From Opitutus sp. GAS368 (GTDB taxonomy: Bacteria; Verrucomicrobiota; Verrucomicrobiia; Opitutales; Opitutaceae), in NCBI RefSeq assembly GCF_900104925.1, contig NZ_LT629735.1:3083001-3147000 (forward strand): 64,000 nt of DNA, given 5' to 3'. Both the position numbers and the translations under genes were made by a program. Positions 1 to 64,000 of this stretch are shown piece by piece. A model generated the notes under the pieces. That model made no database searches. It saw nothing but the letters and a program-made list of their open reading frames with translations, and was not told the DNA's origin. Every line of letters starts with the position of its first letter. The first letter of the stretch is position 1.

Positions 1-611
1 TGCATGGTGGCTTCCTGGAGGAACGTTGCAATGCCGTTGGGCAGGTTGAGGCCGTAAAGGGCGATGGGTTTGTCGGCCCACTCGCCGGTCAGGCCGAGCT
101 GGCCCCAAGTGGTGATTTTGCCCCCCTGGGCCCAGATCTCCTCCAGCTGCGCGAGGGTGATCGCCTGCAGGGGATTGTCCTCGTTGACGTAGATCGCGAG
201 CGCCGGCGAATACCCCACGCGGTCGTAGGCACCACCGCAGACGAGAATCTGGGTGGGCTCGTAGCCGAATTTCTTCACGAACGCCTCCCGCTCGCCGGGA
301 AAGAGCGCCCGTGACGCGGGTCCGACGTGGCTCTGTCCGCTGATCAGGCCGGTGACCACGGTCGTGTTGGCGCGGGCCTCCATGGTGGTGGCGTCCTCGG
401 TCTCGGGATGCGCCGCGCGAAATAATTCTATCCACCCGAGGGTGATGGTATCCATGGTGGGCGAACCCATCGCATGGAATTCGCCGGCCAGTTTGCCGCC
501 GGGGACATATTCCGGGTAGGTGGAGCCGGCCCGGGCCGGACCGGCCGTGCCGGCCAACGCGGCGGTGAGCAGCAGATTTGCGATGCAGGAATGAATGAGG
601 TGATGTTTCAT
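1..611 (-). CDS. PstS-like solute-binding protein, 3' end beyond window
   Basis: Partial; the start at 611 is in the window and the C-terminus lies off the left edge. It opens with a signal peptide ending near 'GPARAG', followed by a PstS-like fold: an early 'MGSPTMDTI' loop, a 'GQSHVGPASR' segment and a 'LPNGIATF' loop. The same landmarks occur in its three downstream-strand neighbours at 652, 1704 and 3287, so it is the last visible member of a tandem paralogous array. PstS-type proteins bind phosphate or related oxyanions in the periplasm. The ligand here is not proven, and no ABC permease is visible beside it. Confidence 0.85.
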   Translation of the reverse strand, partial: MKHHLIHSCIANLLLTAALAGTAGPARAGSTYPEYVPGGKLAGEFHAMGSPTMDTITLGWIELFRAAHPETEDATTMEARANTTVVTGLISGQSHVGPASRALFPGEREAFVKKFGYEPTQILVCGGAYDRVGYSPALAIYVNEDNPLQAITLAQLEEIWAQGGKITTWGQLGLTGEWADKPIALYGLNLPNGIATFLQEATM

Positions 612-651
612 GGAGATGGGTCGGCCGGGCGCGCGGTTGGTGCGAAGCCGG

Positions 652-1707
652 CTAGTTCAATTTGGCGAGCTCGGCGGCGACTTCGCCGGCATCGAGGGGC
701 AGGAAACCGGCTTCCTGGGCGATAAAGGCTTGCTGGCCTTCCTTCGAAAGCACCATCCGCAGGTATTCCCGGACGAAAGGATCCAGGGGCTGACCCGGCG
801 CGCGGTTCACGTAGATGTAAATGTCGCGCGTGTAGGGATATTTCCGCGTGCGCACATCCTCCGGCGAGGCGCTGGAATAGTAGCCGTCCTCGCGGTCCGC
901 GATGGCGACGATCTTCACTTCGGGCAGGTTCTTGCCCTGGATACCGTCAAAGCTCGCGAAACCAATGGCCGAGGTTTCCTCGCTCACCCGTCGATACACT
1001 TCCGCCGTGTTCAGCGCTTCCTCGTAGTTCGCGGCGAGCGGCCGGTCGTCGAAGTGAGTCTGCTTCATGAAAATTGCGACACCCTGGATGTTGCCGTTGG
1101 TCGGGCTCGGCCCGATCGGATGAATCCGGTGACGCGCCCAATCCCCCGTGGCGCCAACCTGGCCCCAAAACGTGATGTCGCCCCGGCCTCCGCCGGTGGA
1201 AAAAATCCGCGCCACCTGCCCGGTGGTGAGTTTGTCGACCGGATTGCGGCGGTTGACGAAGATTGCGATGGGATTGGCCTTGCTGACCGCCGCGAAGGCG
1301 CCGTGCGCCACCTTGAGGGCGATGGGCTCGTAGCCGAACGTCATCCGGAACGCGCCGATCTCAGCGACCCAGAAGGCCCGCACGGTCGGTCCGAACGCCG
1401 ACACTCCGGTGTAAAGCCCGCCGATGGCGGTGGCGGCGCTTTTCAACTCCATCGTGAATTTCACCCCGGGGTGGGACTGCGTGAAAAGGGCGTTGAGATT
1501 CTTGAACGCGACGTCCATGCCCTGCGCCCCGATGATCCGGATCGAGCCATCCGGCAGCAGATAGCCGGCGTTCTTGGCCTGATCATAGGGGTGCGGCTGG
1601 TAGGCCGGCAATGCCGGGTCGACCGGCAACGGCACCGCCGCGAGCGTCACGACGGCCAGCAAGGCGGTCAGGGCGTATGGGGCGACGGGCGAGCGACGGA
1701 GGTTCAT
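652..1707 (-). CDS. PstS-like solute-binding protein
   Basis: 351 aa with an N-terminal signal peptide, then a PBP-like (PstS-type) domain over most of the length. Family landmarks are the first ligand loop, here 'IGAQGMDVAF' and the most divergent of the four, a 'VNRRNPVDKLT' strand, 'TTGQVARIF' and a 'PTNGNIQGVAIF' loop. The start codon overlaps the stop of the upstream paralogue (1704) by 4 bp, so the two are translationally coupled. The departure from the 'GTDTM' loop of its siblings suggests a different ligand or a scaffold role. Family membership is firm; phosphate as ligand is inference. Confidence 0.85.
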   Translation of the reverse strand: MNLRRSPVAPYALTALLAVVTLAAVPLPVDPALPAYQPHPYDQAKNAGYLLPDGSIRIIGAQGMDVAFKNLNALFTQSHPGVKFTMELKSAATAIGGLYTGVSAFGPTVRAFWVAEIGAFRMTFGYEPIALKVAHGAFAAVSKANPIAIFVNRRNPVDKLTTGQVARIFSTGGGRGDITFWGQVGATGDWARHRIHPIGPSPTNGNIQGVAIFMKQTHFDDRPLAANYEEALNTAEVYRRVSEETSAIGFASFDGIQGKNLPEVKIVAIADREDGYYSSASPEDVRTRKYPYTRDIYIYVNRAPGQPLDPFVREYLRMVLSKEGQQAFIAQEAGFLPLDAGEVAAELAKLN

Positions 1708-2738
1708 GGGGAAGGCGGTCTGCCCAGCTTGGCGAGTTCCTCGCGCACAACGGAGGCGGGCAGCGGCAGAAACCCGCTGCGCTCCGCCACCAGATCCTGG
1801 CCCTGGGAGCTGAGCACAATCCGCAGGAATTCCTTCACGTTGGGTTCAAGAGCTGCTCCCGGGGCGCGATTGAGGTAAAGGTAGGTGAAGCGGACCAGCG
1901 GGTAGCGCAGGCTCGCGATGTTTTTCGGCGTGGGGCTGGCGGCCGGGATGCCGGCGGCCGGCGCCAAGGCGAGCATCTTGACCCCGGCCCGATTGTAGCC
2001 GGGGGCGGCATAACCGAGGGCGAACCGGTCCTGCGCAATTCCGGCGAGAATGTCGACGAAGGCCTGCACGCCGCCGTTGGCCGCGCGTTGCGCGCTGCGG
2101 GACAATCCGTCGGTCGCCGGCCGCAGGATCATGGTCGGGCGGAAATCACGCCCGTGCATGCCGGCGGCCTGGAAAAAAGTCGCGGTGCCGTTCGGCAGCC
2201 GCAGGCCCCACAGAGCGATCGGCCGGCCCACCCATTCACCCGTCAGGCCCAGCTGGTCCCAGGTGGTGATCTTGCCATCGCGCGCAAAAATTTCCTCGAG
2301 TTGCGCCAGGGTGAGCTCCTTGAGCGGGTTGTCCCGGTGGACAAAGATCACGATGGGAGGGGAAAGGCCAAAGTCGGCGTAGGTGCCGAGGGTCACGCGG
2401 ATCGCCGTGGGGGGATAGCCGAATTTTTTGGTGAAGGCGGCCACCTCCTGGGCCGAGGCCTCGCGCGATAGCGGTCCGAGCTGGCTGGCCCCGCTCAGCA
2501 GGCCCGGGAACACCGTATTGGCCCCGCGCGCCTCCTGCGTCGCCTCCACCTGCGGATGCGCTCGCCGGAAAACCTCGAGCCACGCGAGCGTGAGGGTGTC
2601 CATCACATCCGTGCCCATGAGGTGCAGTTCTCCCGCCAGCGCGCCCTCGGGCGCATAGGCGGGCAAGCTTCCGGCCCACGCGGCAGAGCCGGCGAATGCG
2701 AAGGCCAGCAGCAGGAAAAAACGGGGAAGGTGCGGCAT
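1704..2738 (-). CDS. PstS-like solute-binding protein
   Basis: 344 aa with a signal peptide cleaved after 'AAWA' or 'AWAG', then a PstS-like periplasmic binding fold. Visible landmarks are 'MGTDVMDTLTL' near residue 40, 'GASQLGPLSREA', 'VHRDNPLKELTLAQ', 'WDQLGLTGEW' and 'LPNGTATFF'. The stop overlaps the start of the next paralogue (ATGA). A small secreted gene (2746-3249) lies 7 bp upstream, so the array reads as one transcript. The product probably binds an oxyanion in the periplasm. It could serve the TonB receptor of the same cluster rather than an ABC importer. Confidence 0.85.
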   Translation of the reverse strand: MPHLPRFFLLLAFAFAGSAAWAGSLPAYAPEGALAGELHLMGTDVMDTLTLAWLEVFRRAHPQVEATQEARGANTVFPGLLSGASQLGPLSREASAQEVAAFTKKFGYPPTAIRVTLGTYADFGLSPPIVIFVHRDNPLKELTLAQLEEIFARDGKITTWDQLGLTGEWVGRPIALWGLRLPNGTATFFQAAGMHGRDFRPTMILRPATDGLSRSAQRAANGGVQAFVDILAGIAQDRFALGYAAPGYNRAGVKMLALAPAAGIPAASPTPKNIASLRYPLVRFTYLYLNRAPGAALEPNVKEFLRIVLSSQGQDLVAERSGFLPLPASVVREELAKLGRPPSP

Positions 2739-2745
2739 AGTGCCT

Positions 2746-3249
2746 TCAGCCGGGCGGTCGGGAGAAGAGCGCGGCTAGGTTGGGAATCTGCTTGGCCAGG
2801 TCGTTCCGGATGGCAACTCCCGCCAGGTAGGTTTTCACTTCGTCCTCGGCGGCGGGATACCTGAAGGCGAGGGCCAGGGCACCGATGCGGTTGCCGCTGG
2901 CGTCCTTGAGCGGCAAAAGCAGTCCGCATCGGGTCGGATTCTTCAGGTGTGGCACCAGGATGGTGCGTCCACCCACGCCCACCGAAAGGTCGCCCTCGTC
3001 ATCGGGAGCGCCGATGCGATCGAGGGTGGAGGCGACGATGCCCGGGGCGGCCGCTCCAGGTGCCAGCGCATGAATGCCGGCCATGACCAGCCCGGGATGA
3101 TCGGCCACGAGGCTGTTGATCAGCCGCTGGGCGTAGATCTTGTTCTCGGCAGCCTTGCCCCAGGCGGGGCCGTCGGCCCGCAGGAAAGCAGGTAGCAGCG
3201 CCAGAATGGCCAAGGCGGGGGCAAAACGCGGGAAGGATAGCCGGTTCAT
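2746..3249 (-). CDS. small secreted protein, possibly PDC/Cache-like
   Basis: 167 aa. An N-terminal hydrophobic stretch (residues about 8-24, ending 'AFLRADG') is a likely signal peptide. The rest is a single alpha/beta domain. The segment 'LLLPLKDASGNRIGALALAF' near residues 110-130 resembles the central strands of PDC/Cache sensor folds; this is resemblance by eye only. It sits between two PstS-like genes, with 7 bp to the one downstream, and is probably co-transcribed. No catalytic motif is seen. A role as a periplasmic partner of the binding proteins is inference. Confidence 0.6.
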   Translation of the reverse strand: MNRLSFPRFAPALAILALLPAFLRADGPAWGKAAENKIYAQRLINSLVADHPGLVMAGIHALAPGAAAPGIVASTLDRIGAPDDEGDLSVGVGGRTILVPHLKNPTRCGLLLPLKDASGNRIGALALAFRYPAAEDEVKTYLAGVAIRNDLAKQIPNLAALFSRPPG

Positions 3250-3286
3250 GATCTGAGGTGGCTGGGGGCGGGAAAGGCCGGGGGAA

Positions 3287-4372
3287 TTATTCCAGCTTGG
3301 CGCGCTCCGCGGCGGCGAGCGCCGCGGGCAGCGGCAGAAAGAGGCCCTCCGCCTCGACGGCGCGCTGGCCTTCCAAGCTGAGGATGTAACGCAGAAATTC
3401 CTCGACCCGGGGGTCGAGCCGCTGGCCCGGGACGCGGTTGACGTAGAGGTAGACGAAGCGCGTGAGCGGATATTGCGCGGAGGCGGTTTCCTCGAACGTC
3501 CCGGTGTAGTAGGGACCCTGCGCGGTCCGCGCGATGGCGATGCTTTTTGTGGCGGAGTTCTCGTAAAGCAGGCTCACATAGCCGATCGCGCCCGGATCAG
3601 CGGCGATGTCGGCGAGAATGCGCACGGAGGCCTTGACCGGCTGGCCGGCTTTTTCGCCCTTGAGGCGGCTGGTGAAATCCGTGTCCCCGCAAACGTAGTG
3701 CCGGATGAAATTCGCGGTGCCGTCGGGCATGGCGATCCCGACGGGATGAACCTCGCGGCCGGCCCACTCCCCGGTCAGACCGAGCTGTCCCCAGGTCGTG
3801 ACCGGCTCGCGGCCGGGCGCGGTGCCATAGATTGCGGCCAGCTGGTCGAGGGTCAGCCGCGTGATGGGATTGTCGCGATGGACAAAAAAGACGCTGATGC
3901 CCGTGCGATCCGGCGCCCGCCACCCACCGAGCGCCACCCGGACCGCCAGCGGCGCATAGCCGTGCTTCCCCCTGAAGGCTTCAACTTCGGAGGGAAACAT
4001 CTCCCGGGAGAACGTGGCAAGGTCCGAGCGGCCCTCGGTGAGTGGGGTCGCCCCCGTCAACGAGCCCCTGGCCTCGAGGAGGAAATCGGCCTGCGGATGG
4101 AACCGGCGGAAACCCGCGATCCAAAGGTTCATAAGGTCGGCCATGGTGTCCGTGCCCATCACGACCAGTTTTTCCGTCACGCCGTGCGCCGGCACATAGG
4201 CCGGCAGGCCGGGATCGGCCCGGGCATGGAGCGTTTCGCGGAACTCGGCGCGCGATCCGCCCTGCACGGTGCGGTTGGGATCAACCGGGGCGGACGGCGG
4301 GGACTCCGCCGCGCCGGTCCGGCCGGTCAGGCCGACCAGCCCGGCCAGGACAATGGTGGAGGGCAGCCGCAT
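3287..4372 (-). CDS. PstS-like solute-binding protein
   Basis: 361 aa. A signal peptide is followed by a linker and a PstS-like domain with the clearest loops of the array: 'MGTDTMADLMNLW', 'GRSDLATFSREMF', 'FVHRDNPITRLTL', 'WGQLGLTGEWAG' and 'MPDGTANFIRHYVCG'. It starts 3 bp after the stop of the TonB-dependent receptor, so it is the first binding protein after the receptor in the transcript. Together they suggest a receptor plus periplasmic binder set for a scarce anion. Ordinary PstS is encoded with PstCAB; those genes are absent here. Confidence 0.87.
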   Translation of the reverse strand: MRLPSTIVLAGLVGLTGRTGAAESPPSAPVDPNRTVQGGSRAEFRETLHARADPGLPAYVPAHGVTEKLVVMGTDTMADLMNLWIAGFRRFHPQADFLLEARGSLTGATPLTEGRSDLATFSREMFPSEVEAFRGKHGYAPLAVRVALGGWRAPDRTGISVFFVHRDNPITRLTLDQLAAIYGTAPGREPVTTWGQLGLTGEWAGREVHPVGIAMPDGTANFIRHYVCGDTDFTSRLKGEKAGQPVKASVRILADIAADPGAIGYVSLLYENSATKSIAIARTAQGPYYTGTFEETASAQYPLTRFVYLYVNRVPGQRLDPRVEEFLRYILSLEGQRAVEAEGLFLPLPAALAAAERAKLE

Positions 4373-4375
4373 GGT

Positions 4376-7300
4376 TCAGAATTTGACCGCCGTGGAAACG
4401 AAGATGAGACGGCCGATCAGACCATAGGTCGAGGGGTCGACGGAAGAGTCGGTAAATGCCTGCGGGGCGCTCGGCGGCATGCGATCAAAGACATTGTTCA
4501 CGCCCAGCGTGAGCTTCGTGTTGCGGGGAATCCAGCGGTGCGTCGATTTCCCGGCGAAGGTGTAGCCGAACTGGAGGTCCCACGAGGCGTAGGAGGCCAC
4601 GGGGGTCGCCTTGATCGTCGTGCTGTTCGCATAAGTATCCCCGCCCACGCCGATGTCCGTGACGCCCGGCACGAAGGTATTGCCGACCATCACGCGCCAC
4701 GGGCCGCGATTCCAGTCAACGACCGAGTAGAGGCGGTAGCGCGGGATGGTGCCCTGCTGGCCGGTGCCGCCGTTGGTCGCGTAGCCCACGTATTCGTAGT
4801 AGGGCTGCTCGGGCAGCGCCTTGAACCGGTAGCTTTGGAAGATGGTCGCGGCGGAGTTGAAGTCGAACTTGCCGAGGTTTTCAGTGTGCAATTCGTAGTC
4901 CACGTTCACGTCGAACGCGCGCACCTTGGCGCCGCTGAGGTTGATGAAATTGCTCGTGAGATAGATGCTGGAGGCGCTGCCGCCGTTCCGCAGGAGATCA
5001 CTGAGCTGGTGGACCTGGGTGATCGCGACCGCCCCGGGCCGGCCGGGGAAGTTGTTGAGGGCGACATTGCCGAGGTAGGGCGAAGCCGCGCCCAGCCGGT
5101 CGGTGGTGCTCAGGGTCACGCCCGCGCCCGGCCCGCCCACGACGCCCTTTTGATCCGCGCTGATGTAATCCACGGTCAAGGTGAGGTTCTTGATTCCCTT
5201 CGGCGAGAACACGAGGCCCGCGGCCTGCGTCACGGCGGTCGAGGGCTTCAAGTCGGGATTGTTGGTCGTGAGGTTGTTGGCCTGGCCGGGAAAACCGAGG
5301 GCGGTCGGCACGGTGGCGGCGGTCGTCAGCGTCTGGTTGGACGGACCGAACAGAAAATAGAGGCCGGGAGCGGTGAACGACTTGGCATAGGTGTAGCGCA
5401 GGGTCAGGGACTCATCCACCGGCTGCCAGCGCACGCTGTATTTCGGCACGCTGGAATTTCCGACGTCACTGTATTTTTCCATGCGGTAGGCCAGGGAGAG
5501 GTCGAGGACCCGGGCCCCGCGGAAATTCCACGCCGGACTGGTGACGGGAATGCGCACCTCCGCGAAACCGGAGTCAATGCGCCGGCTCTGGTCGAAGGGA
5601 TCGAACGTCCCGGCGCCCGTCCAGCGCGCCGCGGTGGGTCCGCTGACATAGGAGTTCTCGTCGGGCTGGCCGAACACCTCTTCCTTGCGGGTGGAACCGC
5701 CCACCGCGAGGCCCACTTCACCCGCGGGCAGGTTGAAGGGGGTGCCGACCAGTTTCAGGTCGGTCGAGTCCAGCTTGCTGCCCACGGCGATCACCGCGGT
5801 GCCAAGCAGGTTGGCCAGTGACGCGGGATTGACCGCCGCCGCGCGGGCGAACGGGTCCAGTGCCGGCTGGAAGACGAAGCTCCCGGTCGCTTCCGAGAAA
5901 CCCGCGATCACCCGGCTGTAGGCGCCACCGGCGACCGCGTTGCCCGCGGCATCGAAGCCGCCGGCGAGGGCGCGGGTGAGGTTGGGCGTGTAGTAGACGT
6001 TCTTTTGGCGCTGGCTGATGCGATTGTCGTTGTAGGTGTAGGCGGCCTCCCAGTTCCACCTGGGGCCCAGCTCGCCGCGCAAGCCGCCGGAGGCCCAGTT
6101 CGATTTGCTGTTCTCCGTGTATTGGATCGGGGCGGGCAGGTAGGAGAAACCGATGCGGGGGAAGGCGACCGTGAGGGGATTGAAGGGTGCGCGGGCCGGC
6201 TCGGTGAACGTGGTCGTCTGCGCGGGCAGCTGGTAGGAGCTGTCGGTCTTGCCCAGGATGGCCGAGCCGAAGGCGACGAGTTTTTTGCCGAACAGGTCGG
6301 CGGACGCGTTGACGAGCGCGGTTTTCTGTTCCTGGCCGAGCAGCAGGGTGGTGTAGAGCGCGGAGTCGAAGGTGGCCGCGATCGTGGCGAAATCCGACGG
6401 CACATAGGTGCCGTTGGCGACGAGCGCGTTCAAGCTGGTCGCCGTCGCGTTGCTGCCGGTGGGATTGGTCTGGCTGGGTGAGTTGAGGGTGGGGTTGAGG
6501 AAGTGCGTCGGGAAGACCGTGCCCGAGCCGATCGCGCCGGCGATGGTGGCATTGCGGCCGGTGATCGACTGGCTGAAGGGGCGGTCCTTCTGGAACAACG
6601 GGGTGTTCTTCGTCCAGTTGCCGGAGACCGTGACGCTCACGCCCTTCTGGCCGGCCCCGGCGACCACGTAGGCGGAGCGTTCCGTGTAATTGCCGTTGCC
6701 GGTGGCCCAGGCCATGCGCCCGCCCGCCTCGGCGCCCTGGTAGTCGGATTTCAGGATGAAATTCACCACGCCGCCCACCGCATCGGAGCCGTAGATGGCG
6801 GAAGCCCCGTCGGTGAGGATTTCCACGCGCTCCACGGCGGCGACCGGGATCTGGTTGACGTCCACGAAATTCCTCCCGCGGATGCCGTTGGCGCCGTTGG
6901 TGGCGACCCGGCGGCCGTTGATCAACACCAGCGTATCGAGGTTGCGCAGCGCGATCTGCGAACCGCCCAGGGTGATCTGGTTGACGTTGTTCGCGTTGGC
7001 GGCGCCGATATTGCTCCGGCCGGTGATCGAGGGCAGCCGCTTGCGGAGCAGTTCCAGCATGTTGGCGTTCACGCCGGCCTGGTCGATCTGCTTGCTGCCG
7101 AGGATGGTGACGGGCGAGGACGTCGCATTCGCCGCGGTCGGGATGTTGGAACCGGTGACGGTAAACTTGGCCAGCTCGGTGACCTCCTCCTTATTCGGGC
7201 GGGCGCTCGGGGCCGTGGTCTGCGCCGCCCTTTGGTCTTTTGGGTCGGGAGCCTTTTTGACGGCCAGCAGGCCGCCCTTTGACTGGGTCGCCATCAGATC

Positions 7301-7576
7301 CGTGCCGGCGAGCATCAGCTCAAGCGCTTCCTGCGGCAGCAGCTCGCCCTTCACCGCGTTGGTCCGCGTGCCGCGCACGGCGTCGACGGCATAGACAATT
7401 TCGCGGCCGGATTGCTCGGCAAAGGCCTTCAGCGTGACCGCCGCATCAGCCGCGGGCAGGTCGAAGGCGCGCTTGACGGGCTCGGCGGCCCGGGCGGGGA
7501 GAAAAGACAGGGAGGCAAGGCAAAGGAAAGCGAAGGTCTTTCCGAAGGCGCGCTTGGGTGAGGCGTGAGGTGACAT
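4376..7576 (-). CDS. TonB-dependent receptor with N-terminal STN domain
   Basis: About 1066 aa from the ATG at 7576, which precedes a clean signal peptide ending 'LPARAA'; a longer reading frame to 7660 adds a non-signal-like extension. Order of domains: signal peptide, STN domain (about 35-100, 'FDLPAADAAVTLKAFAEQSG'), a TonB-box-like region, plug ('VLINGRRVATNG', 'VERVEILTDGASAIYGSDAVGG'), then a long beta barrel ending with hydrophobic 'FVSTAVKF', as expected for an outer-membrane protein. The STN domain normally contacts a FecR-type anti-sigma factor, and just such a gene with its ECF sigma factor lies directly upstream. The product therefore likely both imports a ligand and signals its presence. 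Confidence 0.93.
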   Translation of the reverse strand: MSPHASPKRAFGKTFAFLCLASLSFLPARAAEPVKRAFDLPAADAAVTLKAFAEQSGREIVYAVDAVRGTRTNAVKGELLPQEALELMLAGTDLMATQSKGGLLAVKKAPDPKDQRAAQTTAPSARPNKEEVTELAKFTVTGSNIPTAANATSSPVTILGSKQIDQAGVNANMLELLRKRLPSITGRSNIGAANANNVNQITLGGSQIALRNLDTLVLINGRRVATNGANGIRGRNFVDVNQIPVAAVERVEILTDGASAIYGSDAVGGVVNFILKSDYQGAEAGGRMAWATGNGNYTERSAYVVAGAGQKGVSVTVSGNWTKNTPLFQKDRPFSQSITGRNATIAGAIGSGTVFPTHFLNPTLNSPSQTNPTGSNATATSLNALVANGTYVPSDFATIAATFDSALYTTLLLGQEQKTALVNASADLFGKKLVAFGSAILGKTDSSYQLPAQTTTFTEPARAPFNPLTVAFPRIGFSYLPAPIQYTENSKSNWASGGLRGELGPRWNWEAAYTYNDNRISQRQKNVYYTPNLTRALAGGFDAAGNAVAGGAYSRVIAGFSEATGSFVFQPALDPFARAAAVNPASLANLLGTAVIAVGSKLDSTDLKLVGTPFNLPAGEVGLAVGGSTRKEEVFGQPDENSYVSGPTAARWTGAGTFDPFDQSRRIDSGFAEVRIPVTSPAWNFRGARVLDLSLAYRMEKYSDVGNSSVPKYSVRWQPVDESLTLRYTYAKSFTAPGLYFLFGPSNQTLTTAATVPTALGFPGQANNLTTNNPDLKPSTAVTQAAGLVFSPKGIKNLTLTVDYISADQKGVVGGPGAGVTLSTTDRLGAASPYLGNVALNNFPGRPGAVAITQVHQLSDLLRNGGSASSIYLTSNFINLSGAKVRAFDVNVDYELHTENLGKFDFNSAATIFQSYRFKALPEQPYYEYVGYATNGGTGQQGTIPRYRLYSVVDWNRGPWRVMVGNTFVPGVTDIGVGGDTYANSTTIKATPVASYASWDLQFGYTFAGKSTHRWIPRNTKLTLGVNNVFDRMPPSAPQAFTDSSVDPSTYGLIGRLIFVSTAVKF

Positions 7577-7665
7577 GGGGTAAGGGTGGGGCCGCCGCGA
7601 CATGCAGTCGGCCGCTGTCCCCTTTGAGACGCGCGAACCGGCCGGGCCCAGTGACAACAATCTGT

Positions 7666-8763
7666 TCAGCGCCGCCGGCGCAGGATGATTTCGGAGCCCC
7701 GGTGCTCAGCCGTGACGTCGAAATTCTCCTCCAGCACCTCGACAAAATTCTCGATGCTGTCGTAGCGGATGCGGCCGCTGATCCGCAGGCCTTCGAGGTC
7801 GGTGCCGCGGACCTGGAGATGCACGGCGCGCGGGCCGTCCTGCCCGGCGGCCGAGCGGTTGAACCGTTCCACGACCTCCGCGAGCGGCATGGCGTCGAAG
7901 ACCAGCCGGCTGCTTTGCCAGGAGAGGGCACGGGCGATCTGGGGCTCGCTCAGATTCTCGACGACGAGTTCCGGCGGTGTCGACGGGGTGGGAGCGGTGG
8001 GCACCGCGGTCCGTTGCCCGGCGACGAGAATCACGCCCGGGCCGAGCGCCGCCGGGGTTGCGGCGTCCCGGTGCGCTTCGCCGGAAACCGCGAGCGGCCG
8101 GCTGGCGGAGGTGACGCCCACCTTGCCCTCGGTCACAAGGACATCCACGGCGGTGGCGCCGAGCCGGACGTCGAAGGCGGTGCCGACGGCGCGGACGGAG
8201 ATATTGTTCGCCTCGACGATGAACGGCCGGAGCGGATTCTTCGCCACCTCAAAGTGAGCCTCGCCGCGCACCAGGCGGACGCGGCGCTCCGTGGCCGTGA
8301 AATGCTCGGCCACTTCGCTCCCGGAATTCAGCTCGACCCGGGAGCCGTCGGGCAGGCGCAGGAAATGCGGGGCGGCGGCGACCAGCGGCGCGGGGGCCAC
8401 AGTCGACGAGGGAGCCTGCCACCAGAAGAGGGCGGTCAGGGCGACGGCCGCCGCCGCCGCAACAGCCAGCGCCACCGGGGCGAAACCCCGGCGACGAACC
8501 AGCAGGTCCGGATCGACGGCCCCGTCCGGCGGGCGCGGATAAAAGGCCAGCCGGTCGAAAGTCTGGTAGGCGTCGTCGACCTCGGCCAGCATGGCCACGT
8601 GCCGCGGATCGGCGGCGCACCACTCGGCCAAGGCGGCCTGTTCATCCGGGCTCAACGGCCGCGCCGCCCGGAGCGCCAGCCATTCGGCCGCCTGCCGCTG
8701 GATGGATTGGGCGGTTGCGATCCCGGAGGAGGGTGTCGGCGTGGGGTGGACGGGTTTCATCAT
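7666..8763 (-). CDS. FecR-family transmembrane anti-sigma regulator
   Basis: About 365 aa from the ATGATG at 8763/8760, which overlaps the stop of the sigma-factor gene, so translation is coupled. Domains: a cytoplasmic helical N-terminus of the DUF4880 type ('AAEWLALRAARPLSPDEQAALAEWCAADPRH'-like region, about 20-60), one membrane segment (about 93-116), a periplasmic FecR domain ('LPDGSRVELNSGSEV', 'VRLVRGEAHFEVAKN', 'VGTAFDVR'), and a C-terminal STN/DUF4974-like domain. FecR proteins hold or activate the partner ECF sigma factor according to receptor occupancy. Order sigma-FecR-receptor matches the FecI/FecR/FecA type. Confidence 0.92.
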   Translation of the reverse strand: MMKPVHPTPTPSSGIATAQSIQRQAAEWLALRAARPLSPDEQAALAEWCAADPRHVAMLAEVDDAYQTFDRLAFYPRPPDGAVDPDLLVRRRGFAPVALAVAAAAAVALTALFWWQAPSSTVAPAPLVAAAPHFLRLPDGSRVELNSGSEVAEHFTATERRVRLVRGEAHFEVAKNPLRPFIVEANNISVRAVGTAFDVRLGATAVDVLVTEGKVGVTSASRPLAVSGEAHRDAATPAALGPGVILVAGQRTAVPTAPTPSTPPELVVENLSEPQIARALSWQSSRLVFDAMPLAEVVERFNRSAAGQDGPRAVHLQVRGTDLEGLRISGRIRYDSIENFVEVLEENFDVTAEHRGSEIILRRRR

Positions 8764-9446
8764 TTCCGGTTCACGCCATGGCGGCGCAGGTATTCCGTGC
8801 AGCTTTCCATGCCCCGCACCACATGGGTGCGGACCGTGTTTTCGGAGATGCCCAGTTTTTCGGCAACCTGCTTTTCGGTGAGGCCATAGATCTTGGTTAA
8901 AGTGATGACTTGGCGGCAACGGGTGGGCAGTCCCCGCAGCGCATCGGCCAGGAATTCGAGTTCCTGGCGGGCGCTGACGGTTGCCGGCACATCCGATCCT
9001 TCATCTAAGACGTGCAACTGCCCGGTTTCCGCGACAGCATCCGTGCGGGAAGCCACCCGGTGGCGCACTTCGTCGATGGCGGCGTTGCGGGCGATGGCAA
9101 ACAGCACGGCCTTGGGTGATCTGGGCATTGCGGTGCCGGGTTGGCTCTGGCGCCGCCAGAGGCGCAGGAAGGCAATCTGGGCGATGTCCTCCACATCCGG
9201 CAGCCGGGGAAACCGCGACCGCAGCCAGGATTTCAGCGCCGGGGCATGGGGGTGCACCTCGGCCACGAACCAACGCCCCTGATCGGTGCTGGGGGTCGGC
9301 TCGGAGGCGGGCAACAACGGGTTCACTCCGGGGAAGGGGTTGGGCTTGGTGGGGCGGATCTCGGACGATGCTGGGGCAACTGAATGCGGCGCTGCCAGGG
9401 GAGGGGAGGCAACAACCTGCGCTATGACGGAGGGAACAATAACCAC
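8760..9446 (-). CDS. ECF RNA polymerase sigma factor (FecI-like)
   Basis: 228 aa. Region 2 is seen around 'DVEDIAQIAFLRLWRRQ' and 'AIARNAAIDEVRHRV', and region 4 as a helix-turn-helix ('LPTRCRQVITLTKIYGLTEKQVAEKLGISENTVRTHV'-type segment split around residues 175-215). The first 50 residues are proline-rich and poorly conserved, so an internal start is possible. It heads the minus-strand cluster and overlaps the FecR gene by 4 bp. It probably directs transcription of the receptor and PstS-like array. Its target promoter was not identified by eye. Confidence 0.9.
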   Translation of the reverse strand: MVIVPSVIAQVVASPPLAAPHSVAPASSEIRPTKPNPFPGVNPLLPASEPTPSTDQGRWFVAEVHPHAPALKSWLRSRFPRLPDVEDIAQIAFLRLWRRQSQPGTAMPRSPKAVLFAIARNAAIDEVRHRVASRTDAVAETGQLHVLDEGSDVPATVSARQELEFLADALRGLPTRCRQVITLTKIYGLTEKQVAEKLGISENTVRTHVVRGMESCTEYLRRHGVNRK

Positions 9447-9621
9447 CTTCGCTTAACGCTGCCTGAATCGGAGCTGAATTTTGAGAAAGGAACCGATGCG
9501 GCCGCGTTTCATGGCATACAGGATCCGGAACGAGATCCTTTGACGGCGCATAGCTACCGATGAGGGTGGCGCGGAGGATAACGACGGTGGACCGAGTCAC
9601 CTGGCAGCGGCCATTTGGTTG

Positions 9622-9693
9622 GTGTAGGGTCGGCGCTAGTCGCCGGACCGCGCTGACTCCCAATCCGGTCCGCCGACAAGCGGCGACCCTACA
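9622..9693. repeat. palindromic REP-like element 'TGTAGGGTCG...CGACCCTACA'
   Basis: The 72-bp stretch begins TGTAGGGTCGGCG and ends CGCCGACA..GGCGACCCTACA, so it folds into an imperfect long hairpin. A half-copy lies at 59838-59867 ('GGTCCGCCGG...CGACCCTACA'). It occupies the gap between the sigma-factor gene and the gene at 9695. The rest of 9447-9694 holds no coding frame I can support. Confidence 0.7.
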
Positions 9694-9694
9694 T

Positions 9695-10177
9695 TTATCG
9701 TGCTGCTTTGGCCAGGACCGCCTGCCAGAGCGCGGTTTCGCCAGGCATGCCGTGGGCCGTGAGCTTGGCGGTGATTTGCGCCAGGCTGGGCTCCTCGACG
9801 AGGTGCTTTGGGTCATCGGGAAACTCCGGCCGGACCGCACGGGCGAGCGCCCAGCAGGCCCAGGTGCGCCAGCGGCGCTGTTCGCGGCGAGGCTCGTTCA
9901 TCCGGTCGGCGAGGTGTTGGAAATGCACGCGCGGGTTGCCGATGAAGACATCCGGCGGCGTGTGGCGCAGGAACCACGCCATGGCCTCGTAGGGCAGGGG
10001 CCAGTCGCGCAGCTCCGTCTCGTGGCCGCGCACATCGGACAGCAGCGCCCGGTCGAGCTTCAGGATGGCGCGCGCCGCCAGGCCGCGCTGCCAGAGGTAT
10101 TGGGCGTAGGTCAGGGCCGTCAGGTAGAACTCCGCATCGCGTTCGTCGCCGTGGGCGGTGAGCGCGCCGGCGTCCAT
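9695..10177 (-). CDS. hypothetical protein
   Basis: 160 aa, soluble, with no signal peptide or membrane segment. It is rich in aromatic residues and arginine ('FYLTALTYAQYLWQRG', 'WRTWACWALARAV') and mostly helical by appearance. I do not recognise the family. It is divergent from the acyltransferase gene that starts some 40-150 bp away on the other strand, so the two may share a promoter region. A repeat element touches its 3' end at 9693. Confidence 0.6.
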   Translation of the reverse strand: MDAGALTAHGDERDAEFYLTALTYAQYLWQRGLAARAILKLDRALLSDVRGHETELRDWPLPYEAMAWFLRHTPPDVFIGNPRVHFQHLADRMNEPRREQRRWRTWACWALARAVRPEFPDDPKHLVEEPSLAQITAKLTAHGMPGETALWQAVLAKAAR

Positions 10178-10218
10178 CGCCGCGGGAGCCGGCGGCAGGT
10201 GGGGACAGGGGGGGAAAG

Positions 10219-11010
10219 GTGCGGAAGAGGACAGAGGACGGAAGACAGAGGACAGAGGACGGAAGGGACAAGTTTAACTTGGCGGCGGGCCCGGGCTTCC
10301 CGCATAACGGGGGCCTGCCCACAGAAGACTCAGCTTCCGTCAACGAAGTGCGCGGCTGGAAATACGCGCTGCTCTGGCTGCTGGCCGTCCTGCTGCGGCT
10401 CTGGAACCGGACGCTGCGCTTCGAGGCCGACGCGGAAACGGTGGCGCGGCTGAGCAAGTGCGACGTGCCGATCGCCTTCGTGCTCTGGCACAACCGGCTC
10501 TTTATTTCACCAGAGATTTTCCGCCGTTACCGCACCCGGCGCCCCCTGTATGGCCTGGTGAGCGCGAGCAAGGACGGCGCGTGGCTGGCGGCGTTCTACC
10601 GGCTGATCGGCATTGTGCCCGTGCGCGGCTCGAGCAGCAATTTCGGCCGCGAGGCGGGCAAGGCTTTGATCGAGGTCATGCGCGCCGGGCACGACATCGG
10701 GATCACGCCCGACGGCCCGCGCGGGCCGATCTATGAGGTCGAGCCGGGCGTGCTGGTCGTGACGCGGCGCAACAACGCCCCGATTGTGCTGCTCGGCGCC
10801 GAGTTTGGCCCGGCCAAGCGGCTGCGCAGCTGGGACCGGTTCTACATTCCATGGCCGTTCACGCGGATCAAGCTGCGGTGCACCGTGCTGCCGGCGAAAA
10901 ACGCCGACGGCACGAAGGTTGGCGCCGCCGAGGTGCAGGCGGCGCTGCGGGCGATCAACCCGGACCCGCCTTCGCCCAGCTCCGGCGCGGCAAGCCCGCC
11001 TGCCGTGTAA
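10219..11010 (+). CDS. lysophospholipid acyltransferase-like protein (DUF374 type)
   Basis: Up to 263 aa; the first 40 or so residues come from a short tandem repeat (GGACAGAGGACGGAAG-like units, 10224-10266), so the true start is probably further in, for example the GTG near 10347. The conserved core has a membrane-anchoring helix ('WKYALLWLLAVLLRLW'), 'VLWHNRLF' (block 1, acyltransferase His), 'SASKDG', 'RGSSSNFGREAG' and 'ITPDGPRGP' (block 3). This pattern matches the DUF374 branch of the LPLAT superfamily, whose members are often associated with envelope lipid or lipid A-like acylation. Exact substrate unknown. Confidence 0.85.
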   Translation: MRKRTEDGRQRTEDGRDKFNLAAGPGFPHNGGLPTEDSASVNEVRGWKYALLWLLAVLLRLWNRTLRFEADAETVARLSKCDVPIAFVLWHNRLFISPEIFRRYRTRRPLYGLVSASKDGAWLAAFYRLIGIVPVRGSSSNFGREAGKALIEVMRAGHDIGITPDGPRGPIYEVEPGVLVVTRRNNAPIVLLGAEFGPAKRLRSWDRFYIPWPFTRIKLRCTVLPAKNADGTKVGAAEVQAALRAINPDPPSPSSGAASPPAV

Positions 11011-11035
11011 GACGGAAAACGGTTCTTAACCACTA

Positions 11036-11180
11036 GGGAGTGTTATCAAACCCAACAAATACCCGGTTTCTGTCATTCTGAACGAAGTGAAGAATCCATG
11101 CGTTCGCTCGCGATATGGCCTTCGTTGCCGTGGATCCTTCGCTTCGCTCAGGATGACAAACCGGGTTTGAAAACACTCCC
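11036..11180. mobile_element. MITE-like element, copy A
   Basis: 145 bp bounded by terminal inverted repeats: left GGGAGTGTTATCAAAC and right GTTTGAAAACACTCCC, flanked on both sides by TA. Inside is a second inverted repeat of the widespread 'TGTCATTCTGA.CGAAG' type (11071-11099 against 11132-11159). There is no coding capacity. Copies B and C at 11236 and 55879 share the termini. The TA flanks fit a Tc1/mariner-IS630 type transposase acting in trans. Confidence 0.75.
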
Positions 11181-11235
11181 TAATGGGCACTAACCGGAGC
11201 ACTAATCAGGATTTGTGACCCATTAGTGTGGATTA

Positions 11236-11610
11236 GGGTGTGTCTTCAAACCTCCGCAAAGGACCACTAATATCAATCGCCTCAAGCTACTACACTCTAC
11301 ACCAAGGTCGCCAAGACCGCGAAGCAGATCCTGCGAAGGGAAATATCTCTGCGTTCTTTGCGGCCTTCGTGTAAAAGCTTTGGGTGTTTGGTATAATGGG
11401 ATTTCACCAATGATGAAATCCACAGAAACCGCTCCGGCTGATCGCCTGCGCGGTGGGTTTCGGGGGGCCGCTAATCGCGGGCAGAGAGGGCGGCGATCAG
11501 CCGCCCCCTGAACCTGGCGGCGGAGGCGATCAGCCGGAGCAGTGAAATTAGATTCCGCCGTTGGCGGAATCTTTTTAGTGGTCCCCCTTCCGAGCTTTGA
11601 AAACACTCCC
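11236..11610. mobile_element. MITE-like element, copy B, with nested insert
   Basis: 375 bp with the same termini as copies A and C (left GGGTGTGTCTTCAAAC, right TTTGAAAACACTCCC). From about 11397 to 11610 it matches copy C almost base for base, including the GCTCCGGCTGATCGCC / GGCGATCAGCCGGAGC inverted repeat. Relative to copy C it carries about 126 extra bp (about 11271-11397), which look like another interspersed repeat (CCAAGGTCGCCAAGACCG, TTTGCGGCCTTCGTG). This accounts for the gene-free stretch 11181-11635. Confidence 0.75.
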
Positions 11611-11635
11611 TGGTGGTGACCCGTCTGGGTTCGGT

Positions 11636-12019
11636 TCAGAACGACGGCGTGATCGTGACGCTCTGGCCGGGGGCCGCGACGAAGTCCTCGCCGCTGCTCC
11701 AGGAGAGGTCGTTCACCAGCACCTTGAAGGTGACCGGGGCCTTGGCGTTCTTGACGCTGGCGGTCCAGAGGCCGGCGCCGGTGCAATCCATGGCGACGCC
11801 GCGGTCCCAGCTCAGGCCCGGGCCCTCGCCGCGGAGGAAGAGGTGGTTGCCGAAGCCGATGTCAATTTGCGCGGAGATAAAGGTCGCAGGCGGTTCGCCG
11901 GTCTTCTTTTTGGCGGGCGCGGCCTTCTTGGCGAGGATGGCCTTGATGGTCTTTGCCGTGGCCTGGGTGCGCGCGGGCGCGGCCTTCGCCGGAGAAATCT
12001 TCTTGGTGGTCTTTTTCAT
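11636..12019 (-). CDS. glycogen/starch-binding-like protein with basic N-terminal tail
   Basis: 127 aa from the ATG at 12019. An upstream TTG at 12037 is in frame but has no better support. The first 45 residues are Lys/Ala/Pro-rich, like a histone H1-type or linker tail ('KKTTKKISPAKAAPARTQ'). The remainder is an early-set beta-sandwich, resembling CBM48/isoamylase N-terminal domains ('GNHLFLRGEGPGLSWDRG', 'FKVLVNDLSWSSGEDF'). No enzyme domain is attached. Possible roles are binding an alpha-glucan or acting as a nucleoid-tail fusion; neither is shown. Confidence 0.7.
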   Translation of the reverse strand: MKKTTKKISPAKAAPARTQATAKTIKAILAKKAAPAKKKTGEPPATFISAQIDIGFGNHLFLRGEGPGLSWDRGVAMDCTGAGLWTASVKNAKAPVTFKVLVNDLSWSSGEDFVAAPGQSVTITPSF

Positions 12020-12446
12020 GTTGGTATTCTGTTTCAAGATTAAGGAGGTGGGTCAATTTCTCCCCGCCTCGGTCACCCGCAACAGCAATTTCGGCGCCAA
12101 TTGGGTGACAGGGTTAAGTCACGCTGGGCAAGGGGGTAAGCCAGCACGGTTTTGGCCCGGAGTGGCGGCGGGATGGGACTCATACCTGCAGTGGGCAGCC
12201 AAGGCCTGCCTTCGCCCAAGCTCCCGCCATCGCCCGTTGGGCCATGGCGGACAAGTCGGAGGGCAATTCTCTTTCCGCTCCGGAAAGAAAATTGGTGGAC
12301 CACAAGTCCGCTCAGCACGAACGAATGGGTGTTAAACGCCAAACGAATGGCTTTTCTAAATCAGATTGCCCACACCAGTGCAGTGGGGCACACAATCAAC
12401 GGGGCCAACGCACGCTGACGATTCGGCGGACTTACACTGACGTACT
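12020..12446. other. intergenic region with palindromic repeat
   Basis: 427 bp with no supported gene. 12209-12259 is one copy of the family 'CCTTCGCC.AAG.CT.CCGCC..CG' ending 'CGGACAAGTCGG'; other copies are at 20711-20775 (inverted) and 59938-59983. The last part before the gene at 12447 is AT-richer and may hold its promoter. I could not pick a convincing -35/-10 pair. Confidence 0.6.
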
Positions 12447-14915
12447 ATGCCCCCCGCCAAAATCCTTGCAACTCTCGCCCTCGGGCTTGTGGCAGAGGTT
12501 TGTTCAGCGCAAAATGCTCCTGCCGCCGACCCGACGCAGTTTGCGGCGGCAAGGCAACAACTGGAAAAGACCCAGGCCCAGGCCGTGGCCAATGCCGAGA
12601 AACTTGATAAAGCGGTTGAAGTCATGGTCCCTGAGATTCAAGCGGCCGTGGCGGCGAATGCGCCCATCAGCTCATATGACGTTTTCTTGGAAAAGCTCAG
12701 TGCCCTCAGCTCAGGGAGCACCAACTACAGGGGCTACAGCCAGCCAGGCAGGGTCGAAAGCCTTCGGGGTTTTCTCATGCGTTGGCAGGATTACCTCCAC
12801 GCGATGAGCAAAGACGACCTGGACGCCGCGGCACAAACCCTGCACCAGATGATCCAAGACGCGGTGGGTTTCCCGGTGATTCCGCGCAGCAGGCTCATTG
12901 AAATCCAAGATCAGATCGCCAGCAAGATGGCGGAAAACGACCATGCTTTGCTGGATCCATTTCTAAAGCGACTGGCCGCCACTTTTGATTCCGCCCGCGG
13001 GGCCGCAGACTTCGACGGGCTGCTGACCGACGTGGCAATCGCGGAAGCCGCGGAAACCAAAGCCCACCCCTCGCGCGCCAACAATGGCCCCGTTCGAACC
13101 CTCCAGGAAATCCGCATGTTCGTGAGCCGATGGCGGCAGTATTTCATCTTTCGCGACGAGGGCAGGCCGCGAGATGCGCAGGACGTGATTATCAGCCTGA
13201 CCAATAATAACAATAATTACGGAAGCGGAGAGATCAGTGCCCAATATGGCGCAAAAATCCGGGAAATAATGAAAATGCCCAAAGCCAATGCCGCCAACTC
13301 GGTGCCATTGAAGGTGGGGGATCTCACGCTCGGGAATCTGGATGCCTTCGCGGCTGCGATCAAGACACACGAAGGTCAATTTGGCATGAACGAATACCCG
13401 CGTTTGGCCTTTGCCGTCGAAAGACTCATCTCAGCCCGCGATAGCCTGGTGCGGATTCCGTCCCGCCTGGATGCCTTCAATTGCCTCTACTACAAAACCC
13501 CCGATATCCTGCTCAACAATACGGGTGATTTCTCCGCCGCTTTGGATAGCATCCGGCAAACCCTGCTTCTTCGGGGCATAATCCGCTATCTCAACACGCA
13601 AATTGTGCCCCTCGACAAGGAGACCCCAAATGCGTTTCTACAGCGGGTCTTCCAAGAGGAATATGCGGCAAAGCACTATGGCAATGCTTACGTCACCCTC
13701 AAACTGGGTGAAATCCTCAATGAAAGGCCCCCCGCGGACGAACGAGAGCCGTTTGTTATCGTGCTTCATGGTCTCGTGGATGGCATCCAGCAAGAGGCGG
13801 CGAAACGATATATTCCGGCGGCAAAATCCTACCTCCGGGTAATTCCGTTGCAAGAACCGTGGATCGGTTTGCCGATCGATGAAATTGCTTCCAGGCTGGA
13901 TAAAATCAAAGCCGACCATCCCGCGGAATATATCGCGGCATTCGGGAAGCCCGGTCAGATAAGGATAAGCTGGCCGGCCTCGCGCAAAGTGTCGCCCGGC
14001 AAGTTTGTCTCGACCCTGCCCAAACGCAAAGATCATGAACTGCCGGATGACTGGCAAATGTTCTACTTCGGGCATCTTGGAGTCAGCCCAGACGATGATC
14101 CTGACGGCGATAATATAACCAACGAAGATGAATATCTGAACGACACCGATCCCACCGATTTCTTCAACGGTGCGATTCCCACGCTCACGGTTCTGGCCGG
14201 CACCAACTCCCCGACCGGGGTGTATCTCGTAAGAGTCACGCGACCAAACGGTGAACCTTGGCCCGGCGCCCCGGTTAATTTTGAAATTCCCCCTTCGGTC
14301 GGTCAACTGGCCGAAAGCGCTGATGGCACCCCTTTCTCCGATCACCTTAGCGTCCGCGCCGACGAATACGGCTTGGCCAGGATATTCATACTGCCCCCTG
14401 AGCCGCCCACCCCGAAGTCCAGCGCGGTCACCCCACCACCGGCACAGAATTTCCCCGTTTCGGTATCGGTGCCTGCACGCAATAGGCCACCGGTGACCAA
14501 ACCGAACTTGACTGCGGCGGCCGGTGGCTCAGCGAGCAAGGGACTTCCCGGCGCGTGGCAGATGCAATACTTCGGTCACCTCGGGGTTGACCCGGACGGA
14601 GACCCCGACGAAGACGGGCTGACCAACCAACAGGAATACGAGCAAGGCACGGACCCAACCGATTATTACAACGGGGAAACACCGGTCATTACGCCTCTGA
14701 CTGGAACAGACCCCGAGACAGGAGAGTATGCAGTGAGAATCACCCGTCCGAACGGGGTGCCATATGTCCATGCGCCTGTCAGTTTCGACGTTCCGGCTGA
14801 CGCCGCAGCAATTGCCGCCAACCCCGAGACCACCATCACCGACCAGCATGTTAGTCTCCGGACTGACGCAAATGGGATAGCCCGGGTGTATATCCGGCCG
14901 CCCGAACACCATTGA
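12447..14915 (+). CDS. large secreted protein with twin Ca-binding-like repeats and Ig-like domains
   Basis: 822 aa. Signal peptide at 1-21 ('VAEVCSAQ'). Residues about 25-520 are helical and unrecognised. Two copies of a module follow: a Trp/Phe-rich, Asp-rich calcium-binding-like motif ('DWQMFYFGHLGVSPDDDPDGD' split at about 532-575; 'AWQMQYFGHLGVDPDGDPDED' split at about 699-742), each followed by a beta-sandwich resembling a bacterial Ig-like domain. The motif resembles the thrombospondin type-3 / dockerin-like repeats common in secreted verrucomicrobial proteins. Base composition is less GC-rich than its neighbours. It has no operon partners. Function is unknown; a surface or extracellular role is likely. 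Confidence 0.8.
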   Translation: MPPAKILATLALGLVAEVCSAQNAPAADPTQFAAARQQLEKTQAQAVANAEKLDKAVEVMVPEIQAAVAANAPISSYDVFLEKLSALSSGSTNYRGYSQPGRVESLRGFLMRWQDYLHAMSKDDLDAAAQTLHQMIQDAVGFPVIPRSRLIEIQDQIASKMAENDHALLDPFLKRLAATFDSARGAADFDGLLTDVAIAEAAETKAHPSRANNGPVRTLQEIRMFVSRWRQYFIFRDEGRPRDAQDVIISLTNNNNNYGSGEISAQYGAKIREIMKMPKANAANSVPLKVGDLTLGNLDAFAAAIKTHEGQFGMNEYPRLAFAVERLISARDSLVRIPSRLDAFNCLYYKTPDILLNNTGDFSAALDSIRQTLLLRGIIRYLNTQIVPLDKETPNAFLQRVFQEEYAAKHYGNAYVTLKLGEILNERPPADEREPFVIVLHGLVDGIQQEAAKRYIPAAKSYLRVIPLQEPWIGLPIDEIASRLDKIKADHPAEYIAAFGKPGQIRISWPASRKVSPGKFVSTLPKRKDHELPDDWQMFYFGHLGVSPDDDPDGDNITNEDEYLNDTDPTDFFNGAIPTLTVLAGTNSPTGVYLVRVTRPNGEPWPGAPVNFEIPPSVGQLAESADGTPFSDHLSVRADEYGLARIFILPPEPPTPKSSAVTPPPAQNFPVSVSVPARNRPPVTKPNLTAAAGGSASKGLPGAWQMQYFGHLGVDPDGDPDEDGLTNQQEYEQGTDPTDYYNGETPVITPLTGTDPETGEYAVRITRPNGVPYVHAPVSFDVPADAAAIAANPETTITDQHVSLRTDANGIARVYIRPPEHH

Positions 14916-15379
14916 CTTAACGTCAAGCGAGCAACGAAAAGCATCCGTTCGCATCCCAAAGTGGTGGAGCACAAGTTCGTTTATCGCGAACCGAGGAGCG
15001 CTAAGCTTTTCTGCGAACAAAGAAATCAGGTGTTAAACAACACCTCCGAGCGGATGCTGAACAAGGCTGGCCGGTAAGCTTAGTCCCTCGACTGATCCCG
15101 TGCCCCTCAATGCGGTCATCTTGCGGAAAGAGCTTAGCCATAAGCGGTCTAGGATTGCCTAACCATACTCCCATCCCAACTTTGGGCTCAGGCGAACCCG
15201 AGGGCTACGGCGGAGCCGCATTGCTATGCAAAGTGAGCCGATTCCCCTCTTGGTTTTGATTGGCCTACTCGTTGCAGTCGCCCAAGCAGCCGTACCAACT
15301 ATCGTTTTGTACCCTTTACCGTCATGACAAAGCTAGGTAGTGTATCAGTTTGGTTTTAGGGGGTTGAGGCTCTCCTTCC
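14916..15379. other. intergenic region, no gene seen
   Basis: 464 bp. A hairpin AGGTGTTAAACAACACCT at about 15029-15046 sits inside a larger imperfect inverted repeat (GCATCCGTTCG near 14941 with CGAGCGGATGC near 15047). This could end transcription of the upstream gene, but it lacks a clear T-run. The stretch before 15380 is the leader of the kinase gene. Confidence 0.5.
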
Positions 15380-17851
<2,472 letters not shown>

Positions 17852-17889
17852 AGGAAGAGCACACCGGTCACACAAAAGCGGACAACAAC

Positions 17890-18138
17890 TCACAAGCGCT
17901 TTTTACTGAACGCACGGCCCGACGGAGATTTGAGATATTTCTCGAAGGCGGCGGCTTGGCTTCGATCACGGAATGCAACGGCGGTCTTGACGCGCCAGGG
18001 CCGGAATTTCGCGGTGTGGGGAACCCCGCCTTCATTGTGCTTCGCCAGGCGGGCCGCCAGATCTTCCGTGAGGCCAACATAAAAACCGCCCCCAAGGGTC
18101 AGGGACTCCAGAATGTAGACGTAGGCGAATTCTTTCAT
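17890..18138 (-). CDS. GIY-YIG nuclease-family protein (UPF0213-like)
   Basis: 82 aa, the usual length for stand-alone GIY-YIG proteins of the UPF0213/YhbQ type. The motif appears as 'YVYILES' then 'GGFYVGLT' (the GIY and YIG strands), followed by 'LAARLAKHNEGG' with the catalytic-type Arg and a C-terminal Glu ('AAAFEKYLK'). The cellular role of this family is not settled. It lies between a kinase gene and tRNA-Ala and converges on the kinase. Confidence 0.85.
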   Translation of the reverse strand: MKEFAYVYILESLTLGGGFYVGLTEDLAARLAKHNEGGVPHTAKFRPWRVKTAVAFRDRSQAAAFEKYLKSPSGRAFSKKRL

Positions 18139-18281
18139 GGCATTCGGCCCGTCGTTGTGTCCTTTGGCCCGCCTACGCCCTGCGGGCTTCGGCGCGGCAG
18201 CCTTCGCCTAAGGTATCGTGAGTTTGTCCTCTTGATACTGATTGGCTTGCCGAGCCGTAGCTCGCGCAAGCGAGCGAAGGC

Positions 18282-18357
18282 TGGTGGAGCAGATCGGGAT
18301 CAAACCGACGACCTCGTCGTTGCGAACGACGCGCTCTATCAACTGAGCTACTGCCCC
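18282..18357 (-). tRNA. tRNA-Ala(CGC)
   Basis: Read on the minus strand: acceptor GGGGCAG pairs with CTGCTCC and includes the G3-U70 wobble that marks alanine tRNAs. The anticodon loop is TTCGCAA (anticodon CGC) in a CGTCG/CGACG stem, the T-arm carries TTTGATC, and CCA is encoded. An adjacent inverted repeat (about 18248-18281, GTAGCTCGCGCAAGCGAGCG) lies directly downstream and may act in termination. Confidence 0.95.
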
Positions 18358-18459
18358 GAAAGTGGAACGGGTTAATTGAAGGACGCCCCCGCCGGAGTAA
18401 ACCAAAATTTTCACCCCGCCCCGCGGCAGGTAAAAGGGCGGCAATCCCCGGTCGCGGCC

Positions 18460-20520
18460 TCACTTTCCCGGCAGTTTCACGTCAAACTTGATCGCGGCCA
18501 GCTGCTCGGGCGCCTTGCCGATCTTGCGGAGGAACGGCAGCCAGCGCGGATCGGAATGCAGGCTGGCGAGCTGGGGCTCGACCATGATGATGGAGAGGCC
18601 CGTGTCCCGGTAGGTCACCGCTTTCTCCAGCCACTCAAAGGCCCGGTCGGTTTCCCCGCGGTAGGCCAGGATGCCGGCGACATTGAAGGCCGACCCCTTT
18701 TCCCATTTGGCAATGAAGGCGGCGAGCACGGCGTCAGATTCCGCCTTCCGCCCCAGTGCGTGATAGACCAGGGGCAGTCCGTTGTCCCGCCAGCCTTCCG
18801 CGGGTTCCCGCTGCATCTCGGCCAGCGCGGCCTGCGGGTCATGCTTGGCCAGCAACGCCAGGCCGATGATGTAGTGCGCCACGACCCGTCCGGGGCTGAT
18901 GGCCAGCGAGGCGCGGCAGGCGGCAATGGCATCGTCCGGGCGTCCCGCATAGAGGTAGGTGATGCCCAGATTGAGCTGGGCGAAGGGACTCAGCGGGTCG
19001 CGGGCGATGTTGTATTCGCGGAGCGCGACGGCCTGGTCCAGCCGCCCGAGGTTTTGGACCAGGGTGGCCGCGGAGAGCATCAGGCCGGCGTTGGCGGGCT
19101 CCAGCGCGAGGGCGTGTTCCAGATAGCGGGCCGCGGCGGCCACGTCTCCGTCGTAGTTCATCGCGATATTGGCGAGGGCCGGGTAGGTCCACACGTAGTC
19201 CGGGTCGATCGCCAGTGACTTGTTGGCCGCCTCGCGCGCGAGGCGGAAATCATCGTCGACCGTGCGGACACTGCCGGTGCCGTCGGCCCCCTCATTGGCG
19301 TAGGCGACGGCCAGGCGGGTCCAAGCCGCGGCATAGTTCGGGTCAATGGCGAGCGCCTGCTGCATCAGCGAGATCATCTGTTGCGATCGGTCGGCCTTGG
19401 CCTGGCGGGCAATCTCGCTGGTGCGCAGGAAAAGCTCGTAGGCCCGGGGATCGGTTTTCCGCGTCTTGGCCGGCGCGCCCAGCAGGGCGAGCTTCAGCTG
19501 CGTCACCACGGCAGTCGCGATCTCGTCCTGCACGGCGAAGATGTCGGTCAGGTCCCGGTCGTAGGTCTCCGACCACAGGTGCGTGTCAGTGCGGGCGTCG
19601 ATCAACTGCGCGGTGATGCGCAGCTTGTTGCCGGACTTGCGCACCGAGCCCTCGAGGACGTGGGCGACATGGAGGCGCCGGGCGATCTCCGGGATATCCA
19701 CGTTCCGGCCCTTGAAGGAGAAGGCGGAACTGCGCGAAGTCACGAGCAGGGTCGGAGTCTTGGCCAGCAGGTCCAGCAGTTCCTCCGTCAGGCCGTCGGA
19801 CATGTATTCCTGGTCATGGCCTGACGACATGTCCACGAATGGCAGCACCGCGATGGACTTGTCGCTCGTGGCCGCCGGCGTCGGGGCGGGTGGGGGCGCC
19901 ACCGTCGGCGAAGCGACGGAAACGGCGGGGCGGTTCAGCCAGAAATAGCCGCCCACGACGAAGGCGGCGGCAATGGCACCCAGCACGACTGTCCGGCGCG
20001 GAAACGCGGATTTTCCGGCGGCCGCGGCGGCGGGCCGGGGCGCGCGGGCGGCGGGTTTGGCTGCGGCCGCGTCAGCGGAGCGAGCGGGCTGCAACAGCCG
20101 CTGGACCTGCCCGACGAACGCCGGGGTGGTCTGGCCGTCCGGGAGACGTGTGCAATGGGCCCGGAGGAACTGCTCGGGCACGTCGGCGGCGGACTCGGGG
20201 GTGTCATCCACGAGCACCGGCACGAGGAAGGACCGGCTCTCGGACATGTCGTGCGTGCGGTCCACCGCCATTTTCCATTCCCGGCGGAAATAGCCTTCCG
20301 CGCGTGCCTGGGTCTGGGCGGAGATGATCGGAATGAACAGGGCGCATTCCCGGATCTGGCGGCGGATCTTCTGGTCCCAGAGGTCGCCGCCGCGCAGTTC
20401 GCTCTGGTCGAACCAGACCTCGATCCCGGCCGCGCGCAGCGCCTCGGCGATCTGCCGGGCGGCGTCGGTATCTTCGCGGGCATAGCTCAGGAAAACCGCC
20501 TTGGGCAATGGCTCGGGCAT
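18460..20520 (-). CDS. TIR - TolB-like - TPR protein
   Basis: 686 aa from the ATG at 20520; an open extension to 20721 lacks protein character. Domains: TIR (about 7-135, 'AVFLSYARED', 'VWFDQSELRGGDLWD'), an Ala/Pro-rich linker, a single membrane segment (about 177-194), a TolB/FlgO-like domain (about 223-350, 'IAVLPFVDMSSG', 'DGLTEELL', 'HVLEGSVRKSGN'), then TPR repeats to the end. In SARM1-like NADases the helix after the 'G-x-x' turn carries a catalytic Glu; here my alignment by eye puts an Asp (Asp49 of 'LWDQ'). It may be a membrane-bound signalling scaffold rather than an NADase. No defence partner is adjacent. Confidence 0.88.
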   Translation of the reverse strand: MPEPLPKAVFLSYAREDTDAARQIAEALRAAGIEVWFDQSELRGGDLWDQKIRRQIRECALFIPIISAQTQARAEGYFRREWKMAVDRTHDMSESRSFLVPVLVDDTPESAADVPEQFLRAHCTRLPDGQTTPAFVGQVQRLLQPARSADAAAAKPAARAPRPAAAAAGKSAFPRRTVVLGAIAAAFVVGGYFWLNRPAVSVASPTVAPPPAPTPAATSDKSIAVLPFVDMSSGHDQEYMSDGLTEELLDLLAKTPTLLVTSRSSAFSFKGRNVDIPEIARRLHVAHVLEGSVRKSGNKLRITAQLIDARTDTHLWSETYDRDLTDIFAVQDEIATAVVTQLKLALLGAPAKTRKTDPRAYELFLRTSEIARQAKADRSQQMISLMQQALAIDPNYAAAWTRLAVAYANEGADGTGSVRTVDDDFRLAREAANKSLAIDPDYVWTYPALANIAMNYDGDVAAAARYLEHALALEPANAGLMLSAATLVQNLGRLDQAVALREYNIARDPLSPFAQLNLGITYLYAGRPDDAIAACRASLAISPGRVVAHYIIGLALLAKHDPQAALAEMQREPAEGWRDNGLPLVYHALGRKAESDAVLAAFIAKWEKGSAFNVAGILAYRGETDRAFEWLEKAVTYRDTGLSIIMVEPQLASLHSDPRWLPFLRKIGKAPEQLAAIKFDVKLPGK

Positions 20521-20710
20521 GATCGGGTGTGTGCGCCAAGCTCCGGGGCCGGCGCGTATTTTATTGGGGAAGCGCTTGGCGCACGCGAGCGCATTTTGTT
20601 CCGGCCGGCCATGCAGGGTCCGGCTGAACCGGCGGACGGTTTGCCCACGTGGCGCCCGAGCAGCCGGAGGCGGGCGAAGTATGGCCGTGCCACCCGGCCT
20701 GTCAGCCATC

Positions 20711-20775
20711 TTGTCCGCCATAGGCCAGGCGACGGCGGAAGCCTTGGCGACGGCTGAAGCTCCGCAGGAGCGAAG
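20711..20775. repeat. interspersed palindromic repeat
   Basis: Copy of the CTTCGCCAAGGCTTCCGCCG / CGGCGGAAGCCTTGGCG family, also seen at 59938-59983 and, diverged, at 12209-12259. It lies between the TIR gene and tRNA-Arg and contains no gene. Confidence 0.65.
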
Positions 20776-20777
20776 GG

Positions 20778-20853
20778 TGGCGTCCCCAGCGTGACTCGAA
20801 CACGCGACCGTCGGTTTAGAAAACCGATGCTCTATCCAGCTGAGCTATGAGGA
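20778..20853 (-). tRNA. tRNA-Arg(TCT)
   Basis: Minus strand. Acceptor GTCCTCA pairs with TGGGGAC, the anticodon loop is TTTCTAA (anticodon TCT) in TCGGT/ACCGA, the T-loop is TTCGAGT, and CCA is encoded. It serves here as the normal reference for the odd tRNA-like gene at 28957, with which it shares the D-arm pattern. Confidence 0.95.
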
Positions 20854-20903
20854 CAAATCCGGCCAGCTAGATGAAGGCTCTTTTGCCCGATTGCAGCATT
20901 TTT

Positions 20904-21332
20904 TCAGGCCGGCTCCCCCCGGCTTTTCCGCCAGCCGGCGGCCAGGGCGAGGGCGGCGAGCGCCCCGGCCGTGTCGATCAGCACGTCCCACGCCGAGGCC
21001 GTGCGGCCCGGCACGAAGCTCTGGTGGAACTCATCGGTCGCGGCGTAGGCGGCGGCGATCACCAGCGCCAGGACAAACGGCCTGGCTCCGCGTCCGCCAA
21101 TGGCCTGGCGCAGGAGCAGGGCGAGGATGGCGTATTCGGTGAGGTGGCCGGCCTTGCGGATCAGGAAATGGAGGTGCGCGATCGTGTCGGGGGCGGCATA
21201 GGGGAGCAGCCAGTGCAGGAACGGCCCGATGAAGCGCGCGGTGTTTTCGCTGGCCCCGAGGCTGGTGGACATCGAGAAAATGAAGCCCATCCACAGGACG
21301 ACGGGCAGCCAGCGAAGGCTAGGGCGCAGCAT
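20904..21332 (-). CDS. VanZ-family membrane protein
   Basis: 142 aa with four hydrophobic segments (about 8-24, 30-50 weak, 62-80 and 85-135). VanZ hallmarks are visible: 'RKAGHLTEYAILALLL' (the conserved His/Glu helix), 'DEFHQSFVPGRTASAWDVLID' (split here as 'DEFHQ' and 'PGRTASAWDVLIDTAG'). Members are integral membrane proteins; VanZ gives low teicoplanin resistance, but the general function is unclear. It stands alone between tRNA-Arg and tRNA-Pro. Confidence 0.9.
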   Translation of the reverse strand: MLRPSLRWLPVVLWMGFIFSMSTSLGASENTARFIGPFLHWLLPYAAPDTIAHLHFLIRKAGHLTEYAILALLLRQAIGGRGARPFVLALVIAAAYAATDEFHQSFVPGRTASAWDVLIDTAGALAALALAAGWRKSRGEPA

Positions 21333-21397
21333 GGCTAAGGCTGCCGGGTAGAACAGGGGCAGGTCAACCCCTTGAGGACAGGGTGTCAGTGTCAGCT

Positions 21398-21560
21398 AAG
21401 CCACGGATTGCACGGATAGGCACGGATAAACACCCCCAAGGCTGATTTTCACAGGAGGGAACCGAGACAAGGCAGGAGGTATGAAAACACACCTTTGTTC
21501 TCTCTGTGGTCTCCTGTGAAAGTGGATTGAGCTGGATTCAAAGGCCTGAATCCGTAGCCA
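21398..21560. repeat. composite 'CCACGGATTGCACGGAT' repeat
   Basis: It begins CCACGGATTGCACGGATA, holds an inner inverted pair (TTTCACAGGAGG / CTCCTGTGAAA) and ends with a degraded GAATCCGTAGC. The same composite occurs, better preserved, at 56158-56346. This accounts for the gene-free stretch 21333-21640. Confidence 0.7.
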
Positions 21561-21640
21561 AAATCCCCGGATTATTTAGCCAAGGAAAGGGCTTGCCTAG
21601 GGCCGGAGCATCAGCCTTCTTGCACCTTCCGATGAATCAT

Positions 21641-21725
<85 letters not shown>

Positions 21726-21758
21726 AAAACGCACTGAGGTGACTTAGTGCGTTTTTTT
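21726..21758 (+). terminator. intrinsic terminator after tRNA-Pro
   Basis: AAAACGCACT (21726-21735) pairs perfectly with AGTGCGTTTT (21746-21755) around a 10-base loop, and is followed by more T. It lies just inside element A, so the element supplies a terminator for the tRNA after integration. The other two att copies are followed by different hairpins. Confidence 0.75.
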
Positions 21759-21854
21759 GTGACTACTGACGACGTATCAGATCACTTATGAAATTTTGCA
21801 AGAACGACTGACGATGACTAGAAAAGTAACGAGGTGACCGAAAACGAACCCTGT

Positions 21855-21872
21855 TTGTGTGCGATCTGTGTG
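21855..21872 (+). repeat. putative integrase arm site, left
   Basis: TTGTGTGCGATCTGTGTG, identical and in the same orientation at 27899-27916 near the other end of element A. The position near both ends and absence elsewhere in the window fit arm-type binding sites. Confidence 0.6.
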
Positions 21873-21877
21873 CATTT

Positions 21878-22273
21878 TTAACGACCTTTGGACCGGCTGG
21901 ATTTTGCCTCTCCCCAGACGGCATCACTGATCGACTTAGCACGCTGCTTTTCGTCATGCATGGCCGAATGATCAAAACTTGTCTGTGAGACTTGAGCATG
22001 TACTAGGGCAGGGGGAGGAGAGTCATGGGCAACAATCTGAGGTGGGTTTGGAGTCTTTTGCCGGCCGATCATAAAATAAAGGGCAGCACCTATTGGTCCG
22101 CCAAGTAACGTTACGAGAACCCACACGATGCGGTCTTTGTCATGGCGATGTGTGAGGCAGTGAATCAACGCGAAGAGCCAGAAGCCTAACATGCCGATTC
22201 CGAAAATAACAGAGGCTAGCATCATCATGATGCCCCCAGCCATAATGCCGCTTAGCTGATCCGTAGAATTCAT
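21878..22273 (-). CDS. small membrane protein, PLDc_N-like
   Basis: 131 aa with two membrane segments (about 10-37 and 48-70). The segment 'FWLFALIHCLTHRHDKDRI' then 'WVLVTLLGGPIGAALYFMIG' matches the PLD-nuclease N-terminal (PLDc_N) pattern of small membrane proteins. The C-terminal 60 residues are polar and unrecognised. Its start overlaps the stop of the nuclease gene (ATGA), so it is the last gene of the element A cargo and coupled to the nuclease. It may anchor or control the complex at the membrane; that is inference. Confidence 0.75.
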   Translation of the reverse strand: MNSTDQLSGIMAGGIMMMLASVIFGIGMLGFWLFALIHCLTHRHDKDRIVWVLVTLLGGPIGAALYFMIGRQKTPNPPQIVAHDSPPPALVHAQVSQTSFDHSAMHDEKQRAKSISDAVWGEAKSSRSKGR

Positions 22274-23481
22274 CCTTTTAGCAGATATTTAGTCACGGAA
22301 ATCTTTTTGTTTCCGCTTTTCGGAGTTATCTCCCAGTTGCCGTTGTCCTGAGAAATATGGACATGCCAATAAGCTTTTTCTTCGGTGACTGTTTGATTGA
22401 ACGTCGCTAACCAGGTTGAAAATTCGCTGAATGGAATCTTTAGGATGTCTCGCTCGGAACCACATCCAAATGTAACCCAAGCGGTCTTATATGTTTCTAA
22501 TTGGGATTTTTGAGAAGGGTGGAAAGCAAACCAATAGCCTGTTTGGGCACCCGATCCGAATTCTCGTGATATAGCCACGTATACACCCATGGAGCCATCA
22601 GGTGTCGCATGTAATGCCGGTGATTGCTTTACCAACGTCTCTTTGAAGTGCTTTTGGAGCCGGTCTACGCAAGCGGCCCGGAAATTGACGGGCGTGAATT
22701 TCTTGCCCTTCTTTTTGTCTTCTTGTGGTTCAGCCTCTGGGATTTCTTCATCAGGTTTCGCGTCTTTAGTGGCCGTGAACACCAGGTCTATGATCCCATC
22801 TACGCGGGTGAATTCCTGCGGGGTTAATATTTCGCGAATGCGATGCAGGGTTTGCTGATTCTCTGTCTCTTCCTTGATTCGGAGCAGTCGGAGAAGAGCC
22901 TCCACACTGATAATTCTAATGTCCCAGGCATAGCGCGAGCCGCGGACCTGTGCCTCAAGGCCGCCAGTATCTTCACGCCCAACTACGTAGAGAATAGACG
23001 ATTTATCCTCTGATAAGCGGGTTTCTTTAATGAGCTCTTTCCGGTAGTCAGCTGCAGTATCAAGGGAGAGCCGATATGCATCGGTGGTTTTTACCTCAAC
23101 GAGGATGGTAACTCCGTTTTCAGTATGCCACAGTCCGTCAAATCCAATTTCCCCAGCGGTTCCACGATAACGGCCATTCTCGATCTTGAATCCAAGTCGC
23201 TTGCCTATCTGATTTACGATGTCTTGTAGGGCCAGCCCGCTATCCTGGAATGGGGACTCTAGGCATTGCATGGCATATGCACTGAGCTCATTGGAGCTCA
23301 CATGGGCTAAGTATTCGCGGAATTCCTCAGAGGTGTGATTGCCGTCTTTAAGTTTTCCATCGCCAGCAAATACGAGCACTTGGTTTATAACCTTTCCACG
23401 GAGCTGGTCCGGTGTTTTTTTCCAAATTTCAACTAAAGGCATAAAGTGGAGTGTGAATCTCATTAGCCCGCTTGTAGTCAT
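22270..23481 (-). CDS. PD-(D/E)XK-like nuclease of element A
   Basis: 403 aa from the ATG at 23481; an internal ATG at 23442 is also possible. A restriction-endonuclease-like core is visible: 'GLALQDIVNQIGKRLGF' (helix 1), Asp115 in 'GEIGFDGLW', then Glu129 and Lys131 in 'ILVEVKTTD', that is D-(x13)-E-x-K. A polar linker rich in Glu/Lys (about 240-265) separates a C-terminal domain with aromatic residues ('GYWFAFHPSQKS', 'AYWHVHISQDNGNW'). There is no methylase beside it, so it is not an ordinary R-M enzyme. It is encoded behind two membrane proteins. A DNA- or RNA-cutting effector is likely; substrate unknown. Confidence 0.8.
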   Translation of the reverse strand: MTTSGLMRFTLHFMPLVEIWKKTPDQLRGKVINQVLVFAGDGKLKDGNHTSEEFREYLAHVSSNELSAYAMQCLESPFQDSGLALQDIVNQIGKRLGFKIENGRYRGTAGEIGFDGLWHTENGVTILVEVKTTDAYRLSLDTAADYRKELIKETRLSEDKSSILYVVGREDTGGLEAQVRGSRYAWDIRIISVEALLRLLRIKEETENQQTLHRIREILTPQEFTRVDGIIDLVFTATKDAKPDEEIPEAEPQEDKKKGKKFTPVNFRAACVDRLQKHFKETLVKQSPALHATPDGSMGVYVAISREFGSGAQTGYWFAFHPSQKSQLETYKTAWVTFGCGSERDILKIPFSEFSTWLATFNQTVTEEKAYWHVHISQDNGNWEITPKSGNKKISVTKYLLKG

Positions 23482-23628
23482 GCGGACAAATGTGAGGATA
23501 TTAACGGTTAGAAAGTGCTCGGTTGCCCTAATTAATGGTGCTGTTTTGAAAGTGCGACTGAGCGTGATGAGGCTGTATGTTTGTAATCTGAAAAGAACAC
23601 AGGACGTGCGCTTTCTGTGTGCAGAGGA

Positions 23629-24336
23629 TCATTTGTGTCCAGCAGGAGCTGTTAGTTGGGATGTGCTATTTCCCAAAGGTGAGGCCTTGCTTGGCGCTAC
23701 CGTTCCTAGGTTCATTAACAGACTCGCTAGTGCGGCAAAAACCAACCCAAATTGAATTCCTACCAATCGGCGATGCGTCTTGGTTTGTTTAATCGCTTTG
23801 TCCCAACGGGCGAAGGGATTCTCCTGAAGCTTCGTCTCAATATCTTTATGGTATTTGGTGTATCCCGGCAGATGTCGATGAATCGCCCATTCGACCTCCT
23901 CAACATCCACATTCCATTCTACTTTTGTGCCCGCTTCAGCGGCTTCGATGGCTATTTTTTTTACTTCCTCCAGAACTTTCTTCATCGGACCTTCGATATC
24001 ATCGGCGAATTCAGAGTCTTTCGAGATGTGAACCTTGATTGCCGACCAAAAGGAATTTGCGATGAATCCGCAAAGACCCGAGATCAACAACGCGCCGAGA
24101 GATATCTGAATCTCGCTAACAGTATATAGTTCCATTAAGTCCCTCAGGTGGGATGCCAGTAGTGCTAGTGTGCCCCCGGTCACCAATAGCATCCAATCCG
24201 ATTCTCGCTGCGTGTCGCTCGATTGTTTTATTAGGATCTTGTAACCACAAATGCGAAGCCGGGTTTTAATATCGGCGCGAAGGACGTTTATCTTTTTTTG
24301 GAACTCGTTCGGCTCTTTGTTGGGTAAATCAATCAT
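23629..24336 (-). CDS. membrane protein of element A cargo
   Basis: 235 aa. Basic, helical N-terminus (1-45), membrane segments at about 48-63 and 76-98, a soluble helical domain with a coiled-coil-like 'EGPMKKVLEEVKKIAIEAAEAG' stretch (cited in part), and a third membrane segment at about 190-208. No enzyme motif. It starts 10 bp after the stop of the 411-aa gene, and both genes share the sequence CT(C/T)TAGTATATG at the start codon. Unknown family. The context suggests a sensor or membrane effector working with the 411-aa protein and the nuclease. Confidence 0.75.
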   Translation of the reverse strand: MIDLPNKEPNEFQKKINVLRADIKTRLRICGYKILIKQSSDTQRESDWMLLVTGGTLALLASHLRDLMELYTVSEIQISLGALLISGLCGFIANSFWSAIKVHISKDSEFADDIEGPMKKVLEEVKKIAIEAAEAGTKVEWNVDVEEVEWAIHRHLPGYTKYHKDIETKLQENPFARWDKAIKQTKTHRRLVGIQFGLVFAALASLLMNLGTVAPSKASPLGNSTSQLTAPAGHK

Positions 24337-24346
24337 ATACTAAAGC

Positions 24347-25582
24347 TCACTTTTTCCCTCCAAGTTTGAATCCTGTGCCATCAGGCGCTTTTACCTGAAT
24401 TGAAGTCAGTTGAGGAAACATTTCCGCTATCGTTTGAGGATGTGAGGCACCAGAGTCACTTGCTGGCGTGTGTGAAAATAAATTCCTGGATAGCTCGTGC
24501 AGTAATTCAGTAGGAAGCTGCTTGTTGTTGTCTTGTGCGTCACGCACTGCCTCTAGAAGCCAGCCAGCTCTACCTATATCGACTAAAAGATTTCTGTTCC
24601 GGAAGTCCTCCTCCGCGTGCAGCCGAGCCCAGACGCTCATCCAACGAATGTAGTAAACGCAGAATGTGGTAAACGCTATTAAAGGAATAATAGATTTCAG
24701 CGAGAGAAGGGTCCACTCCCACCATGGCACTGAAGCGATATCCTTTGCGCCACTCAGGAGACTGTAGCTCTGGTAACCATAAATTCCTGCGAGGGCTGCC
24801 GTAACCAGTAGAGCTACGATATAGATGAAATGAATGGCCGTGCGCTTGGCGCTGGTGCCCGAGGTGACGCTCCAACCATCAAGCCATTTGCCGATTTGAG
24901 TGATTTGTTTTTGCTGTTCTTGCCTTGCCACGTATCGAGCCTCTTTCGTTTCAAACGACTTCACCTTTTCATCTAGCGCGTTTTCTTTTTCGGCTAAGCT
25001 AGCCCTCTTTGCTTCGAAGTCAGAGGACAGAATTTTCTCCTTTGAATCGTATTTCGAGTGAAGCTCGTTTTCGAGCCGTGTCCTGTCCTGAAGTATTTGG
25101 TTAGTAAATCTTCCGTACAGTTCTTCGAGCCTCGCTAGTCCTTGGTCGCGTTTTTCGACAAAAAAGCCGAGCTCTGTTGATAGGTCAGTCGGAAGTGGAC
25201 GATTAAATCCTGCGTTGCCAAATTCGCCACCCACAAAGCCACTAATTTTGATGTAGCGGGCATGATCATTTCCGAACTGGCCCTGCTGGACATTAATCAG
25301 GTCAAAGGGCTGCGCTGCACTTCGGGAGATGCTGCACAGCTCGGATCCATCAGCCCAAAGTGATATGTGGTTTCCGCTGTAGCCTGAGCTGCTGGCAACT
25401 AAGGCCGCGACAGCATTCGTGCTCCATGGGTCTTGTGTGCCGCTCCGTGCAGTTTGCACGAATACTTGACCCTGCTCGCCATTGAATGTCACACGCCAGT
25501 CATTTGAAGTAGAGGCATCTCCGACCTTACGGAGCTTTTCAAGGAGGAGTGAGTCAGGGTATTTGGGTATGGGATACTGCAT
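24347..25582 (-). CDS. coiled-coil membrane protein of element A cargo
   Basis: 411 aa. Residues 1-130 form an unrecognised beta-rich domain ('WRVTFNGEQGQVFVQTARSG', 'NHISLWADGSELCSISRSA', 'ARYIKISGFVGGEFG') which resembles carbohydrate- or nucleotide-sensing sandwiches only superficially. A long coiled coil follows (about 140-235, rich in Glu/Lys/Arg), then membrane segments at about 251-270 and 290-312 and a soluble C-terminus. It begins 30 bp after the integrase stop on the same strand. The domain plan (soluble sensor, coiled coil, membrane hairpin) is typical of membrane-acting defence or stress proteins, but no named family is recognised. Confidence 0.75.
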   Translation of the reverse strand: MQYPIPKYPDSLLLEKLRKVGDASTSNDWRVTFNGEQGQVFVQTARSGTQDPWSTNAVAALVASSSGYSGNHISLWADGSELCSISRSAAQPFDLINVQQGQFGNDHARYIKISGFVGGEFGNAGFNRPLPTDLSTELGFFVEKRDQGLARLEELYGRFTNQILQDRTRLENELHSKYDSKEKILSSDFEAKRASLAEKENALDEKVKSFETKEARYVARQEQQKQITQIGKWLDGWSVTSGTSAKRTAIHFIYIVALLVTAALAGIYGYQSYSLLSGAKDIASVPWWEWTLLSLKSIIPLIAFTTFCVYYIRWMSVWARLHAEEDFRNRNLLVDIGRAGWLLEAVRDAQDNNKQLPTELLHELSRNLFSHTPASDSGASHPQTIAEMFPQLTSIQVKAPDGTGFKLGGKK

Positions 25583-25612
25583 ATACTAGAGTTTTTTCCG
25601 AATTAACTAAAC

Positions 25613-26722
25613 TCAAGATGCGCGCTGGCCCACACACACCACTAAGGAAGGGAGCTTGGCCAGCGAATCGCTCAGGGCAAGCTGCGAAGCATCGGTGTAT
25701 ATTTTCATCGTAAGCTTTGGGTCACTGTGCCGCATGAGGTGAACAGCGTCAGTAAGAGGCACATGATTTACCGCAAGGAGAGTCCCGAAGGTGTTGCGGA
25801 GGGCATGAAAATCCAACCTTCGCCCGCTCTCATCAATGAAGATGATGCCCGCCCGGGACAGGTCTTTGCGGAGCGTCTTCACGCGTGGCACCTGCCCGTT
25901 GAACACAAATTGAAATGGCGACGCATCGGCCGGACGAATTGACCGCAAGGCCTCGACGACTTCGGGACGCAGGGGCAGCCGCGCATCCTTCTTGTTTTTG
26001 GTGATGGATGCGGGAGCCAGGACGAAAGGTTGTGGTGCGTCCAGGTGGAGGTCGCCCCATTTGAGGTTGTTGAGCTCTTTTCGCCTCAATCCTGTGTAGA
26101 TGGCGGCCAGATAGACGACGGCTCGGGAGTGGGGGGCATGGCTGAGAAGATTTGCCACCTCAGTTTGGCTGAGTGCTCGCCTAAATTGAGCCTGGCCCCT
26201 CGTGTCGGTGCGCTTGACGTATTTCAGGGGATTGGCGGTGAGCATCCGTTGGCCTTCCAGCCAGTCAAAGAAGGTCGTGGCACACGCGAGCAGATCGTTG
26301 GTGGTCTTGCCCGTCAGCCCGCATTGGTTGCGCCATTGGCAAAATGAACGGGCAGTAACGTCCTGCAGTTTGAGCCACCGGCACCGCGCAAAGAGCTTCC
26401 GCAGAATCTTGCGGTATTTCTTAACGGTAGTGATAGCGCGGCCCCGGGATTCAACGTCCTGCAGGTATTCGCTCAGGAGGTCGAGTAGGGGCCGTTCTGC
26501 TGCTTCCCTGACCGGCTTAGGAGCAAGGACGCCATTGTGCTCTTTCTCCCGTTCCTCGGCCAGCTGAGACAGCTTGAACAGCGCCAATCGCTTGTCGGGT
26601 GTGTTGAGGGCAACGGTGCTGACCGAGGTTTCCCACGGCATCTTCAAGCGACCAGACCATGAGGCTGCTTCCGTGAGCTCCCCATCAATCCGGCGACGTT
26701 GCTTGAAGACGTGACAAATCAT
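25613..26722 (-). CDS. tyrosine recombinase (integrase) of element A
   Basis: 369 aa. N-terminal arm-binding and SAM-like core-binding domains (about 75-170), then the catalytic domain with the full set: Arg213 ('GLRRKEL'), Lys242 ('ITKNKK'), His306 and Arg309 ('FHALRNTFGT'), His332 ('MRHSDPKLTM') and Tyr342 ('KIYTDAS'). It should catalyse integration and excision at the tRNA-Pro repeats. Start overlaps the excisionase stop by 4 bp. Closely related to the element B enzyme at 29240, and to fragments at 32590-32727. Confidence 0.96.
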   Translation of the reverse strand: MICHVFKQRRRIDGELTEAASWSGRLKMPWETSVSTVALNTPDKRLALFKLSQLAEEREKEHNGVLAPKPVREAAERPLLDLLSEYLQDVESRGRAITTVKKYRKILRKLFARCRWLKLQDVTARSFCQWRNQCGLTGKTTNDLLACATTFFDWLEGQRMLTANPLKYVKRTDTRGQAQFRRALSQTEVANLLSHAPHSRAVVYLAAIYTGLRRKELNNLKWGDLHLDAPQPFVLAPASITKNKKDARLPLRPEVVEALRSIRPADASPFQFVFNGQVPRVKTLRKDLSRAGIIFIDESGRRLDFHALRNTFGTLLAVNHVPLTDAVHLMRHSDPKLTMKIYTDASQLALSDSLAKLPSLVVCVGQRAS

Positions 26723-26928
26723 GATGCCGTATCTGGACCGAGCAGGCGTTTAAGGTATTCCTCAAGGGCAGTAAGAGGGACGCGACGAGCCCGCCCAATC
26801 CGCACAGCGAGCGGGAAGCGCCCTGCCGCCATTTCGCGCTCCAAGGTGCGCCGGCAGACCGATAAACGGCGTGCGGTCTCGTCCAAGGTCAGGAGGGCCG
26901 GTTGATCTTCGGGCGTCGGCGTTTTCAT
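26719..26928 (-). CDS. excisionase-like HTH protein of element A
   Basis: 69 aa with a MerR/HTH_17-type winged helix: 'LLTLDETARRLSVCRRTLERE', 'GRFPLAVRIGRARRVP', 'LEEYLKRLLG' (cited in pieces). Such proteins bend DNA to favour excision and often repress the integrase promoter. It overlaps the integrase gene by 4 bp and the preceding gene by 4 bp. Element B encodes an equivalent of exactly the same length. Confidence 0.9.
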   Translation of the reverse strand: MKTPTPEDQPALLTLDETARRLSVCRRTLEREMAAGRFPLAVRIGRARRVPLTALEEYLKRLLGPDTAS

Positions 26929-27227
26929 TTCTTCGCCTCCTCATCCAGTTCGGCCCGCTTGTCCTCGTTGGCGACGACATCCTCCACCCGCGAAAAATGC
27001 TCTGGCGGGGGCAGGGAAGCCTCCATGGCGCGATACACCTGCATATGGGTGACCGTGACGCCCAGCTGCACGCTGAGCCACGCGGCGATTTCGCGGAGCG
27101 ACATGCCTTTCTCCCGCTTGAGGGTCCACATGACTTGGAGGTAATCGCTCAGGGTTACGCCACGGGGTAGAGCGTTAGCCTTGGCGAGCAACTGAGCGGG
27201 GGTAGGGATGGATTGCTTTCGTTTCAT
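26925..27227 (-). CDS. putative DNA-binding protein of element A
   Basis: 100 aa. It contains a helix-turn-helix-like segment ('EKGMSLREIAAWLSVQLGVTV', cited in part, then 'THMQVYRAME') and an acidic C-terminus. It resembles small regulatory proteins of integrative elements, without a firm family. It lies between the HTH gene at 27243 (15-bp gap) and the excisionase (4-bp overlap), so it is part of the same transcript. Confidence 0.7.
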   Translation of the reverse strand: MKRKQSIPTPAQLLAKANALPRGVTLSDYLQVMWTLKREKGMSLREIAAWLSVQLGVTVTHMQVYRAMEASLPPPEHFSRVEDVVANEDKRAELDEEAKK

Positions 27228-27242
27228 GTGTTACCAAGTGTT

Positions 27243-27596
27243 CTATCTGTTACGCCCTGTCAAGTCTGGTCGCACCAAAAACAGCAAAAGCAGTTTACGA
27301 CGCTCCCGGGCGAGCCTCTGCGCTTCCAGCCGGTTGGCATAGTATGCCTCTAGCCTTTCCTGTGATAATTCGCCTGCTAGGTCTCTAGCGCGTTTCTTAT
27401 TCCGGAGATAGATCAGCGGGGCGTCGCATTGCCACCGTAGCGAGGCTCCGATGCGTAGCGGCTCAGGGAAAAGACCACGCTTCACGGCGCGTTCAATCGT
27501 GCGGGTGGATAGTCCAAGTCCCAATGCCACCTGCTCGAGGGTGAGCAGCGGGGGATGTATCGGGGCCGTCTTGGGTGTCTGTCGCTTGTGACTCAT
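27243..27596 (-). CDS. second HTH/excisionase-like protein of element A
   Basis: 117 aa from the ATG at 27596. The sequence upstream of it in frame is a GC-rich palindrome and not protein-like. HTH_17-type motif: 'LLTLEQVALGLGLSTRTIER', 'GLFPEPLRIGASLRW'. The C-terminal third is very basic (Arg/Leu-rich). It is the first gene of the element A transcript and sits immediately behind a candidate promoter/operator at 27606-27631, so autoregulation is plausible. Confidence 0.75.
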   Translation of the reverse strand: MSHKRQTPKTAPIHPPLLTLEQVALGLGLSTRTIERAVKRGLFPEPLRIGASLRWQCDAPLIYLRNKKRARDLAGELSQERLEAYYANRLEAQRLARERRKLLLLFLVRPDLTGRNR

Positions 27597-27605
27597 TGCG
27601 ACATT

Positions 27606-27631
27606 GGGCCACAGATTATATGATATGGCCC
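27606..27631 (-). promoter_or_regulatory. candidate promoter with overlapping operator, element A
   Basis: On the minus strand a perfect TATAAT (27615-27620) lies within an inverted repeat GGGCCA (27606-27611) / TGGCCC (27626-27631). The start codon at 27596 is only about 10-20 bases downstream, so the leader would be very short. The symmetry over the -10 is what a self-repressing HTH protein would use. The -35 is weak (CCTTGG). Confidence 0.5.
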
Positions 27632-27642
27632 GAATACCAAGG

Positions 27643-27940
27643 GGCCGGCGGTCGCGGCGCTGCGCGCCGCATCCCGTCCGGCCCGGTGCCATGAGTTGCT
27701 GATAGCTCGCGCGCCCGAGACCCGAACAGCCGAACCGCTTTGAGGGGCGGCGTTGCCGGCTAACCCGTTCGCGGCTAGGCCGGCACAGCGGACGCCAAGA
27801 CGCGGGCGAGGGTCTGTCCTCTCCGGCGTGCTACGGACGCCTATGGCGTCCTTTCTGGGGGTGGATTCCACCCCCAGCCCCCCGCGTTTGTGTGCGCGTT
27901 GTGTGCGATCTGTGTGTTCAACCGATGGTGACATTTGCTT
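27643..27940. other. non-coding end region of element A
   Basis: GC-rich and palindromic (GCGGTCGCGGCGCTGCGCGCCGC around 27650-27672, cited as two arms GCGGTCGCGG and CTGCGCGCCGC), ending with the arm-like repeat at 27899-27916. A related GCGGTCGCGCTGCGCGC stretch lies at the same relative place in element B (about 30803-30819). No supported gene. Confidence 0.5.
27899..27916 (+). repeat. putative integrase arm site, right
   Basis: TTGTGTGCGATCTGTGTG, identical to 21855-21872 and in direct orientation, about 65 bp from the att repeat at 27981. Confidence 0.6.
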
Positions 27941-27980
27941 TTCATTGTTATGTCACCTCTTTGCTGAACGGGCTGGGGAC

Positions 27981-28012
27981 GTTCGAATCTCACCAGCCCG
28001 ACCATTTTCCCC
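27981..28012 (+). repeat. attachment-site repeat 2
   Basis: Identical 32-bp copy of the tRNA-Pro 3' end and flank. It is the right boundary of element A and left boundary of element B. The 5' part of the tRNA is absent here. A hairpin CTGACGGCA/TGCCGTCAG (28012-28020, 28033-28041) follows. Confidence 0.92.
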
Positions 28013-28141
28013 TGACGGCAGGAGAGGACTTATGCCGTCAGTATGCGACTTAGAGCGCAGTCCTCAGTAGCTTGCAAGATTAGGTTGCTGTGCACTGGCG
28101 CGACACGTTGCGGCCACCTACGACCCGAAAAGACCCGGGCG

Positions 28142-28160
28142 TGGACACGTTTTTGGACAC
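28142..28160 (+). repeat. putative arm site of element B, left
   Basis: TGGACACGTTTTTGGACAC, matched by TGGACACGTTTATGGACAC at 31052-31070 near the other end. The sequence differs from element A's arms, as expected if each integrase has its own specificity. Confidence 0.6.
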
Positions 28161-28181
28161 ATGTTCTGCGCAGCAAGACTG

Positions 28182-28751
28182 TTAGGGGAATGATTCTCCG
28201 ATCGTATATGTGCCGGGCGCGTAAACCTTATCACCGCCTAAATGCTCAACTAATTTCTTAGCGTCGCTACGTATTCTTTCATCTTGGAACGCGCACAGGT
28301 CATAAATTTTCCGAAGGTTTTTTGTTTTCCACAAAATTATCTTTGCCCTGAACCCAACATCGCCTCCCAGGTTCACGATCATCTCCACTTTCTGGTGGTC
28401 TTGTATGTCCTTCGCGTTACGAAGCAGATTCGCGGCTTGTGCGGGTGAATAGTGGGCGAAGGCAGTCCTTCTTCCCTCGAGAAGATCTGCATGAGTGTTT
28501 GCGTGCTCAGAGTCGTCTGGAAATTTTTCGTATTTCTTGCCGATGGACCCCAGCCCGTAGTTTGTTTCGTCAAAGATTCGGCAGTAAGCGACTGCTATAC
28601 CTGAGAAGGCCATATAGTAGACAGGCCCATGCGGCCCGTGCGCGTCTATATTCTTAAGAGCCGCAGTCGTCTGCATAATGTCGTTAAGCGTGGTCCCTGC
28701 GATGATGAGACGCTTAAGACTTCGCACCTGTTTTTCCTGCCGTGACTCCAT
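28182..28751 (-). CDS. HEPN-like cargo protein of element B
   Basis: 189 aa, helical, with no signal or membrane segment. The centre reads 'YYMAFSGIAVAYCRIF' followed by 'EGRRTAFAHYS', giving Arg95-x4-His100, the R-x4-6-H pattern of HEPN RNases and of AbiU2/AbiV-like proteins. The surrounding helices fit that fold by eye. It is the only protein cargo of element B and the last gene before att repeat 2. A role as an anti-phage or toxin RNase is plausible. No antitoxin-like gene (MNT, for example) is adjacent. Confidence 0.6.
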   Translation of the reverse strand: MESRQEKQVRSLKRLIIAGTTLNDIMQTTAALKNIDAHGPHGPVYYMAFSGIAVAYCRIFDETNYGLGSIGKKYEKFPDDSEHANTHADLLEGRRTAFAHYSPAQAANLLRNAKDIQDHQKVEMIVNLGGDVGFRAKIILWKTKNLRKIYDLCAFQDERIRSDAKKLVEHLGGDKVYAPGTYTIGESFP

Positions 28752-28923
28752 GAAGTGACTGATAAACGAAGTTCGACGAAAATGCGGCGTTTTACTCGAA
28801 AATTGCCGTTTTTTGTGAGGCGAATGGAGTCGAAATGGCTCTGCCCGCGCGTCTTTTACACCTTTCCTTTTGTCATGACAAAATCACCTTGCTGAGCCTA
28901 TCGGGTCTGCATTGGTTGAGCCT

Positions 28924-28937
28924 CCCTCGTAGCTCAA
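28924..28937 (+). repeat. inverted 14-bp copy of the tRNA-like 5' end
   Basis: CCCTCGTAGCTCAA on the plus strand equals the start of the tRNA-like gene on the minus strand (29015-29028). It is either a remnant of a second tRNA copy or one arm of a structure spanning the gene. Confidence 0.55.
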
Positions 28938-28956
28938 AAAGTTTCCTAGCAGGGAG

Positions 28957-29029
28957 TGCCCTCGCTGGGATTCGGACCCAGAACCTCCAGTTTAGCGGAC
29001 CGGTGCTCTATCCATTGAGCTACGAGGGC
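28957..29029 (-). tRNA. tRNA-like gene, Arg-type body with GCT anticodon
   Basis: Cloverleaf: acceptor GCCCTCG pairs perfectly with CGAGGGC, D-arm GCTC/GAGC with loop AATGGATA, anticodon stem CCGGT/ACTGG with loop CCGCTAA, T-stem CTGGG/CCCAG with loop TCCGAAT. The anticodon is GCT (Ser), but there is no long variable arm and the body resembles tRNA-Arg. The invariant T33 and T55 are both C, and CCA is not encoded, unlike the three chromosomal tRNAs in this window. It may be a degraded tRNA, or a functional unusual one. No protein gene is supported in the flanking stretches 28752-28956 and 29030-29239. Confidence 0.7.
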
Positions 29030-29239
29030 AAATTTTTTGGTTAGAAAGTTGTGGCTCAAAAAGGCCATAAGTAGGGGACGGACAAGCAGTAATTTCTCCC
29101 AACTATTTTACGTGGGACTGGGTGGCTCATTTTTTACGACGGCATGTCTTAAATCGTTGATGTCGCGGATTTTTACGTGCCGTTCTTGCCCAAAAATTTC
29201 TGAGATAAAACTAAGATTTTCCGTCTGAGTTGAGGTTTT

Positions 29240-30322
29240 TCAGCCGTGTTGTTCGAGATTCCTTTTTTGCTGCCACGGCAAGCAAGCGATGGCCTGCGCA
29301 AGCGGTAGCTGTTGTGCGTCCGTGTAGATCTTCATCGTTAGCTTGATGTCGCTGTGACGCATGAGCTCTTGCACTACTCGCGGAGCGGCTCCTGAGAGTG
29401 TCAGATTTGTGCCGTAGGTCATTCGCAAAGAATGAAGGTCAACGCGGCGGCTTTGTTCGTCGAGGAACGGCACGCTGGCACAGACCAAGTCACGACGAAG
29501 TGTTGTGATCCTCGGCAGATGTTGCGTGAACACTGGCGCAAAAGGAGCGGCATCCACTGGACGAAATTCCCGCAACGCTGCAGCAAGTTCAGGGTGCAAG
29601 GGTAGGACGGCTGACTTTCGATTTTTTGTCGTGCTGGCCCTGACTCGAATGAATTGCGACGCGCCGTCCAGTTCCAGATCAGCCCAACGCAGGAGTTTCA
29701 TTTCGTTTCTACGTAGGCCTGTGAAAACAGCCGTCAGGTAAACAATCCGCCGGTGCGGAGGTGCGACCTCAAGTAGTCGCCTTAGCTCATCAGTGGACAA
29801 TGCGCGCCGGTATTGTTGACCACGGCCCCGGGTGTCGATGCGTTGGACGTGCTTAAGGGGACTTTCCACAGTGTAGCGCTGGTGCTCCAGCCAGTGCAGA
29901 AAAGTTGCCATCGCCGCCAACAGGTCGTTGAGCGTTTTTGCACTGAGTTCGCTACGTGCCCGCCATTCACAGAATGACCTGGTGGTGACATCAGCCAGGA
30001 GACACCAGTGGCAACGTTCGAAAAGCTTTCGCAGGATGACCCTGTATTTGACTACCGTAGTCCCGGCCCGGCCTTTGGCCTGCAAGTCCTCGAGGTAGGC
30101 CGTTAGCAGTTCAGCGAGCGACCGTTTGGCAGCCTCCCGCGTGCATTGAGGGGGAAGCATACCCATCGCCTCCATTTCTCGTTCCTTGGCGATTTCCCAG
30201 AGCTTGGACTGGGCAACGCGTTTGTCGGTGGTGCCGAGAGACACACGGGAAAGCCGGGGGTCACTGTCCAGTTGCAGCTTCCCCCAGTAGAGCCGCCCTC
30301 GTTTGAATACGTGGCAGATCAT
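29240..30322 (-). CDS. tyrosine recombinase (integrase) of element B
   Basis: 360 aa. Catalytic residues are complete: Arg204 ('GLRRNEM'), Lys233 ('TTKNRK'), His297 and Arg300 ('LHSLRMTYGT'), His323 ('MRHSDIKLTM') and Tyr333 ('KIYTDAQ'). N-terminal 'MICHVFKRGRLYWGK' parallels the element A enzyme, so the two are related, but clearly diverged in the arm-binding part. Start overlaps the excisionase stop (ATGA). Confidence 0.96.
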   Translation of the reverse strand: MICHVFKRGRLYWGKLQLDSDPRLSRVSLGTTDKRVAQSKLWEIAKEREMEAMGMLPPQCTREAAKRSLAELLTAYLEDLQAKGRAGTTVVKYRVILRKLFERCHWCLLADVTTRSFCEWRARSELSAKTLNDLLAAMATFLHWLEHQRYTVESPLKHVQRIDTRGRGQQYRRALSTDELRRLLEVAPPHRRIVYLTAVFTGLRRNEMKLLRWADLELDGASQFIRVRASTTKNRKSAVLPLHPELAAALREFRPVDAAPFAPVFTQHLPRITTLRRDLVCASVPFLDEQSRRVDLHSLRMTYGTNLTLSGAAPRVVQELMRHSDIKLTMKIYTDAQQLPLAQAIACLPWQQKRNLEQHG

Positions 30323-30528
30323 GACGCACCCCGTAGGCCGATGATTTTCGCCAAGTAGGCTAGAACATCAGATTCAGGGACGCGGGTTGACCGGCCAATT
30401 TTGACTGGTCGTGGGAATTGACCGGCAGCGATCAATCGTTCGAGCGTGCGACGGCAAATGGTCAGGCGTTGCGCGGCTTGCCTGAGCGTGAGGAGGTGAG
30501 GAACCTCCGAGGGAGTTTCAGTGGACAT
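30319..30528 (-). CDS. excisionase-like HTH protein of element B
   Basis: 69 aa from the ATG at 30528. The frame stays open another 187 codons upstream, but that part is a translated palindrome region and not protein-like. HTH_17 motif: 'LLTLRQAAQRLTICRRTLER', 'GQFPRPVKIGRSTRVP'. Same length and place as the element A excisionase. Confidence 0.88.
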   Translation of the reverse strand: MSTETPSEVPHLLTLRQAAQRLTICRRTLERLIAAGQFPRPVKIGRSTRVPESDVLAYLAKIIGLRGAS

Positions 30529-30775
30529 GGCTTTTTCATTCCTGGAAACGGCCAGCCGAGGACGTGCCGCGGAAGTGCAGCAAGAATCAGCCAACCAGTT
30601 TCCGCCATGTCCGGCTAAAAATATATTTGAGGGGCGACACTGCTTAGTCCGGACATTTCGGGCAGGCGCTGACCTCCTAGAGTATTTTGGCGGTGAGGTC
30701 GGGAATTGTCCGCACGTGTCGCTTGCCGTCAATCCTCGACTGTTCGAAGCCGGAAGCCAACGGGGCGAATTTGAG

Positions 30776-30880
30776 GGCGTTGTTCCATAGTATACAAGGT
30801 TAGCGGTCGCGCTGCGCGCTACTGGCCGCCTCCGGCGGCCAATAGTGCGGATTGGCGGCGTTGTCCCATAGTAGACAAGG
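30776..30880. repeat. paired 24-bp repeats around a hairpin, element B
   Basis: Two direct repeats GGCGTTGT(T/C)CCATAGTA(T/G)ACAAGG at 30776-30799 and 30857-30880 (2 mismatches) flank a GC palindrome TGGCCGCC-TCC-GGCGGCCA. The rest of 30529-31144 holds no supported gene. Possible uses are regulator binding sites for the excisionase/integrase promoter or a replication origin of the excised circle. Confidence 0.55.
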
Positions 30881-31051
30881 CAGCGGCTCCGTAGGACGCG
30901 ACAATTCGCGACAGCGGACACGGAGGGGGGATTCCCTCCAATTTTTGAATTGGCCCGGCCAAGGCAGCTAAAACAGGCCGGGACGGTCACCCCCGTGCAG
31001 GGTAGCGGGGAAGGTGCCGCAGCCGGGGCAACGATCCTCGCGAGGCAGTTT

Positions 31052-31082
31052 TGGACACGTTTATGGACACGATTCTGGACAC
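31052..31082 (+). repeat. putative arm sites of element B, right
   Basis: TGGACACGTTTATGGACAC (31052-31070) plus a third TGGACAC at 31076-31082. It partners the left copy at 28142-28160. Confidence 0.58.
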
Positions 31083-31144
31083 AGTGCATTTTGGGACTCT
31101 CCTAATCGGATGAGTCCTCTCCGTTTATGGAACGGCGTTGGTAA

Positions 31145-31174
31145 GTTCGAATCTCACCAGCCCGACCATTTTCC
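31145..31174 (+). repeat. attachment-site repeat 3
   Basis: 30 bp identical to the first 30 bp of the tRNA-Pro att repeat (T-arm to ATTTTCC). It is the right boundary of element B and the presumed left boundary of a third, decayed element. No fourth copy was seen up to 33268. Confidence 0.9.
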
Positions 31175-31339
31175 AGCGGTCACTCGCAGAGTGATGTTGG
31201 GCTTAAGTATACGGGGTTAGGGACGTTGCAAGAAATTGCGGTTGCGACACGGTGCGCCAGCCCGCGACAGGAAATGTCCCCTTGCGGGCGCAAAGTGGGA
31301 GCGTTTTTGGGAGCACTAGGAATGATGACATAAAAGTAA

Positions 31340-31891
31340 TCACGGGGCGGTTGATGGGGTAGACACTGGCTTCTGGTTGCTCTCTTTTTCGCCCTTCGCT
31401 TGTCGCTCAATTATATCGAGAAAATCCAGCACCGCTTTTAAGCGGCCGCGCTGCTCGGCATGAGAGTTATTCTCCAAATCAAAGCTTGGATTATCGATCC
31501 ATGCCTCCCTAGTGCCGGCCGCAGAGTGAAAGACAAAATAATATGTCACACCGTCGAAGGGTCGTATCATAATCGACTCTTCACCATTCTTCTTTGCTGG
31601 CTGCGTCATCGAAGTTTTGCGCAGAAAATCTGCGTCTGCCTGTGTAAAGGTAAGCTTTGTTAAAAGGGCGCGAAGCGAATCGGCGGCTGAACCCACGAGA
31701 AAGGTCGAGTGCTTTTCTTTCATTCGGTCGGTATATTCGACTAATAATCCCTTATCAGTTTCCGTGACTCGCCATTCCGGATTTGCACGCCTCGATAGCG
31801 CAAATTCGCCTCTGGCAGAAAAAATCTCTTTCGCGCAGCCTTGTCCACCGGCTACAGCACACACCAAAAAGCTAACTAGAAATGCCTTCAT
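31340..31891 (-). CDS. exported hypothetical protein
   Basis: 183 aa. N-terminal hydrophobic stretch (about 3-17, 'FLVSFLVCAVAGGQGC') is a signal peptide; the Cys19 could be a lipoprotein site, but the bases before it do not give a canonical lipobox. The rest is a single soluble domain with no motif I recognise, ending in a polar, Ser/Thr/Pro-rich tail. It sits inside the decayed third element, AT-richer than the chromosome, and may be its surviving cargo. Confidence 0.65.
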   Translation of the reverse strand: MKAFLVSFLVCAVAGGQGCAKEIFSARGEFALSRRANPEWRVTETDKGLLVEYTDRMKEKHSTFLVGSAADSLRALLTKLTFTQADADFLRKTSMTQPAKKNGEESIMIRPFDGVTYYFVFHSAAGTREAWIDNPSFDLENNSHAEQRGRLKAVLDFLDIIERQAKGEKESNQKPVSTPSTAP

Positions 31892-31949
31892 TGGTTAATG
31901 TTTAAGGTATGAGAATCTCATGCACTGCCAACGACAATCTGCGACAGTT

Positions 31950-32590
31950 TCATCCGGTGGCAGCCGTAGGCTTGTTCCACGGCAGCTTGGTGACAGCGGC
32001 AGCCACGGGGCCTTGGAGTTGAGCGGCGTCCATGTAGAGTTTCATCGTCAGCTTGAGGTCACTGTGCCGCATGAATTCCATGACGACGCGGGGATGCGCC
32101 CCGGAAAGGCACAAGAGAACACCGGCGGTCTTGCGCAGGCAATGCAGGTCAGCACGCCGCCCCATTGCATCCAAGAACGGGATGCCAGCGCGGGCGAGGT
32201 CACGGCGAAAAGTAGAACCGCGCGGGATGGACGCGAACACTGGAGCGAACAGCGGTGTGCCCTCCGGATGTAGCGCTCTGAGTTCGGCCGCGAGCCGCAA
32301 GCTGATCGGTTGCAGCATGGTCTTACGATTCTTCGCAATGGACATGGGGATGCGGACGCACGGCCCGCCCCCCCACGCCCCTTCCCCCGCCCCCGCCGGG
32401 GGCAGGGAACCCCCCGCCAAAAAGACGCCGGCGAGCTGTAGCTTTTTCGCTTCGAGCGGGCGCAAAGCGGTTTCGAGTATCAAAAGGTAAACGGTGCTGC
32501 GTGGATGCGGTGCGGTAGTGAGAAGGCGGCCGACCTCGTCTGCAGTGAGTGCCCGTCGGTATTTACCCACTGGCTGCATGTTGGCCCACA
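31950..32590 (-). pseudogene. integrase remnant 1 (catalytic domain only)
   Basis: C-terminal catalytic domain related to the integrases of elements A and B: 'KYRRALTADEVGRLL', 'TALRPLEA' (Arg kept), 'IAKNRKTM', 'LHCLRKTAGV', 'FMRHSDLKLTMKLYMDAA'. The arm- and core-binding domains are missing. A proline/glycine-rich insertion ('GGSLPPAGAGEG', bases 32360-32420 with C- and G-runs) interrupts the strand before the Lys motif. It is probably inactive, although the frame is open. Confidence 0.85.
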
Positions 32591-32727
32591 CGCACCTGAA
32601 CGTGTGGAAGTTTGGCCAATGAATCACTCAGGGCAAGCTGTGAAGCGTCGGTATAAATCTTCATTGTGAGCTTTGGGTCGCTGTGACGCATGAGATGAAC
32701 GGCATCGGTCAAATGCACATGGTTTCA
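32590..32727 (-). pseudogene. integrase remnant 2 (last 45 residues)
   Basis: Reads '..LTDAVHLMRHSDPKLTMKIYTDAS..LAKLP..' on the minus strand, nearly the same as the C-terminus of the element A integrase (25640-25760). It is joined out of frame to remnant 1. It marks an earlier element of the A type at this site. Confidence 0.82.
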
Positions 32728-32754
32728 CTGCCAACGATAATCTAGAGCGCATTC

Positions 32755-33000
32755 ACGCGGTAGCAGCGACCGGCTTGTTCCAAGGCAACTTAGTCACAGC
32801 AGCGGCGACGGGCCTTGGAGTTGCGCAGCGTCCAGGTAGAGCTTCATCGTCAGCTTTAGGTCACTGTGCCGCGTGAACTCCGTGACGACACGAGGATGCG
32901 CCCCGGACAGATACAGAAGGACGCCAGCGATCTTGCGGAGCGCGTGCAGGTCGGGCGCGACGCCCTGCGCATCTAGCGACATAGAAATAGTGCGAACCAC
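32755..33000 (-). pseudogene. integrase remnant 3, frameshifted
   Basis: Parallels the C-terminus of remnant 1 ('LHALRKIAGVLLYLSGAHPRV', split; 'TRHSDLKLTMKLYLDAAQLQG'), then 'VTKLPWNKP' in another frame. Against remnant 1, one G is missing from a run near 32810 (GGG for GGGG), which explains the shift. The 268 bp from 33001 to 33268 hold no supported gene. Confidence 0.8.
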
Positions 33001-33268
33001 TTCGTTGCGTGTCGTTCGCGTCCTTACCTCGGGAAACCACTTGCTTGTTAAGGGCTTGATCTTAGCATGGGGATAGCACTTCGGGCCAGAGTGTTACCTT
33101 TCGCATGTGCGCCTCAGCTGAGACGCTGGGTTCTTACCGCCACTTCCTGACGTTTACCGGAGTGGCCAGGGTAACTGCAGGTTTTATCGGGCGCATGCGG
33201 ACTTTTGCGGTCTTAGTGATGGCTTCATCGACGGGCGAACCCGCCCCGCCGGGCCTCCGCCTTACCCC

Positions 33269-35239
33269 ATGAGCTCCTTGCCTCCCATCGACCGGCCGCT
33301 GCGCATCTTCCACCTTGAGGACAATGCGACGGATCGCGCACTCATCCACGCCCGGCTGCGGCAGGGCGGCCTCGCGTGCGAGGTGCGGACTGCGGTGACG
33401 CGGGGAGAATTCGAAATCGCACTGACGGAGGCGGCCTATGACCTGATCATCTCGGACTTTACCTTGCCCTCGTATGACGGCGCCACCGCCCTCGCGCTGG
33501 CGCAGCGCGTCCGGCCGGGGGTGCCGTTTTTGTTCGTTTCGGGCACCATCGGCGAGGACCGCGCGGTGGAGAGCCTGAAGAGCGGCGCGACGGACTACGT
33601 GCTGAAAAACAACCTGGAGCGGCTCGTTCCGGCGGTGCGCCGGGCCCTGCGCGAGGCCGCCGAGCGGGCCGCACGCCATCAGGCGGAGGAGTCGTTGCGC
33701 ACCGCCGAGGCGCGCCTCCGCGAAATGGCCGAGACCATCCGCGACGTTTTCTGGGTCACTACGCCCGATGGGAGCCAGCTGCTGTACGTGAGCGCGGCCT
33801 ACGCCCAGGTTTGGGGCCGGCCCGTGGCGGAGGCCTACGCCCGGCCGGCCAGCTGGCTGGAGGCCGTGCACCCGGAAGATCAGCCGAAGGTGCGGGTCGC
33901 GCTGCAGCAACTCGCCCAGGGCACCGAATACCGGATCGAATACCGGGTGGTGCGACCAGACGGAACGGAACGCCAGGTCGAGGATCGCAGGTATCCCGTT
34001 CTCAATCCGGCGGGGAAAATGGAACGCGCCGTCGGCGTGGCGACCGACATTACGGAGCGCCGGCAACTGGAGGAACAATTGCGGCAGGCGCAGAAGATGG
34101 AGGCCATCGGCCAGCTGGCCGGCGGCATCGCGCATGACTTCAACAACATGCTGACGGTCATCAACGGCCGCGCGCGGCTGCTGATGGACACGGGGGAACT
34201 CCCGCCGAAGGTCACGGATTCGTTGCGCGAGATCTATGTGGCCGGCGGCCGGGCGGCCGGTCTCACGCGCCAGCTGCTGGTCTTCAGCCGCAAGCATTTC
34301 ATGCACAGCACCGCGCTGGACCTGAACGAACTCATCGAGGCGGTCGTCCAGATGTTGCGGCGCATGATCGGCGAGGACATCGAACTCGAGGTCCAGGCCG
34401 CGCGCCCGCTGCCGCCCATCCTGGCCGATGCCAGTATGCTGGAACAGGTGTTGATGAACCTGGCGGTCAACGCCCGCGACGCGATGCCGCGTGGCGGCCG
34501 GCTGACCATCACCACCGAGTGCCGGGAGATCAGCGAGACCGCCCCCCTCGCCAATCCGGAGGCCGTCCCGGGGTCACACGTCTGCCTGCGCGTGGGCGAC
34601 ACCGGTTGCGGCATGAGCCCGGAAACCCTGGCGCGGATCTTCGAGCCGTTTTTCACGACGAAGGACGTGGGGAAGGGGACCGGCCTCGGGCTCTCCACGG
34701 TCTTCGGCATCGTCAAGTATCACCACGGCTGGGTCGAGGTAAGCAGCGAGGTCGGCGCCGGCACGGAATTCCGCATCTACCTGCCGGTGACAACGGCGGA
34801 TTTCGCGCTGAACCTGCCGGCCACCGATCCGGTCAGCGTGACCGGCGGCCAGGAGACCATCCTGCTGGTTGAGGACGAGGTGCCCGTGCGGGAACTCGCG
34901 AAGCTCATCCTGCAGGAATACGGCTACCGGGTGCTGACGGCCGGCTCGGGGCTGCAGGCGCTCGACGTCTGGAAATGGCACGCCGACCGGATCGCGCTGC
35001 TGCTGACCGACCTGGTGATGCCGGACGACATGTCCGGCCTCGAACTGGCCGAGAAGCTGCGGACGGAAAAACCGGGCCTGAAGATCGTCTACACCAGCGG
35101 CTACAATTCGGACACCAGCCGGCCGGGTTTTGCCGCCCTGGCGGGCACCAATTTCCTGCATAAGCCCTATCAACCCGCCGCCTTGGCGCAGATCGTCCGC
35201 GCCACCCTCGACCAGGACCGGGCGCCAGCCGTGGCCTGA
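33269..35239 (+). CDS. hybrid sensor kinase REC-PAS-HisKA-HATPase-REC
   Basis: 656 aa, soluble. N-terminal receiver with Asp63 ('IISDFTLPSYDG'), PAS domain (about 150-265, ending 'GVATDITERR'), DHp helix with His289 ('GGIAHDFNNML', the NtrB/HisKA_4-like form), HATPase_c ('NLAVNARDAMP', 'DTGCGMSP', 'GTGLGLSTVFGIVK') and C-terminal receiver with Asp581 ('LLTDLVMPDDMSG'). The receiver-first plan means it takes phosphate from another kinase and passes it on. It is the first gene of a six-gene plus-strand signalling cluster; 39 bp separate it from the TonB-receptor gene. Confidence 0.94.
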   Translation: MSSLPPIDRPLRIFHLEDNATDRALIHARLRQGGLACEVRTAVTRGEFEIALTEAAYDLIISDFTLPSYDGATALALAQRVRPGVPFLFVSGTIGEDRAVESLKSGATDYVLKNNLERLVPAVRRALREAAERAARHQAEESLRTAEARLREMAETIRDVFWVTTPDGSQLLYVSAAYAQVWGRPVAEAYARPASWLEAVHPEDQPKVRVALQQLAQGTEYRIEYRVVRPDGTERQVEDRRYPVLNPAGKMERAVGVATDITERRQLEEQLRQAQKMEAIGQLAGGIAHDFNNMLTVINGRARLLMDTGELPPKVTDSLREIYVAGGRAAGLTRQLLVFSRKHFMHSTALDLNELIEAVVQMLRRMIGEDIELEVQAARPLPPILADASMLEQVLMNLAVNARDAMPRGGRLTITTECREISETAPLANPEAVPGSHVCLRVGDTGCGMSPETLARIFEPFFTTKDVGKGTGLGLSTVFGIVKYHHGWVEVSSEVGAGTEFRIYLPVTTADFALNLPATDPVSVTGGQETILLVEDEVPVRELAKLILQEYGYRVLTAGSGLQALDVWKWHADRIALLLTDLVMPDDMSGLELAEKLRTEKPGLKIVYTSGYNSDTSRPGFAALAGTNFLHKPYQPAALAQIVRATLDQDRAPAVA

Positions 35240-35278
35240 GTTGGAAACCCGCCAACTCTTACCTTCCCCGGTCATCGC

Positions 35279-37240
35279 ATGAACCTCACTCTTTCATCTA
35301 CTGCGCGCCAGAGAGTGGCCCCGGGGTCTGTCCTGCTGGCGCTGTCCCTGACTTTGACTTCGCTCCCGGCGGCCGACCCGGCACCCAGCCAGTCGCTCGC
35401 GGACCTCAGTATCGAGGAGCTGATGAACGAGTCGGTCACCTCCGTTTCCAAAAAGGAGCAAAGGCTCGGCGATGTGGCCGCAGCCGTGACGGTGCTGACG
35501 AACGAAGACATTCGCCGGGCCGGGGTCACTTCGCTGCCGGATGCGCTGCGGCTGGTCCCGGGGATGGACGTGGGCACGGTCAATTCCAGTGAATTCGCGG
35601 TCTCCGCGCGCGGTTTCAACTTGGCTTACGCCAACAAGCTGCTCGTGCTGGTAGACGGACGCGCGGTTTACTCGCCGCTGTTTGCGGGCGTCTACTGGGA
35701 TCTGCAGCAGCCGATGCTCGAGGACGTGGATCGCATCGAGGTTATCCGCGGCCCGGGCGCCACCGTCTGGGGCGCCAACGCGGTCAACGGAGTCGTCAAC
35801 GTCGTCAGCCGCAGCGCACGAGAGACGCAGGGCACGCTGACCTATGCTGGCGGGGGGGACGTGCACGAGGCCCTGGGCGGGGTGCGCTACGGCGGGCAAA
35901 TCGGCGCGAACACCTACTACCGCGTCTTCGCAACCTTCCAATCGAACGCCGACTACCCGCTCGCCGATGGCCAACCGGCCCATGACCACTGGCAAGGGCG
36001 GACCGCGGGCTTTCGCCTCGACCATTATCCCGATCCGGACACGCACCTGACCTGGCAGGCGGACGCGACCGGGGCCGACTTCGATTCCGGCTACAACGTG
36101 AACACGCTGGGGCGCTGGACCCGGCAGTTGACGCGGACCTCGAGCGTCGAGGTGCAGGCGTATTACGATCGCACCTACCGCAATGATCCGACGCAGGTGC
36201 GACTGCTGACGCACACCTTTGACGTCACGTTGCAGCACACGTTCAATCTGACGGGGCGCAACGCCGTGATCTGGGGACTCGGCTACCGCTATGTGATCAA
36301 CGATATGGCGCAAACCACCCCACAGATCGCGGTGCTCGACGGTGATCTCCACGCCCAGCTTTTCAGCGCGTTTGTGCAGGACGAGTTCAAACTCGTGCCC
36401 GGCCGGCTGACGTTCACCGCGGGCGCCAAACTCGAGCACAACGACACCACCGGTTTCGAATTTCAGCCCAGCGTCCGGCTGGTTTTCAATCCGACCGGGC
36501 GCCAGACCGTCTGGGCCGCGGTGTCGCGTGCCCTGCGGACACCGGATGAAGTGGAGGGGCGGAACGTCGTTGCGATCGCCGTCGGTCCTCCCCTGGTCGG
36601 GCCGGACGGAGGGCTTTATCTCCCGTCGTTGGTGAGCAATGCCGCGCTCAAGGCGGAAGTGCTGTTTGCCTATGAATTGGGCTATCGCATCCAGCCGACC
36701 AAGCGCGTCAGCGTGGAACTGGCGGCCTTCTCGAATCACTACGACCATCTGGTCACCTATGCGACGGTAGAACGCTTCGTGCCGGGCACGCCGTTTGGCC
36801 TCGCCGCGATCCCTTGGGCCAATTTGTATCGGATCGAATCCTACGGAGGTGAGGCGACCCTCACGGTGTCGCCGGCCGATTCGTGGCGGTTGACGGCCGG
36901 CTACGCCTTTGACCAAGAGTCGGCGCACGGGCCGGCCGCCGTCCTTCAGGGCCTGAGCTCCGGTCCGCCCCGACATCAGGCGAGCCTGCGCTCGGCCCAT
37001 GACCTCACGCCGCGGACCAACCTCGATGTCCAGCTGCGCTACGTCAGCGGCCTCGCGACCACCCCCGCGTATTTCACCGCCGACCTCCGTTTGGCTTATC
37101 GCCCGACGAATCACATCGAACTTTCGCTGGTCGGGCAAAACCTGCTGGACGAGCAGCACCCGGAGCAGCCTCCGGTGATCTTCACCGAGGTCTCGGAAAT
37201 CCCCCGCGGTTTCTATGGGAAAATCCTGTGGCGGTTCTGA
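35279..37240 (+). CDS. TonB-dependent receptor of the YfiR cluster
   Basis: 653 aa. Signal peptide (about 1-37, ending 'LPAAD'), then a segment 'SIEELMNESVTSVSKKEQ' typical of TonB-receptor-like proteins encoded with DUF4154 proteins, a plug ('VTVLTNEDIRRAG', 'VLVDGRAVYSPLF', 'IEVIRGPGATVWGANAVNG') and a barrel ending 'GKILWRF' with terminal Phe. It has no STN domain and is short for a transporter, so signalling or small-ligand uptake is likely. It is 18 bp from the yfiR-like gene. Confidence 0.93.
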   Translation: MNLTLSSTARQRVAPGSVLLALSLTLTSLPAADPAPSQSLADLSIEELMNESVTSVSKKEQRLGDVAAAVTVLTNEDIRRAGVTSLPDALRLVPGMDVGTVNSSEFAVSARGFNLAYANKLLVLVDGRAVYSPLFAGVYWDLQQPMLEDVDRIEVIRGPGATVWGANAVNGVVNVVSRSARETQGTLTYAGGGDVHEALGGVRYGGQIGANTYYRVFATFQSNADYPLADGQPAHDHWQGRTAGFRLDHYPDPDTHLTWQADATGADFDSGYNVNTLGRWTRQLTRTSSVEVQAYYDRTYRNDPTQVRLLTHTFDVTLQHTFNLTGRNAVIWGLGYRYVINDMAQTTPQIAVLDGDLHAQLFSAFVQDEFKLVPGRLTFTAGAKLEHNDTTGFEFQPSVRLVFNPTGRQTVWAAVSRALRTPDEVEGRNVVAIAVGPPLVGPDGGLYLPSLVSNAALKAEVLFAYELGYRIQPTKRVSVELAAFSNHYDHLVTYATVERFVPGTPFGLAAIPWANLYRIESYGGEATLTVSPADSWRLTAGYAFDQESAHGPAAVLQGLSSGPPRHQASLRSAHDLTPRTNLDVQLRYVSGLATTPAYFTADLRLAYRPTNHIELSLVGQNLLDEQHPEQPPVIFTEVSEIPRGFYGKILWRF

Positions 37241-37258
37241 GCCAGGAGTGCAATTCAC

Positions 37259-37879
37259 ATGCGCAACGGCACAGAGATCATGGGGAAATTCCGGAAACGG
37301 CGGGCCGGGCTTTGGGCCTTCCGCCGGCCGCGGCACGGGTTGGTCGCCCTGCTCGGTCTGCTCGTGCTCGCCCGGCCGGCGTTCTGTGAGGACAAGCCTT
37401 CTGTTTCCAGGGCCTATCAGATCAAGGCGGCCTACTTGTATAACTTCACGAAGTTCGTGGAGTGGCCGCCGCAGCGTTTCCCGGACCTTTCCGATCCCAT
37501 TGTGATCGGGGTGCTGGGATGGAACGGGAACCCTTTTGGCGATGAATTGAGCAATCTCGTCCGGGGCCGGAAAGTCGGCGGGCGGCTGGTGGTCGTCAAG
37601 AATGTCGAAACGCCCGCGGAAGCCGGCGCGGTGCACGTTTTGTTTGTCAGCACCGGACTGGAGCAACGTTGGGCCAAAGAGGTGCAATCAGCCCGCAGCG
37701 CGGGGGTGCTGACCGTGGGTGAATCCGAGCCATTCTTCGCGGCCGGCGGCATCATCACCTTTGTGCTCAAGGAGGACAAGGTGCTCTTTGAGATCAACCT
37801 GGACGCCAGCGAAAAGGCGGGGCTCAAACTCAGTGCCCAGCTGCTCAAGCTGGCCGTCGCGGTGCACCGCAAATCCTAG
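37259..37879 (+). CDS. YfiR-family periplasmic protein (DUF4154)
   Basis: 206 aa from 37259; an inner ATG at 37280 is possible. A hydrophobic signal segment ('LVALLGLLVLARPAFCED') precedes the YfiR domain: 'YQIKAAYLYNFTKFVEWP', 'IVIGVLGWNGNPFG', 'VLFVSTGLE', 'VLTVGESEPFFAAGGIITFVL', 'FEINLDASEKAGLKLSAQLL' (all in pieces). In Pseudomonas, YfiR restrains the membrane enzyme YfiN through its periplasmic domain. Here the next gene encodes a kinase with a similar periplasmic sensor, so YfiR probably controls that kinase. Confidence 0.92.
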   Translation: MRNGTEIMGKFRKRRAGLWAFRRPRHGLVALLGLLVLARPAFCEDKPSVSRAYQIKAAYLYNFTKFVEWPPQRFPDLSDPIVIGVLGWNGNPFGDELSNLVRGRKVGGRLVVVKNVETPAEAGAVHVLFVSTGLEQRWAKEVQSARSAGVLTVGESEPFFAAGGIITFVLKEDKVLFEINLDASEKAGLKLSAQLLKLAVAVHRKS

Positions 37880-37882
37880 GAG
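37878..37882 (+). promoter_or_regulatory. ribosome binding site deciding the start at 37890
   Basis: AGGAG, 7 bases before the ATG at 37890 and overlapping the yfiR stop codon TAG (37877-37879). It fixes the kinase start here rather than at the upstream in-frame ATG at 37719, which lies inside yfiR. Confidence 0.8.
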
Positions 37883-37889
37883 AACCGGC

Positions 37890-40320
37890 ATGCTTCGCGA
37901 CGTTTCAATCAAACGCAAGCTGGCCCTGCTGGCCACGCTGACCAGCGGCGCCGCCCTCCTGCTGGCCGGCGGAGGCTTTCTGATCTACGATCAGACGGCC
38001 CATCGGCGGGACATGGTGCACGACCTGTCGACCCTCGCCGAGATGACGGGCTTCAACAGCGCCTCCGCGCTCTCGTTCAACGACGCCACCTCGGCCCAGG
38101 AAACGCTCCGGGGGCTCAGCAAGCAGCCCCACATCGTGGCCGCAGGCCTTTATGATCGGAGCGGAACCGTTTTCGCCAGCTACCAGCGCGGCCAGCCGCC
38201 GGTGGAATTCGCGCCCGCGCCGGGCGGTTCCGCGGCCCGGTTTGCCAACGACCGCCTCGAACTCTTCCTCCCGATCATCTTTGATGGCGAAACCATCGGC
38301 ACCATCTACCTGCAGTCCGATCTGGACGGCCTGCACGAGCGCCTGCGCCGCTATGCGCTCATCGTCACGGGCGTCGGGCTGCTGGCCATTCTGCTGGCCT
38401 ATGTGATCGGAGCCCGCTTGCGCCGGGTCATTTCCGATCCGGTGGCGCGGCTTTCGGCCGCGACTGAACGGGTCGTCGCGGAAAAGGACTATTCGATCCG
38501 CGCCGAACGCACCGGCAACGACGAATTGGGCCGGCTCACGGACGCTTTCAACGGGATGCTCGGGCAGATCCAGGCGCGCGACGACGAATTGCGGGCGACG
38601 CACGAACAGCTGGAAAAACGCGTGGCGGAACGCACGGCCGAACTGACCGAGGCCAGCGGCCTGCTGGAAGCGATGCTACAAAACAGCCCGGATCTCATTT
38701 ATTTCAAGGATGTCGGGTCGCGTTTCGTGCGCTTCAGCCAGGCTGTGTTGCAGCGGTTCCAGCTGGACGACCCCGCCTTGCTCCGCGGCAAGACCGACGT
38801 CGACTTCTACGGCTCTGATCGCGCCCGCGAGGCGTTCGCCGATGAGCAGGCGATCATCCGCACCGGACAGCCCATCGTGGGCAAACTCGAGCATGAGACT
38901 TATCCGGACGGACATACGACCTGGGGGCTGACGACCAAGATGCCCTGGCACAACGGTGCGGGCCAGATCGTGGGCATCTTCGGCATCACCAAGGACGTGA
39001 CGACGCTGAAGGAGGCCGAAACCAAGCTGGCCCATGAACGGAACCAGCTCCGGGCCCTGCTCGATTCCAGCCCCGATTCGATCTATTTCAAGGACCGGGA
39101 CTCGCGCTTTGTCCTCATCAGCCGCTCCAAGGCGCGGAAGATGCTTGATCGCGTCCCCGGATTGCGGGAACGGCTGCTCGGACCCGACGCCGCGCCGGAC
39201 GCCCCGGTCGATCCGGCAAAGTTCATCGGCCTGTCGGACGCCGACACCTACACCGACGAGCACACCGCGCACGCCCTCGCGGACGAGCAGGAAATCATGC
39301 GCACCGGCCAGCCCCTGGTCAACAAGACCGAAAGACAGGTTTTCAAGGACGGCACGGTCGGCTGGTCGAGCACCAACAAGATGCCATGGCGCGGCCCGGA
39401 CGGGCAGATCATCGGCACCTTCGGTCTTTCCAAGGATATCACCACGCTCAAGCTGGCCGAGGAACAGCTGGAGCAGGCGCACCGGCAGCTGTTGGACACC
39501 TCGCGCCAGGCGGGCATGGCGGAGGTGGCGACGAGTGTGTTGCACAACGTCGGCAACGTGCTCAACAGCGTCAACGTCTCCGCCACGCTGGTGGCCGACA
39601 CGGCGCGACACTCCAAGGCGGGCAACGTCGGCAAGCTCGGCGCGCTCCTTACCGAGCACCAAGCGGACCTCGCCGCCTTCCTGACCGCCGACCCGCGCGG
39701 GAAGATGGTGCAACCCTATCTCGCCACCCTGGCCGAGGAGCTGGCGCGCGAGCAGAAGTCAATGGTCACGGAACTCGACCACCTCCGCAAGAACGTGGAC
39801 CACATCAAGGATATCGTGGCGATGCAGCAGAGCTACGCCAAGACCTCCGGGGTGATCGAGGCCATCTCCATTCCGGACCTGGTGGAGGACGCGCTCCGGA
39901 TGAACGCCGGTTCGCTCGCCCGGCACGATGTGAACATCGCCCGCGACTATCAGGCGCGCCCCGTGGTGGCCCTCGACAAACACAAGGTATTGCAGATCCT
40001 CGTGAACCTGATCCGTAACGCCAAGTATGCCTGCGACGAGTCAGGCCGCACCGACAAATGCCTGACGCTGCGCATCACCACCGAGGATAACCACGTCGCC
40101 ATCGCCGTGAGCGACAACGGGGTGGGCATCCCCGCGGAGAATCTCACGCGGATCTTCAACCACGGCTTCACCACCCGGGCCACGGGCCACGGTTTCGGTC
40201 TGCACAGTGGCGCCCTCGCCGCCAAGGAGATGGGCGGTGCGCTCACCGCCCACAGCGCCGGGCGCGGCCACGGCGCCACCTTCATCCTCACCCTGCCTTT
40301 CAAACCGGAGACCCCCGACC

Positions 40321-40340
<20 letters not shown>
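37890..40340 (+). CDS. sensor histidine kinase with CHASE8-like domain and two PAS domains
   Basis: 816 aa. Membrane segments at about 11-33 and 154-174 enclose a periplasmic domain of the CHASE8 type known from YfiN ('[22 protein letters not shown]' split, '[17 protein letters not shown]'). HAMP (about 175-228), PAS 1 (about 255-375, '[18 protein letters not shown]'), PAS 2 (about 380-520, '[18 protein letters not shown]'), DHp with probable His552 ('[13 protein letters not shown]', a variant H-box) and HATPase_c ('[10 protein letters not shown]', 'DNGVGIP', '[10 protein letters not shown]'). It replaces the diguanylate cyclase of YfiN with a kinase output. Its last 20 bp overlap the next gene. 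Confidence 0.93.
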
Positions 40341-42522
<2,182 letters not shown>

Positions 42523-42556
42523 AGATCCGTTCCGGCATTCCGCCGCGCCCCCTGCC

Positions 42557-43165
42557 ATGAAAATCCTGGCCGCCGAAGATGATCCGGTATTGCGCGTCAT
42601 CCTCACCCGGACGCTCGGCAAACTGGGCCACGAAGTGGTCGAGGCCGCGGACGGACAGGCCGCGTGGAATTGCCTGCTGACGGCCCCCATGCGCATCGTC
42701 GTCAGCGACTGGATGATGCCCAAGGTGAGCGGCCTGGAGTTATGCCGGCGCATCCGCGCCCGCGAGTCACCCGACTATGTCTATTTCATCCTTCTGACGG
42801 TGCAGGACGCCACCGAAGAGAACAAACGCCAGGCCGCCGACGCCGGGGTGGACGACTTTCTCGTCAAGCCGCTCAACCCGACCGATCTTTGGCTGCGCCT
42901 GCGCGTCGCCGAGCGCATCATTCACTCCACCACGCGCATCCGCCAGCTCGAGGGCCTGCTCCCCATCTGCTCTTATTGCCGGAAAGTCCGCAACGACCGC
43001 GATTACTGGCAGCAGATCGAGGGCTACATCCGCGAGCATACCGGCACCAAGCTCAGCCACTCCATCTGCCCCGATTGCTACGAACGCGTCGTGATCCCGC
43101 AGTTGAAGTCGGCCGGCCTCCCGCCCGCCCCTTATACGCCGCCGAGGCCTGAGTCGCGCTTATGA
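42557..43165 (+). CDS. response regulator with C-terminal Cys-rich domain
   Basis: 202 aa. Receiver with Asp51 ('VVSDWMMPKVSG') and Lys in 'FLVKPLNP', then a short coiled helix and a zinc-ribbon-like module 'ICSYCRKVRNDRDYW' ... 'SICPDCYERVV' (two CxxC pairs). This tail is found in response regulators and PAS proteins of several phyla; its function is not established. Last gene of the YfiR signalling cluster and the likely end point of the phosphorelay. The 218 bp that follow hold no supported gene. Confidence 0.9.
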   Translation: MKILAAEDDPVLRVILTRTLGKLGHEVVEAADGQAAWNCLLTAPMRIVVSDWMMPKVSGLELCRRIRARESPDYVYFILLTVQDATEENKRQAADAGVDDFLVKPLNPTDLWLRLRVAERIIHSTTRIRQLEGLLPICSYCRKVRNDRDYWQQIEGYIREHTGTKLSHSICPDCYERVVIPQLKSAGLPPAPYTPPRPESRL

Positions 43166-43383
43166 GAATATCATTTCACGCCACGACCACAGGCCACCGT
43201 CAGTTCGGCCTGCATGGGGTGTTCAGTCCGGACTGGCTCGGCGGGGACAGGGGACAAGAACTCGTCGGGAAACGTCCAGTGGGGCAAAGACCCAGGGGGT
43301 CCGGAAAGTGATGGCACTTGCGCCTGGGCCCGGCCGGACAAGAATTCCCCCCGGGCCCCGTCAGCCAGTCAGTCCATTTTTGT

Positions 43384-43791
43384 ATGATAAACCGCGCTCA
43401 TCCCCTCCGGGTCTTGCTGGTTGATGACGAAACCTACATGCAGGTTTTCGTCGGACGTGTGCTGGCCTCGTCCATCAATTGCACCGTGACGACGGCCCGT
43501 GACGGCCAGGCCGCCATTGACCAGTGCGAAAAGAGCGACCCGCAGCTGATCATCCTCGACATCAACATGCCGCGGGTGGACGGAGTGCAGGCCCTGGGTC
43601 GGATCCGGGCGCTCAAGCCCGACGTTCCCATTGTGATGCTGACCTCGATTTCGGAGGAGGCGGTGGTCGAGGAGTGCGTGACCAAGGGCGCCTCGGCTTT
43701 CATCCGCAAGGACGTCCGGGCCGACCTGCTTCAGACCGAGTTGCAGGAGATGCTGCAGCAGTTTTTCTCCGACGAAAAGGCCGCCCCATGA
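43384..43791 (+). CDS. single-domain response regulator
   Basis: 135 aa from the ATG at 43384; upstream in-frame TTG (43318) adds a non-homologous stretch. One receiver domain, with acidic pair 'LLVDDE', phospho-acceptor Asp59 ('IILDINMPRVDG'), Thr in 'VMLTSIS' and Lys in 'FIRKDVRA'. No output domain. It heads the pseudopilin operon and overlaps the next gene by 4 bp (ATGA), so it may regulate the ATPase by contact. Confidence 0.9.
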   Translation: MINRAHPLRVLLVDDETYMQVFVGRVLASSINCTVTTARDGQAAIDQCEKSDPQLIILDINMPRVDGVQALGRIRALKPDVPIVMLTSISEEAVVEECVTKGASAFIRKDVRADLLQTELQEMLQQFFSDEKAAP

Positions 43792-43988
43792 GCACACCCG
43801 AAACGCCCAGGACCAAGTTGCCTTCCCTGGCGGATTACCTCGTGCGCCACGACCTGCCGGCTCTGCTCGAGGAGGCGAAGCTGGACTACAACCAGGCGTC
43901 TTCCGGCACGCCCCGCCTGCTGAACCAGAAGGACATCGCCGCCCGCTTCCGCAAGCCCGCCGTGCCGGCCAAGCCCAACGCCCCATGA
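43788..43988 (+). CDS. small conserved-context protein, 66 aa
   Basis: 66 aa between a response regulator and a GspE-type ATPase, overlapping both by 4 bp. Polar and helical ('SLADYLVRHDLPALLEEAKLD') with a Pro/Ala-rich tail; no known motif. Tight coupling on both sides supports a real gene. It could be an adaptor linking the receiver to the ATPase. Function unknown. Confidence 0.7.
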   Translation: MSTPETPRTKLPSLADYLVRHDLPALLEEAKLDYNQASSGTPRLLNQKDIAARFRKPAVPAKPNAP

Positions 43989-45709
43989 GCAATGTCGACA
44001 CCTTCCTCGAGTCCCTGCGCCGGCTGACCCCGGCGCAAGCGAAAGTGATCGACGCGCGCGCGGATCTCTTCAAGGCCGATCCGATGCGGCTGCTCAAGGA
44101 CCTGATGGAGCGGTCGGTGCTGCCCAAGGCGCGCCTCAGCCAGCTGTGGGCCGACACCCTGGGTGTGGCCTACGTCAACCCGACCTCCGTGGCCATCCCG
44201 ACTGACGGCTACGAGCAGCTGCCCGTGGACATCGCGCGGCGGGTGGGGGCGGTCGTGCTCAGTTCGCTCGGCGACACCGTTACGGTCGCCATGGGTGACC
44301 CGACAAATGCCCGGCAGGTCGAGTCGCTGGGCAAAATCCTTGGCAAGAATATCAGCGCCGTTTTTGCCCATCCCGACGAGATCGCCACGGTCGTCGACAT
44401 GTATCTCGGGGCCGAGGGCAACATCGCCGCCAACCTCCAGAGCGTCTGCGACCAGCTGCCGGGCATGATCGGCGCGAGAGAGATCAAGACGGCGGCCGAC
44501 GTGGCCGACCTCGTCGAGTCGAAGGCCGTGATCGAGCTGCTCAACAGCATCATCCTGACCGCCTACCGCCGCCGGGCCTCCGACATCCACTTCGAGACCC
44601 GGTCCGAAGACAGCCGGGTGCGGATGCGCATCGACGGCGACATGCAGACGATCATGGATCTGCCCCGCACGGTGCACGTGACCCTGGTCGTGCGCATCAA
44701 GGTGCTCTGCCAGCTTGACCTTTCGCAAAGCCGCATGCCGCAGGACGGGGCGTTCGAGCTCAACTTCGGCACGCTCAACACCGCGTTCCGCGTCTCGACC
44801 CTGCCCAGCCTCTACGGGGAGAAGGCGGTCTTGCGCGTCCTCGGTTCGCCGCTCGACCAATCCATGCTGAGGCTGGACAACCTCGGTTTCCCGCGCTCCA
44901 CGCTGGAGGCGATCAAGCGCGTCATCTCGCGCCCCAACGGCATCCTTATCGTCTGCGGCCCCACCGGCAGCGGCAAGACCACGACGCTCTACGGCTGCAT
45001 CAACGAGGTCAACCGGCCCGACCTCAATATCACGACGATCGAGGATCCGGTCGAATACCGGCTGCCCGACATCACCCAGCACCAGGTCAACACGGGCATC
45101 GGGCTGACCTTTTCCAAAGTGCTCCGCAGCATCATGCGCCAGGATCCCGATGTCATCCTCATCGGCGAGATCCGCGACCTCGAGACGGCGCTCATCGCCA
45201 CCGAGGCGGCGCTGACCGGGCATTTCGTGCTCACGACTTTGCACACGAACAACGCGCTGCAGGCCGTCACCCGCCTGGTGGAGATCGGCGTCGATCCTTA
45301 CCTCGTGGCGCCAACGACGATGGGCGTGCTCTCGCAGCGACTGGTCCGTCGCATCTGTTCGTCGTGCAAGGAGTCCTACCAGCCGACGGGCGAAGAGCTG
45401 GCGCCCTTCTTCTCCGGTTACGAGGGCGTGCCGGTCACGCTCTATCGCGGCCGCGGCTGTCCGAAATGCTTTGGCTCGGGCTTCAGCGGGCGCGTGGGCA
45501 TCTACGAATTTGTCGAGGTCTCCGAGAAAATGCGTGAACTCATCACGGAAAAGCAGAGCGTGGCGCTGCTGATTGAAGAGGCCAAGCGGGTGGGGCACCG
45601 CTCGTTGCGGCATGACGGCCTGAAGAAAGCGCTCATCGGCTGGACCACGCTGGAGGAGGTGGAACGCAGCACACTGCCCGACGTGGGGTTCCAGCCGGTG
45701 GGAGACTGA
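43985..45709 (+). CDS. GspE/PilB-type secretion ATPase
   Basis: 574 aa. N-terminal MshEN/T2SSE_N-like domain (about 1-150), then the ATPase core: 'RRASDIHFETRSEDSRVR' (Asp box region), Walker A with Lys331 ('GPTGSGKTTTLYG'), 'IEDPVEYRL', Walker B 'VILIGEIRDLETA', His box 'GHFVLTTLHTNNA', and a zinc-binding tetracysteine loop ('CSSCKESYQ' ... 'GCPKCFGSGF'). Length fits PilB/GspE. It powers assembly of pseudopilins encoded just downstream. No inner-membrane platform (GspF) or secretin is in this operon, so those must come from elsewhere. Confidence 0.95.
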   Translation: MSNVDTFLESLRRLTPAQAKVIDARADLFKADPMRLLKDLMERSVLPKARLSQLWADTLGVAYVNPTSVAIPTDGYEQLPVDIARRVGAVVLSSLGDTVTVAMGDPTNARQVESLGKILGKNISAVFAHPDEIATVVDMYLGAEGNIAANLQSVCDQLPGMIGAREIKTAADVADLVESKAVIELLNSIILTAYRRRASDIHFETRSEDSRVRMRIDGDMQTIMDLPRTVHVTLVVRIKVLCQLDLSQSRMPQDGAFELNFGTLNTAFRVSTLPSLYGEKAVLRVLGSPLDQSMLRLDNLGFPRSTLEAIKRVISRPNGILIVCGPTGSGKTTTLYGCINEVNRPDLNITTIEDPVEYRLPDITQHQVNTGIGLTFSKVLRSIMRQDPDVILIGEIRDLETALIATEAALTGHFVLTTLHTNNALQAVTRLVEIGVDPYLVAPTTMGVLSQRLVRRICSSCKESYQPTGEELAPFFSGYEGVPVTLYRGRGCPKCFGSGFSGRVGIYEFVEVSEKMRELITEKQSVALLIEEAKRVGHRSLRHDGLKKALIGWTTLEEVERSTLPDVGFQPVGD

Positions 45710-45721
45710 AACCGACCGGCC

Positions 45722-46234
45722 ATGCGCGCCCCGCGGCAGAGCTTGCTGACAATGGAGCCGGAGCCAAGGGGGCGTCCGGCGCGCGGCATGGTGCTGGTGG
45801 AACTGGGACTTTTCCTGCTCGTGGTGGGGCTGGCCTTCACCTTGCTTTCCGTCGGGCTCGGCCGGATCCGGCACGAGGCCCGGCTCGAACAGCTCGCCTC
45901 GGACCTGCAGGCCTTCGCGCAAGCCTTTGAGCAGGCCCGGGCGGAAAACGGCCGGTGGCCGGCGACGGCGGATGAGGTGGCCTCGCGGTTGCAGGGCAGT
46001 TCGTGGGGGCGCGGCTCGCCCTTTGGCGGCGCGTATGGCTGGGTGCCGCCCGGCCCCGCCGGCCGGTCGGGAATGATCACCCTGACCGCTTTCGCGCCGG
46101 GTTTCCCGCTGGGGCTTACTCGCGCCGACCTGCTCGCCCTCGACCGCCGGATCGACGACGGCGACCTGGCGACCGGCCGCTTCCGCACCGGCTTCAACGG
46201 CTGGCCGGTCTACCTGGTCGGGGAAAAACCGTGA
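45722..46234 (+). CDS. pseudopilin-like protein
   Basis: 170 aa. Prepilin leader ending in Gly with 'RG/MVLVELGLFLLVVGLAF': cleavage after Gly and Glu at mature position 5, followed by the hydrophobic helix. The globular part is short and resembles the GspG/PilE-like fold only loosely. 12 bp after the ATPase gene. Likely a component of the pseudopilus. Confidence 0.82.
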   Translation: MRAPRQSLLTMEPEPRGRPARGMVLVELGLFLLVVGLAFTLLSVGLGRIRHEARLEQLASDLQAFAQAFEQARAENGRWPATADEVASRLQGSSWGRGSPFGGAYGWVPPGPAGRSGMITLTAFAPGFPLGLTRADLLALDRRIDDGDLATGRFRTGFNGWPVYLVGEKP

Positions 46235-46240
46235 ACGCCG

Positions 46241-47035
46241 ATGTATAATGTCACCCTCGTCAACCTGAGTGCCAACGCCCGCTCGGTCGCCGGGCAGACC
46301 CATATCGAACTGCGCGACGTGAAGTCGGACGCACTTCAGGAGCTGTTGCGGAATTTCTGTGAGATCGACCAGATCGAGAACGCCGCCGGGGATGCGGAGA
46401 TACGGATTCACGTTCGGCACGAAAAATACCTGCTCCGCACCGAGCAGAAGAAGCTGATCCTTTACGATGTGCACCAGCGCGAGCTTCCGGGGCAGATGCT
46501 CAGCGTGGAGCAGGCCATTCAGGAGCTCGACGGCACCGCGGCGGCCACCCGCCGCGAGTCCATCCTGCAAGCCCGCGCGGAAGCCGGCCCCGGGGCGATT
46601 CCCGGCCCCCTCCTGCCTATCACGCCGGCCCCGCCAGCGGCCAGCAAACCGAGGGTGATCGGGCTGTTGGCCATGGCCATCGTGCTGCTGGCCGCCATTG
46701 TCTGGCTGGCCGCACCGTTCGGGTCGGACGATTCGCCCCCGGGTTTCGCCCCGATCGTGCCGGAGGAACTCGATTCGGTGCAGACCGCACTCCTCGGGGT
46801 CTATATGACGGGAAGCGAGCCCGGTCAGCACGGGATTGTGGTGACGGACCCCGGTGAGCTGAAGCTGTTCGAGCTGGGTGCCGAGGAGGCTCCGCGCGTC
46901 GTCTACGCGGGCTACCGTCTGGGCCGGATCAGCCCGAAACTCTGCCTGGTCACCGACCAGCCGGGTGGGGTTATCGAAGTCACGGCCGACGGTAACCTGC
47001 ATTACTGCGGCGAGGTCTATCAACGCATCCCATGA
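46241..47035 (+). CDS. bitopic membrane protein of the pseudopilin operon
   Basis: 264 aa. Cytoplasmic N-terminal domain (about 1-100, 'TLVNLSANARSV', 'ALQELLRNFCEIDQIENA'), a Pro/Ala linker, one membrane helix (about 138-158) and a periplasmic C-terminal domain ('LLGVYMTGSEPGQHGIVV', 'GYRLGRISPKLCLV'). No family recognised. By position and topology it could play the GspL/GspC-like role of linking the ATPase to the pseudopilus; this is inference. Confidence 0.7.
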   Translation: MYNVTLVNLSANARSVAGQTHIELRDVKSDALQELLRNFCEIDQIENAAGDAEIRIHVRHEKYLLRTEQKKLILYDVHQRELPGQMLSVEQAIQELDGTAAATRRESILQARAEAGPGAIPGPLLPITPAPPAASKPRVIGLLAMAIVLLAAIVWLAAPFGSDDSPPGFAPIVPEELDSVQTALLGVYMTGSEPGQHGIVVTDPGELKLFELGAEEAPRVVYAGYRLGRISPKLCLVTDQPGGVIEVTADGNLHYCGEVYQRIP

Positions 47036-47039
47036 CCCC

Positions 47040-47480
47040 ATGAAATCGGCGATGACCCGCAGAACCCATGCCTTCACCCTCGTGGAGGTGGCGCTGGCGG
47101 TGATTGTGCTCGCCATGGCCCTGACCACCTCGATCACCGCCATGCAGCGGGCGTTCCTGCAGTTCGATACGGCGCGCAATCTGGAGGTGGCCGCCAACAT
47201 CCTGCAGTGCGAGATGGAGAAGGAGCGCCTCATGAGCTGGACCGCGATCAACAACGCGAGCTACCTGCCGGTGATCGATGCGGGTTTTGCGCGCAATCCG
47301 GCGATCGCGGGCCGCTTCACTCTCTCGCGGACGCTCACCACGCTGGCCAGCCACTCCGGGCAGGTGGTGCAGATCACCCTTGCGGTCCGCTGGCGCAGCT
47401 ACGACGGACGCACCATCGCGCGCAGCTACACGACCTATTACACCCAGGGGGGACTTTATGCCTATTGCTACGGCTCCTAG
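47040..47480 (+). CDS. type II/IV pseudopilin (GspI/PilV-like)
   Basis: 146 aa from the ATG at 47040 (an ATG at 47052 is also possible). N-terminal prepilin motif 'HAFTLVEVALAVIVLAMAL' with Phe+1 and Glu+5, preceded by Ala rather than the usual Gly at -1. Short globular domain ending with Tyr-rich 'YTTYYTQGGLYAYC'. 23 bp overlap with the next gene. Confidence 0.85.
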   Translation: MKSAMTRRTHAFTLVEVALAVIVLAMALTTSITAMQRAFLQFDTARNLEVAANILQCEMEKERLMSWTAINNASYLPVIDAGFARNPAIAGRFTLSRTLTTLASHSGQVVQITLAVRWRSYDGRTIARSYTTYYTQGGLYAYCYGS

Positions 47481-48045
47481 CCGGTCGGTCCGGGCGGTGC
47501 GCGGCTTCACCCTCGTCGAGGTGATGGTCGGGGCGTTCCTGAGCGGCATGATCCTGACCGGGGTGCTGGTCACCAATCTCCAGCTGATGCGCAGCGGCCT
47601 GCGCACCACCCAATATGCGGAGATGAGCACGCAAACCCGCCGCGGTCTCGAGCAGCTGGGCATCGACCTCAAGAGCGCGAACGCCATCAAGTGGAACAGC
47701 GCCACCGACCTCACACTCACCCTTCCCACCAGTGGCGGCTCGACCCGGCAGGTGACCTACGCCTGGACGAGCGCCACGCAGAGCCTCTTCTCCGTGCCCG
47801 GCACCGACAGCACCGTCACCGTGGGGCGGATCTACCTCGTGAACGGCATCCCCGCGCTGTCCAACGGCTCCGCCGGGTGCACCTTCGCCCGTTACGATCG
47901 TGATGGCAACGTGGCGACCACCGACCTCGCGACCAAGCGCGTCCAGGTCAGCCTGAACGCCGCCCGTTCGGCGAAAACGATGGCGACCGCCACGGACACG
48001 GCGGTGTCGGCCAGCTTCATCCTCCGGAACAAGCCGACCTCCTGA
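47458..48045 (+). CDS. type II/IV pseudopilin (GspJ/PilW-like)
   Basis: 195 aa from the ATG at 47458. Prepilin cleavage motif 'RG/FTLVEVMVGAFLSGMIL', then a helix and a beta-rich globular domain ('NLQLMRSGLRTTQYAEMSTQ', cited in part) typical of PilW/GspJ-like minor pseudopilins. Stop and next start overlap (TGATG). Confidence 0.88.
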   Translation: MPIATAPSRSVRAVRGFTLVEVMVGAFLSGMILTGVLVTNLQLMRSGLRTTQYAEMSTQTRRGLEQLGIDLKSANAIKWNSATDLTLTLPTSGGSTRQVTYAWTSATQSLFSVPGTDSTVTVGRIYLVNGIPALSNGSAGCTFARYDRDGNVATTDLATKRVQVSLNAARSAKTMATATDTAVSASFILRNKPTS

Positions 48046-49406
48046 TGCCCGCCCTCCCGCCAACCTCTCGTTTATCGCGCGGCCGGTCCGGCCAGCGCGG
48101 CAGCCTGTTGATCGTGGCGATGCTCCTCGCGACGGCGATCGCCCTGGTGCTGGGCAGCTACCTCGCGCTGGCGCGCACCTCGCTCAAGGTCGCGCATCGC
48201 ACGTTTTTCGCCCAGGACGCGAGCAACCTGGCGGACGCGGGGCTGGAGGAGGCGATCTATGCGTTCAATCTCATGGCTTCCGGCACCGCACCCGCCACCG
48301 CCTGGTCGGCCTGGACGCTTTCCGGCACCACTGCCACGCGCACCCTCGCGCCGTTCAACCGCGACCAGAACGCCGTCGGGATCGTCAAGATTTGCGTCCA
48401 GGGCTACGACGGCAGCGTCGCCGCACCCGTGGTTTACACCCAGGCCGTGATCACGCCGTTCGACGGCAACGCCCCGGTGGTCAAGACTGTGCAGCTGAAG
48501 ATCAAAAAGAATGTCGCGCCGAACGGCGTGGTGGCGCTGAACGGCCTGGCGCTGAACGGCATATCCACCGTCGACAGTTTCAACTCGAATCCCACGAACA
48601 GCGCCACCGGCCCCTGGTTGGCGTATGTCTCTACCATTGCGACTGCGAACGCGTCGGTCGTCGCGCTGGCCGGCAGCCTCACCTTTTCCAGTGTGACGGT
48701 TGCCGGCAACCTGTATCTCGGTTCCGGCGTCACGCCTCCCGCGTCCGGCACTTATACGGGCACGCTGACGACGAACTACAGTGCATCCTTCCTGCTGCCG
48801 GCCTATCCCACGGCCGCCAGCGTGAGCCAGAGCTACAATGTCGGCTCCACGATCCCCGCGATCCTGCCGGTCATCGGCCACCTGCCGGCGTCCGACGGTC
48901 GCTACTATTATTTCTGCAGCAATGCCACCATCGGCACCACCGCCATCGCGGCCGGCAAGAACGTCACGATCGTCGGCACCGGCACCAGCATGGGACCGGG
49001 CCTGACGATTCCGAGCGGCAGCTCCTGCTATGTCTACATGGACGGCGCGCTGACTCTCCCCAGCGGCAGCAGCTTCAACAATTCCGCCTGGGCGGGGGCG
49101 CTGCAAATTTTCTCCAGCACCACCGGCACTTGCACCTGCGCCATCGGCAACAAGGGCCAGATGCTCGCCTGCCTTTATGCGCCCAAGGCCAGCCTGGTCG
49201 CGAGCGGCGGCGGCAGTGGCGGCATGCTGGTGGGTCGGTACGTGGCCAACACGATCACCGTGTCCGGCAAGCTGGACTTCCACTTCGACCAGGCCCTGCA
49301 GCCCTCCGGCTCCGGCACTTTGTACAATGTCACCCAGTGGCTGGAGTTCCAGAGCGCGGCTGATCGCGCCACAGTGTCAGGATTGACGGGCAATTACCTG
49401 CGTTAG
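48045..49406 (+). CDS. PilX-like minor pilin/secreted protein
   Basis: 453 aa. N-terminal 'RSGQRGSLLIVAMLLATAIAL' (in pieces) is a PilX-type leader with 'G/SLLIVAML' and lacks Glu+5, as in GspK/PilX-like tip subunits. Then 'SNLADAGLEEAIYAFN', typical of PilX_N, and a long Ser/Thr/Gly-rich beta domain. Last gene of the operon. Likely sits at the pseudopilus tip. Confidence 0.85.
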   Translation: MPALPPTSRLSRGRSGQRGSLLIVAMLLATAIALVLGSYLALARTSLKVAHRTFFAQDASNLADAGLEEAIYAFNLMASGTAPATAWSAWTLSGTTATRTLAPFNRDQNAVGIVKICVQGYDGSVAAPVVYTQAVITPFDGNAPVVKTVQLKIKKNVAPNGVVALNGLALNGISTVDSFNSNPTNSATGPWLAYVSTIATANASVVALAGSLTFSSVTVAGNLYLGSGVTPPASGTYTGTLTTNYSASFLLPAYPTAASVSQSYNVGSTIPAILPVIGHLPASDGRYYYFCSNATIGTTAIAAGKNVTIVGTGTSMGPGLTIPSGSSCYVYMDGALTLPSGSSFNNSAWAGALQIFSSTTGTCTCAIGNKGQMLACLYAPKASLVASGGGSGGMLVGRYVANTITVSGKLDFHFDQALQPSGSGTLYNVTQWLEFQSAADRATVSGLTGNYLR

Positions 49407-49499
49407 ACTGGGCGAAAGTCCCGTGCGGTTCAGCGCTGCTAAACTCCGCCGGGTCGGTGGGACAAGCCGCACTCGGCCCGCCACCCACGGCAATATCGC

Positions 49500-49809
49500 C
49501 GACTGAAGCCAACGGCCGAGAATACATCGGCCCGCGCGATCCGGCTGAAATCGAGTTCGGCTGCACAGATGACCTGGCGGAGGGGCATGTGATCTTCGTG
49601 CGCGGCAACGGCGTGGCTTCGACCTGGACTACGCGCAAAAGTTCTTCGGAGTCTGCCAGCGGCTGCACCGCGCCGAGGACTTCGAGGGCACCGGCATCGG
49701 GCTCGCCAACGTCCGGGGAATCAGCACCCGGCACGACGGCCGGACCCGGGCCGAGGGCGGGCCCGGCCGGGGCGCCACCTTCCATTTCACCCTCCCGTCA
49801 ACCAGGTAA
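49500..49809 (+). pseudogene. histidine kinase C-terminal remnant, frameshifted
   Basis: Reads '[23 protein letters not shown]', then after one missing G near 49613 '[33 protein letters not shown]' and '[11 protein letters not shown]' (all cited in pieces). This is the HATPase_c end of a phytochrome-type kinase (N-, F- and G-boxes). The N-terminal part is absent and no start or intact frame remains. Confidence 0.82.
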
Positions 49810-49813
49810 CTCC

Positions 49814-49950
49814 CTTGAAATCACTCAAGCGCAGCCTCCTCGTCGAAGAGAACCAGCAGGACGCCGACCTGACGCTCGCCGCCCTCGCGAGCCCAACTTG
49901 ACCAACGAGGGCGTGGTGACGCGTCGGCCACGGCCAAAGGCAACGGCAAC
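49814..49950 (+). pseudogene. response regulator N-terminal remnant
   Basis: 'LKRSLLVEENQQDADLTLAALA' (in pieces) followed, after a frameshift near 49890, by 'EPNLTNEGVVTR'. It matches the first 40 residues of the small Rcp1-like regulators that normally follow phytochrome-type kinases. The rest is missing. With the kinase remnant before it, it is the relic of a two-gene system. Confidence 0.75.
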
Positions 49951-50036
49951 CCCGGACGGTAATGTTCTAATTCCACCTCGCTGATGCCGTCCGTCACGGC
50001 AACCAGGAAGCTCTGGATACCTCAGCGGTTAAGTAT

Positions 50037-50420
50037 TCACTGATAGGCTCGCTTGCTTTTTCCTTCAATCGCGTGCGCTCGCTCGGCGATCTCCTGCACG
50101 GGAAAATCCAGTTCGGACATCGTCTCCAGCGGACTCGACAGGAAGGGAGTGTAGAGGGCAACGAGCAGGCTGTCCTTCAGGAGCGCGTTCTTCTTCCCGA
50201 TCACGGTCAGCCCCAGATTTTCCCAATCAAGATGGTGCTTGGTGAGGTAACAATAGGCATGCCAGATGGTGAACCGGTATTCTTCAGCCCACGGAGCATC
50301 GGGATAGCGTGAATAAACCAGCTCCCGGACGCCGTCCGCTGAAACCGGGGAAAGCGCGAGGATCGCTTTGAAATCCGCAAGCCACATCCGGGGCGTGGGA
50401 GTCTTGAACGGCGTTGCCAT
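50037..50420 (-). CDS. hypothetical protein
   Basis: 127 aa from the ATG at 50420; upstream residues in frame overlap the neighbour's end and look random. Soluble, aromatic-rich ('EEYRFTIWHAYCYLTKHHLDW', cited in part), ending Lys/Arg-rich. No recognised family. It lies 22 bp after the SRPBCC gene on the same strand, so the two may be co-transcribed. Confidence 0.6.
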   Translation of the reverse strand: MATPFKTPTPRMWLADFKAILALSPVSADGVRELVYSRYPDAPWAEEYRFTIWHAYCYLTKHHLDWENLGLTVIGKKNALLKDSLLVALYTPFLSSPLETMSELDFPVQEIAERAHAIEGKSKRAYQ

Positions 50421-50442
50421 TGAACGACGGCAGCTTGGGCGC

Positions 50443-50937
50443 TTAGCCCCCGGGTGCAAGCTGGGGCACAAACCGCCCGCGGTGTTCCAGTTCGGCGGCG
50501 CGTTTCAACTGCAACAGCGACTCAGCAGGGCCGGTCTTCAATCCACGGCTGAGAAGGACGCGCATGAGCCGGCCCCGCCAGCCGCCCGGGAAACCAAAAT
50601 TGCAATGGTAGTTGACGCGACATCGCCCGTCCTTGAGCGGAATGCAGTCCAGGGCCTCGTGAACCGTGAGGCCAAGTGAGAGCCTCACGTCCATCTCAAG
50701 CTTGTAATTTGCTTCGTCGATGAGGGTGTATTCAAAGGAGCCACCGAGATGCAGCCAGCGCGGGCCCGACTCACCGAGCATGCGCTGGCCCTTGGCTGCC
50801 GGCCCCGGCGGTTCGACACTGATGACGCGAAGGTCAAAGAAACTGCCCCAGCCGGCGATGTTGGTGAGCAACTGCCATACGACGCCGACCGGGGCCTCGA
50901 CGATCTCAGTGGGACAAGCCAGGTAATTCGTCGTCAT
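50443..50937 (-). CDS. SRPBCC-fold (polyketide cyclase-like) protein
   Basis: 164 aa from the ATG at 50937; a longer frame to 51147 lacks protein character. START/SRPBCC pattern: 'IVEAPVGVVWQLLTNIAGWG', 'LGGSFEYTLIDEANYKLEM', 'RCRVNYHCNFGFPGGWRG' (pieces), with a C-terminal helix. Such proteins bind hydrophobic ligands; several are orphan. Divergent from the kinase gene at 51159. Confidence 0.8.
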   Translation of the reverse strand: MTTNYLACPTEIVEAPVGVVWQLLTNIAGWGSFFDLRVISVEPPGPAAKGQRMLGESGPRWLHLGGSFEYTLIDEANYKLEMDVRLSLGLTVHEALDCIPLKDGRCRVNYHCNFGFPGGWRGRLMRVLLSRGLKTGPAESLLQLKRAAELEHRGRFVPQLAPGG

Positions 50938-51158
50938 CGGGAGCGGGTTCAGTTGGTCGGTCGTGCAGCACGCTGACCCACGGATTGGCCGGGGCAAGCG
51001 GCGAAGCAGCGGGGTGGCAGATAGCCGGGCCCGGCCGGGGTGCTGGCGGCTTCCTTCCGGGTCCCTTCGTCTTAATGAATTCTTAGCGGGAATTGCCCCA
51101 GGCTTAGCTAACCGGCGCGACGGAGAATCCGGTATAACGGTGGGCAATCACCCAGCCG

Positions 51159-52286
51159 ATGGACACCATGATCCAGGAATCAGCCACCCCGATGCCGCTT
51201 CACGGGGCCGCCCCAACAGCCGCTCTGCCGCTGGCGGATGTTACCTGCTGCCGCGCGGTGCCCGAGGTTTGCGGCAGCGTGGAACCTTCGGCCGAGCCGC
51301 AACTCCGGCCCGACCAGGTTCTGGACGGCCGGTTCTTGATCCGCGCCGCGATCAATCGCAATGGCATGGCGACCATTTACCGGGCCGAAGACCTGTCGAA
51401 CCAGGGACGGGAGGTGGCGATCAAGGTGCCCTTGCTGGGCGTGGAGAGCAGTCCCGGCGGTTTCGCCCATTTCCGCCATGAAGAGGAAATCGGCCTCAGG
51501 CTGGCGCATCCCTTCCTGCTGCGGTTTCACCCAGTGGCGGGCAAGGGGGGCCGGCCGTATCTCGTGACGGAATACCTCCGCGGCTGCACCCTCGACCGTC
51601 TCGCGCCGGCCGCACGTCCGCTGGCCGAGGCGGATGCGCTGAAAATCACCGGCCTCATCTGCGAGGGCGTGGGCCACATGCATGAGCGCGGCGTCATCCA
51701 TCGCGACCTCAAGCCGTCGAACATCATGATCTGCCGCGACCAGACGCTGCGCGTGATGGATTTCGGCCTGGCTTCCGCCCCGATGCGCCGGCGCAGCGTT
51801 TTTGCCCGGCTGACGGGAATCTTCGGCACGCCCGAGTACATGGCGCCGGAACAGGTGGAGAATGGCCCGATTGACGAACGCACCGACGTTTACGGCTTGG
51901 GCGTGATCCTCTACGAATTACTGACGGGATCGGTTCCGTTTCAGGACGGGGATCCCTGGGAGTCAGCCTACAAGCGGACCGCGGGTGATCCCATCGCGCC
52001 GCGAAAGCTGAACCCCGGGCTCTCTCCGCAGGCCGAGGAGATTGTCCTGCATGCCCTCCAGCGCAGGCCCCGCGACCGATATCCCGGCATGGCGGCGTTT
52101 GCGGCCGACCTGCGCGCGCCCGCCGGCGTCAGGATGACCGGCCATGCCGGGCGCCTGCAGCCACCCCGCAAGAAAATCAGCCTGCAGACGACCCCGGTGA
52201 TCGCGGGGCTGCTGCTCGGCTTCGGCGCCATCGCTTTCTTTATCCTCCTGTTCTTCGTCCTGCGTTACTGGCCGTCGGCCAGATAG
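51159..52286 (+). CDS. membrane-anchored Ser/Thr protein kinase
   Basis: 375 aa. Kinase domain about 55-320: 'LIRAAINRNGMATIYRAED' (Gly loop, weak), Lys89 ('VAIKVPLL'), catalytic Asp183 ('HRDLKPSNIM'), Asp201 ('DFGLAS'), activation segment 'GTPEYMAPEQ', 'DVYGLGVILYELLTG'. A C-terminal membrane helix (about 345-368) follows with almost nothing outside, so there is no extracellular sensor domain. The all-Hanks motifs suggest activity. The substrate is unknown. The 288 bp after it hold no supported gene. Confidence 0.94.
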   Translation: MDTMIQESATPMPLHGAAPTAALPLADVTCCRAVPEVCGSVEPSAEPQLRPDQVLDGRFLIRAAINRNGMATIYRAEDLSNQGREVAIKVPLLGVESSPGGFAHFRHEEEIGLRLAHPFLLRFHPVAGKGGRPYLVTEYLRGCTLDRLAPAARPLAEADALKITGLICEGVGHMHERGVIHRDLKPSNIMICRDQTLRVMDFGLASAPMRRRSVFARLTGIFGTPEYMAPEQVENGPIDERTDVYGLGVILYELLTGSVPFQDGDPWESAYKRTAGDPIAPRKLNPGLSPQAEEIVLHALQRRPRDRYPGMAAFAADLRAPAGVRMTGHAGRLQPPRKKISLQTTPVIAGLLLGFGAIAFFILLFFVLRYWPSAR

Positions 52287-52574
52287 CCGGAAGCCTGGGC
52301 CCGGCCACGAGGTCCGCGGCCAGTGCAGGCGGCCGCGATGCCTTAGCACGGAGGATGAGGGTAAAGCGGTAAGAGTGAGGGCTGGAGCCTTTGCCGCTTG
52401 GGCGCCGGGCCGGTTCACGGCCTTACCCCCGTGTTTCGCCCGCTCAACCCCCGTTATAACCCCGTGGATCAATAGAGCATCCTTACACCATCTCTACAGG
52501 TGCCTTCGGGGAGGCTTCTTGCCAGGTTCGGGCTGGCGGGTCGAAGGAATTCAGGCCTGCCGGCACCGCGCCGG

Positions 52575-53501
52575 TCACTGGGGCGAGACCGCCATGCCCC
52601 TTTCGATCCCGCTGCCGGAGACCAGGGTGCAGATCGACACCTTCTCCTTCACCGACTCGACGCGGATCTGCGCCTTTTCGGTGAAGCTGGTGTCCAGCAC
52701 CTCGCCGGTGCCCGGATCACGCAGCACCTCGGACGAGCCAACCTTGAAGACCTGCCCGATGGTCACGCCTTCGCGTTCGCCGCGATTGAAGTAGACCTGG
52801 GTGCCCTTGACGAGGATGACGTTGCCGGTCCACGGCAGGCTGTCGAGCTGCGCCATGCAGAATTCCACGGCCTGGTCGATGGCGGCCTCGACGGCCTTGC
52901 CGGCGTTGGTCTTCTTGAAGCTGTTGATGTCGCCGTTGAAGTTTCCCCGGTTCAGGCCGACGCTCAACCCGCCGGACTTGATCTGGCCGACGACCTTTTT
53001 CGAGGCCTTCACCTGGCCCGTGGTGGAGTCCACGATGTAGACCACGGCGTTGATCTCCGCCGTCTTGCTGCCGCCGCCGACATGCACGCCGGCGAAGCCG
53101 ATGCCGCCGCCGCCGCCCTCGGTGCCGTCCGTGAAGTTGGTGATCTCGCCTTTGACCAGCAGCTGCGCCGGCGTCATGTTGCCCGTGACCGGCGCCTTGT
53201 CGCCGCCGGCCGCGCGGCCGCTGGCCGCGAAATCCTGCTCGGCCATCGCGGCACTGCGCATGTCCGACTCGGCGATCACGATGAACCGGCCGGTGTTTTG
53301 CAGCGAGTCCGTCAGCACGGCGCCGAAGGTGTCGGCGAGGGCGAACTGCCCGCCGTAATTCGAGCGGTTTTGAAACTTGGTGACCGTGATCGTGTAGCGC
53401 AGACCACCCTTGGCGGGGGCGGCGGGCGCCTTGTCGTCAGCGCGGACAAGTTGCAGGCAGAGGAGGGCGGCAAACGAGGCGAAAACGGCACGGGTTTTCA
53501 T
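52575..53501 (-). CDS. CsgG/HfaB-like secreted protein
   Basis: 308 aa. Signal peptide (about 1-21, 'LQLVRAD'). CsgG-like N-terminal domain: 'YTITVTKFQNRS', 'FGAVLTDSLQNTGRFIVIAE', 'LLVKGEITNF', 'AVVYIVDSTTGQV' (pieces). The C-terminus has a beta-barrel-like domain ('VYFNRGEREGVTIGQVF', 'GTGEVLDTSF'). CsgG forms an outer-membrane export pore as a lipoprotein. No lipobox is seen here, so this is probably a periplasmic relative (FlgT/TolB-like) rather than a curli channel. Confidence 0.82.
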   Translation of the reverse strand: MKTRAVFASFAALLCLQLVRADDKAPAAPAKGGLRYTITVTKFQNRSNYGGQFALADTFGAVLTDSLQNTGRFIVIAESDMRSAAMAEQDFAASGRAAGGDKAPVTGNMTPAQLLVKGEITNFTDGTEGGGGGIGFAGVHVGGGSKTAEINAVVYIVDSTTGQVKASKKVVGQIKSGGLSVGLNRGNFNGDINSFKKTNAGKAVEAAIDQAVEFCMAQLDSLPWTGNVILVKGTQVYFNRGEREGVTIGQVFKVGSSEVLRDPGTGEVLDTSFTEKAQIRVESVKEKVSICTLVSGSGIERGMAVSPQ

Positions 53502-53530
53502 GAGTCAACCGGGGCTGAGGGGGTGTGTGA

Positions 53531-55873
<2,343 letters not shown>

Positions 55874-55878
55874 CCACA

Positions 55879-56127
55879 GGGAGTGTCTTCAAACCTCCGA
55901 AAGAACCACTAATGAGATTTCACCAAGGGTGAAATCCACGGAAACCGCTCCGGCTGATCGCCTGCGCGGTGGGTTTCGGGGGCCCGCTAATCGCGGGCAG
56001 AAAGGGCGGCGATCAGCCGCCCCCTGAACCTGGCGGCGGAGGCGATCAGCCGGAGCAGTGAAAGTAGATTCCGCCGTTGGCGGAATCCTTTTAGTGGTCC
56101 CCCCTTCCGAGCTTTGAAAACACTCCC
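55879..56127. mobile_element. MITE-like element, copy C
   Basis: 249 bp directly after ligA: left GGGAGTGTCTTCAAAC, right TTTGAAAACACTCCC. Central inverted repeats include GCTCCGGCTGATCGCC / GGCGATCAGCCGGAGC. It is the uninterrupted form of copy B. Right flank is TA. Confidence 0.75.
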
Positions 56128-56157
56128 TAATCAATTTCGCCAACACGGTCTTTTTGA

Positions 56158-56346
56158 CCACGGATTGCACGGATTAACACGGATCGGGATTGAACAGGAG
56201 GAAACGGAGGGAACAGAGAAAGCATAACTCAGGAGCGGCAAGGTCATGATTGATGACCTTCTGGTCTCTGATTGCCTCAGTTGTCTCTGTTATCTCCTGT
56301 GAACTGATTGTTTGGATTTATCCGTGCCCATCCGTGTAATCCGTGG
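56158..56346. repeat. composite 'CCACGGATTGCACGGAT' repeat, long copy
   Basis: Left end CCACGGATTGCACGGATTAA pairs with the right end ATCCGTGTAATCCGTGG; an inner pair ACAGGAGGAAACGGAGG / TCTCTGTTATCTCCTGT is also present. Same family as 21398-21560. Confidence 0.75.
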
Positions 56347-56361
56347 CTAAACAGTCCGTAA

Positions 56362-56814
56362 TCACGGCGTGATCGTGGGCTTGAGCTTGGGCATGCCGTG
56401 GTCCACGGACAGCGGCCCGGCGCCGCTGATGGCAAACGTGACCAGCAGGAAAAGCACGAGAGCGGAGAACTCAAGGCCCTGGCCACCGCTCATCAGCCCC
56501 TCGTTGCGATGGATGAACACCGCGCCCGCCAAGATGGGAACCTGCACCCAGGCGGCGATGCGCGTCAGCAGGCCGACGGTGAGCATCAAGCCGCCCACAA
56601 GGTGGGCCAGCGAGATATAGTGGAGCACTCCCACCGTCACCAGCCAGGGGAAATCCATCCGCTTGATCAGATCCAGGATGAACTCGGCGCGGGTGTTGGT
56701 GATGATGAAGACGCCGCGGATGAAAAGGCCGAGGCCGAGATAAATGCGGACGCAATCGAGCCAGACCTTGGGATGGGCTTCCGCCCAGTCGATGAACTGA
56801 CGCAGCTTTTCCAT
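56362..56814 (-). CDS. DoxX-family membrane protein
   Basis: 150 aa with four membrane helices (about 20-40, 62-85, 88-105 and 118-135). DoxX landmarks: 'CVRIYLGLGLFIRGVFII', 'HYISLAHLVGGLMLTVGLLTRIAAWVQ' (pieces), 'GLEFSALVLFLLVTFAISG'. The family includes quinone- or redox-related membrane proteins; precise role unknown. Single gene flanked by repeats on both sides. Confidence 0.88.
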   Translation of the reverse strand: MEKLRQFIDWAEAHPKVWLDCVRIYLGLGLFIRGVFIITNTRAEFILDLIKRMDFPWLVTVGVLHYISLAHLVGGLMLTVGLLTRIAAWVQVPILAGAVFIHRNEGLMSGGQGLEFSALVLFLLVTFAISGAGPLSVDHGMPKLKPTITP

Positions 56815-56908
56815 GGGTTAAGACTCCTGGGGTAGGCCGGCGGGCAGCATGTCCGCCGGGTGGCTGCAGGATACGGCCGCGGGGAGGCGGGTCAATGGCG
56901 CTTGTGGC

Positions 56909-56958
56909 TGTAGCGGCGGTCTGTGACCGCCGGACGGCGCTCATAGAGCGCCGCTACA
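56909..56958. repeat. REP-like 'TGTAGCGGCGGTC' palindrome, copy 1
   Basis: TGTAGCGGCGGTCTGTGACCGCCG..GAGCGCCGCTACA; second copy at 57849-57898. An outer TGTAGCGGC/GCCGCTACA stem contains an inner GGCGGTC/GACCGCC stem. Confidence 0.72.
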
Positions 56959-56969
56959 GGGATGGCGAA

Positions 56970-57041
56970 GGTAGGGGCCGTTGCCCCCAACGGCCCTTGG
57001 CGGACAACGGAGAAGGGCGGGTGGGGCAACCGCCCCTACCA
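56970..57041. repeat. inverted repeat GGTAGGGGC...GCCCCTACC
   Basis: GGTAGGGGCCGTTGCCCC pairs with GGGGCAACCGCCCCTACC (imperfect) around 'AACGGCCCTTGGCGG'. Second element of the repeat nest between the DoxX gene and the gene at 57206; a third, GCCCGC..GCGGGC near 57050-57068, follows directly. Confidence 0.65.
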
Positions 57042-57119
57042 CAAGGCACGGCCCGCAGAGACGCGGGCCCTCCAGAAGGCGAAAGTCGGGATCACCGGTT
57101 CCTCCCTATGGTTTCATCA

Positions 57120-57197
57120 ATGGAGGCGGGACTATCAGTCCCTCGAGTTTCCGGTCGCGATGGTGATACCCCACGGGACTGATAGTCCCGCCTCCAT
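57120..57197. repeat. 23-bp perfect inverted repeat
   Basis: Arm 57120-57142 (ATGGAGGCGGGACTATCAG + TCCC) is exactly complementary to 57175-57197. Each arm contains GGGACTATCAGTCCC or its complement, itself a palindrome. It ends 8 bp before the stop of the gene at 57206, so it may act as its terminator. Confidence 0.75.
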
Positions 57198-57205
57198 CGA
57201 CGTCA

Positions 57206-57751
57206 TCAGAACCCCTGTTTCTGGAGCTGGAGCTGCAGCTCGCGCTGGAAGGCCTGCACGTCCGCCGGGCCGGGCTGGTAGCCCTTCTGCGGGGTCTCGA
57301 GCATAAGGCGGCCCTGCTGGTCCAGCGCCCACTTGCCGCTGACGCCGTCACTGAAAGTCACGCTGCCGCTGACCATGAAGCCCGGGCGGACGATGCGGTC
57401 CAGATCCACGGCCAGGCTGCCAGCGCCGGCGGGTTCGGCCGGGAAGTCCTCGGGGGGCAGATCGTCCTCCTCGACGGCGCCGGGTGCCAGGCCGACCTTC
57501 TCCTTGAGCTGGTCGATCAGGCCCTTCTTCTCGGGTGCCTTGGGTGGCGCACCCTTGCTCACGTCGGAGGTGTCCACCTTGGGCGCCGGGTCCTTGAGCT
57601 CGAGATTCAGGTCGTCGACCAGGAAGCGGACGTCGCGGTAGGTCATCGAGACCTTGAACTGCTCGGCGAGCTTCTTCTGGACGGCGGAGAGGTTGTCACC
57701 GGCGGCGACCCAGCCGGCGACGGTCTGCTTTTGTTCGGGAGTCAGAGTCAT
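57206..57751 (-). CDS. hypothetical protein with HTH-like N-terminus
   Basis: 181 aa. Residues 1-50 look like a helix-turn-helix ('LTPEQKQTVAGWVAAGDNLSAVQKKLAE', cited in part), followed by a Pro/Lys-rich linker and a C-terminal domain ('VSGSVTFSDGVSGKWALDQQGRL', split) that may be beta-stranded. No known family. It precedes dnaA on the chromosome, separated by repeats, and is probably transcribed alone. Confidence 0.65.
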   Translation of the reverse strand: MTLTPEQKQTVAGWVAAGDNLSAVQKKLAEQFKVSMTYRDVRFLVDDLNLELKDPAPKVDTSDVSKGAPPKAPEKKGLIDQLKEKVGLAPGAVEEDDLPPEDFPAEPAGAGSLAVDLDRIVRPGFMVSGSVTFSDGVSGKWALDQQGRLMLETPQKGYQPGPADVQAFQRELQLQLQKQGF

Positions 57752-57848
57752 GAAAGGAATTTTTTAACCACGAATGGACACGAAGGAACACGAATAGAAG
57801 GCAAGATACCGGAAACGACAAGTCCGGGGTGGAGGGCGGGCCTTGGCC

Positions 57849-57898
57849 TGTAGCGGCGGTCTACGACCGCCGTCCGGCGCTCATAGAGCGTCGCTACA
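57849..57898. repeat. REP-like 'TGTAGCGGCGGTC' palindrome, copy 2
   Basis: TGTAGCGGCGGTCTACGACCGCCG..GAGCGTCGCTACA, 12 bp from the dnaA stop. A likely transcription end signal for dnaA on the minus strand. At 57768-57798 a separate 'ACCACGAATGGACACGAAG'-type direct repeat is seen. Confidence 0.7.
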
Positions 57899-57910
57899 GC
57901 GAGTCCGCGC

Positions 57911-59284
57911 TCACTTCGCCAGCTGCGTCTTGAGGAAATCCACGCTGCCGCGGACGGAATTGTCCTGGTCCATCATGTTCTCGACGGTCTTGACGGCGTG
58001 GATGACGGTGCCGTGGTCGCGGCCGCCGAAGGCCTCGCCGATCTCCTGGAGGGAGTGGCGGGTGAGCTGGCGGCAGAGATACATGGCGATCTGGCGGGGA
58101 AAGGCGATGGCGTTGGGCCGGCGCTTGCTCGTCATGTCCGAGTGGCGGATCTGGTAGTGGTCGGCGACGCGCTTCTGGATGCCCTCGATGTTGAGGCGGT
58201 TCTGGGCCTCCTCCATCAGCACGTCCTTCAGGAGGTGTTCGGCGGTGGCGAGGTCGAGGACCTTGCCGGTGAGGGCGGCGTAGCTGGAAATCTTGATGAG
58301 GGCGCCCTCGAGCCGGCGGATGTTCTTCGAGATGTGCTGCGCCATGAACTCGATCACGGGCATCGGCAGCTCGATCTTGAGGGTGGCGGCCTTGGTCTTG
58401 AGGATGGCGACGCGGGTCTCGAAGTCGGGCGACTGGATGTCGGCGGACAGGCCCCACTGGAAGCGGGAGACGAGGCGGGCCTCGAGCGTGGCGATCTCGG
58501 TCACCGGGCGGTCGCTGGAGATGATGATCTGCTTCTGGGACTCGAAGAGGTCGTTGAAGGTGTGGAAGAACTCCTCCTGGATGCGCTCCTTGCCCGCGAG
58601 AAACTGCACATCGTCGACCAGCAGGACGTCCACGCTGCGGTAGCGCTGGCGGAACTTGGTCAGGGCGTTCTCCTGGATGGCGTGGATATACTCGTTGGTG
58701 AACTTCTCGGTGGAGAGGTAGGCGACCTTGGCCTCCGGGTTGCGCTGGAGGATGCTGTGCCCGATGGCGTGCATCAGGTGGGTCTTGCCCAGGCCGGTGG
58801 CGCCGTGGAGGAAGAGGGGGTTGTAGGCCTGCGCGGGCGCCTGGGCGACCGCGAGGGCGGCGGCGTGGGCGAGCTGGTTGTTCTGGCCGACGACGAAGTT
58901 CTCGAAGGTATTGCGCGGGTTGAGCGAGCTGGCGGCGGCCATGCGCTCGTCGTAGCGGAGCGGGGTGCGTTTGGCGGCGGCGCGACCCTTGGGCTCGGTG
59001 GCCGGCATGCGGGCGGAGGCGGCGCCGTCCGTCATCTTCTTCAGGCTGACGTGGACCATGCGGCCGGCGCTCAGGCGCAGGCGCTGCGAGATCAGGTCGA
59101 GGTAGTTGTCGTGAATCCAGATCGCGGCAAAATCATTCGGCACGCCGAGGACCAGCGAGTCCTCCGTCGTCTCCACGCAGCGGATGGGTTCGAACCACAT
59201 CGAGAACACGTCCTCGGGGAACAGGCCCTTGAGGTCGCATTTGACGGTTTCCCAGAGGCTGGTCTGGAGGACGGGGTGGGGCAT
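57911..59284 (-). CDS. dnaA: chromosomal replication initiator DnaA
   Basis: 457 aa, normal length. Domain I (1-80), linker II (about 81-115), domain III AAA+ with Walker A Lys167 ('GATGLGKTHLMHAIG'), Walker B 'VLLVDDVQFL', sensor 'IISSDRP', arginine-finger region 'LVSRFQWGLSADIQ', and domain IV with the signature 'QIRHSDMTSKRRPNAI' and 'GRDHGTVIHAVKTV'. dnaN is not adjacent; the gene stands alone upstream of repeats, unlike the usual dnaA-dnaN pair. Confidence 0.98.
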   Translation of the reverse strand: MPHPVLQTSLWETVKCDLKGLFPEDVFSMWFEPIRCVETTEDSLVLGVPNDFAAIWIHDNYLDLISQRLRLSAGRMVHVSLKKMTDGAASARMPATEPKGRAAAKRTPLRYDERMAAASSLNPRNTFENFVVGQNNQLAHAAALAVAQAPAQAYNPLFLHGATGLGKTHLMHAIGHSILQRNPEAKVAYLSTEKFTNEYIHAIQENALTKFRQRYRSVDVLLVDDVQFLAGKERIQEEFFHTFNDLFESQKQIIISSDRPVTEIATLEARLVSRFQWGLSADIQSPDFETRVAILKTKAATLKIELPMPVIEFMAQHISKNIRRLEGALIKISSYAALTGKVLDLATAEHLLKDVLMEEAQNRLNIEGIQKRVADHYQIRHSDMTSKRRPNAIAFPRQIAMYLCRQLTRHSLQEIGEAFGGRDHGTVIHAVKTVENMMDQDNSVRGSVDFLKTQLAK

Positions 59285-60003
59285 GACAGGCGGGGAGAAG
59301 ACAGGTTTATTAACACCTCAGCAACTGCATTTGCGAAAACTCCGTTTTTGCCTGTCGTGTGCCTGCTGCTCGGGAGGGAAAAGGGGAGGTCGGGCCGTCA
59401 TTTGTCGCCAGCGCGTGGGCCGGAGGCAAAGTGACTATTGGCCAGTGTCTAAGGAAGCCCTGGTCGAGTCGGTGCACGAAGTGCGCTAGGGAGTTGGCAA
59501 GGAACCGTCGCTGAGAAGGACGTTTAAAAATTACTTTGCGAGTAACGTGAATCAAAAAATGCGTTTCAAGGGCAACTTTCCGACATCTTGTTCACATCAG
59601 GCAGGCGGATAACTTTTCCCATTTTGGTGTTGCGAAAAAACGCCCGGGCCTCGTTCGCATTTTTCCCTCGGAGCGGGGTCTTTTCGGGCGCGGCGGCGGG
59701 CCGCTTGCTTAACCAATCGGATTGAGACTGAAGGTTTCACCGTGAACGGCACGCGAAAAATAAATGCGAGGCGGAGCGGGCGAGTTCGCCGAATATGTCG
59801 GGCCGGTGCTTGTCGCCGGGCCGGTTTTCGAGCGCGGAACGGTCCGCCGGCGAGCGGCGACCCTACAGGAATCACGCGCTCGCCAGCTGACCTGTCAGCT
59901 GAAGCTTTCTGCGAAGGCAATCAGCCAGCCGGGCCCTCCTTCGCCAAGGCTTCCGCCGTCGTCGGGCCTATGCGGACAAGATGGAGGGCAGCTTTCGCCT
60001 CCG
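59285..60003. other. long intergenic region upstream of dnaA
   Basis: 719 bp. Half a REP element at 59838-59867 and a copy of the CTTCGCCAAGGC family at 59938-59983 lie in its left-to-right second half. Between 59285 and 59740 there are only poor matches to DnaA boxes (TTGTTCACA near 59588, CGGATAA near 59606), too few for an origin. The dnaA promoter is probably here, but I cannot define it. Confidence 0.55.
59938..59983. repeat. interspersed palindromic repeat (CTTCGCCAAGGC family)
   Basis: CTTCGCCAAGGCTTCCGCCG followed by 'TCGTCGGGCCTATGCGGAC'. Same family as 20711-20775 and 12209-12259. Confidence 0.62.
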
Positions 60004-62049
60004 TTACACGGGCGAAAGCTGATGCGGCTCGGGATCGGCCCATTTGCCGTGCTCGCGGATCAGCGCAATCAGCCGGGCGTCGGCCTCCACCTGCGGGATG
60101 TTGTATTGGACGCAGTTTTTGCCGACGTAGAGGTTGATCTTGCCCGGGGCGCCGCCGACGTAGCCGAAATCGGCGTCGGCCATCTCGCCCGGGCCGTTGA
60201 CGATGCAGCCCATGATGGCGATTTTCACGCCCTTGAGGTGGCCGGTCTGGGCCCGGATGCGCTGGGTGGTCGTCTGCAGGTCAAAAAGGGTGCGGCCGCA
60301 GCTGGGGCAGGCGACGAATTCGGTCTTGGAGATGCGCGCGCCGGCGCCCTGCAGGACGTTGTAGGCTAGTTTCGTGGCCCGGGCGGGGTCGGCCTCGGTC
60401 TCGATGCTCACCAGATCGCCGATACCGTCGCACAACAGGCTGCCGGTCAGGAAACTGGCCTCGAGGAGCTTGGAAAGGAAGCTGTTGTCGCCGCGGACGG
60501 CCATGGCGGACGTGTTGCGGATCCAGACCGGAGCCTTGGAGCCGGCGGCCTTGAGGTGCTCCAGCAGGCGGCGGTAGGCCCCGATGCCGTGGGCGGCGAT
60601 GGCTTGCGGGCGCAGGGTCGATAGGGTGAAGAGCAGGCTGGCGTCGCCCAGCTTGCGCAAGGCGTCCTCGTAGGGCCCGAAGTTCTCCGGGTCGATCTCG
60701 ACGGCCAGAAAATGACCGTGCCGGCGGACGAGTTCGGCAAAGGCGATGAGACGGGCGGTTTCGCGGGCCTCGAAGCGGCGGACCAGGAGGAGCTTCGGGT
60801 TGAGAGTTGAGAATTGAGACTCGAGAGCTTCTGGCGTGAGCGAGGAAGCGAGTTCGAGCGCGAGGAAGTCGACCGGGAGCGGAATCGCCTGCAAGCAGGC
60901 TCCTACAGCCTGAAGGTCGGCGACGGAATTGACCGGCACCAGCAGGCCCTCGGCGGGCGTGTCGATGAGCCTCGGGGCGGCGAGGGCCTTCGCCGCGTCG
61001 GCCAGGCCGGCGAGCGTGCTGCGGACGATCACGCGGGGCGGTTGCTCCGGGCCGACCGCGCATTTGTCGGAAAACCTGAGAACGGCGGTCTCGCGTTTGC
61101 TGAAATGGTAGGGATCGATCGTGTCGGCCAGCGGGAGGCTGATTTCCTCGGGCCGGGGCGCCGTCCACAGGCTCATGGCCTTGTCGGCGATGGCGCGGGC
61201 CACGGGGATCTCGTAGACGGAGTCCTCGGTCAGCGACACGCGGATGGTATCACCCAGGCCGTCGAGCAACAGGCTGCCGATGCCGATGGCGCTCTTGATG
61301 CGGCCGTCCTCGCCGTCGCCGGCCTCGGTGACGCCGAGGTGCAGCGGGTAGTGCATGTCCTCCTGCGCCATCCGCTCGACGAGCAGCCGGTAGGCCTGGA
61401 TCATGACCTTCGGGTTGCTGGCCTTCATCGAGAGGATGATGGCGTGGTAGTCGTGGCTGCGGGCGATGCGGAGGAACTCGAGGGCGCTCTCGACCATGCC
61501 GAGCGGCGTGTCGCCGTAGCGGTTCATGATGCGGTCGGAGAGGGAGCCGTGGTTGGTGCCGATGCGCATGGCCCGGCCGAGTTCCTTGCTGCGCTTAACC
61601 AGCGGGGAGAACGACTCGTGCAGGCGCTCCAGCTCGCGGTCGTAGTCGGCGTCGGTGTATTCCTTGACGGCGAACTTCTTCTTGTCGGCGTAGTTGCCCG
61701 GGTTGACACGGACCTTCTCGACATGCTCGACGGCCTCCATGGCGGCGGAGGGCAGGAAATGGATGTCGGCGACCAGCGGGATGTGGCCGAAGCCCGCGGC
61801 GGAGAACTGGGCGCGGATGTCCTTGAGGCATTTGGCGGCGGCGACGTTGGGCGCGGTGATGCGGACGATCTCGCAGCCGACCTCGGCCAGGGCGATGGAC
61901 TGCTTGACCGTGGCCGCGACGTCCTGCGTGTCGCTGGTTGTCATCGACTGGATGCGCAGGGGATGCGAACCGCCGACGCCGACGCCCCCGACCATCACCT
62001 CGACGGTGCGGCGGCGGAGCGTGTGGTAGCGGGACGCGCAGTAGGACAT
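60004..62049 (-). CDS. ispG: (E)-4-hydroxy-3-methylbut-2-enyl-diphosphate synthase, long form
   Basis: 681 aa from the ATG at 62049. The long form has an extra domain between the TIM barrel and the FeS domain, as in Chlamydiae, plants and Verrucomicrobia. TIM barrel (about 10-300, 'SMTTSDTQDVAATVKQ', 'LVADIHFLP', 'VRVNPGNYADKK', 'IGTNHGSLSDR', 'LGVTEAGDGEDG'); insert about 300-560; FeS Cys581, Cys584 ('CPSCGR') and Cys615 ('IMGCIVNGPGE'). It makes HMBPP in the MEP pathway. Palindromic and tandem repeat sequences are built into the insert (see findings). Confidence 0.96.
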   Translation of the reverse strand: MSYCASRYHTLRRRTVEVMVGGVGVGGSHPLRIQSMTTSDTQDVAATVKQSIALAEVGCEIVRITAPNVAAAKCLKDIRAQFSAAGFGHIPLVADIHFLPSAAMEAVEHVEKVRVNPGNYADKKKFAVKEYTDADYDRELERLHESFSPLVKRSKELGRAMRIGTNHGSLSDRIMNRYGDTPLGMVESALEFLRIARSHDYHAIILSMKASNPKVMIQAYRLLVERMAQEDMHYPLHLGVTEAGDGEDGRIKSAIGIGSLLLDGLGDTIRVSLTEDSVYEIPVARAIADKAMSLWTAPRPEEISLPLADTIDPYHFSKRETAVLRFSDKCAVGPEQPPRVIVRSTLAGLADAAKALAAPRLIDTPAEGLLVPVNSVADLQAVGACLQAIPLPVDFLALELASSLTPEALESQFSTLNPKLLLVRRFEARETARLIAFAELVRRHGHFLAVEIDPENFGPYEDALRKLGDASLLFTLSTLRPQAIAAHGIGAYRRLLEHLKAAGSKAPVWIRNTSAMAVRGDNSFLSKLLEASFLTGSLLCDGIGDLVSIETEADPARATKLAYNVLQGAGARISKTEFVACPSCGRTLFDLQTTTQRIRAQTGHLKGVKIAIMGCIVNGPGEMADADFGYVGGAPGKINLYVGKNCVQYNIPQVEADARLIALIREHGKWADPEPHQLSPV

Positions 62050-62058
62050 GGGCCTAAG

Positions 62059-62140
62059 GGAAGTAACAAGTAACAAGGGGCAAGTGGCAAGAACCGGAAA
62101 GGGCCGGCCTGATACTTGTTACTTGAGGCTTGTCACTTGC
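62059..62140. repeat. inverted repeat of AAGTAACAAG type
   Basis: GAAGTAACAAGTAACAAGGG-type left part pairs with ACTTGTTACTTGAGGCTTG on the right, between ispG and rseP. It reaches the last codons of rseP (stop at 62133). A likely terminator for rseP on the minus strand, or at least an insertion of a mobile repeat into the gap. Confidence 0.6.
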
Positions 62141-63599
62141 CGGCGGGTGCCGGTTCGGCGGCCTTCTTCTCCTGCACGGCGGCGGCCTCCTTGGTCTGGG
62201 CGTCAGCCCGGTAATCGTTCACGAGTCGCCGGATGTCGCCGAACACCGTCACGTAGAGCATCATCACCAGCAGCAGGACCATGAAGACGCTCTGGGTCGT
62301 CAGGATGAAATTCATCGGCAGCGGACGGCCGCGCAGCTTGGCGACGGTCGCGAGCAGGATGTGTCCGCCGTCGAGCACTGGGATGGGCAGCAGGTTGAAG
62401 AACGCCAGGCTGATGTTGATCATCACGGTGAACCACAGGACGAAGTTCGCCGGATGGTCGGACTTGAGCGCGTCCCAGAAGCCGCGCCCGATCCCGATGA
62501 AGCCGCTGAGGTTCTGCAGGCCGATGTCGCCCTGGGGGTGCAGCAGCGCGCCAAAGGTCTGCAGCGTGTTCGTCAGGATCATCTTCACCTGGGCCAGCGG
62601 CGTCTGGTGAAGCAGCTGCCAGTTGGTGGTGAACTCCACGCCGCGGAAAAGCTGCGTGCTCTCGGCGCCCGGCGAAACGAACGGCAGGCGGGCCTCCGTC
62701 GTCCCGCGCCGGACGGTCAGCACCTGCGCCGTGCCCTTGGTGGAGGAGAGCGCCGCGCTCAGCGAAGGCAGGCCCCAGACGGGCTTGCCGTCGACGGCGG
62801 TGAGCTGATCCCCGGGCAGCAGGCCGAGGTGGGCGCCGGGGGTGTTCGGCTGCACGTTCTTGATCAGCACGGCATACGCCGCGTCAATGCCGACCTTGCG
62901 GAAGTTCTCCTCGCCGGTGCGGATCGGGTTGATGGTGAAATCCCTGGTCACGCCGTTGCGCTCGATGGTGAAAACCGAGATCCGCTCGCCCGTGGCATCG
63001 GTGCGGGTGCCGAACACGATGCCGTTCAGCACATCCAGCCAGCTGTGCACCGCCGTGCCGTCGATCGCCAGGATGTTGTCCCCTTCGCGCAGGTCGGCCT
63101 TGGCCGCCGGGCTGGGGACGATGGTCTTGTCGGGCAGCGCCATCTTTTCGATGACGTAGCCGATGCGCGTGGAAGTGACATTCTCCGGCTCGGGGCGCCC
63201 GACGGACCAGAGGACGGTCGCCAGCCCGAAGGCGAAGATGACATTGAAGACGGCGCCCGCCACCAGCACCAGGACCTTGGTCGTGTAGCTGATGGGTGGC
63301 AGGTTCGCGACCTCCACCTCCGACTCGCCCTCGAGGGCCGGCATGTCGGCCAGTTGGGGCAGGGCCACGTAGCCCCCGAGCGGAATCCACGAGAGACGGT
63401 ATTCGACGCCATCCTTGGCCGTCCGTTTCCAGATGGCCGGTCCGAAGCCGATGGAGAAGCGGGTGACCTTCAGGCCGCGGCGCCGGGCCACGAGGAAATG
63501 GCCGAGTTCGTGAACGAAGATCGAACCGCCGAAGAAGACGATGATCAGGAAGATCGCCCAAAGGTTGCTGAACAGGGATGTGAGGAAATCGAAGGACAT
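62133..63599 (-). CDS. rseP: site-2 zinc metalloprotease RseP
   Basis: 488 aa. Zinc-binding 'HELGH' at residues 30-34 in the first membrane helix, tandem PDZ domains (about 130-330, 'IVPSPAAKADLREGDNILAIDG', split; 'PGAHLGLLPGDQLTAVDG'), 'NLLPIPVLDGGH' near residue 400 with the catalytic Asp, and a final membrane helix. It cuts anti-sigma factors or signal-peptide remnants in the inner membrane. It is coupled to dxr: its start overlaps the dxr stop. Confidence 0.96.
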   Translation of the reverse strand: MSFDFLTSLFSNLWAIFLIIVFFGGSIFVHELGHFLVARRRGLKVTRFSIGFGPAIWKRTAKDGVEYRLSWIPLGGYVALPQLADMPALEGESEVEVANLPPISYTTKVLVLVAGAVFNVIFAFGLATVLWSVGRPEPENVTSTRIGYVIEKMALPDKTIVPSPAAKADLREGDNILAIDGTAVHSWLDVLNGIVFGTRTDATGERISVFTIERNGVTRDFTINPIRTGEENFRKVGIDAAYAVLIKNVQPNTPGAHLGLLPGDQLTAVDGKPVWGLPSLSAALSSTKGTAQVLTVRRGTTEARLPFVSPGAESTQLFRGVEFTTNWQLLHQTPLAQVKMILTNTLQTFGALLHPQGDIGLQNLSGFIGIGRGFWDALKSDHPANFVLWFTVMINISLAFFNLLPIPVLDGGHILLATVAKLRGRPLPMNFILTTQSVFMVLLLVMMLYVTVFGDIRRLVNDYRADAQTKEAAAVQEKKAAEPAPAGK

Positions 63600-64000
63600 C
63601 AGGAGGGAAAGGATTGGGCGACGCGCCGGGCCTCGGCATCGACGGCCAGGACCTGATCGAGCGTGGTGGGGTCGATCAGCTTTACCGTGGCCAGAGTGTG
63701 GTCAATAATCCGCGGAATCGCAAGAAAGGGGACCCGGTTCTGCAGGAAGGCCGCGACTGCCACCTCGTTAGCCGCGTTAAAAACCGCGGGAGCGGTGCCG
63801 CCGGCGGCCATGGATTCGCGGGCCAGCCGCAGGCAGGGGTAGCGGGTCTCGTCCACCGGCCGGAAATCGAGGGCGAAGGCCTGGTCGAGCGGCAGCGCCG
63901 TGTCGGTGCCGGTCGGGGCGCGCTCCGGGTAGAGGAGGGCGTGCTGGATGGGGAAGGTCATCGAGGGCGGGCAGAGCTGCGCGAGCATCGAGCCGTCGGT
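63599..64000 (-). CDS. dxr: 1-deoxy-D-xylulose 5-phosphate reductoisomerase, C-terminal part
   Basis: Partial: the start lies beyond the right edge. The visible 133 residues contain 'TDGSMLAQLCPPSM' (in pieces), 'HALLYPERAPTG', 'PAVFNAANEVAVAAFL' and a C-terminal helical domain, all characteristic of DXR. It catalyses the first committed MEP step. Order dxr-rseP-ispG is on one strand, with rseP coupled to dxr. Confidence 0.94.
   Translation of the reverse strand, partial: TDGSMLAQLCPPSMTFPIQHALLYPERAPTGTDTALPLDQAFALDFRPVDETRYPCLRLARESMAAGGTAPAVFNAANEVAVAAFLQNRVPFLAIPRIIDHTLATVKLIDPTTLDQVLAVDAEARRVAQSFPS

Follow-up and report, generated by a model that had tools for sequence, protein, structure and literature searches.

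Probable non-phosphate ligands of orphan PstS-scaffold binding proteins behind a TonB receptor in Opitutus sp. GAS368

Introduction

What do tandem PstS-like binding proteins do behind a TonB-dependent receptor, and is phosphate their ligand? The question is raised by one end of a 64,000-nucleotide stretch of the Opitutus sp. GAS368 genome (hereafter the window; contig NZ_LT629735.1, positions 3,083,001 to 3,147,000). From Pfam and the nearest solved relatives, proteins of this kind would be labeled phosphate binders. If this label is wrong for whole arrays of them, phosphate-acquisition capacity is over-counted and a nutrient-recognition system is overlooked in these bacteria. In the arrays, moreover, TonB receptors are linked to binders with no ABC importer involved, and the proteins constitute a natural binder set, with orthologues in several genera and differing pockets, suited to the study of specificity evolution on one scaffold. 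No literature on such PstS-scaffold arrays was found in open-access papers, a scope that leaves most subscription journals outside. The gene content, the lack of pst permease genes, the loss of the phosphate pocket, the conservation of the pocket by array position and the recurrence of partner genes described below were all computed.

Gene Content and Organization of the Cluster

A Pfam scan found four exported PBP_like_2 (PF12849) proteins together with an ECF sigma factor, FecR and a TonB receptor, all encoded on the minus strand, which bears out the first-pass annotation of at least four PstS-like proteins in tandem behind a TonB receptor with a FecI/FecR pair. The ECF sigma factor gene (8760..9446), in a FecI-like position, encodes Sigma70_r2 and Sigma70_r4_2 domains and matches the sigma70-ECF superfamily above cut-off. 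Next comes the gene of a FecR-type anti-sigma regulator (7666..8763; FecR, E 8.5e-19; DUF4880; a weak FecR_C), whose probable ATG, read from the sequence at 8763, overlaps the stop codon of the sigma gene. The TonB-dependent outer-membrane receptor with an N-terminal STN-like signaling domain (4376..7660; Plug, E 3e-15) more likely starts at an internal ATG near 7576. Behind it are encoded PstS-scaffold binding protein 1 (3287..4372; PBP_like_2, 62 bits), an exported protein of 167 amino acids (2746..3249), and binding proteins 2 (1704..2738; 69.1 bits), 3 (652..1707; 48.5 bits) and 4 (1..611). The last one is cut by the window edge: its part in the window scores 33.3 bits, and the genome match shows a protein of 340 amino acids that ends at contig position 3082589 and scores 55.5 bits. 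Intergenic spacing across the cluster is between -4 and +40 bases, and therefore the genes likely form a single operon.

The ECF sigma factor and FecR genes lie directly upstream of the receptor gene, as in FecI/FecR/FecA-type signaling. The N-terminal segment of the receptor scores 21.3 bits against STN, below the curated cut-off of 28.4, and the receptor of a large array in the same genome (see below) is also just below it, at 27.9 bits. The FecI-FecR-FecA ferric citrate system likewise clusters an ECF sigma factor, FecR and a receptor with an N-terminal signaling domain (PMC11658791); unlike that system, the window cluster has no ABC importer genes and carries in their place several binders on the PstS scaffold along with an exported protein of predicted GAF fold.

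This exported protein (2746–3249) was absent from the first-pass annotation, as was the 30-domain array in the same genome. At E 0.001 it matched none of the families in Pfam or NCBIfam, those of GAF domains included, although it may be a distant relative of the latter. Its AlphaFold2 model (pLDDT 84.8) best matches the GAF domain 4g3w (Z 11.7, rmsd 3.3, 120 residues aligned), with more GAF domains at Z 9–11 and modest Foldseek TM-scores, and a GAF fold is thus predicted. While the predicted fold is like that of GAF domains such as 4g3w, the protein differs from them in being exported, free-standing and without a sequence-family match.

The set had also been described as lacking an ABC permease, and this holds: when pstCAB was looked for past the left edge, the genome sequence beyond binding protein 4 was found to carry ribF- and truB-like genes in the opposite orientation. 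Furthermore, profile searches detected no PstA or PstC in the cluster or in the arrays; the 863 kb searched took in the arrays, related regions and the stretch left of the window, and the four PstB-type matches there reach at most 110 bits each, compared with 400 for true PstB. The ribF- and truB-like genes and the lack of PstA/PstC rule out phosphate uptake through pst genes adjoining the left edge. A PstS-PstC-PstA-PstB-PhoU set is present elsewhere in the genome, away from the cluster.

Scaffold and Binding Pocket

The binders have a PstS-type periplasmic fold, as judged from PBP_like_2 scores above cut-off and a best Foldseek match to 4omb (E 6.8e-33); PBP_like_2 is the sole Pfam family for the window binders at E 0.001, with no match to the TctC family. 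The nearest solved structure of binding protein 2 is again 4omb (E 6.5e-55; model pLDDT 88.4), the array profile matches it with E 5.4e-87, and an N-terminal LPxYxP extension is common to 4omb and the array proteins. We take 4omb and 4pqj to be Pseudomonas aeruginosa PstS. The array proteins resemble PstS of this type in fold, in similar length, in the N-terminal extension and in the conserved scaffold, but they are without the phosphate residues and the adjoining pst permease genes, and they fall below the PstS cut-off. Indeed, against TIGR02136 (the PstS family; cut-off 206.6 bits), the window proteins that are complete reach 102.6, 114.3 and 124.7 bits, whereas 243.2 bits are obtained for a relative's PstS encoded in a pst operon. 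In a tree, a group with support 1.0 unites the nine PstS of pst operons with 4omb and one of two outgroup sequences and includes no array member; as the two outgroup sequences fell apart, only this grouping is used. The surroundings of lower-scoring relatives were read in 12 regions, in 9 of which PstC and PstA adjoin the binder; among the other three, G600:C5 and a second G288 region have no PstC/PstA, and G294 has no genes readable by the simple gene caller. A two-domain relative near the pst operon of G371 was excluded from the nine pst-operon PstS.

The residues that contact phosphate in E. coli PstS are, we assume, T10, S38, D56, R135, S139, G140 and T141. These seven positions were transferred by alignment; PstS of the 4omb type has R where the E. 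coli protein has D56. All seven residues are present in 9/9 pst-operon PstS and in 0/214 array and window domains, and the arginine-135 equivalent is retained in only 2 of the 214. The pockets of window binders 1 to 4 read TSRIDGT, VARLNGT, GARPNGV and TNRLNGI; the arginine-135 equivalent and the S of the SGT motif are gone in all four, while protein 1 retains five of the seven residues.

The pocket is also peculiar in its pattern of conservation. Between orthologue-like pairs (n = 474), identity is 0.88 at pocket positions versus 0.72 elsewhere, whereas between paralogue pairs of the same genome (n = 2195) it is 0.19 versus 0.39; none of 200 random column sets matches this contrast. Being best kept between orthologues and worst kept between paralogues is the pattern expected for specificity-determining sites. 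For example, binding protein 2 and its relative in G214 are 57% identical and have the same seven pocket letters. Of the array and window domains of the own genome that entered the counts (35 of 37, the other two having been missed by the simple gene caller), 32 are closer to a domain of another genome than to a paralogue of their own. Two G214 domains, also missed by the gene caller, were added by hand for the tree and the G214 pocket comparison alone.

Because of the pocket loss together with this contrast between orthologues and paralogues, the array proteins appear to have distinct, probably non-phosphate ligands. Judged by sequence, they do not count as ordinary phosphate binders, and they probably make up a panel of orphan binding proteins that has been conserved. 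The first-pass reading therefore stands as regards a receptor-linked binder set without an ABC permease but lacks support as regards phosphate, in view of the TIGR02136 scores, the pocket loss and the genome's own pst set; some other oxyanion may still be bound. Organic anions are our best guess at the ligands, an unproven one.

Arrays and Recurrent Partners

The genome contains 39 PBP_like_2 matches: 30 domains in a large array of 48 kb (1460195–1508602), a further group of three (1446094–1448834), the four of the window and two others, one of them in the pst operon. The ECF factors of the window and of the large array share 45% identity over 173 columns, and the receptors 47% over 1106 columns; the window cluster is a small sister of the 48-kb array. 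Of the family's 252 genomes, 13 carry array-type proteins (E < 1e-100). As these 13 belong to eight genera, kinship bears on the genome counts, and the Fisher values computed for them overstate independence; per-genome copy numbers from the family-wide searches are lower bounds, the best few candidates having been scored.

GAF-type proteins occur in 11/13 array genomes versus 6/239 others, and 2HCT carriers in 9/13 versus 9/239, some of the array genomes being fragmented drafts (no 2HCT match in G204, G115, G073 and G242; no GAF-type match in G073 and G242). The 2HCT carrier adjoins the large arrays, not the window cluster. Recurrent partners are also joined in fusions (NMT1-PBP, GAF-propeller and PBP-PBP), and two-component genes adjoin arrays in the own genome (G000) and in G066, G025, G208, G115 and G212. 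From gene neighborhoods, the orphan binder panel appears tied to TonB receptors, FecR/ECF signaling and exported GAF proteins; the large arrays add 2-hydroxycarboxylate carriers to this list.

The tartrate dehydrogenase gene has GAF/PBP genes as neighbors in G214, and GAF/propeller/receptor genes in the genome of the window. Tartrate or sugar-acid catabolism was considered as a clue to the ligand and rejected, since this enzyme is not enriched (above cut-off in 2/13 array genomes versus 2/36 hand-chosen controls).

Possible Functions

We lean, at a little better than an even chance, toward a regulated nutrient-capture module composed of a TonB receptor, an STN/FecR/ECF switch and remodeled PstS-scaffold binders, with carriers or sensors elsewhere. 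A scarce solute would cross the outer membrane via the TonB receptor, and the receptor's STN domain would signal to the ECF sigma factor by way of FecR and so switch on the operon. In the periplasm, the four PstS-scaffold proteins would act as binders. Their pockets, remodeled away from phosphate, would each be set for a different ligand, probably a small organic anion or a metal complex of one, and the binders would hand these ligands to carriers encoded elsewhere or present them to sensors. The 2HCT-type 2-hydroxycarboxylate carrier, a recurrent neighbor in large arrays, is a candidate recipient, and the exported GAF-fold protein may likewise sense or carry ligands in the periplasm, as a second component of this kind. 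What we infer here is the class of ligand, the direction of flow, the signaling and the hand-over. One carrier for about 30 binders is odd and counts against such a module, as do the receptor's STN score below the curated cut-off and a 2HCT carrier that does not adjoin the window cluster.

A broader proposal, held tentatively at somewhat less than an even chance, is a periplasmic ligand library: some 30 paralogues on one scaffold, in tandem arrays across genera and each with its own fixed pocket, would recognize many related organic anions via shared TonB receptors, FecR/ECF signaling and GAF sensors that are exported, and secondary carriers would replace the ABC permease. By analogy, the arrays may work as the TctC/Bug expansions do in Bordetella and Rhodoplanes, on a different scaffold and in much longer tandem runs. 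According to PMC5994714, those too are a lineage-specific mass of orphan periplasmic binders near sensors and other transporters, and in Rhodoplanes they are encoded at sites scattered through the genome, the largest tandem array having nine genes. Compared with that account, the present case involves another protein family, 30 domains within 48 kb, orthologues across genera, and TonB receptors with FecR/ECF.

Rather unlikely, in our view, is a sensory panel whose binders report ligands to FecR, the large-array histidine kinase or the receptor instead of serving transport, comparable to Bordetella BctDECBA. The sensor-like character of GAF-fold proteins and the two-component genes beside arrays in the six genomes agree with it, and orphan binding proteins with a sensory role are described in PMC5994714; however, the window cluster has no kinase, 2HCT-family carriers recur beside the large arrays, and TonB receptors imply uptake.

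Capture of phosphate or another inorganic oxyanion under starvation would suit a PstS scaffold and the five pocket residues of binding protein 1. It is nevertheless improbable, as the full pocket is found nowhere among the 214 domains, the arginine is missing from all four window proteins, scores are below the PstS cut-off and the genome has a separate pst operon. Still less probable is a structural or adhesive role with small-ligand binding lost. A phosphate-independent biofilm role is reportedly known for Pseudomonas PstS, and the LPxYxP extension is held in common with 4omb, but a dead pocket would not be more conserved than the rest of the protein between orthologues. Least probable of all is that a single distant PstCAB permease uses the array proteins as alternative binders, as the permease elsewhere in the genome and a Bordetella precedent (one permease proposed for many binders; PMC5994714) might suggest, since the pst operon has its own PstS, the array pockets miss the phosphate residues and array regions have no PstA/PstC match.

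As for the wider surroundings, RraA-like and DASS genes are found near some arrays, and distant GAF relatives at L131 and L132 have neighbors that, recognized by eye, look chromate-related.

Gene Content of the Window Cluster

On the minus strand of the window, read from position 9446 to the left edge, genes are found in the order ECF sigma factor, FecR (whose probable start at 8763 overlaps the sigma-gene stop codon), TonB-dependent receptor, PstS-like protein, exported 167-aa protein (2746-3249) and three further PstS-like proteins, the final one truncated by the window edge. Intergenic distances are -4 to +40 bases, and the small proteins are putatively exported, judging by eye from their N-termini. 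The four PstS-like proteins of the first-pass annotation are all above the cut-off of Pfam PBP_like_2 (PF12849), and the STN domain that it assigned to the receptor is discernible but scores below the curated cut-off. Its reading that these binders lack a neighboring ABC permease holds for the DNA left of the window as well: the last binder terminates at G000:C1:3082589 of the same genome, and beyond it lie ribF- and truB-like genes in the opposite orientation, with pst genes absent. The genome, a single contig of 4.15 Mb in which the window spans G000:C1:3083001-3147000, has its pst set at 363936-370686, consisting of PstS, PstC, PstA, PstB, PhoU and a phosphate-selective porin.

Loss of the Phosphate Pocket

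The closest solved relatives of the array proteins, 4omb and 4pqj, are both annotated as phosphate-binding protein. Onto this type of chain, seven pocket positions, which we take to be the phosphate contacts of Escherichia coli PstS, were transferred for comparison. All seven are intact in 9/9 PstS proteins of pst operons and in none of the 214 array and window domains, where the maximum is five and the equivalent of arginine-135 is retained in two; control scaffold positions (W, Y, G, N) are retained in >95% of 210 array domains. The three complete window proteins reach about half of the PstS-family cut-off, while a pst-operon PstS scores above it. With these pockets and scores, the earlier suggestion of phosphate as the ligand was not borne out, and, as read from sequence, the array and window binders are probably not phosphate binders.

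In orthologue-like pairs (reciprocal best with at least 55% identity; n = 474), identity is 0.88 at the seven pocket positions versus 0.72 elsewhere, while in same-genome paralogue pairs (n = 2195) it is 0.19 versus 0.39; none of 200 random seven-column sets matched this contrast, which is the pattern of specificity-determining positions. Each array member has its own pocket, kept across genomes, and selection for binding probably persists. Of 35 domains of this genome, 32 have a nearer relative in another genome than among their own paralogues; by identities, the three exceptions are all window-cluster members. The relative of window protein 1704-2738 in another genome, G214, has 56-57% identity and identical letters at the seven pocket positions, and sits in a PBP-GAF-PBP-PBP run resembling the window cluster.

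Large Array and Distribution

PBP_like_2 has 39 matches in the genome: 30 in a large array (1460195-1508602), three at 1446094-1448834, four in the window cluster, and two that are the pst-operon PstS and one other. The large array and window cluster share a module of ECF sigma factor (45% identity), FecR (44%), receptor with an STN-like domain (47%), binders and GAF-type protein, the last being relatives of the 167-aa protein. The large array additionally encodes a receptor of a second type, beta-propeller proteins, an NMT1-type binder, cytochrome b561, PepSY_TM and a 2HCT-family 2-hydroxycarboxylate carrier; a histidine kinase and a response regulator, both named by eye, lie close to it.

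A profile built on 22 array proteins of this genome gave E < 1e-100 in 13/252 family genomes (weakest 4e-110), and the next group begins at 4e-86. Among 387 genomes drawn across the phylum, this genome alone reaches 1e-100 (best other, 5e-90). Surroundings of lower-scoring relatives are ordinary pst operons in 9/12 regions. Matching contigs are labelled as Lacunisphaera, Opitutus, Opitutaceae or uncultured Opitutae MAGs. The partner set repeats across the gene maps of array genomes, and partners are joined in NMT1-PBP, PBP-PBP and GAF-propeller fusions, as well as in fusions of PBP or GAF with an N-terminal domain of no assigned family (likeness by eye). For example, a binder in one array region (L033, 15207-16970) has such a domain of 250 aa, which by eye is repeated in other arrays and is fused to a GAF-type domain in G214. 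The highest number of first-look binder candidates, 82 to 110, was seen in a 3.0-Mb genome (G009; contigs C1, C23, C24, C27, C34).

The 167-aa Protein and Its Predicted GAF Fold

The structure of the 167-aa protein, predicted from it and 12 relatives (pLDDT 84.8), resembles GAF domains, with Z 11.7 for 4g3w and modest Foldseek values, suggesting a GAF fold. GAF-type proteins occur in 17/252 family genomes, namely 11/13 array genomes and 6/239 others, and in 3/387 genomes of the phylum draw, each belonging to the Opitutaceae; a genome-collection scan added four weaker relatives from other phyla. Since they are also found without binders, paired with a propeller in two genomes (G021 and G059), they count as a partner of the binder rather than one of its components.

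Remote from binders, a single protein of this genome carries four consecutive GAF-type domains (G000:C1:132007-133803). At a further locus (G000:C1:432239-440751), a GAF-type protein is encoded together with two propeller proteins, a TonB receptor, tartrate dehydrogenase and MmgE/PrpD; a neighborhood in G214 resembles it. Distant GAF-type relatives in an Acidobacteria MAG (L131, 9215-10387) and a Desulfobacterales MAG (L132, 10001-10480) have nearby genes with a chromate-related look by eye.

Ligand Class and Known Systems

The 2HCT carrier is present in 9/13 array genomes versus 9/239 others, and sugar-acid and uronate genes lie close to some arrays, but enrichment of tartrate dehydrogenase in array genomes was looked for and none was found. 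For these reasons organic anions are the likeliest ligand class, at low certainty, with their metal complexes as a variant.

Expansions of orphan binders have been described for TctC/Bug proteins, which number 434 genes in Rhodoplanes, with a largest tandem array of nine; in Bordetella most are orphan, and use of common permeases or a part in sensing has been suggested for them (PMC5994714). In the FecA system, a receptor with a signaling domain is coupled to FecR and FecI (PMC11658791). The present system resembles a TctC/Bug-like orphan-binder expansion and FecA-type signaling joined on a PstS scaffold, a combination of which no description was found in the open-access literature searched.

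Elsewhere in the window, GC content at 22000-32000 is 0.48-0.60 versus about 0.65 around it, and the stretch looks like an acquired island; tRNA genes lie in or near it at 20778, 21641 and 28956, and a recombinase-like reading frame was noted by eye near 31950.
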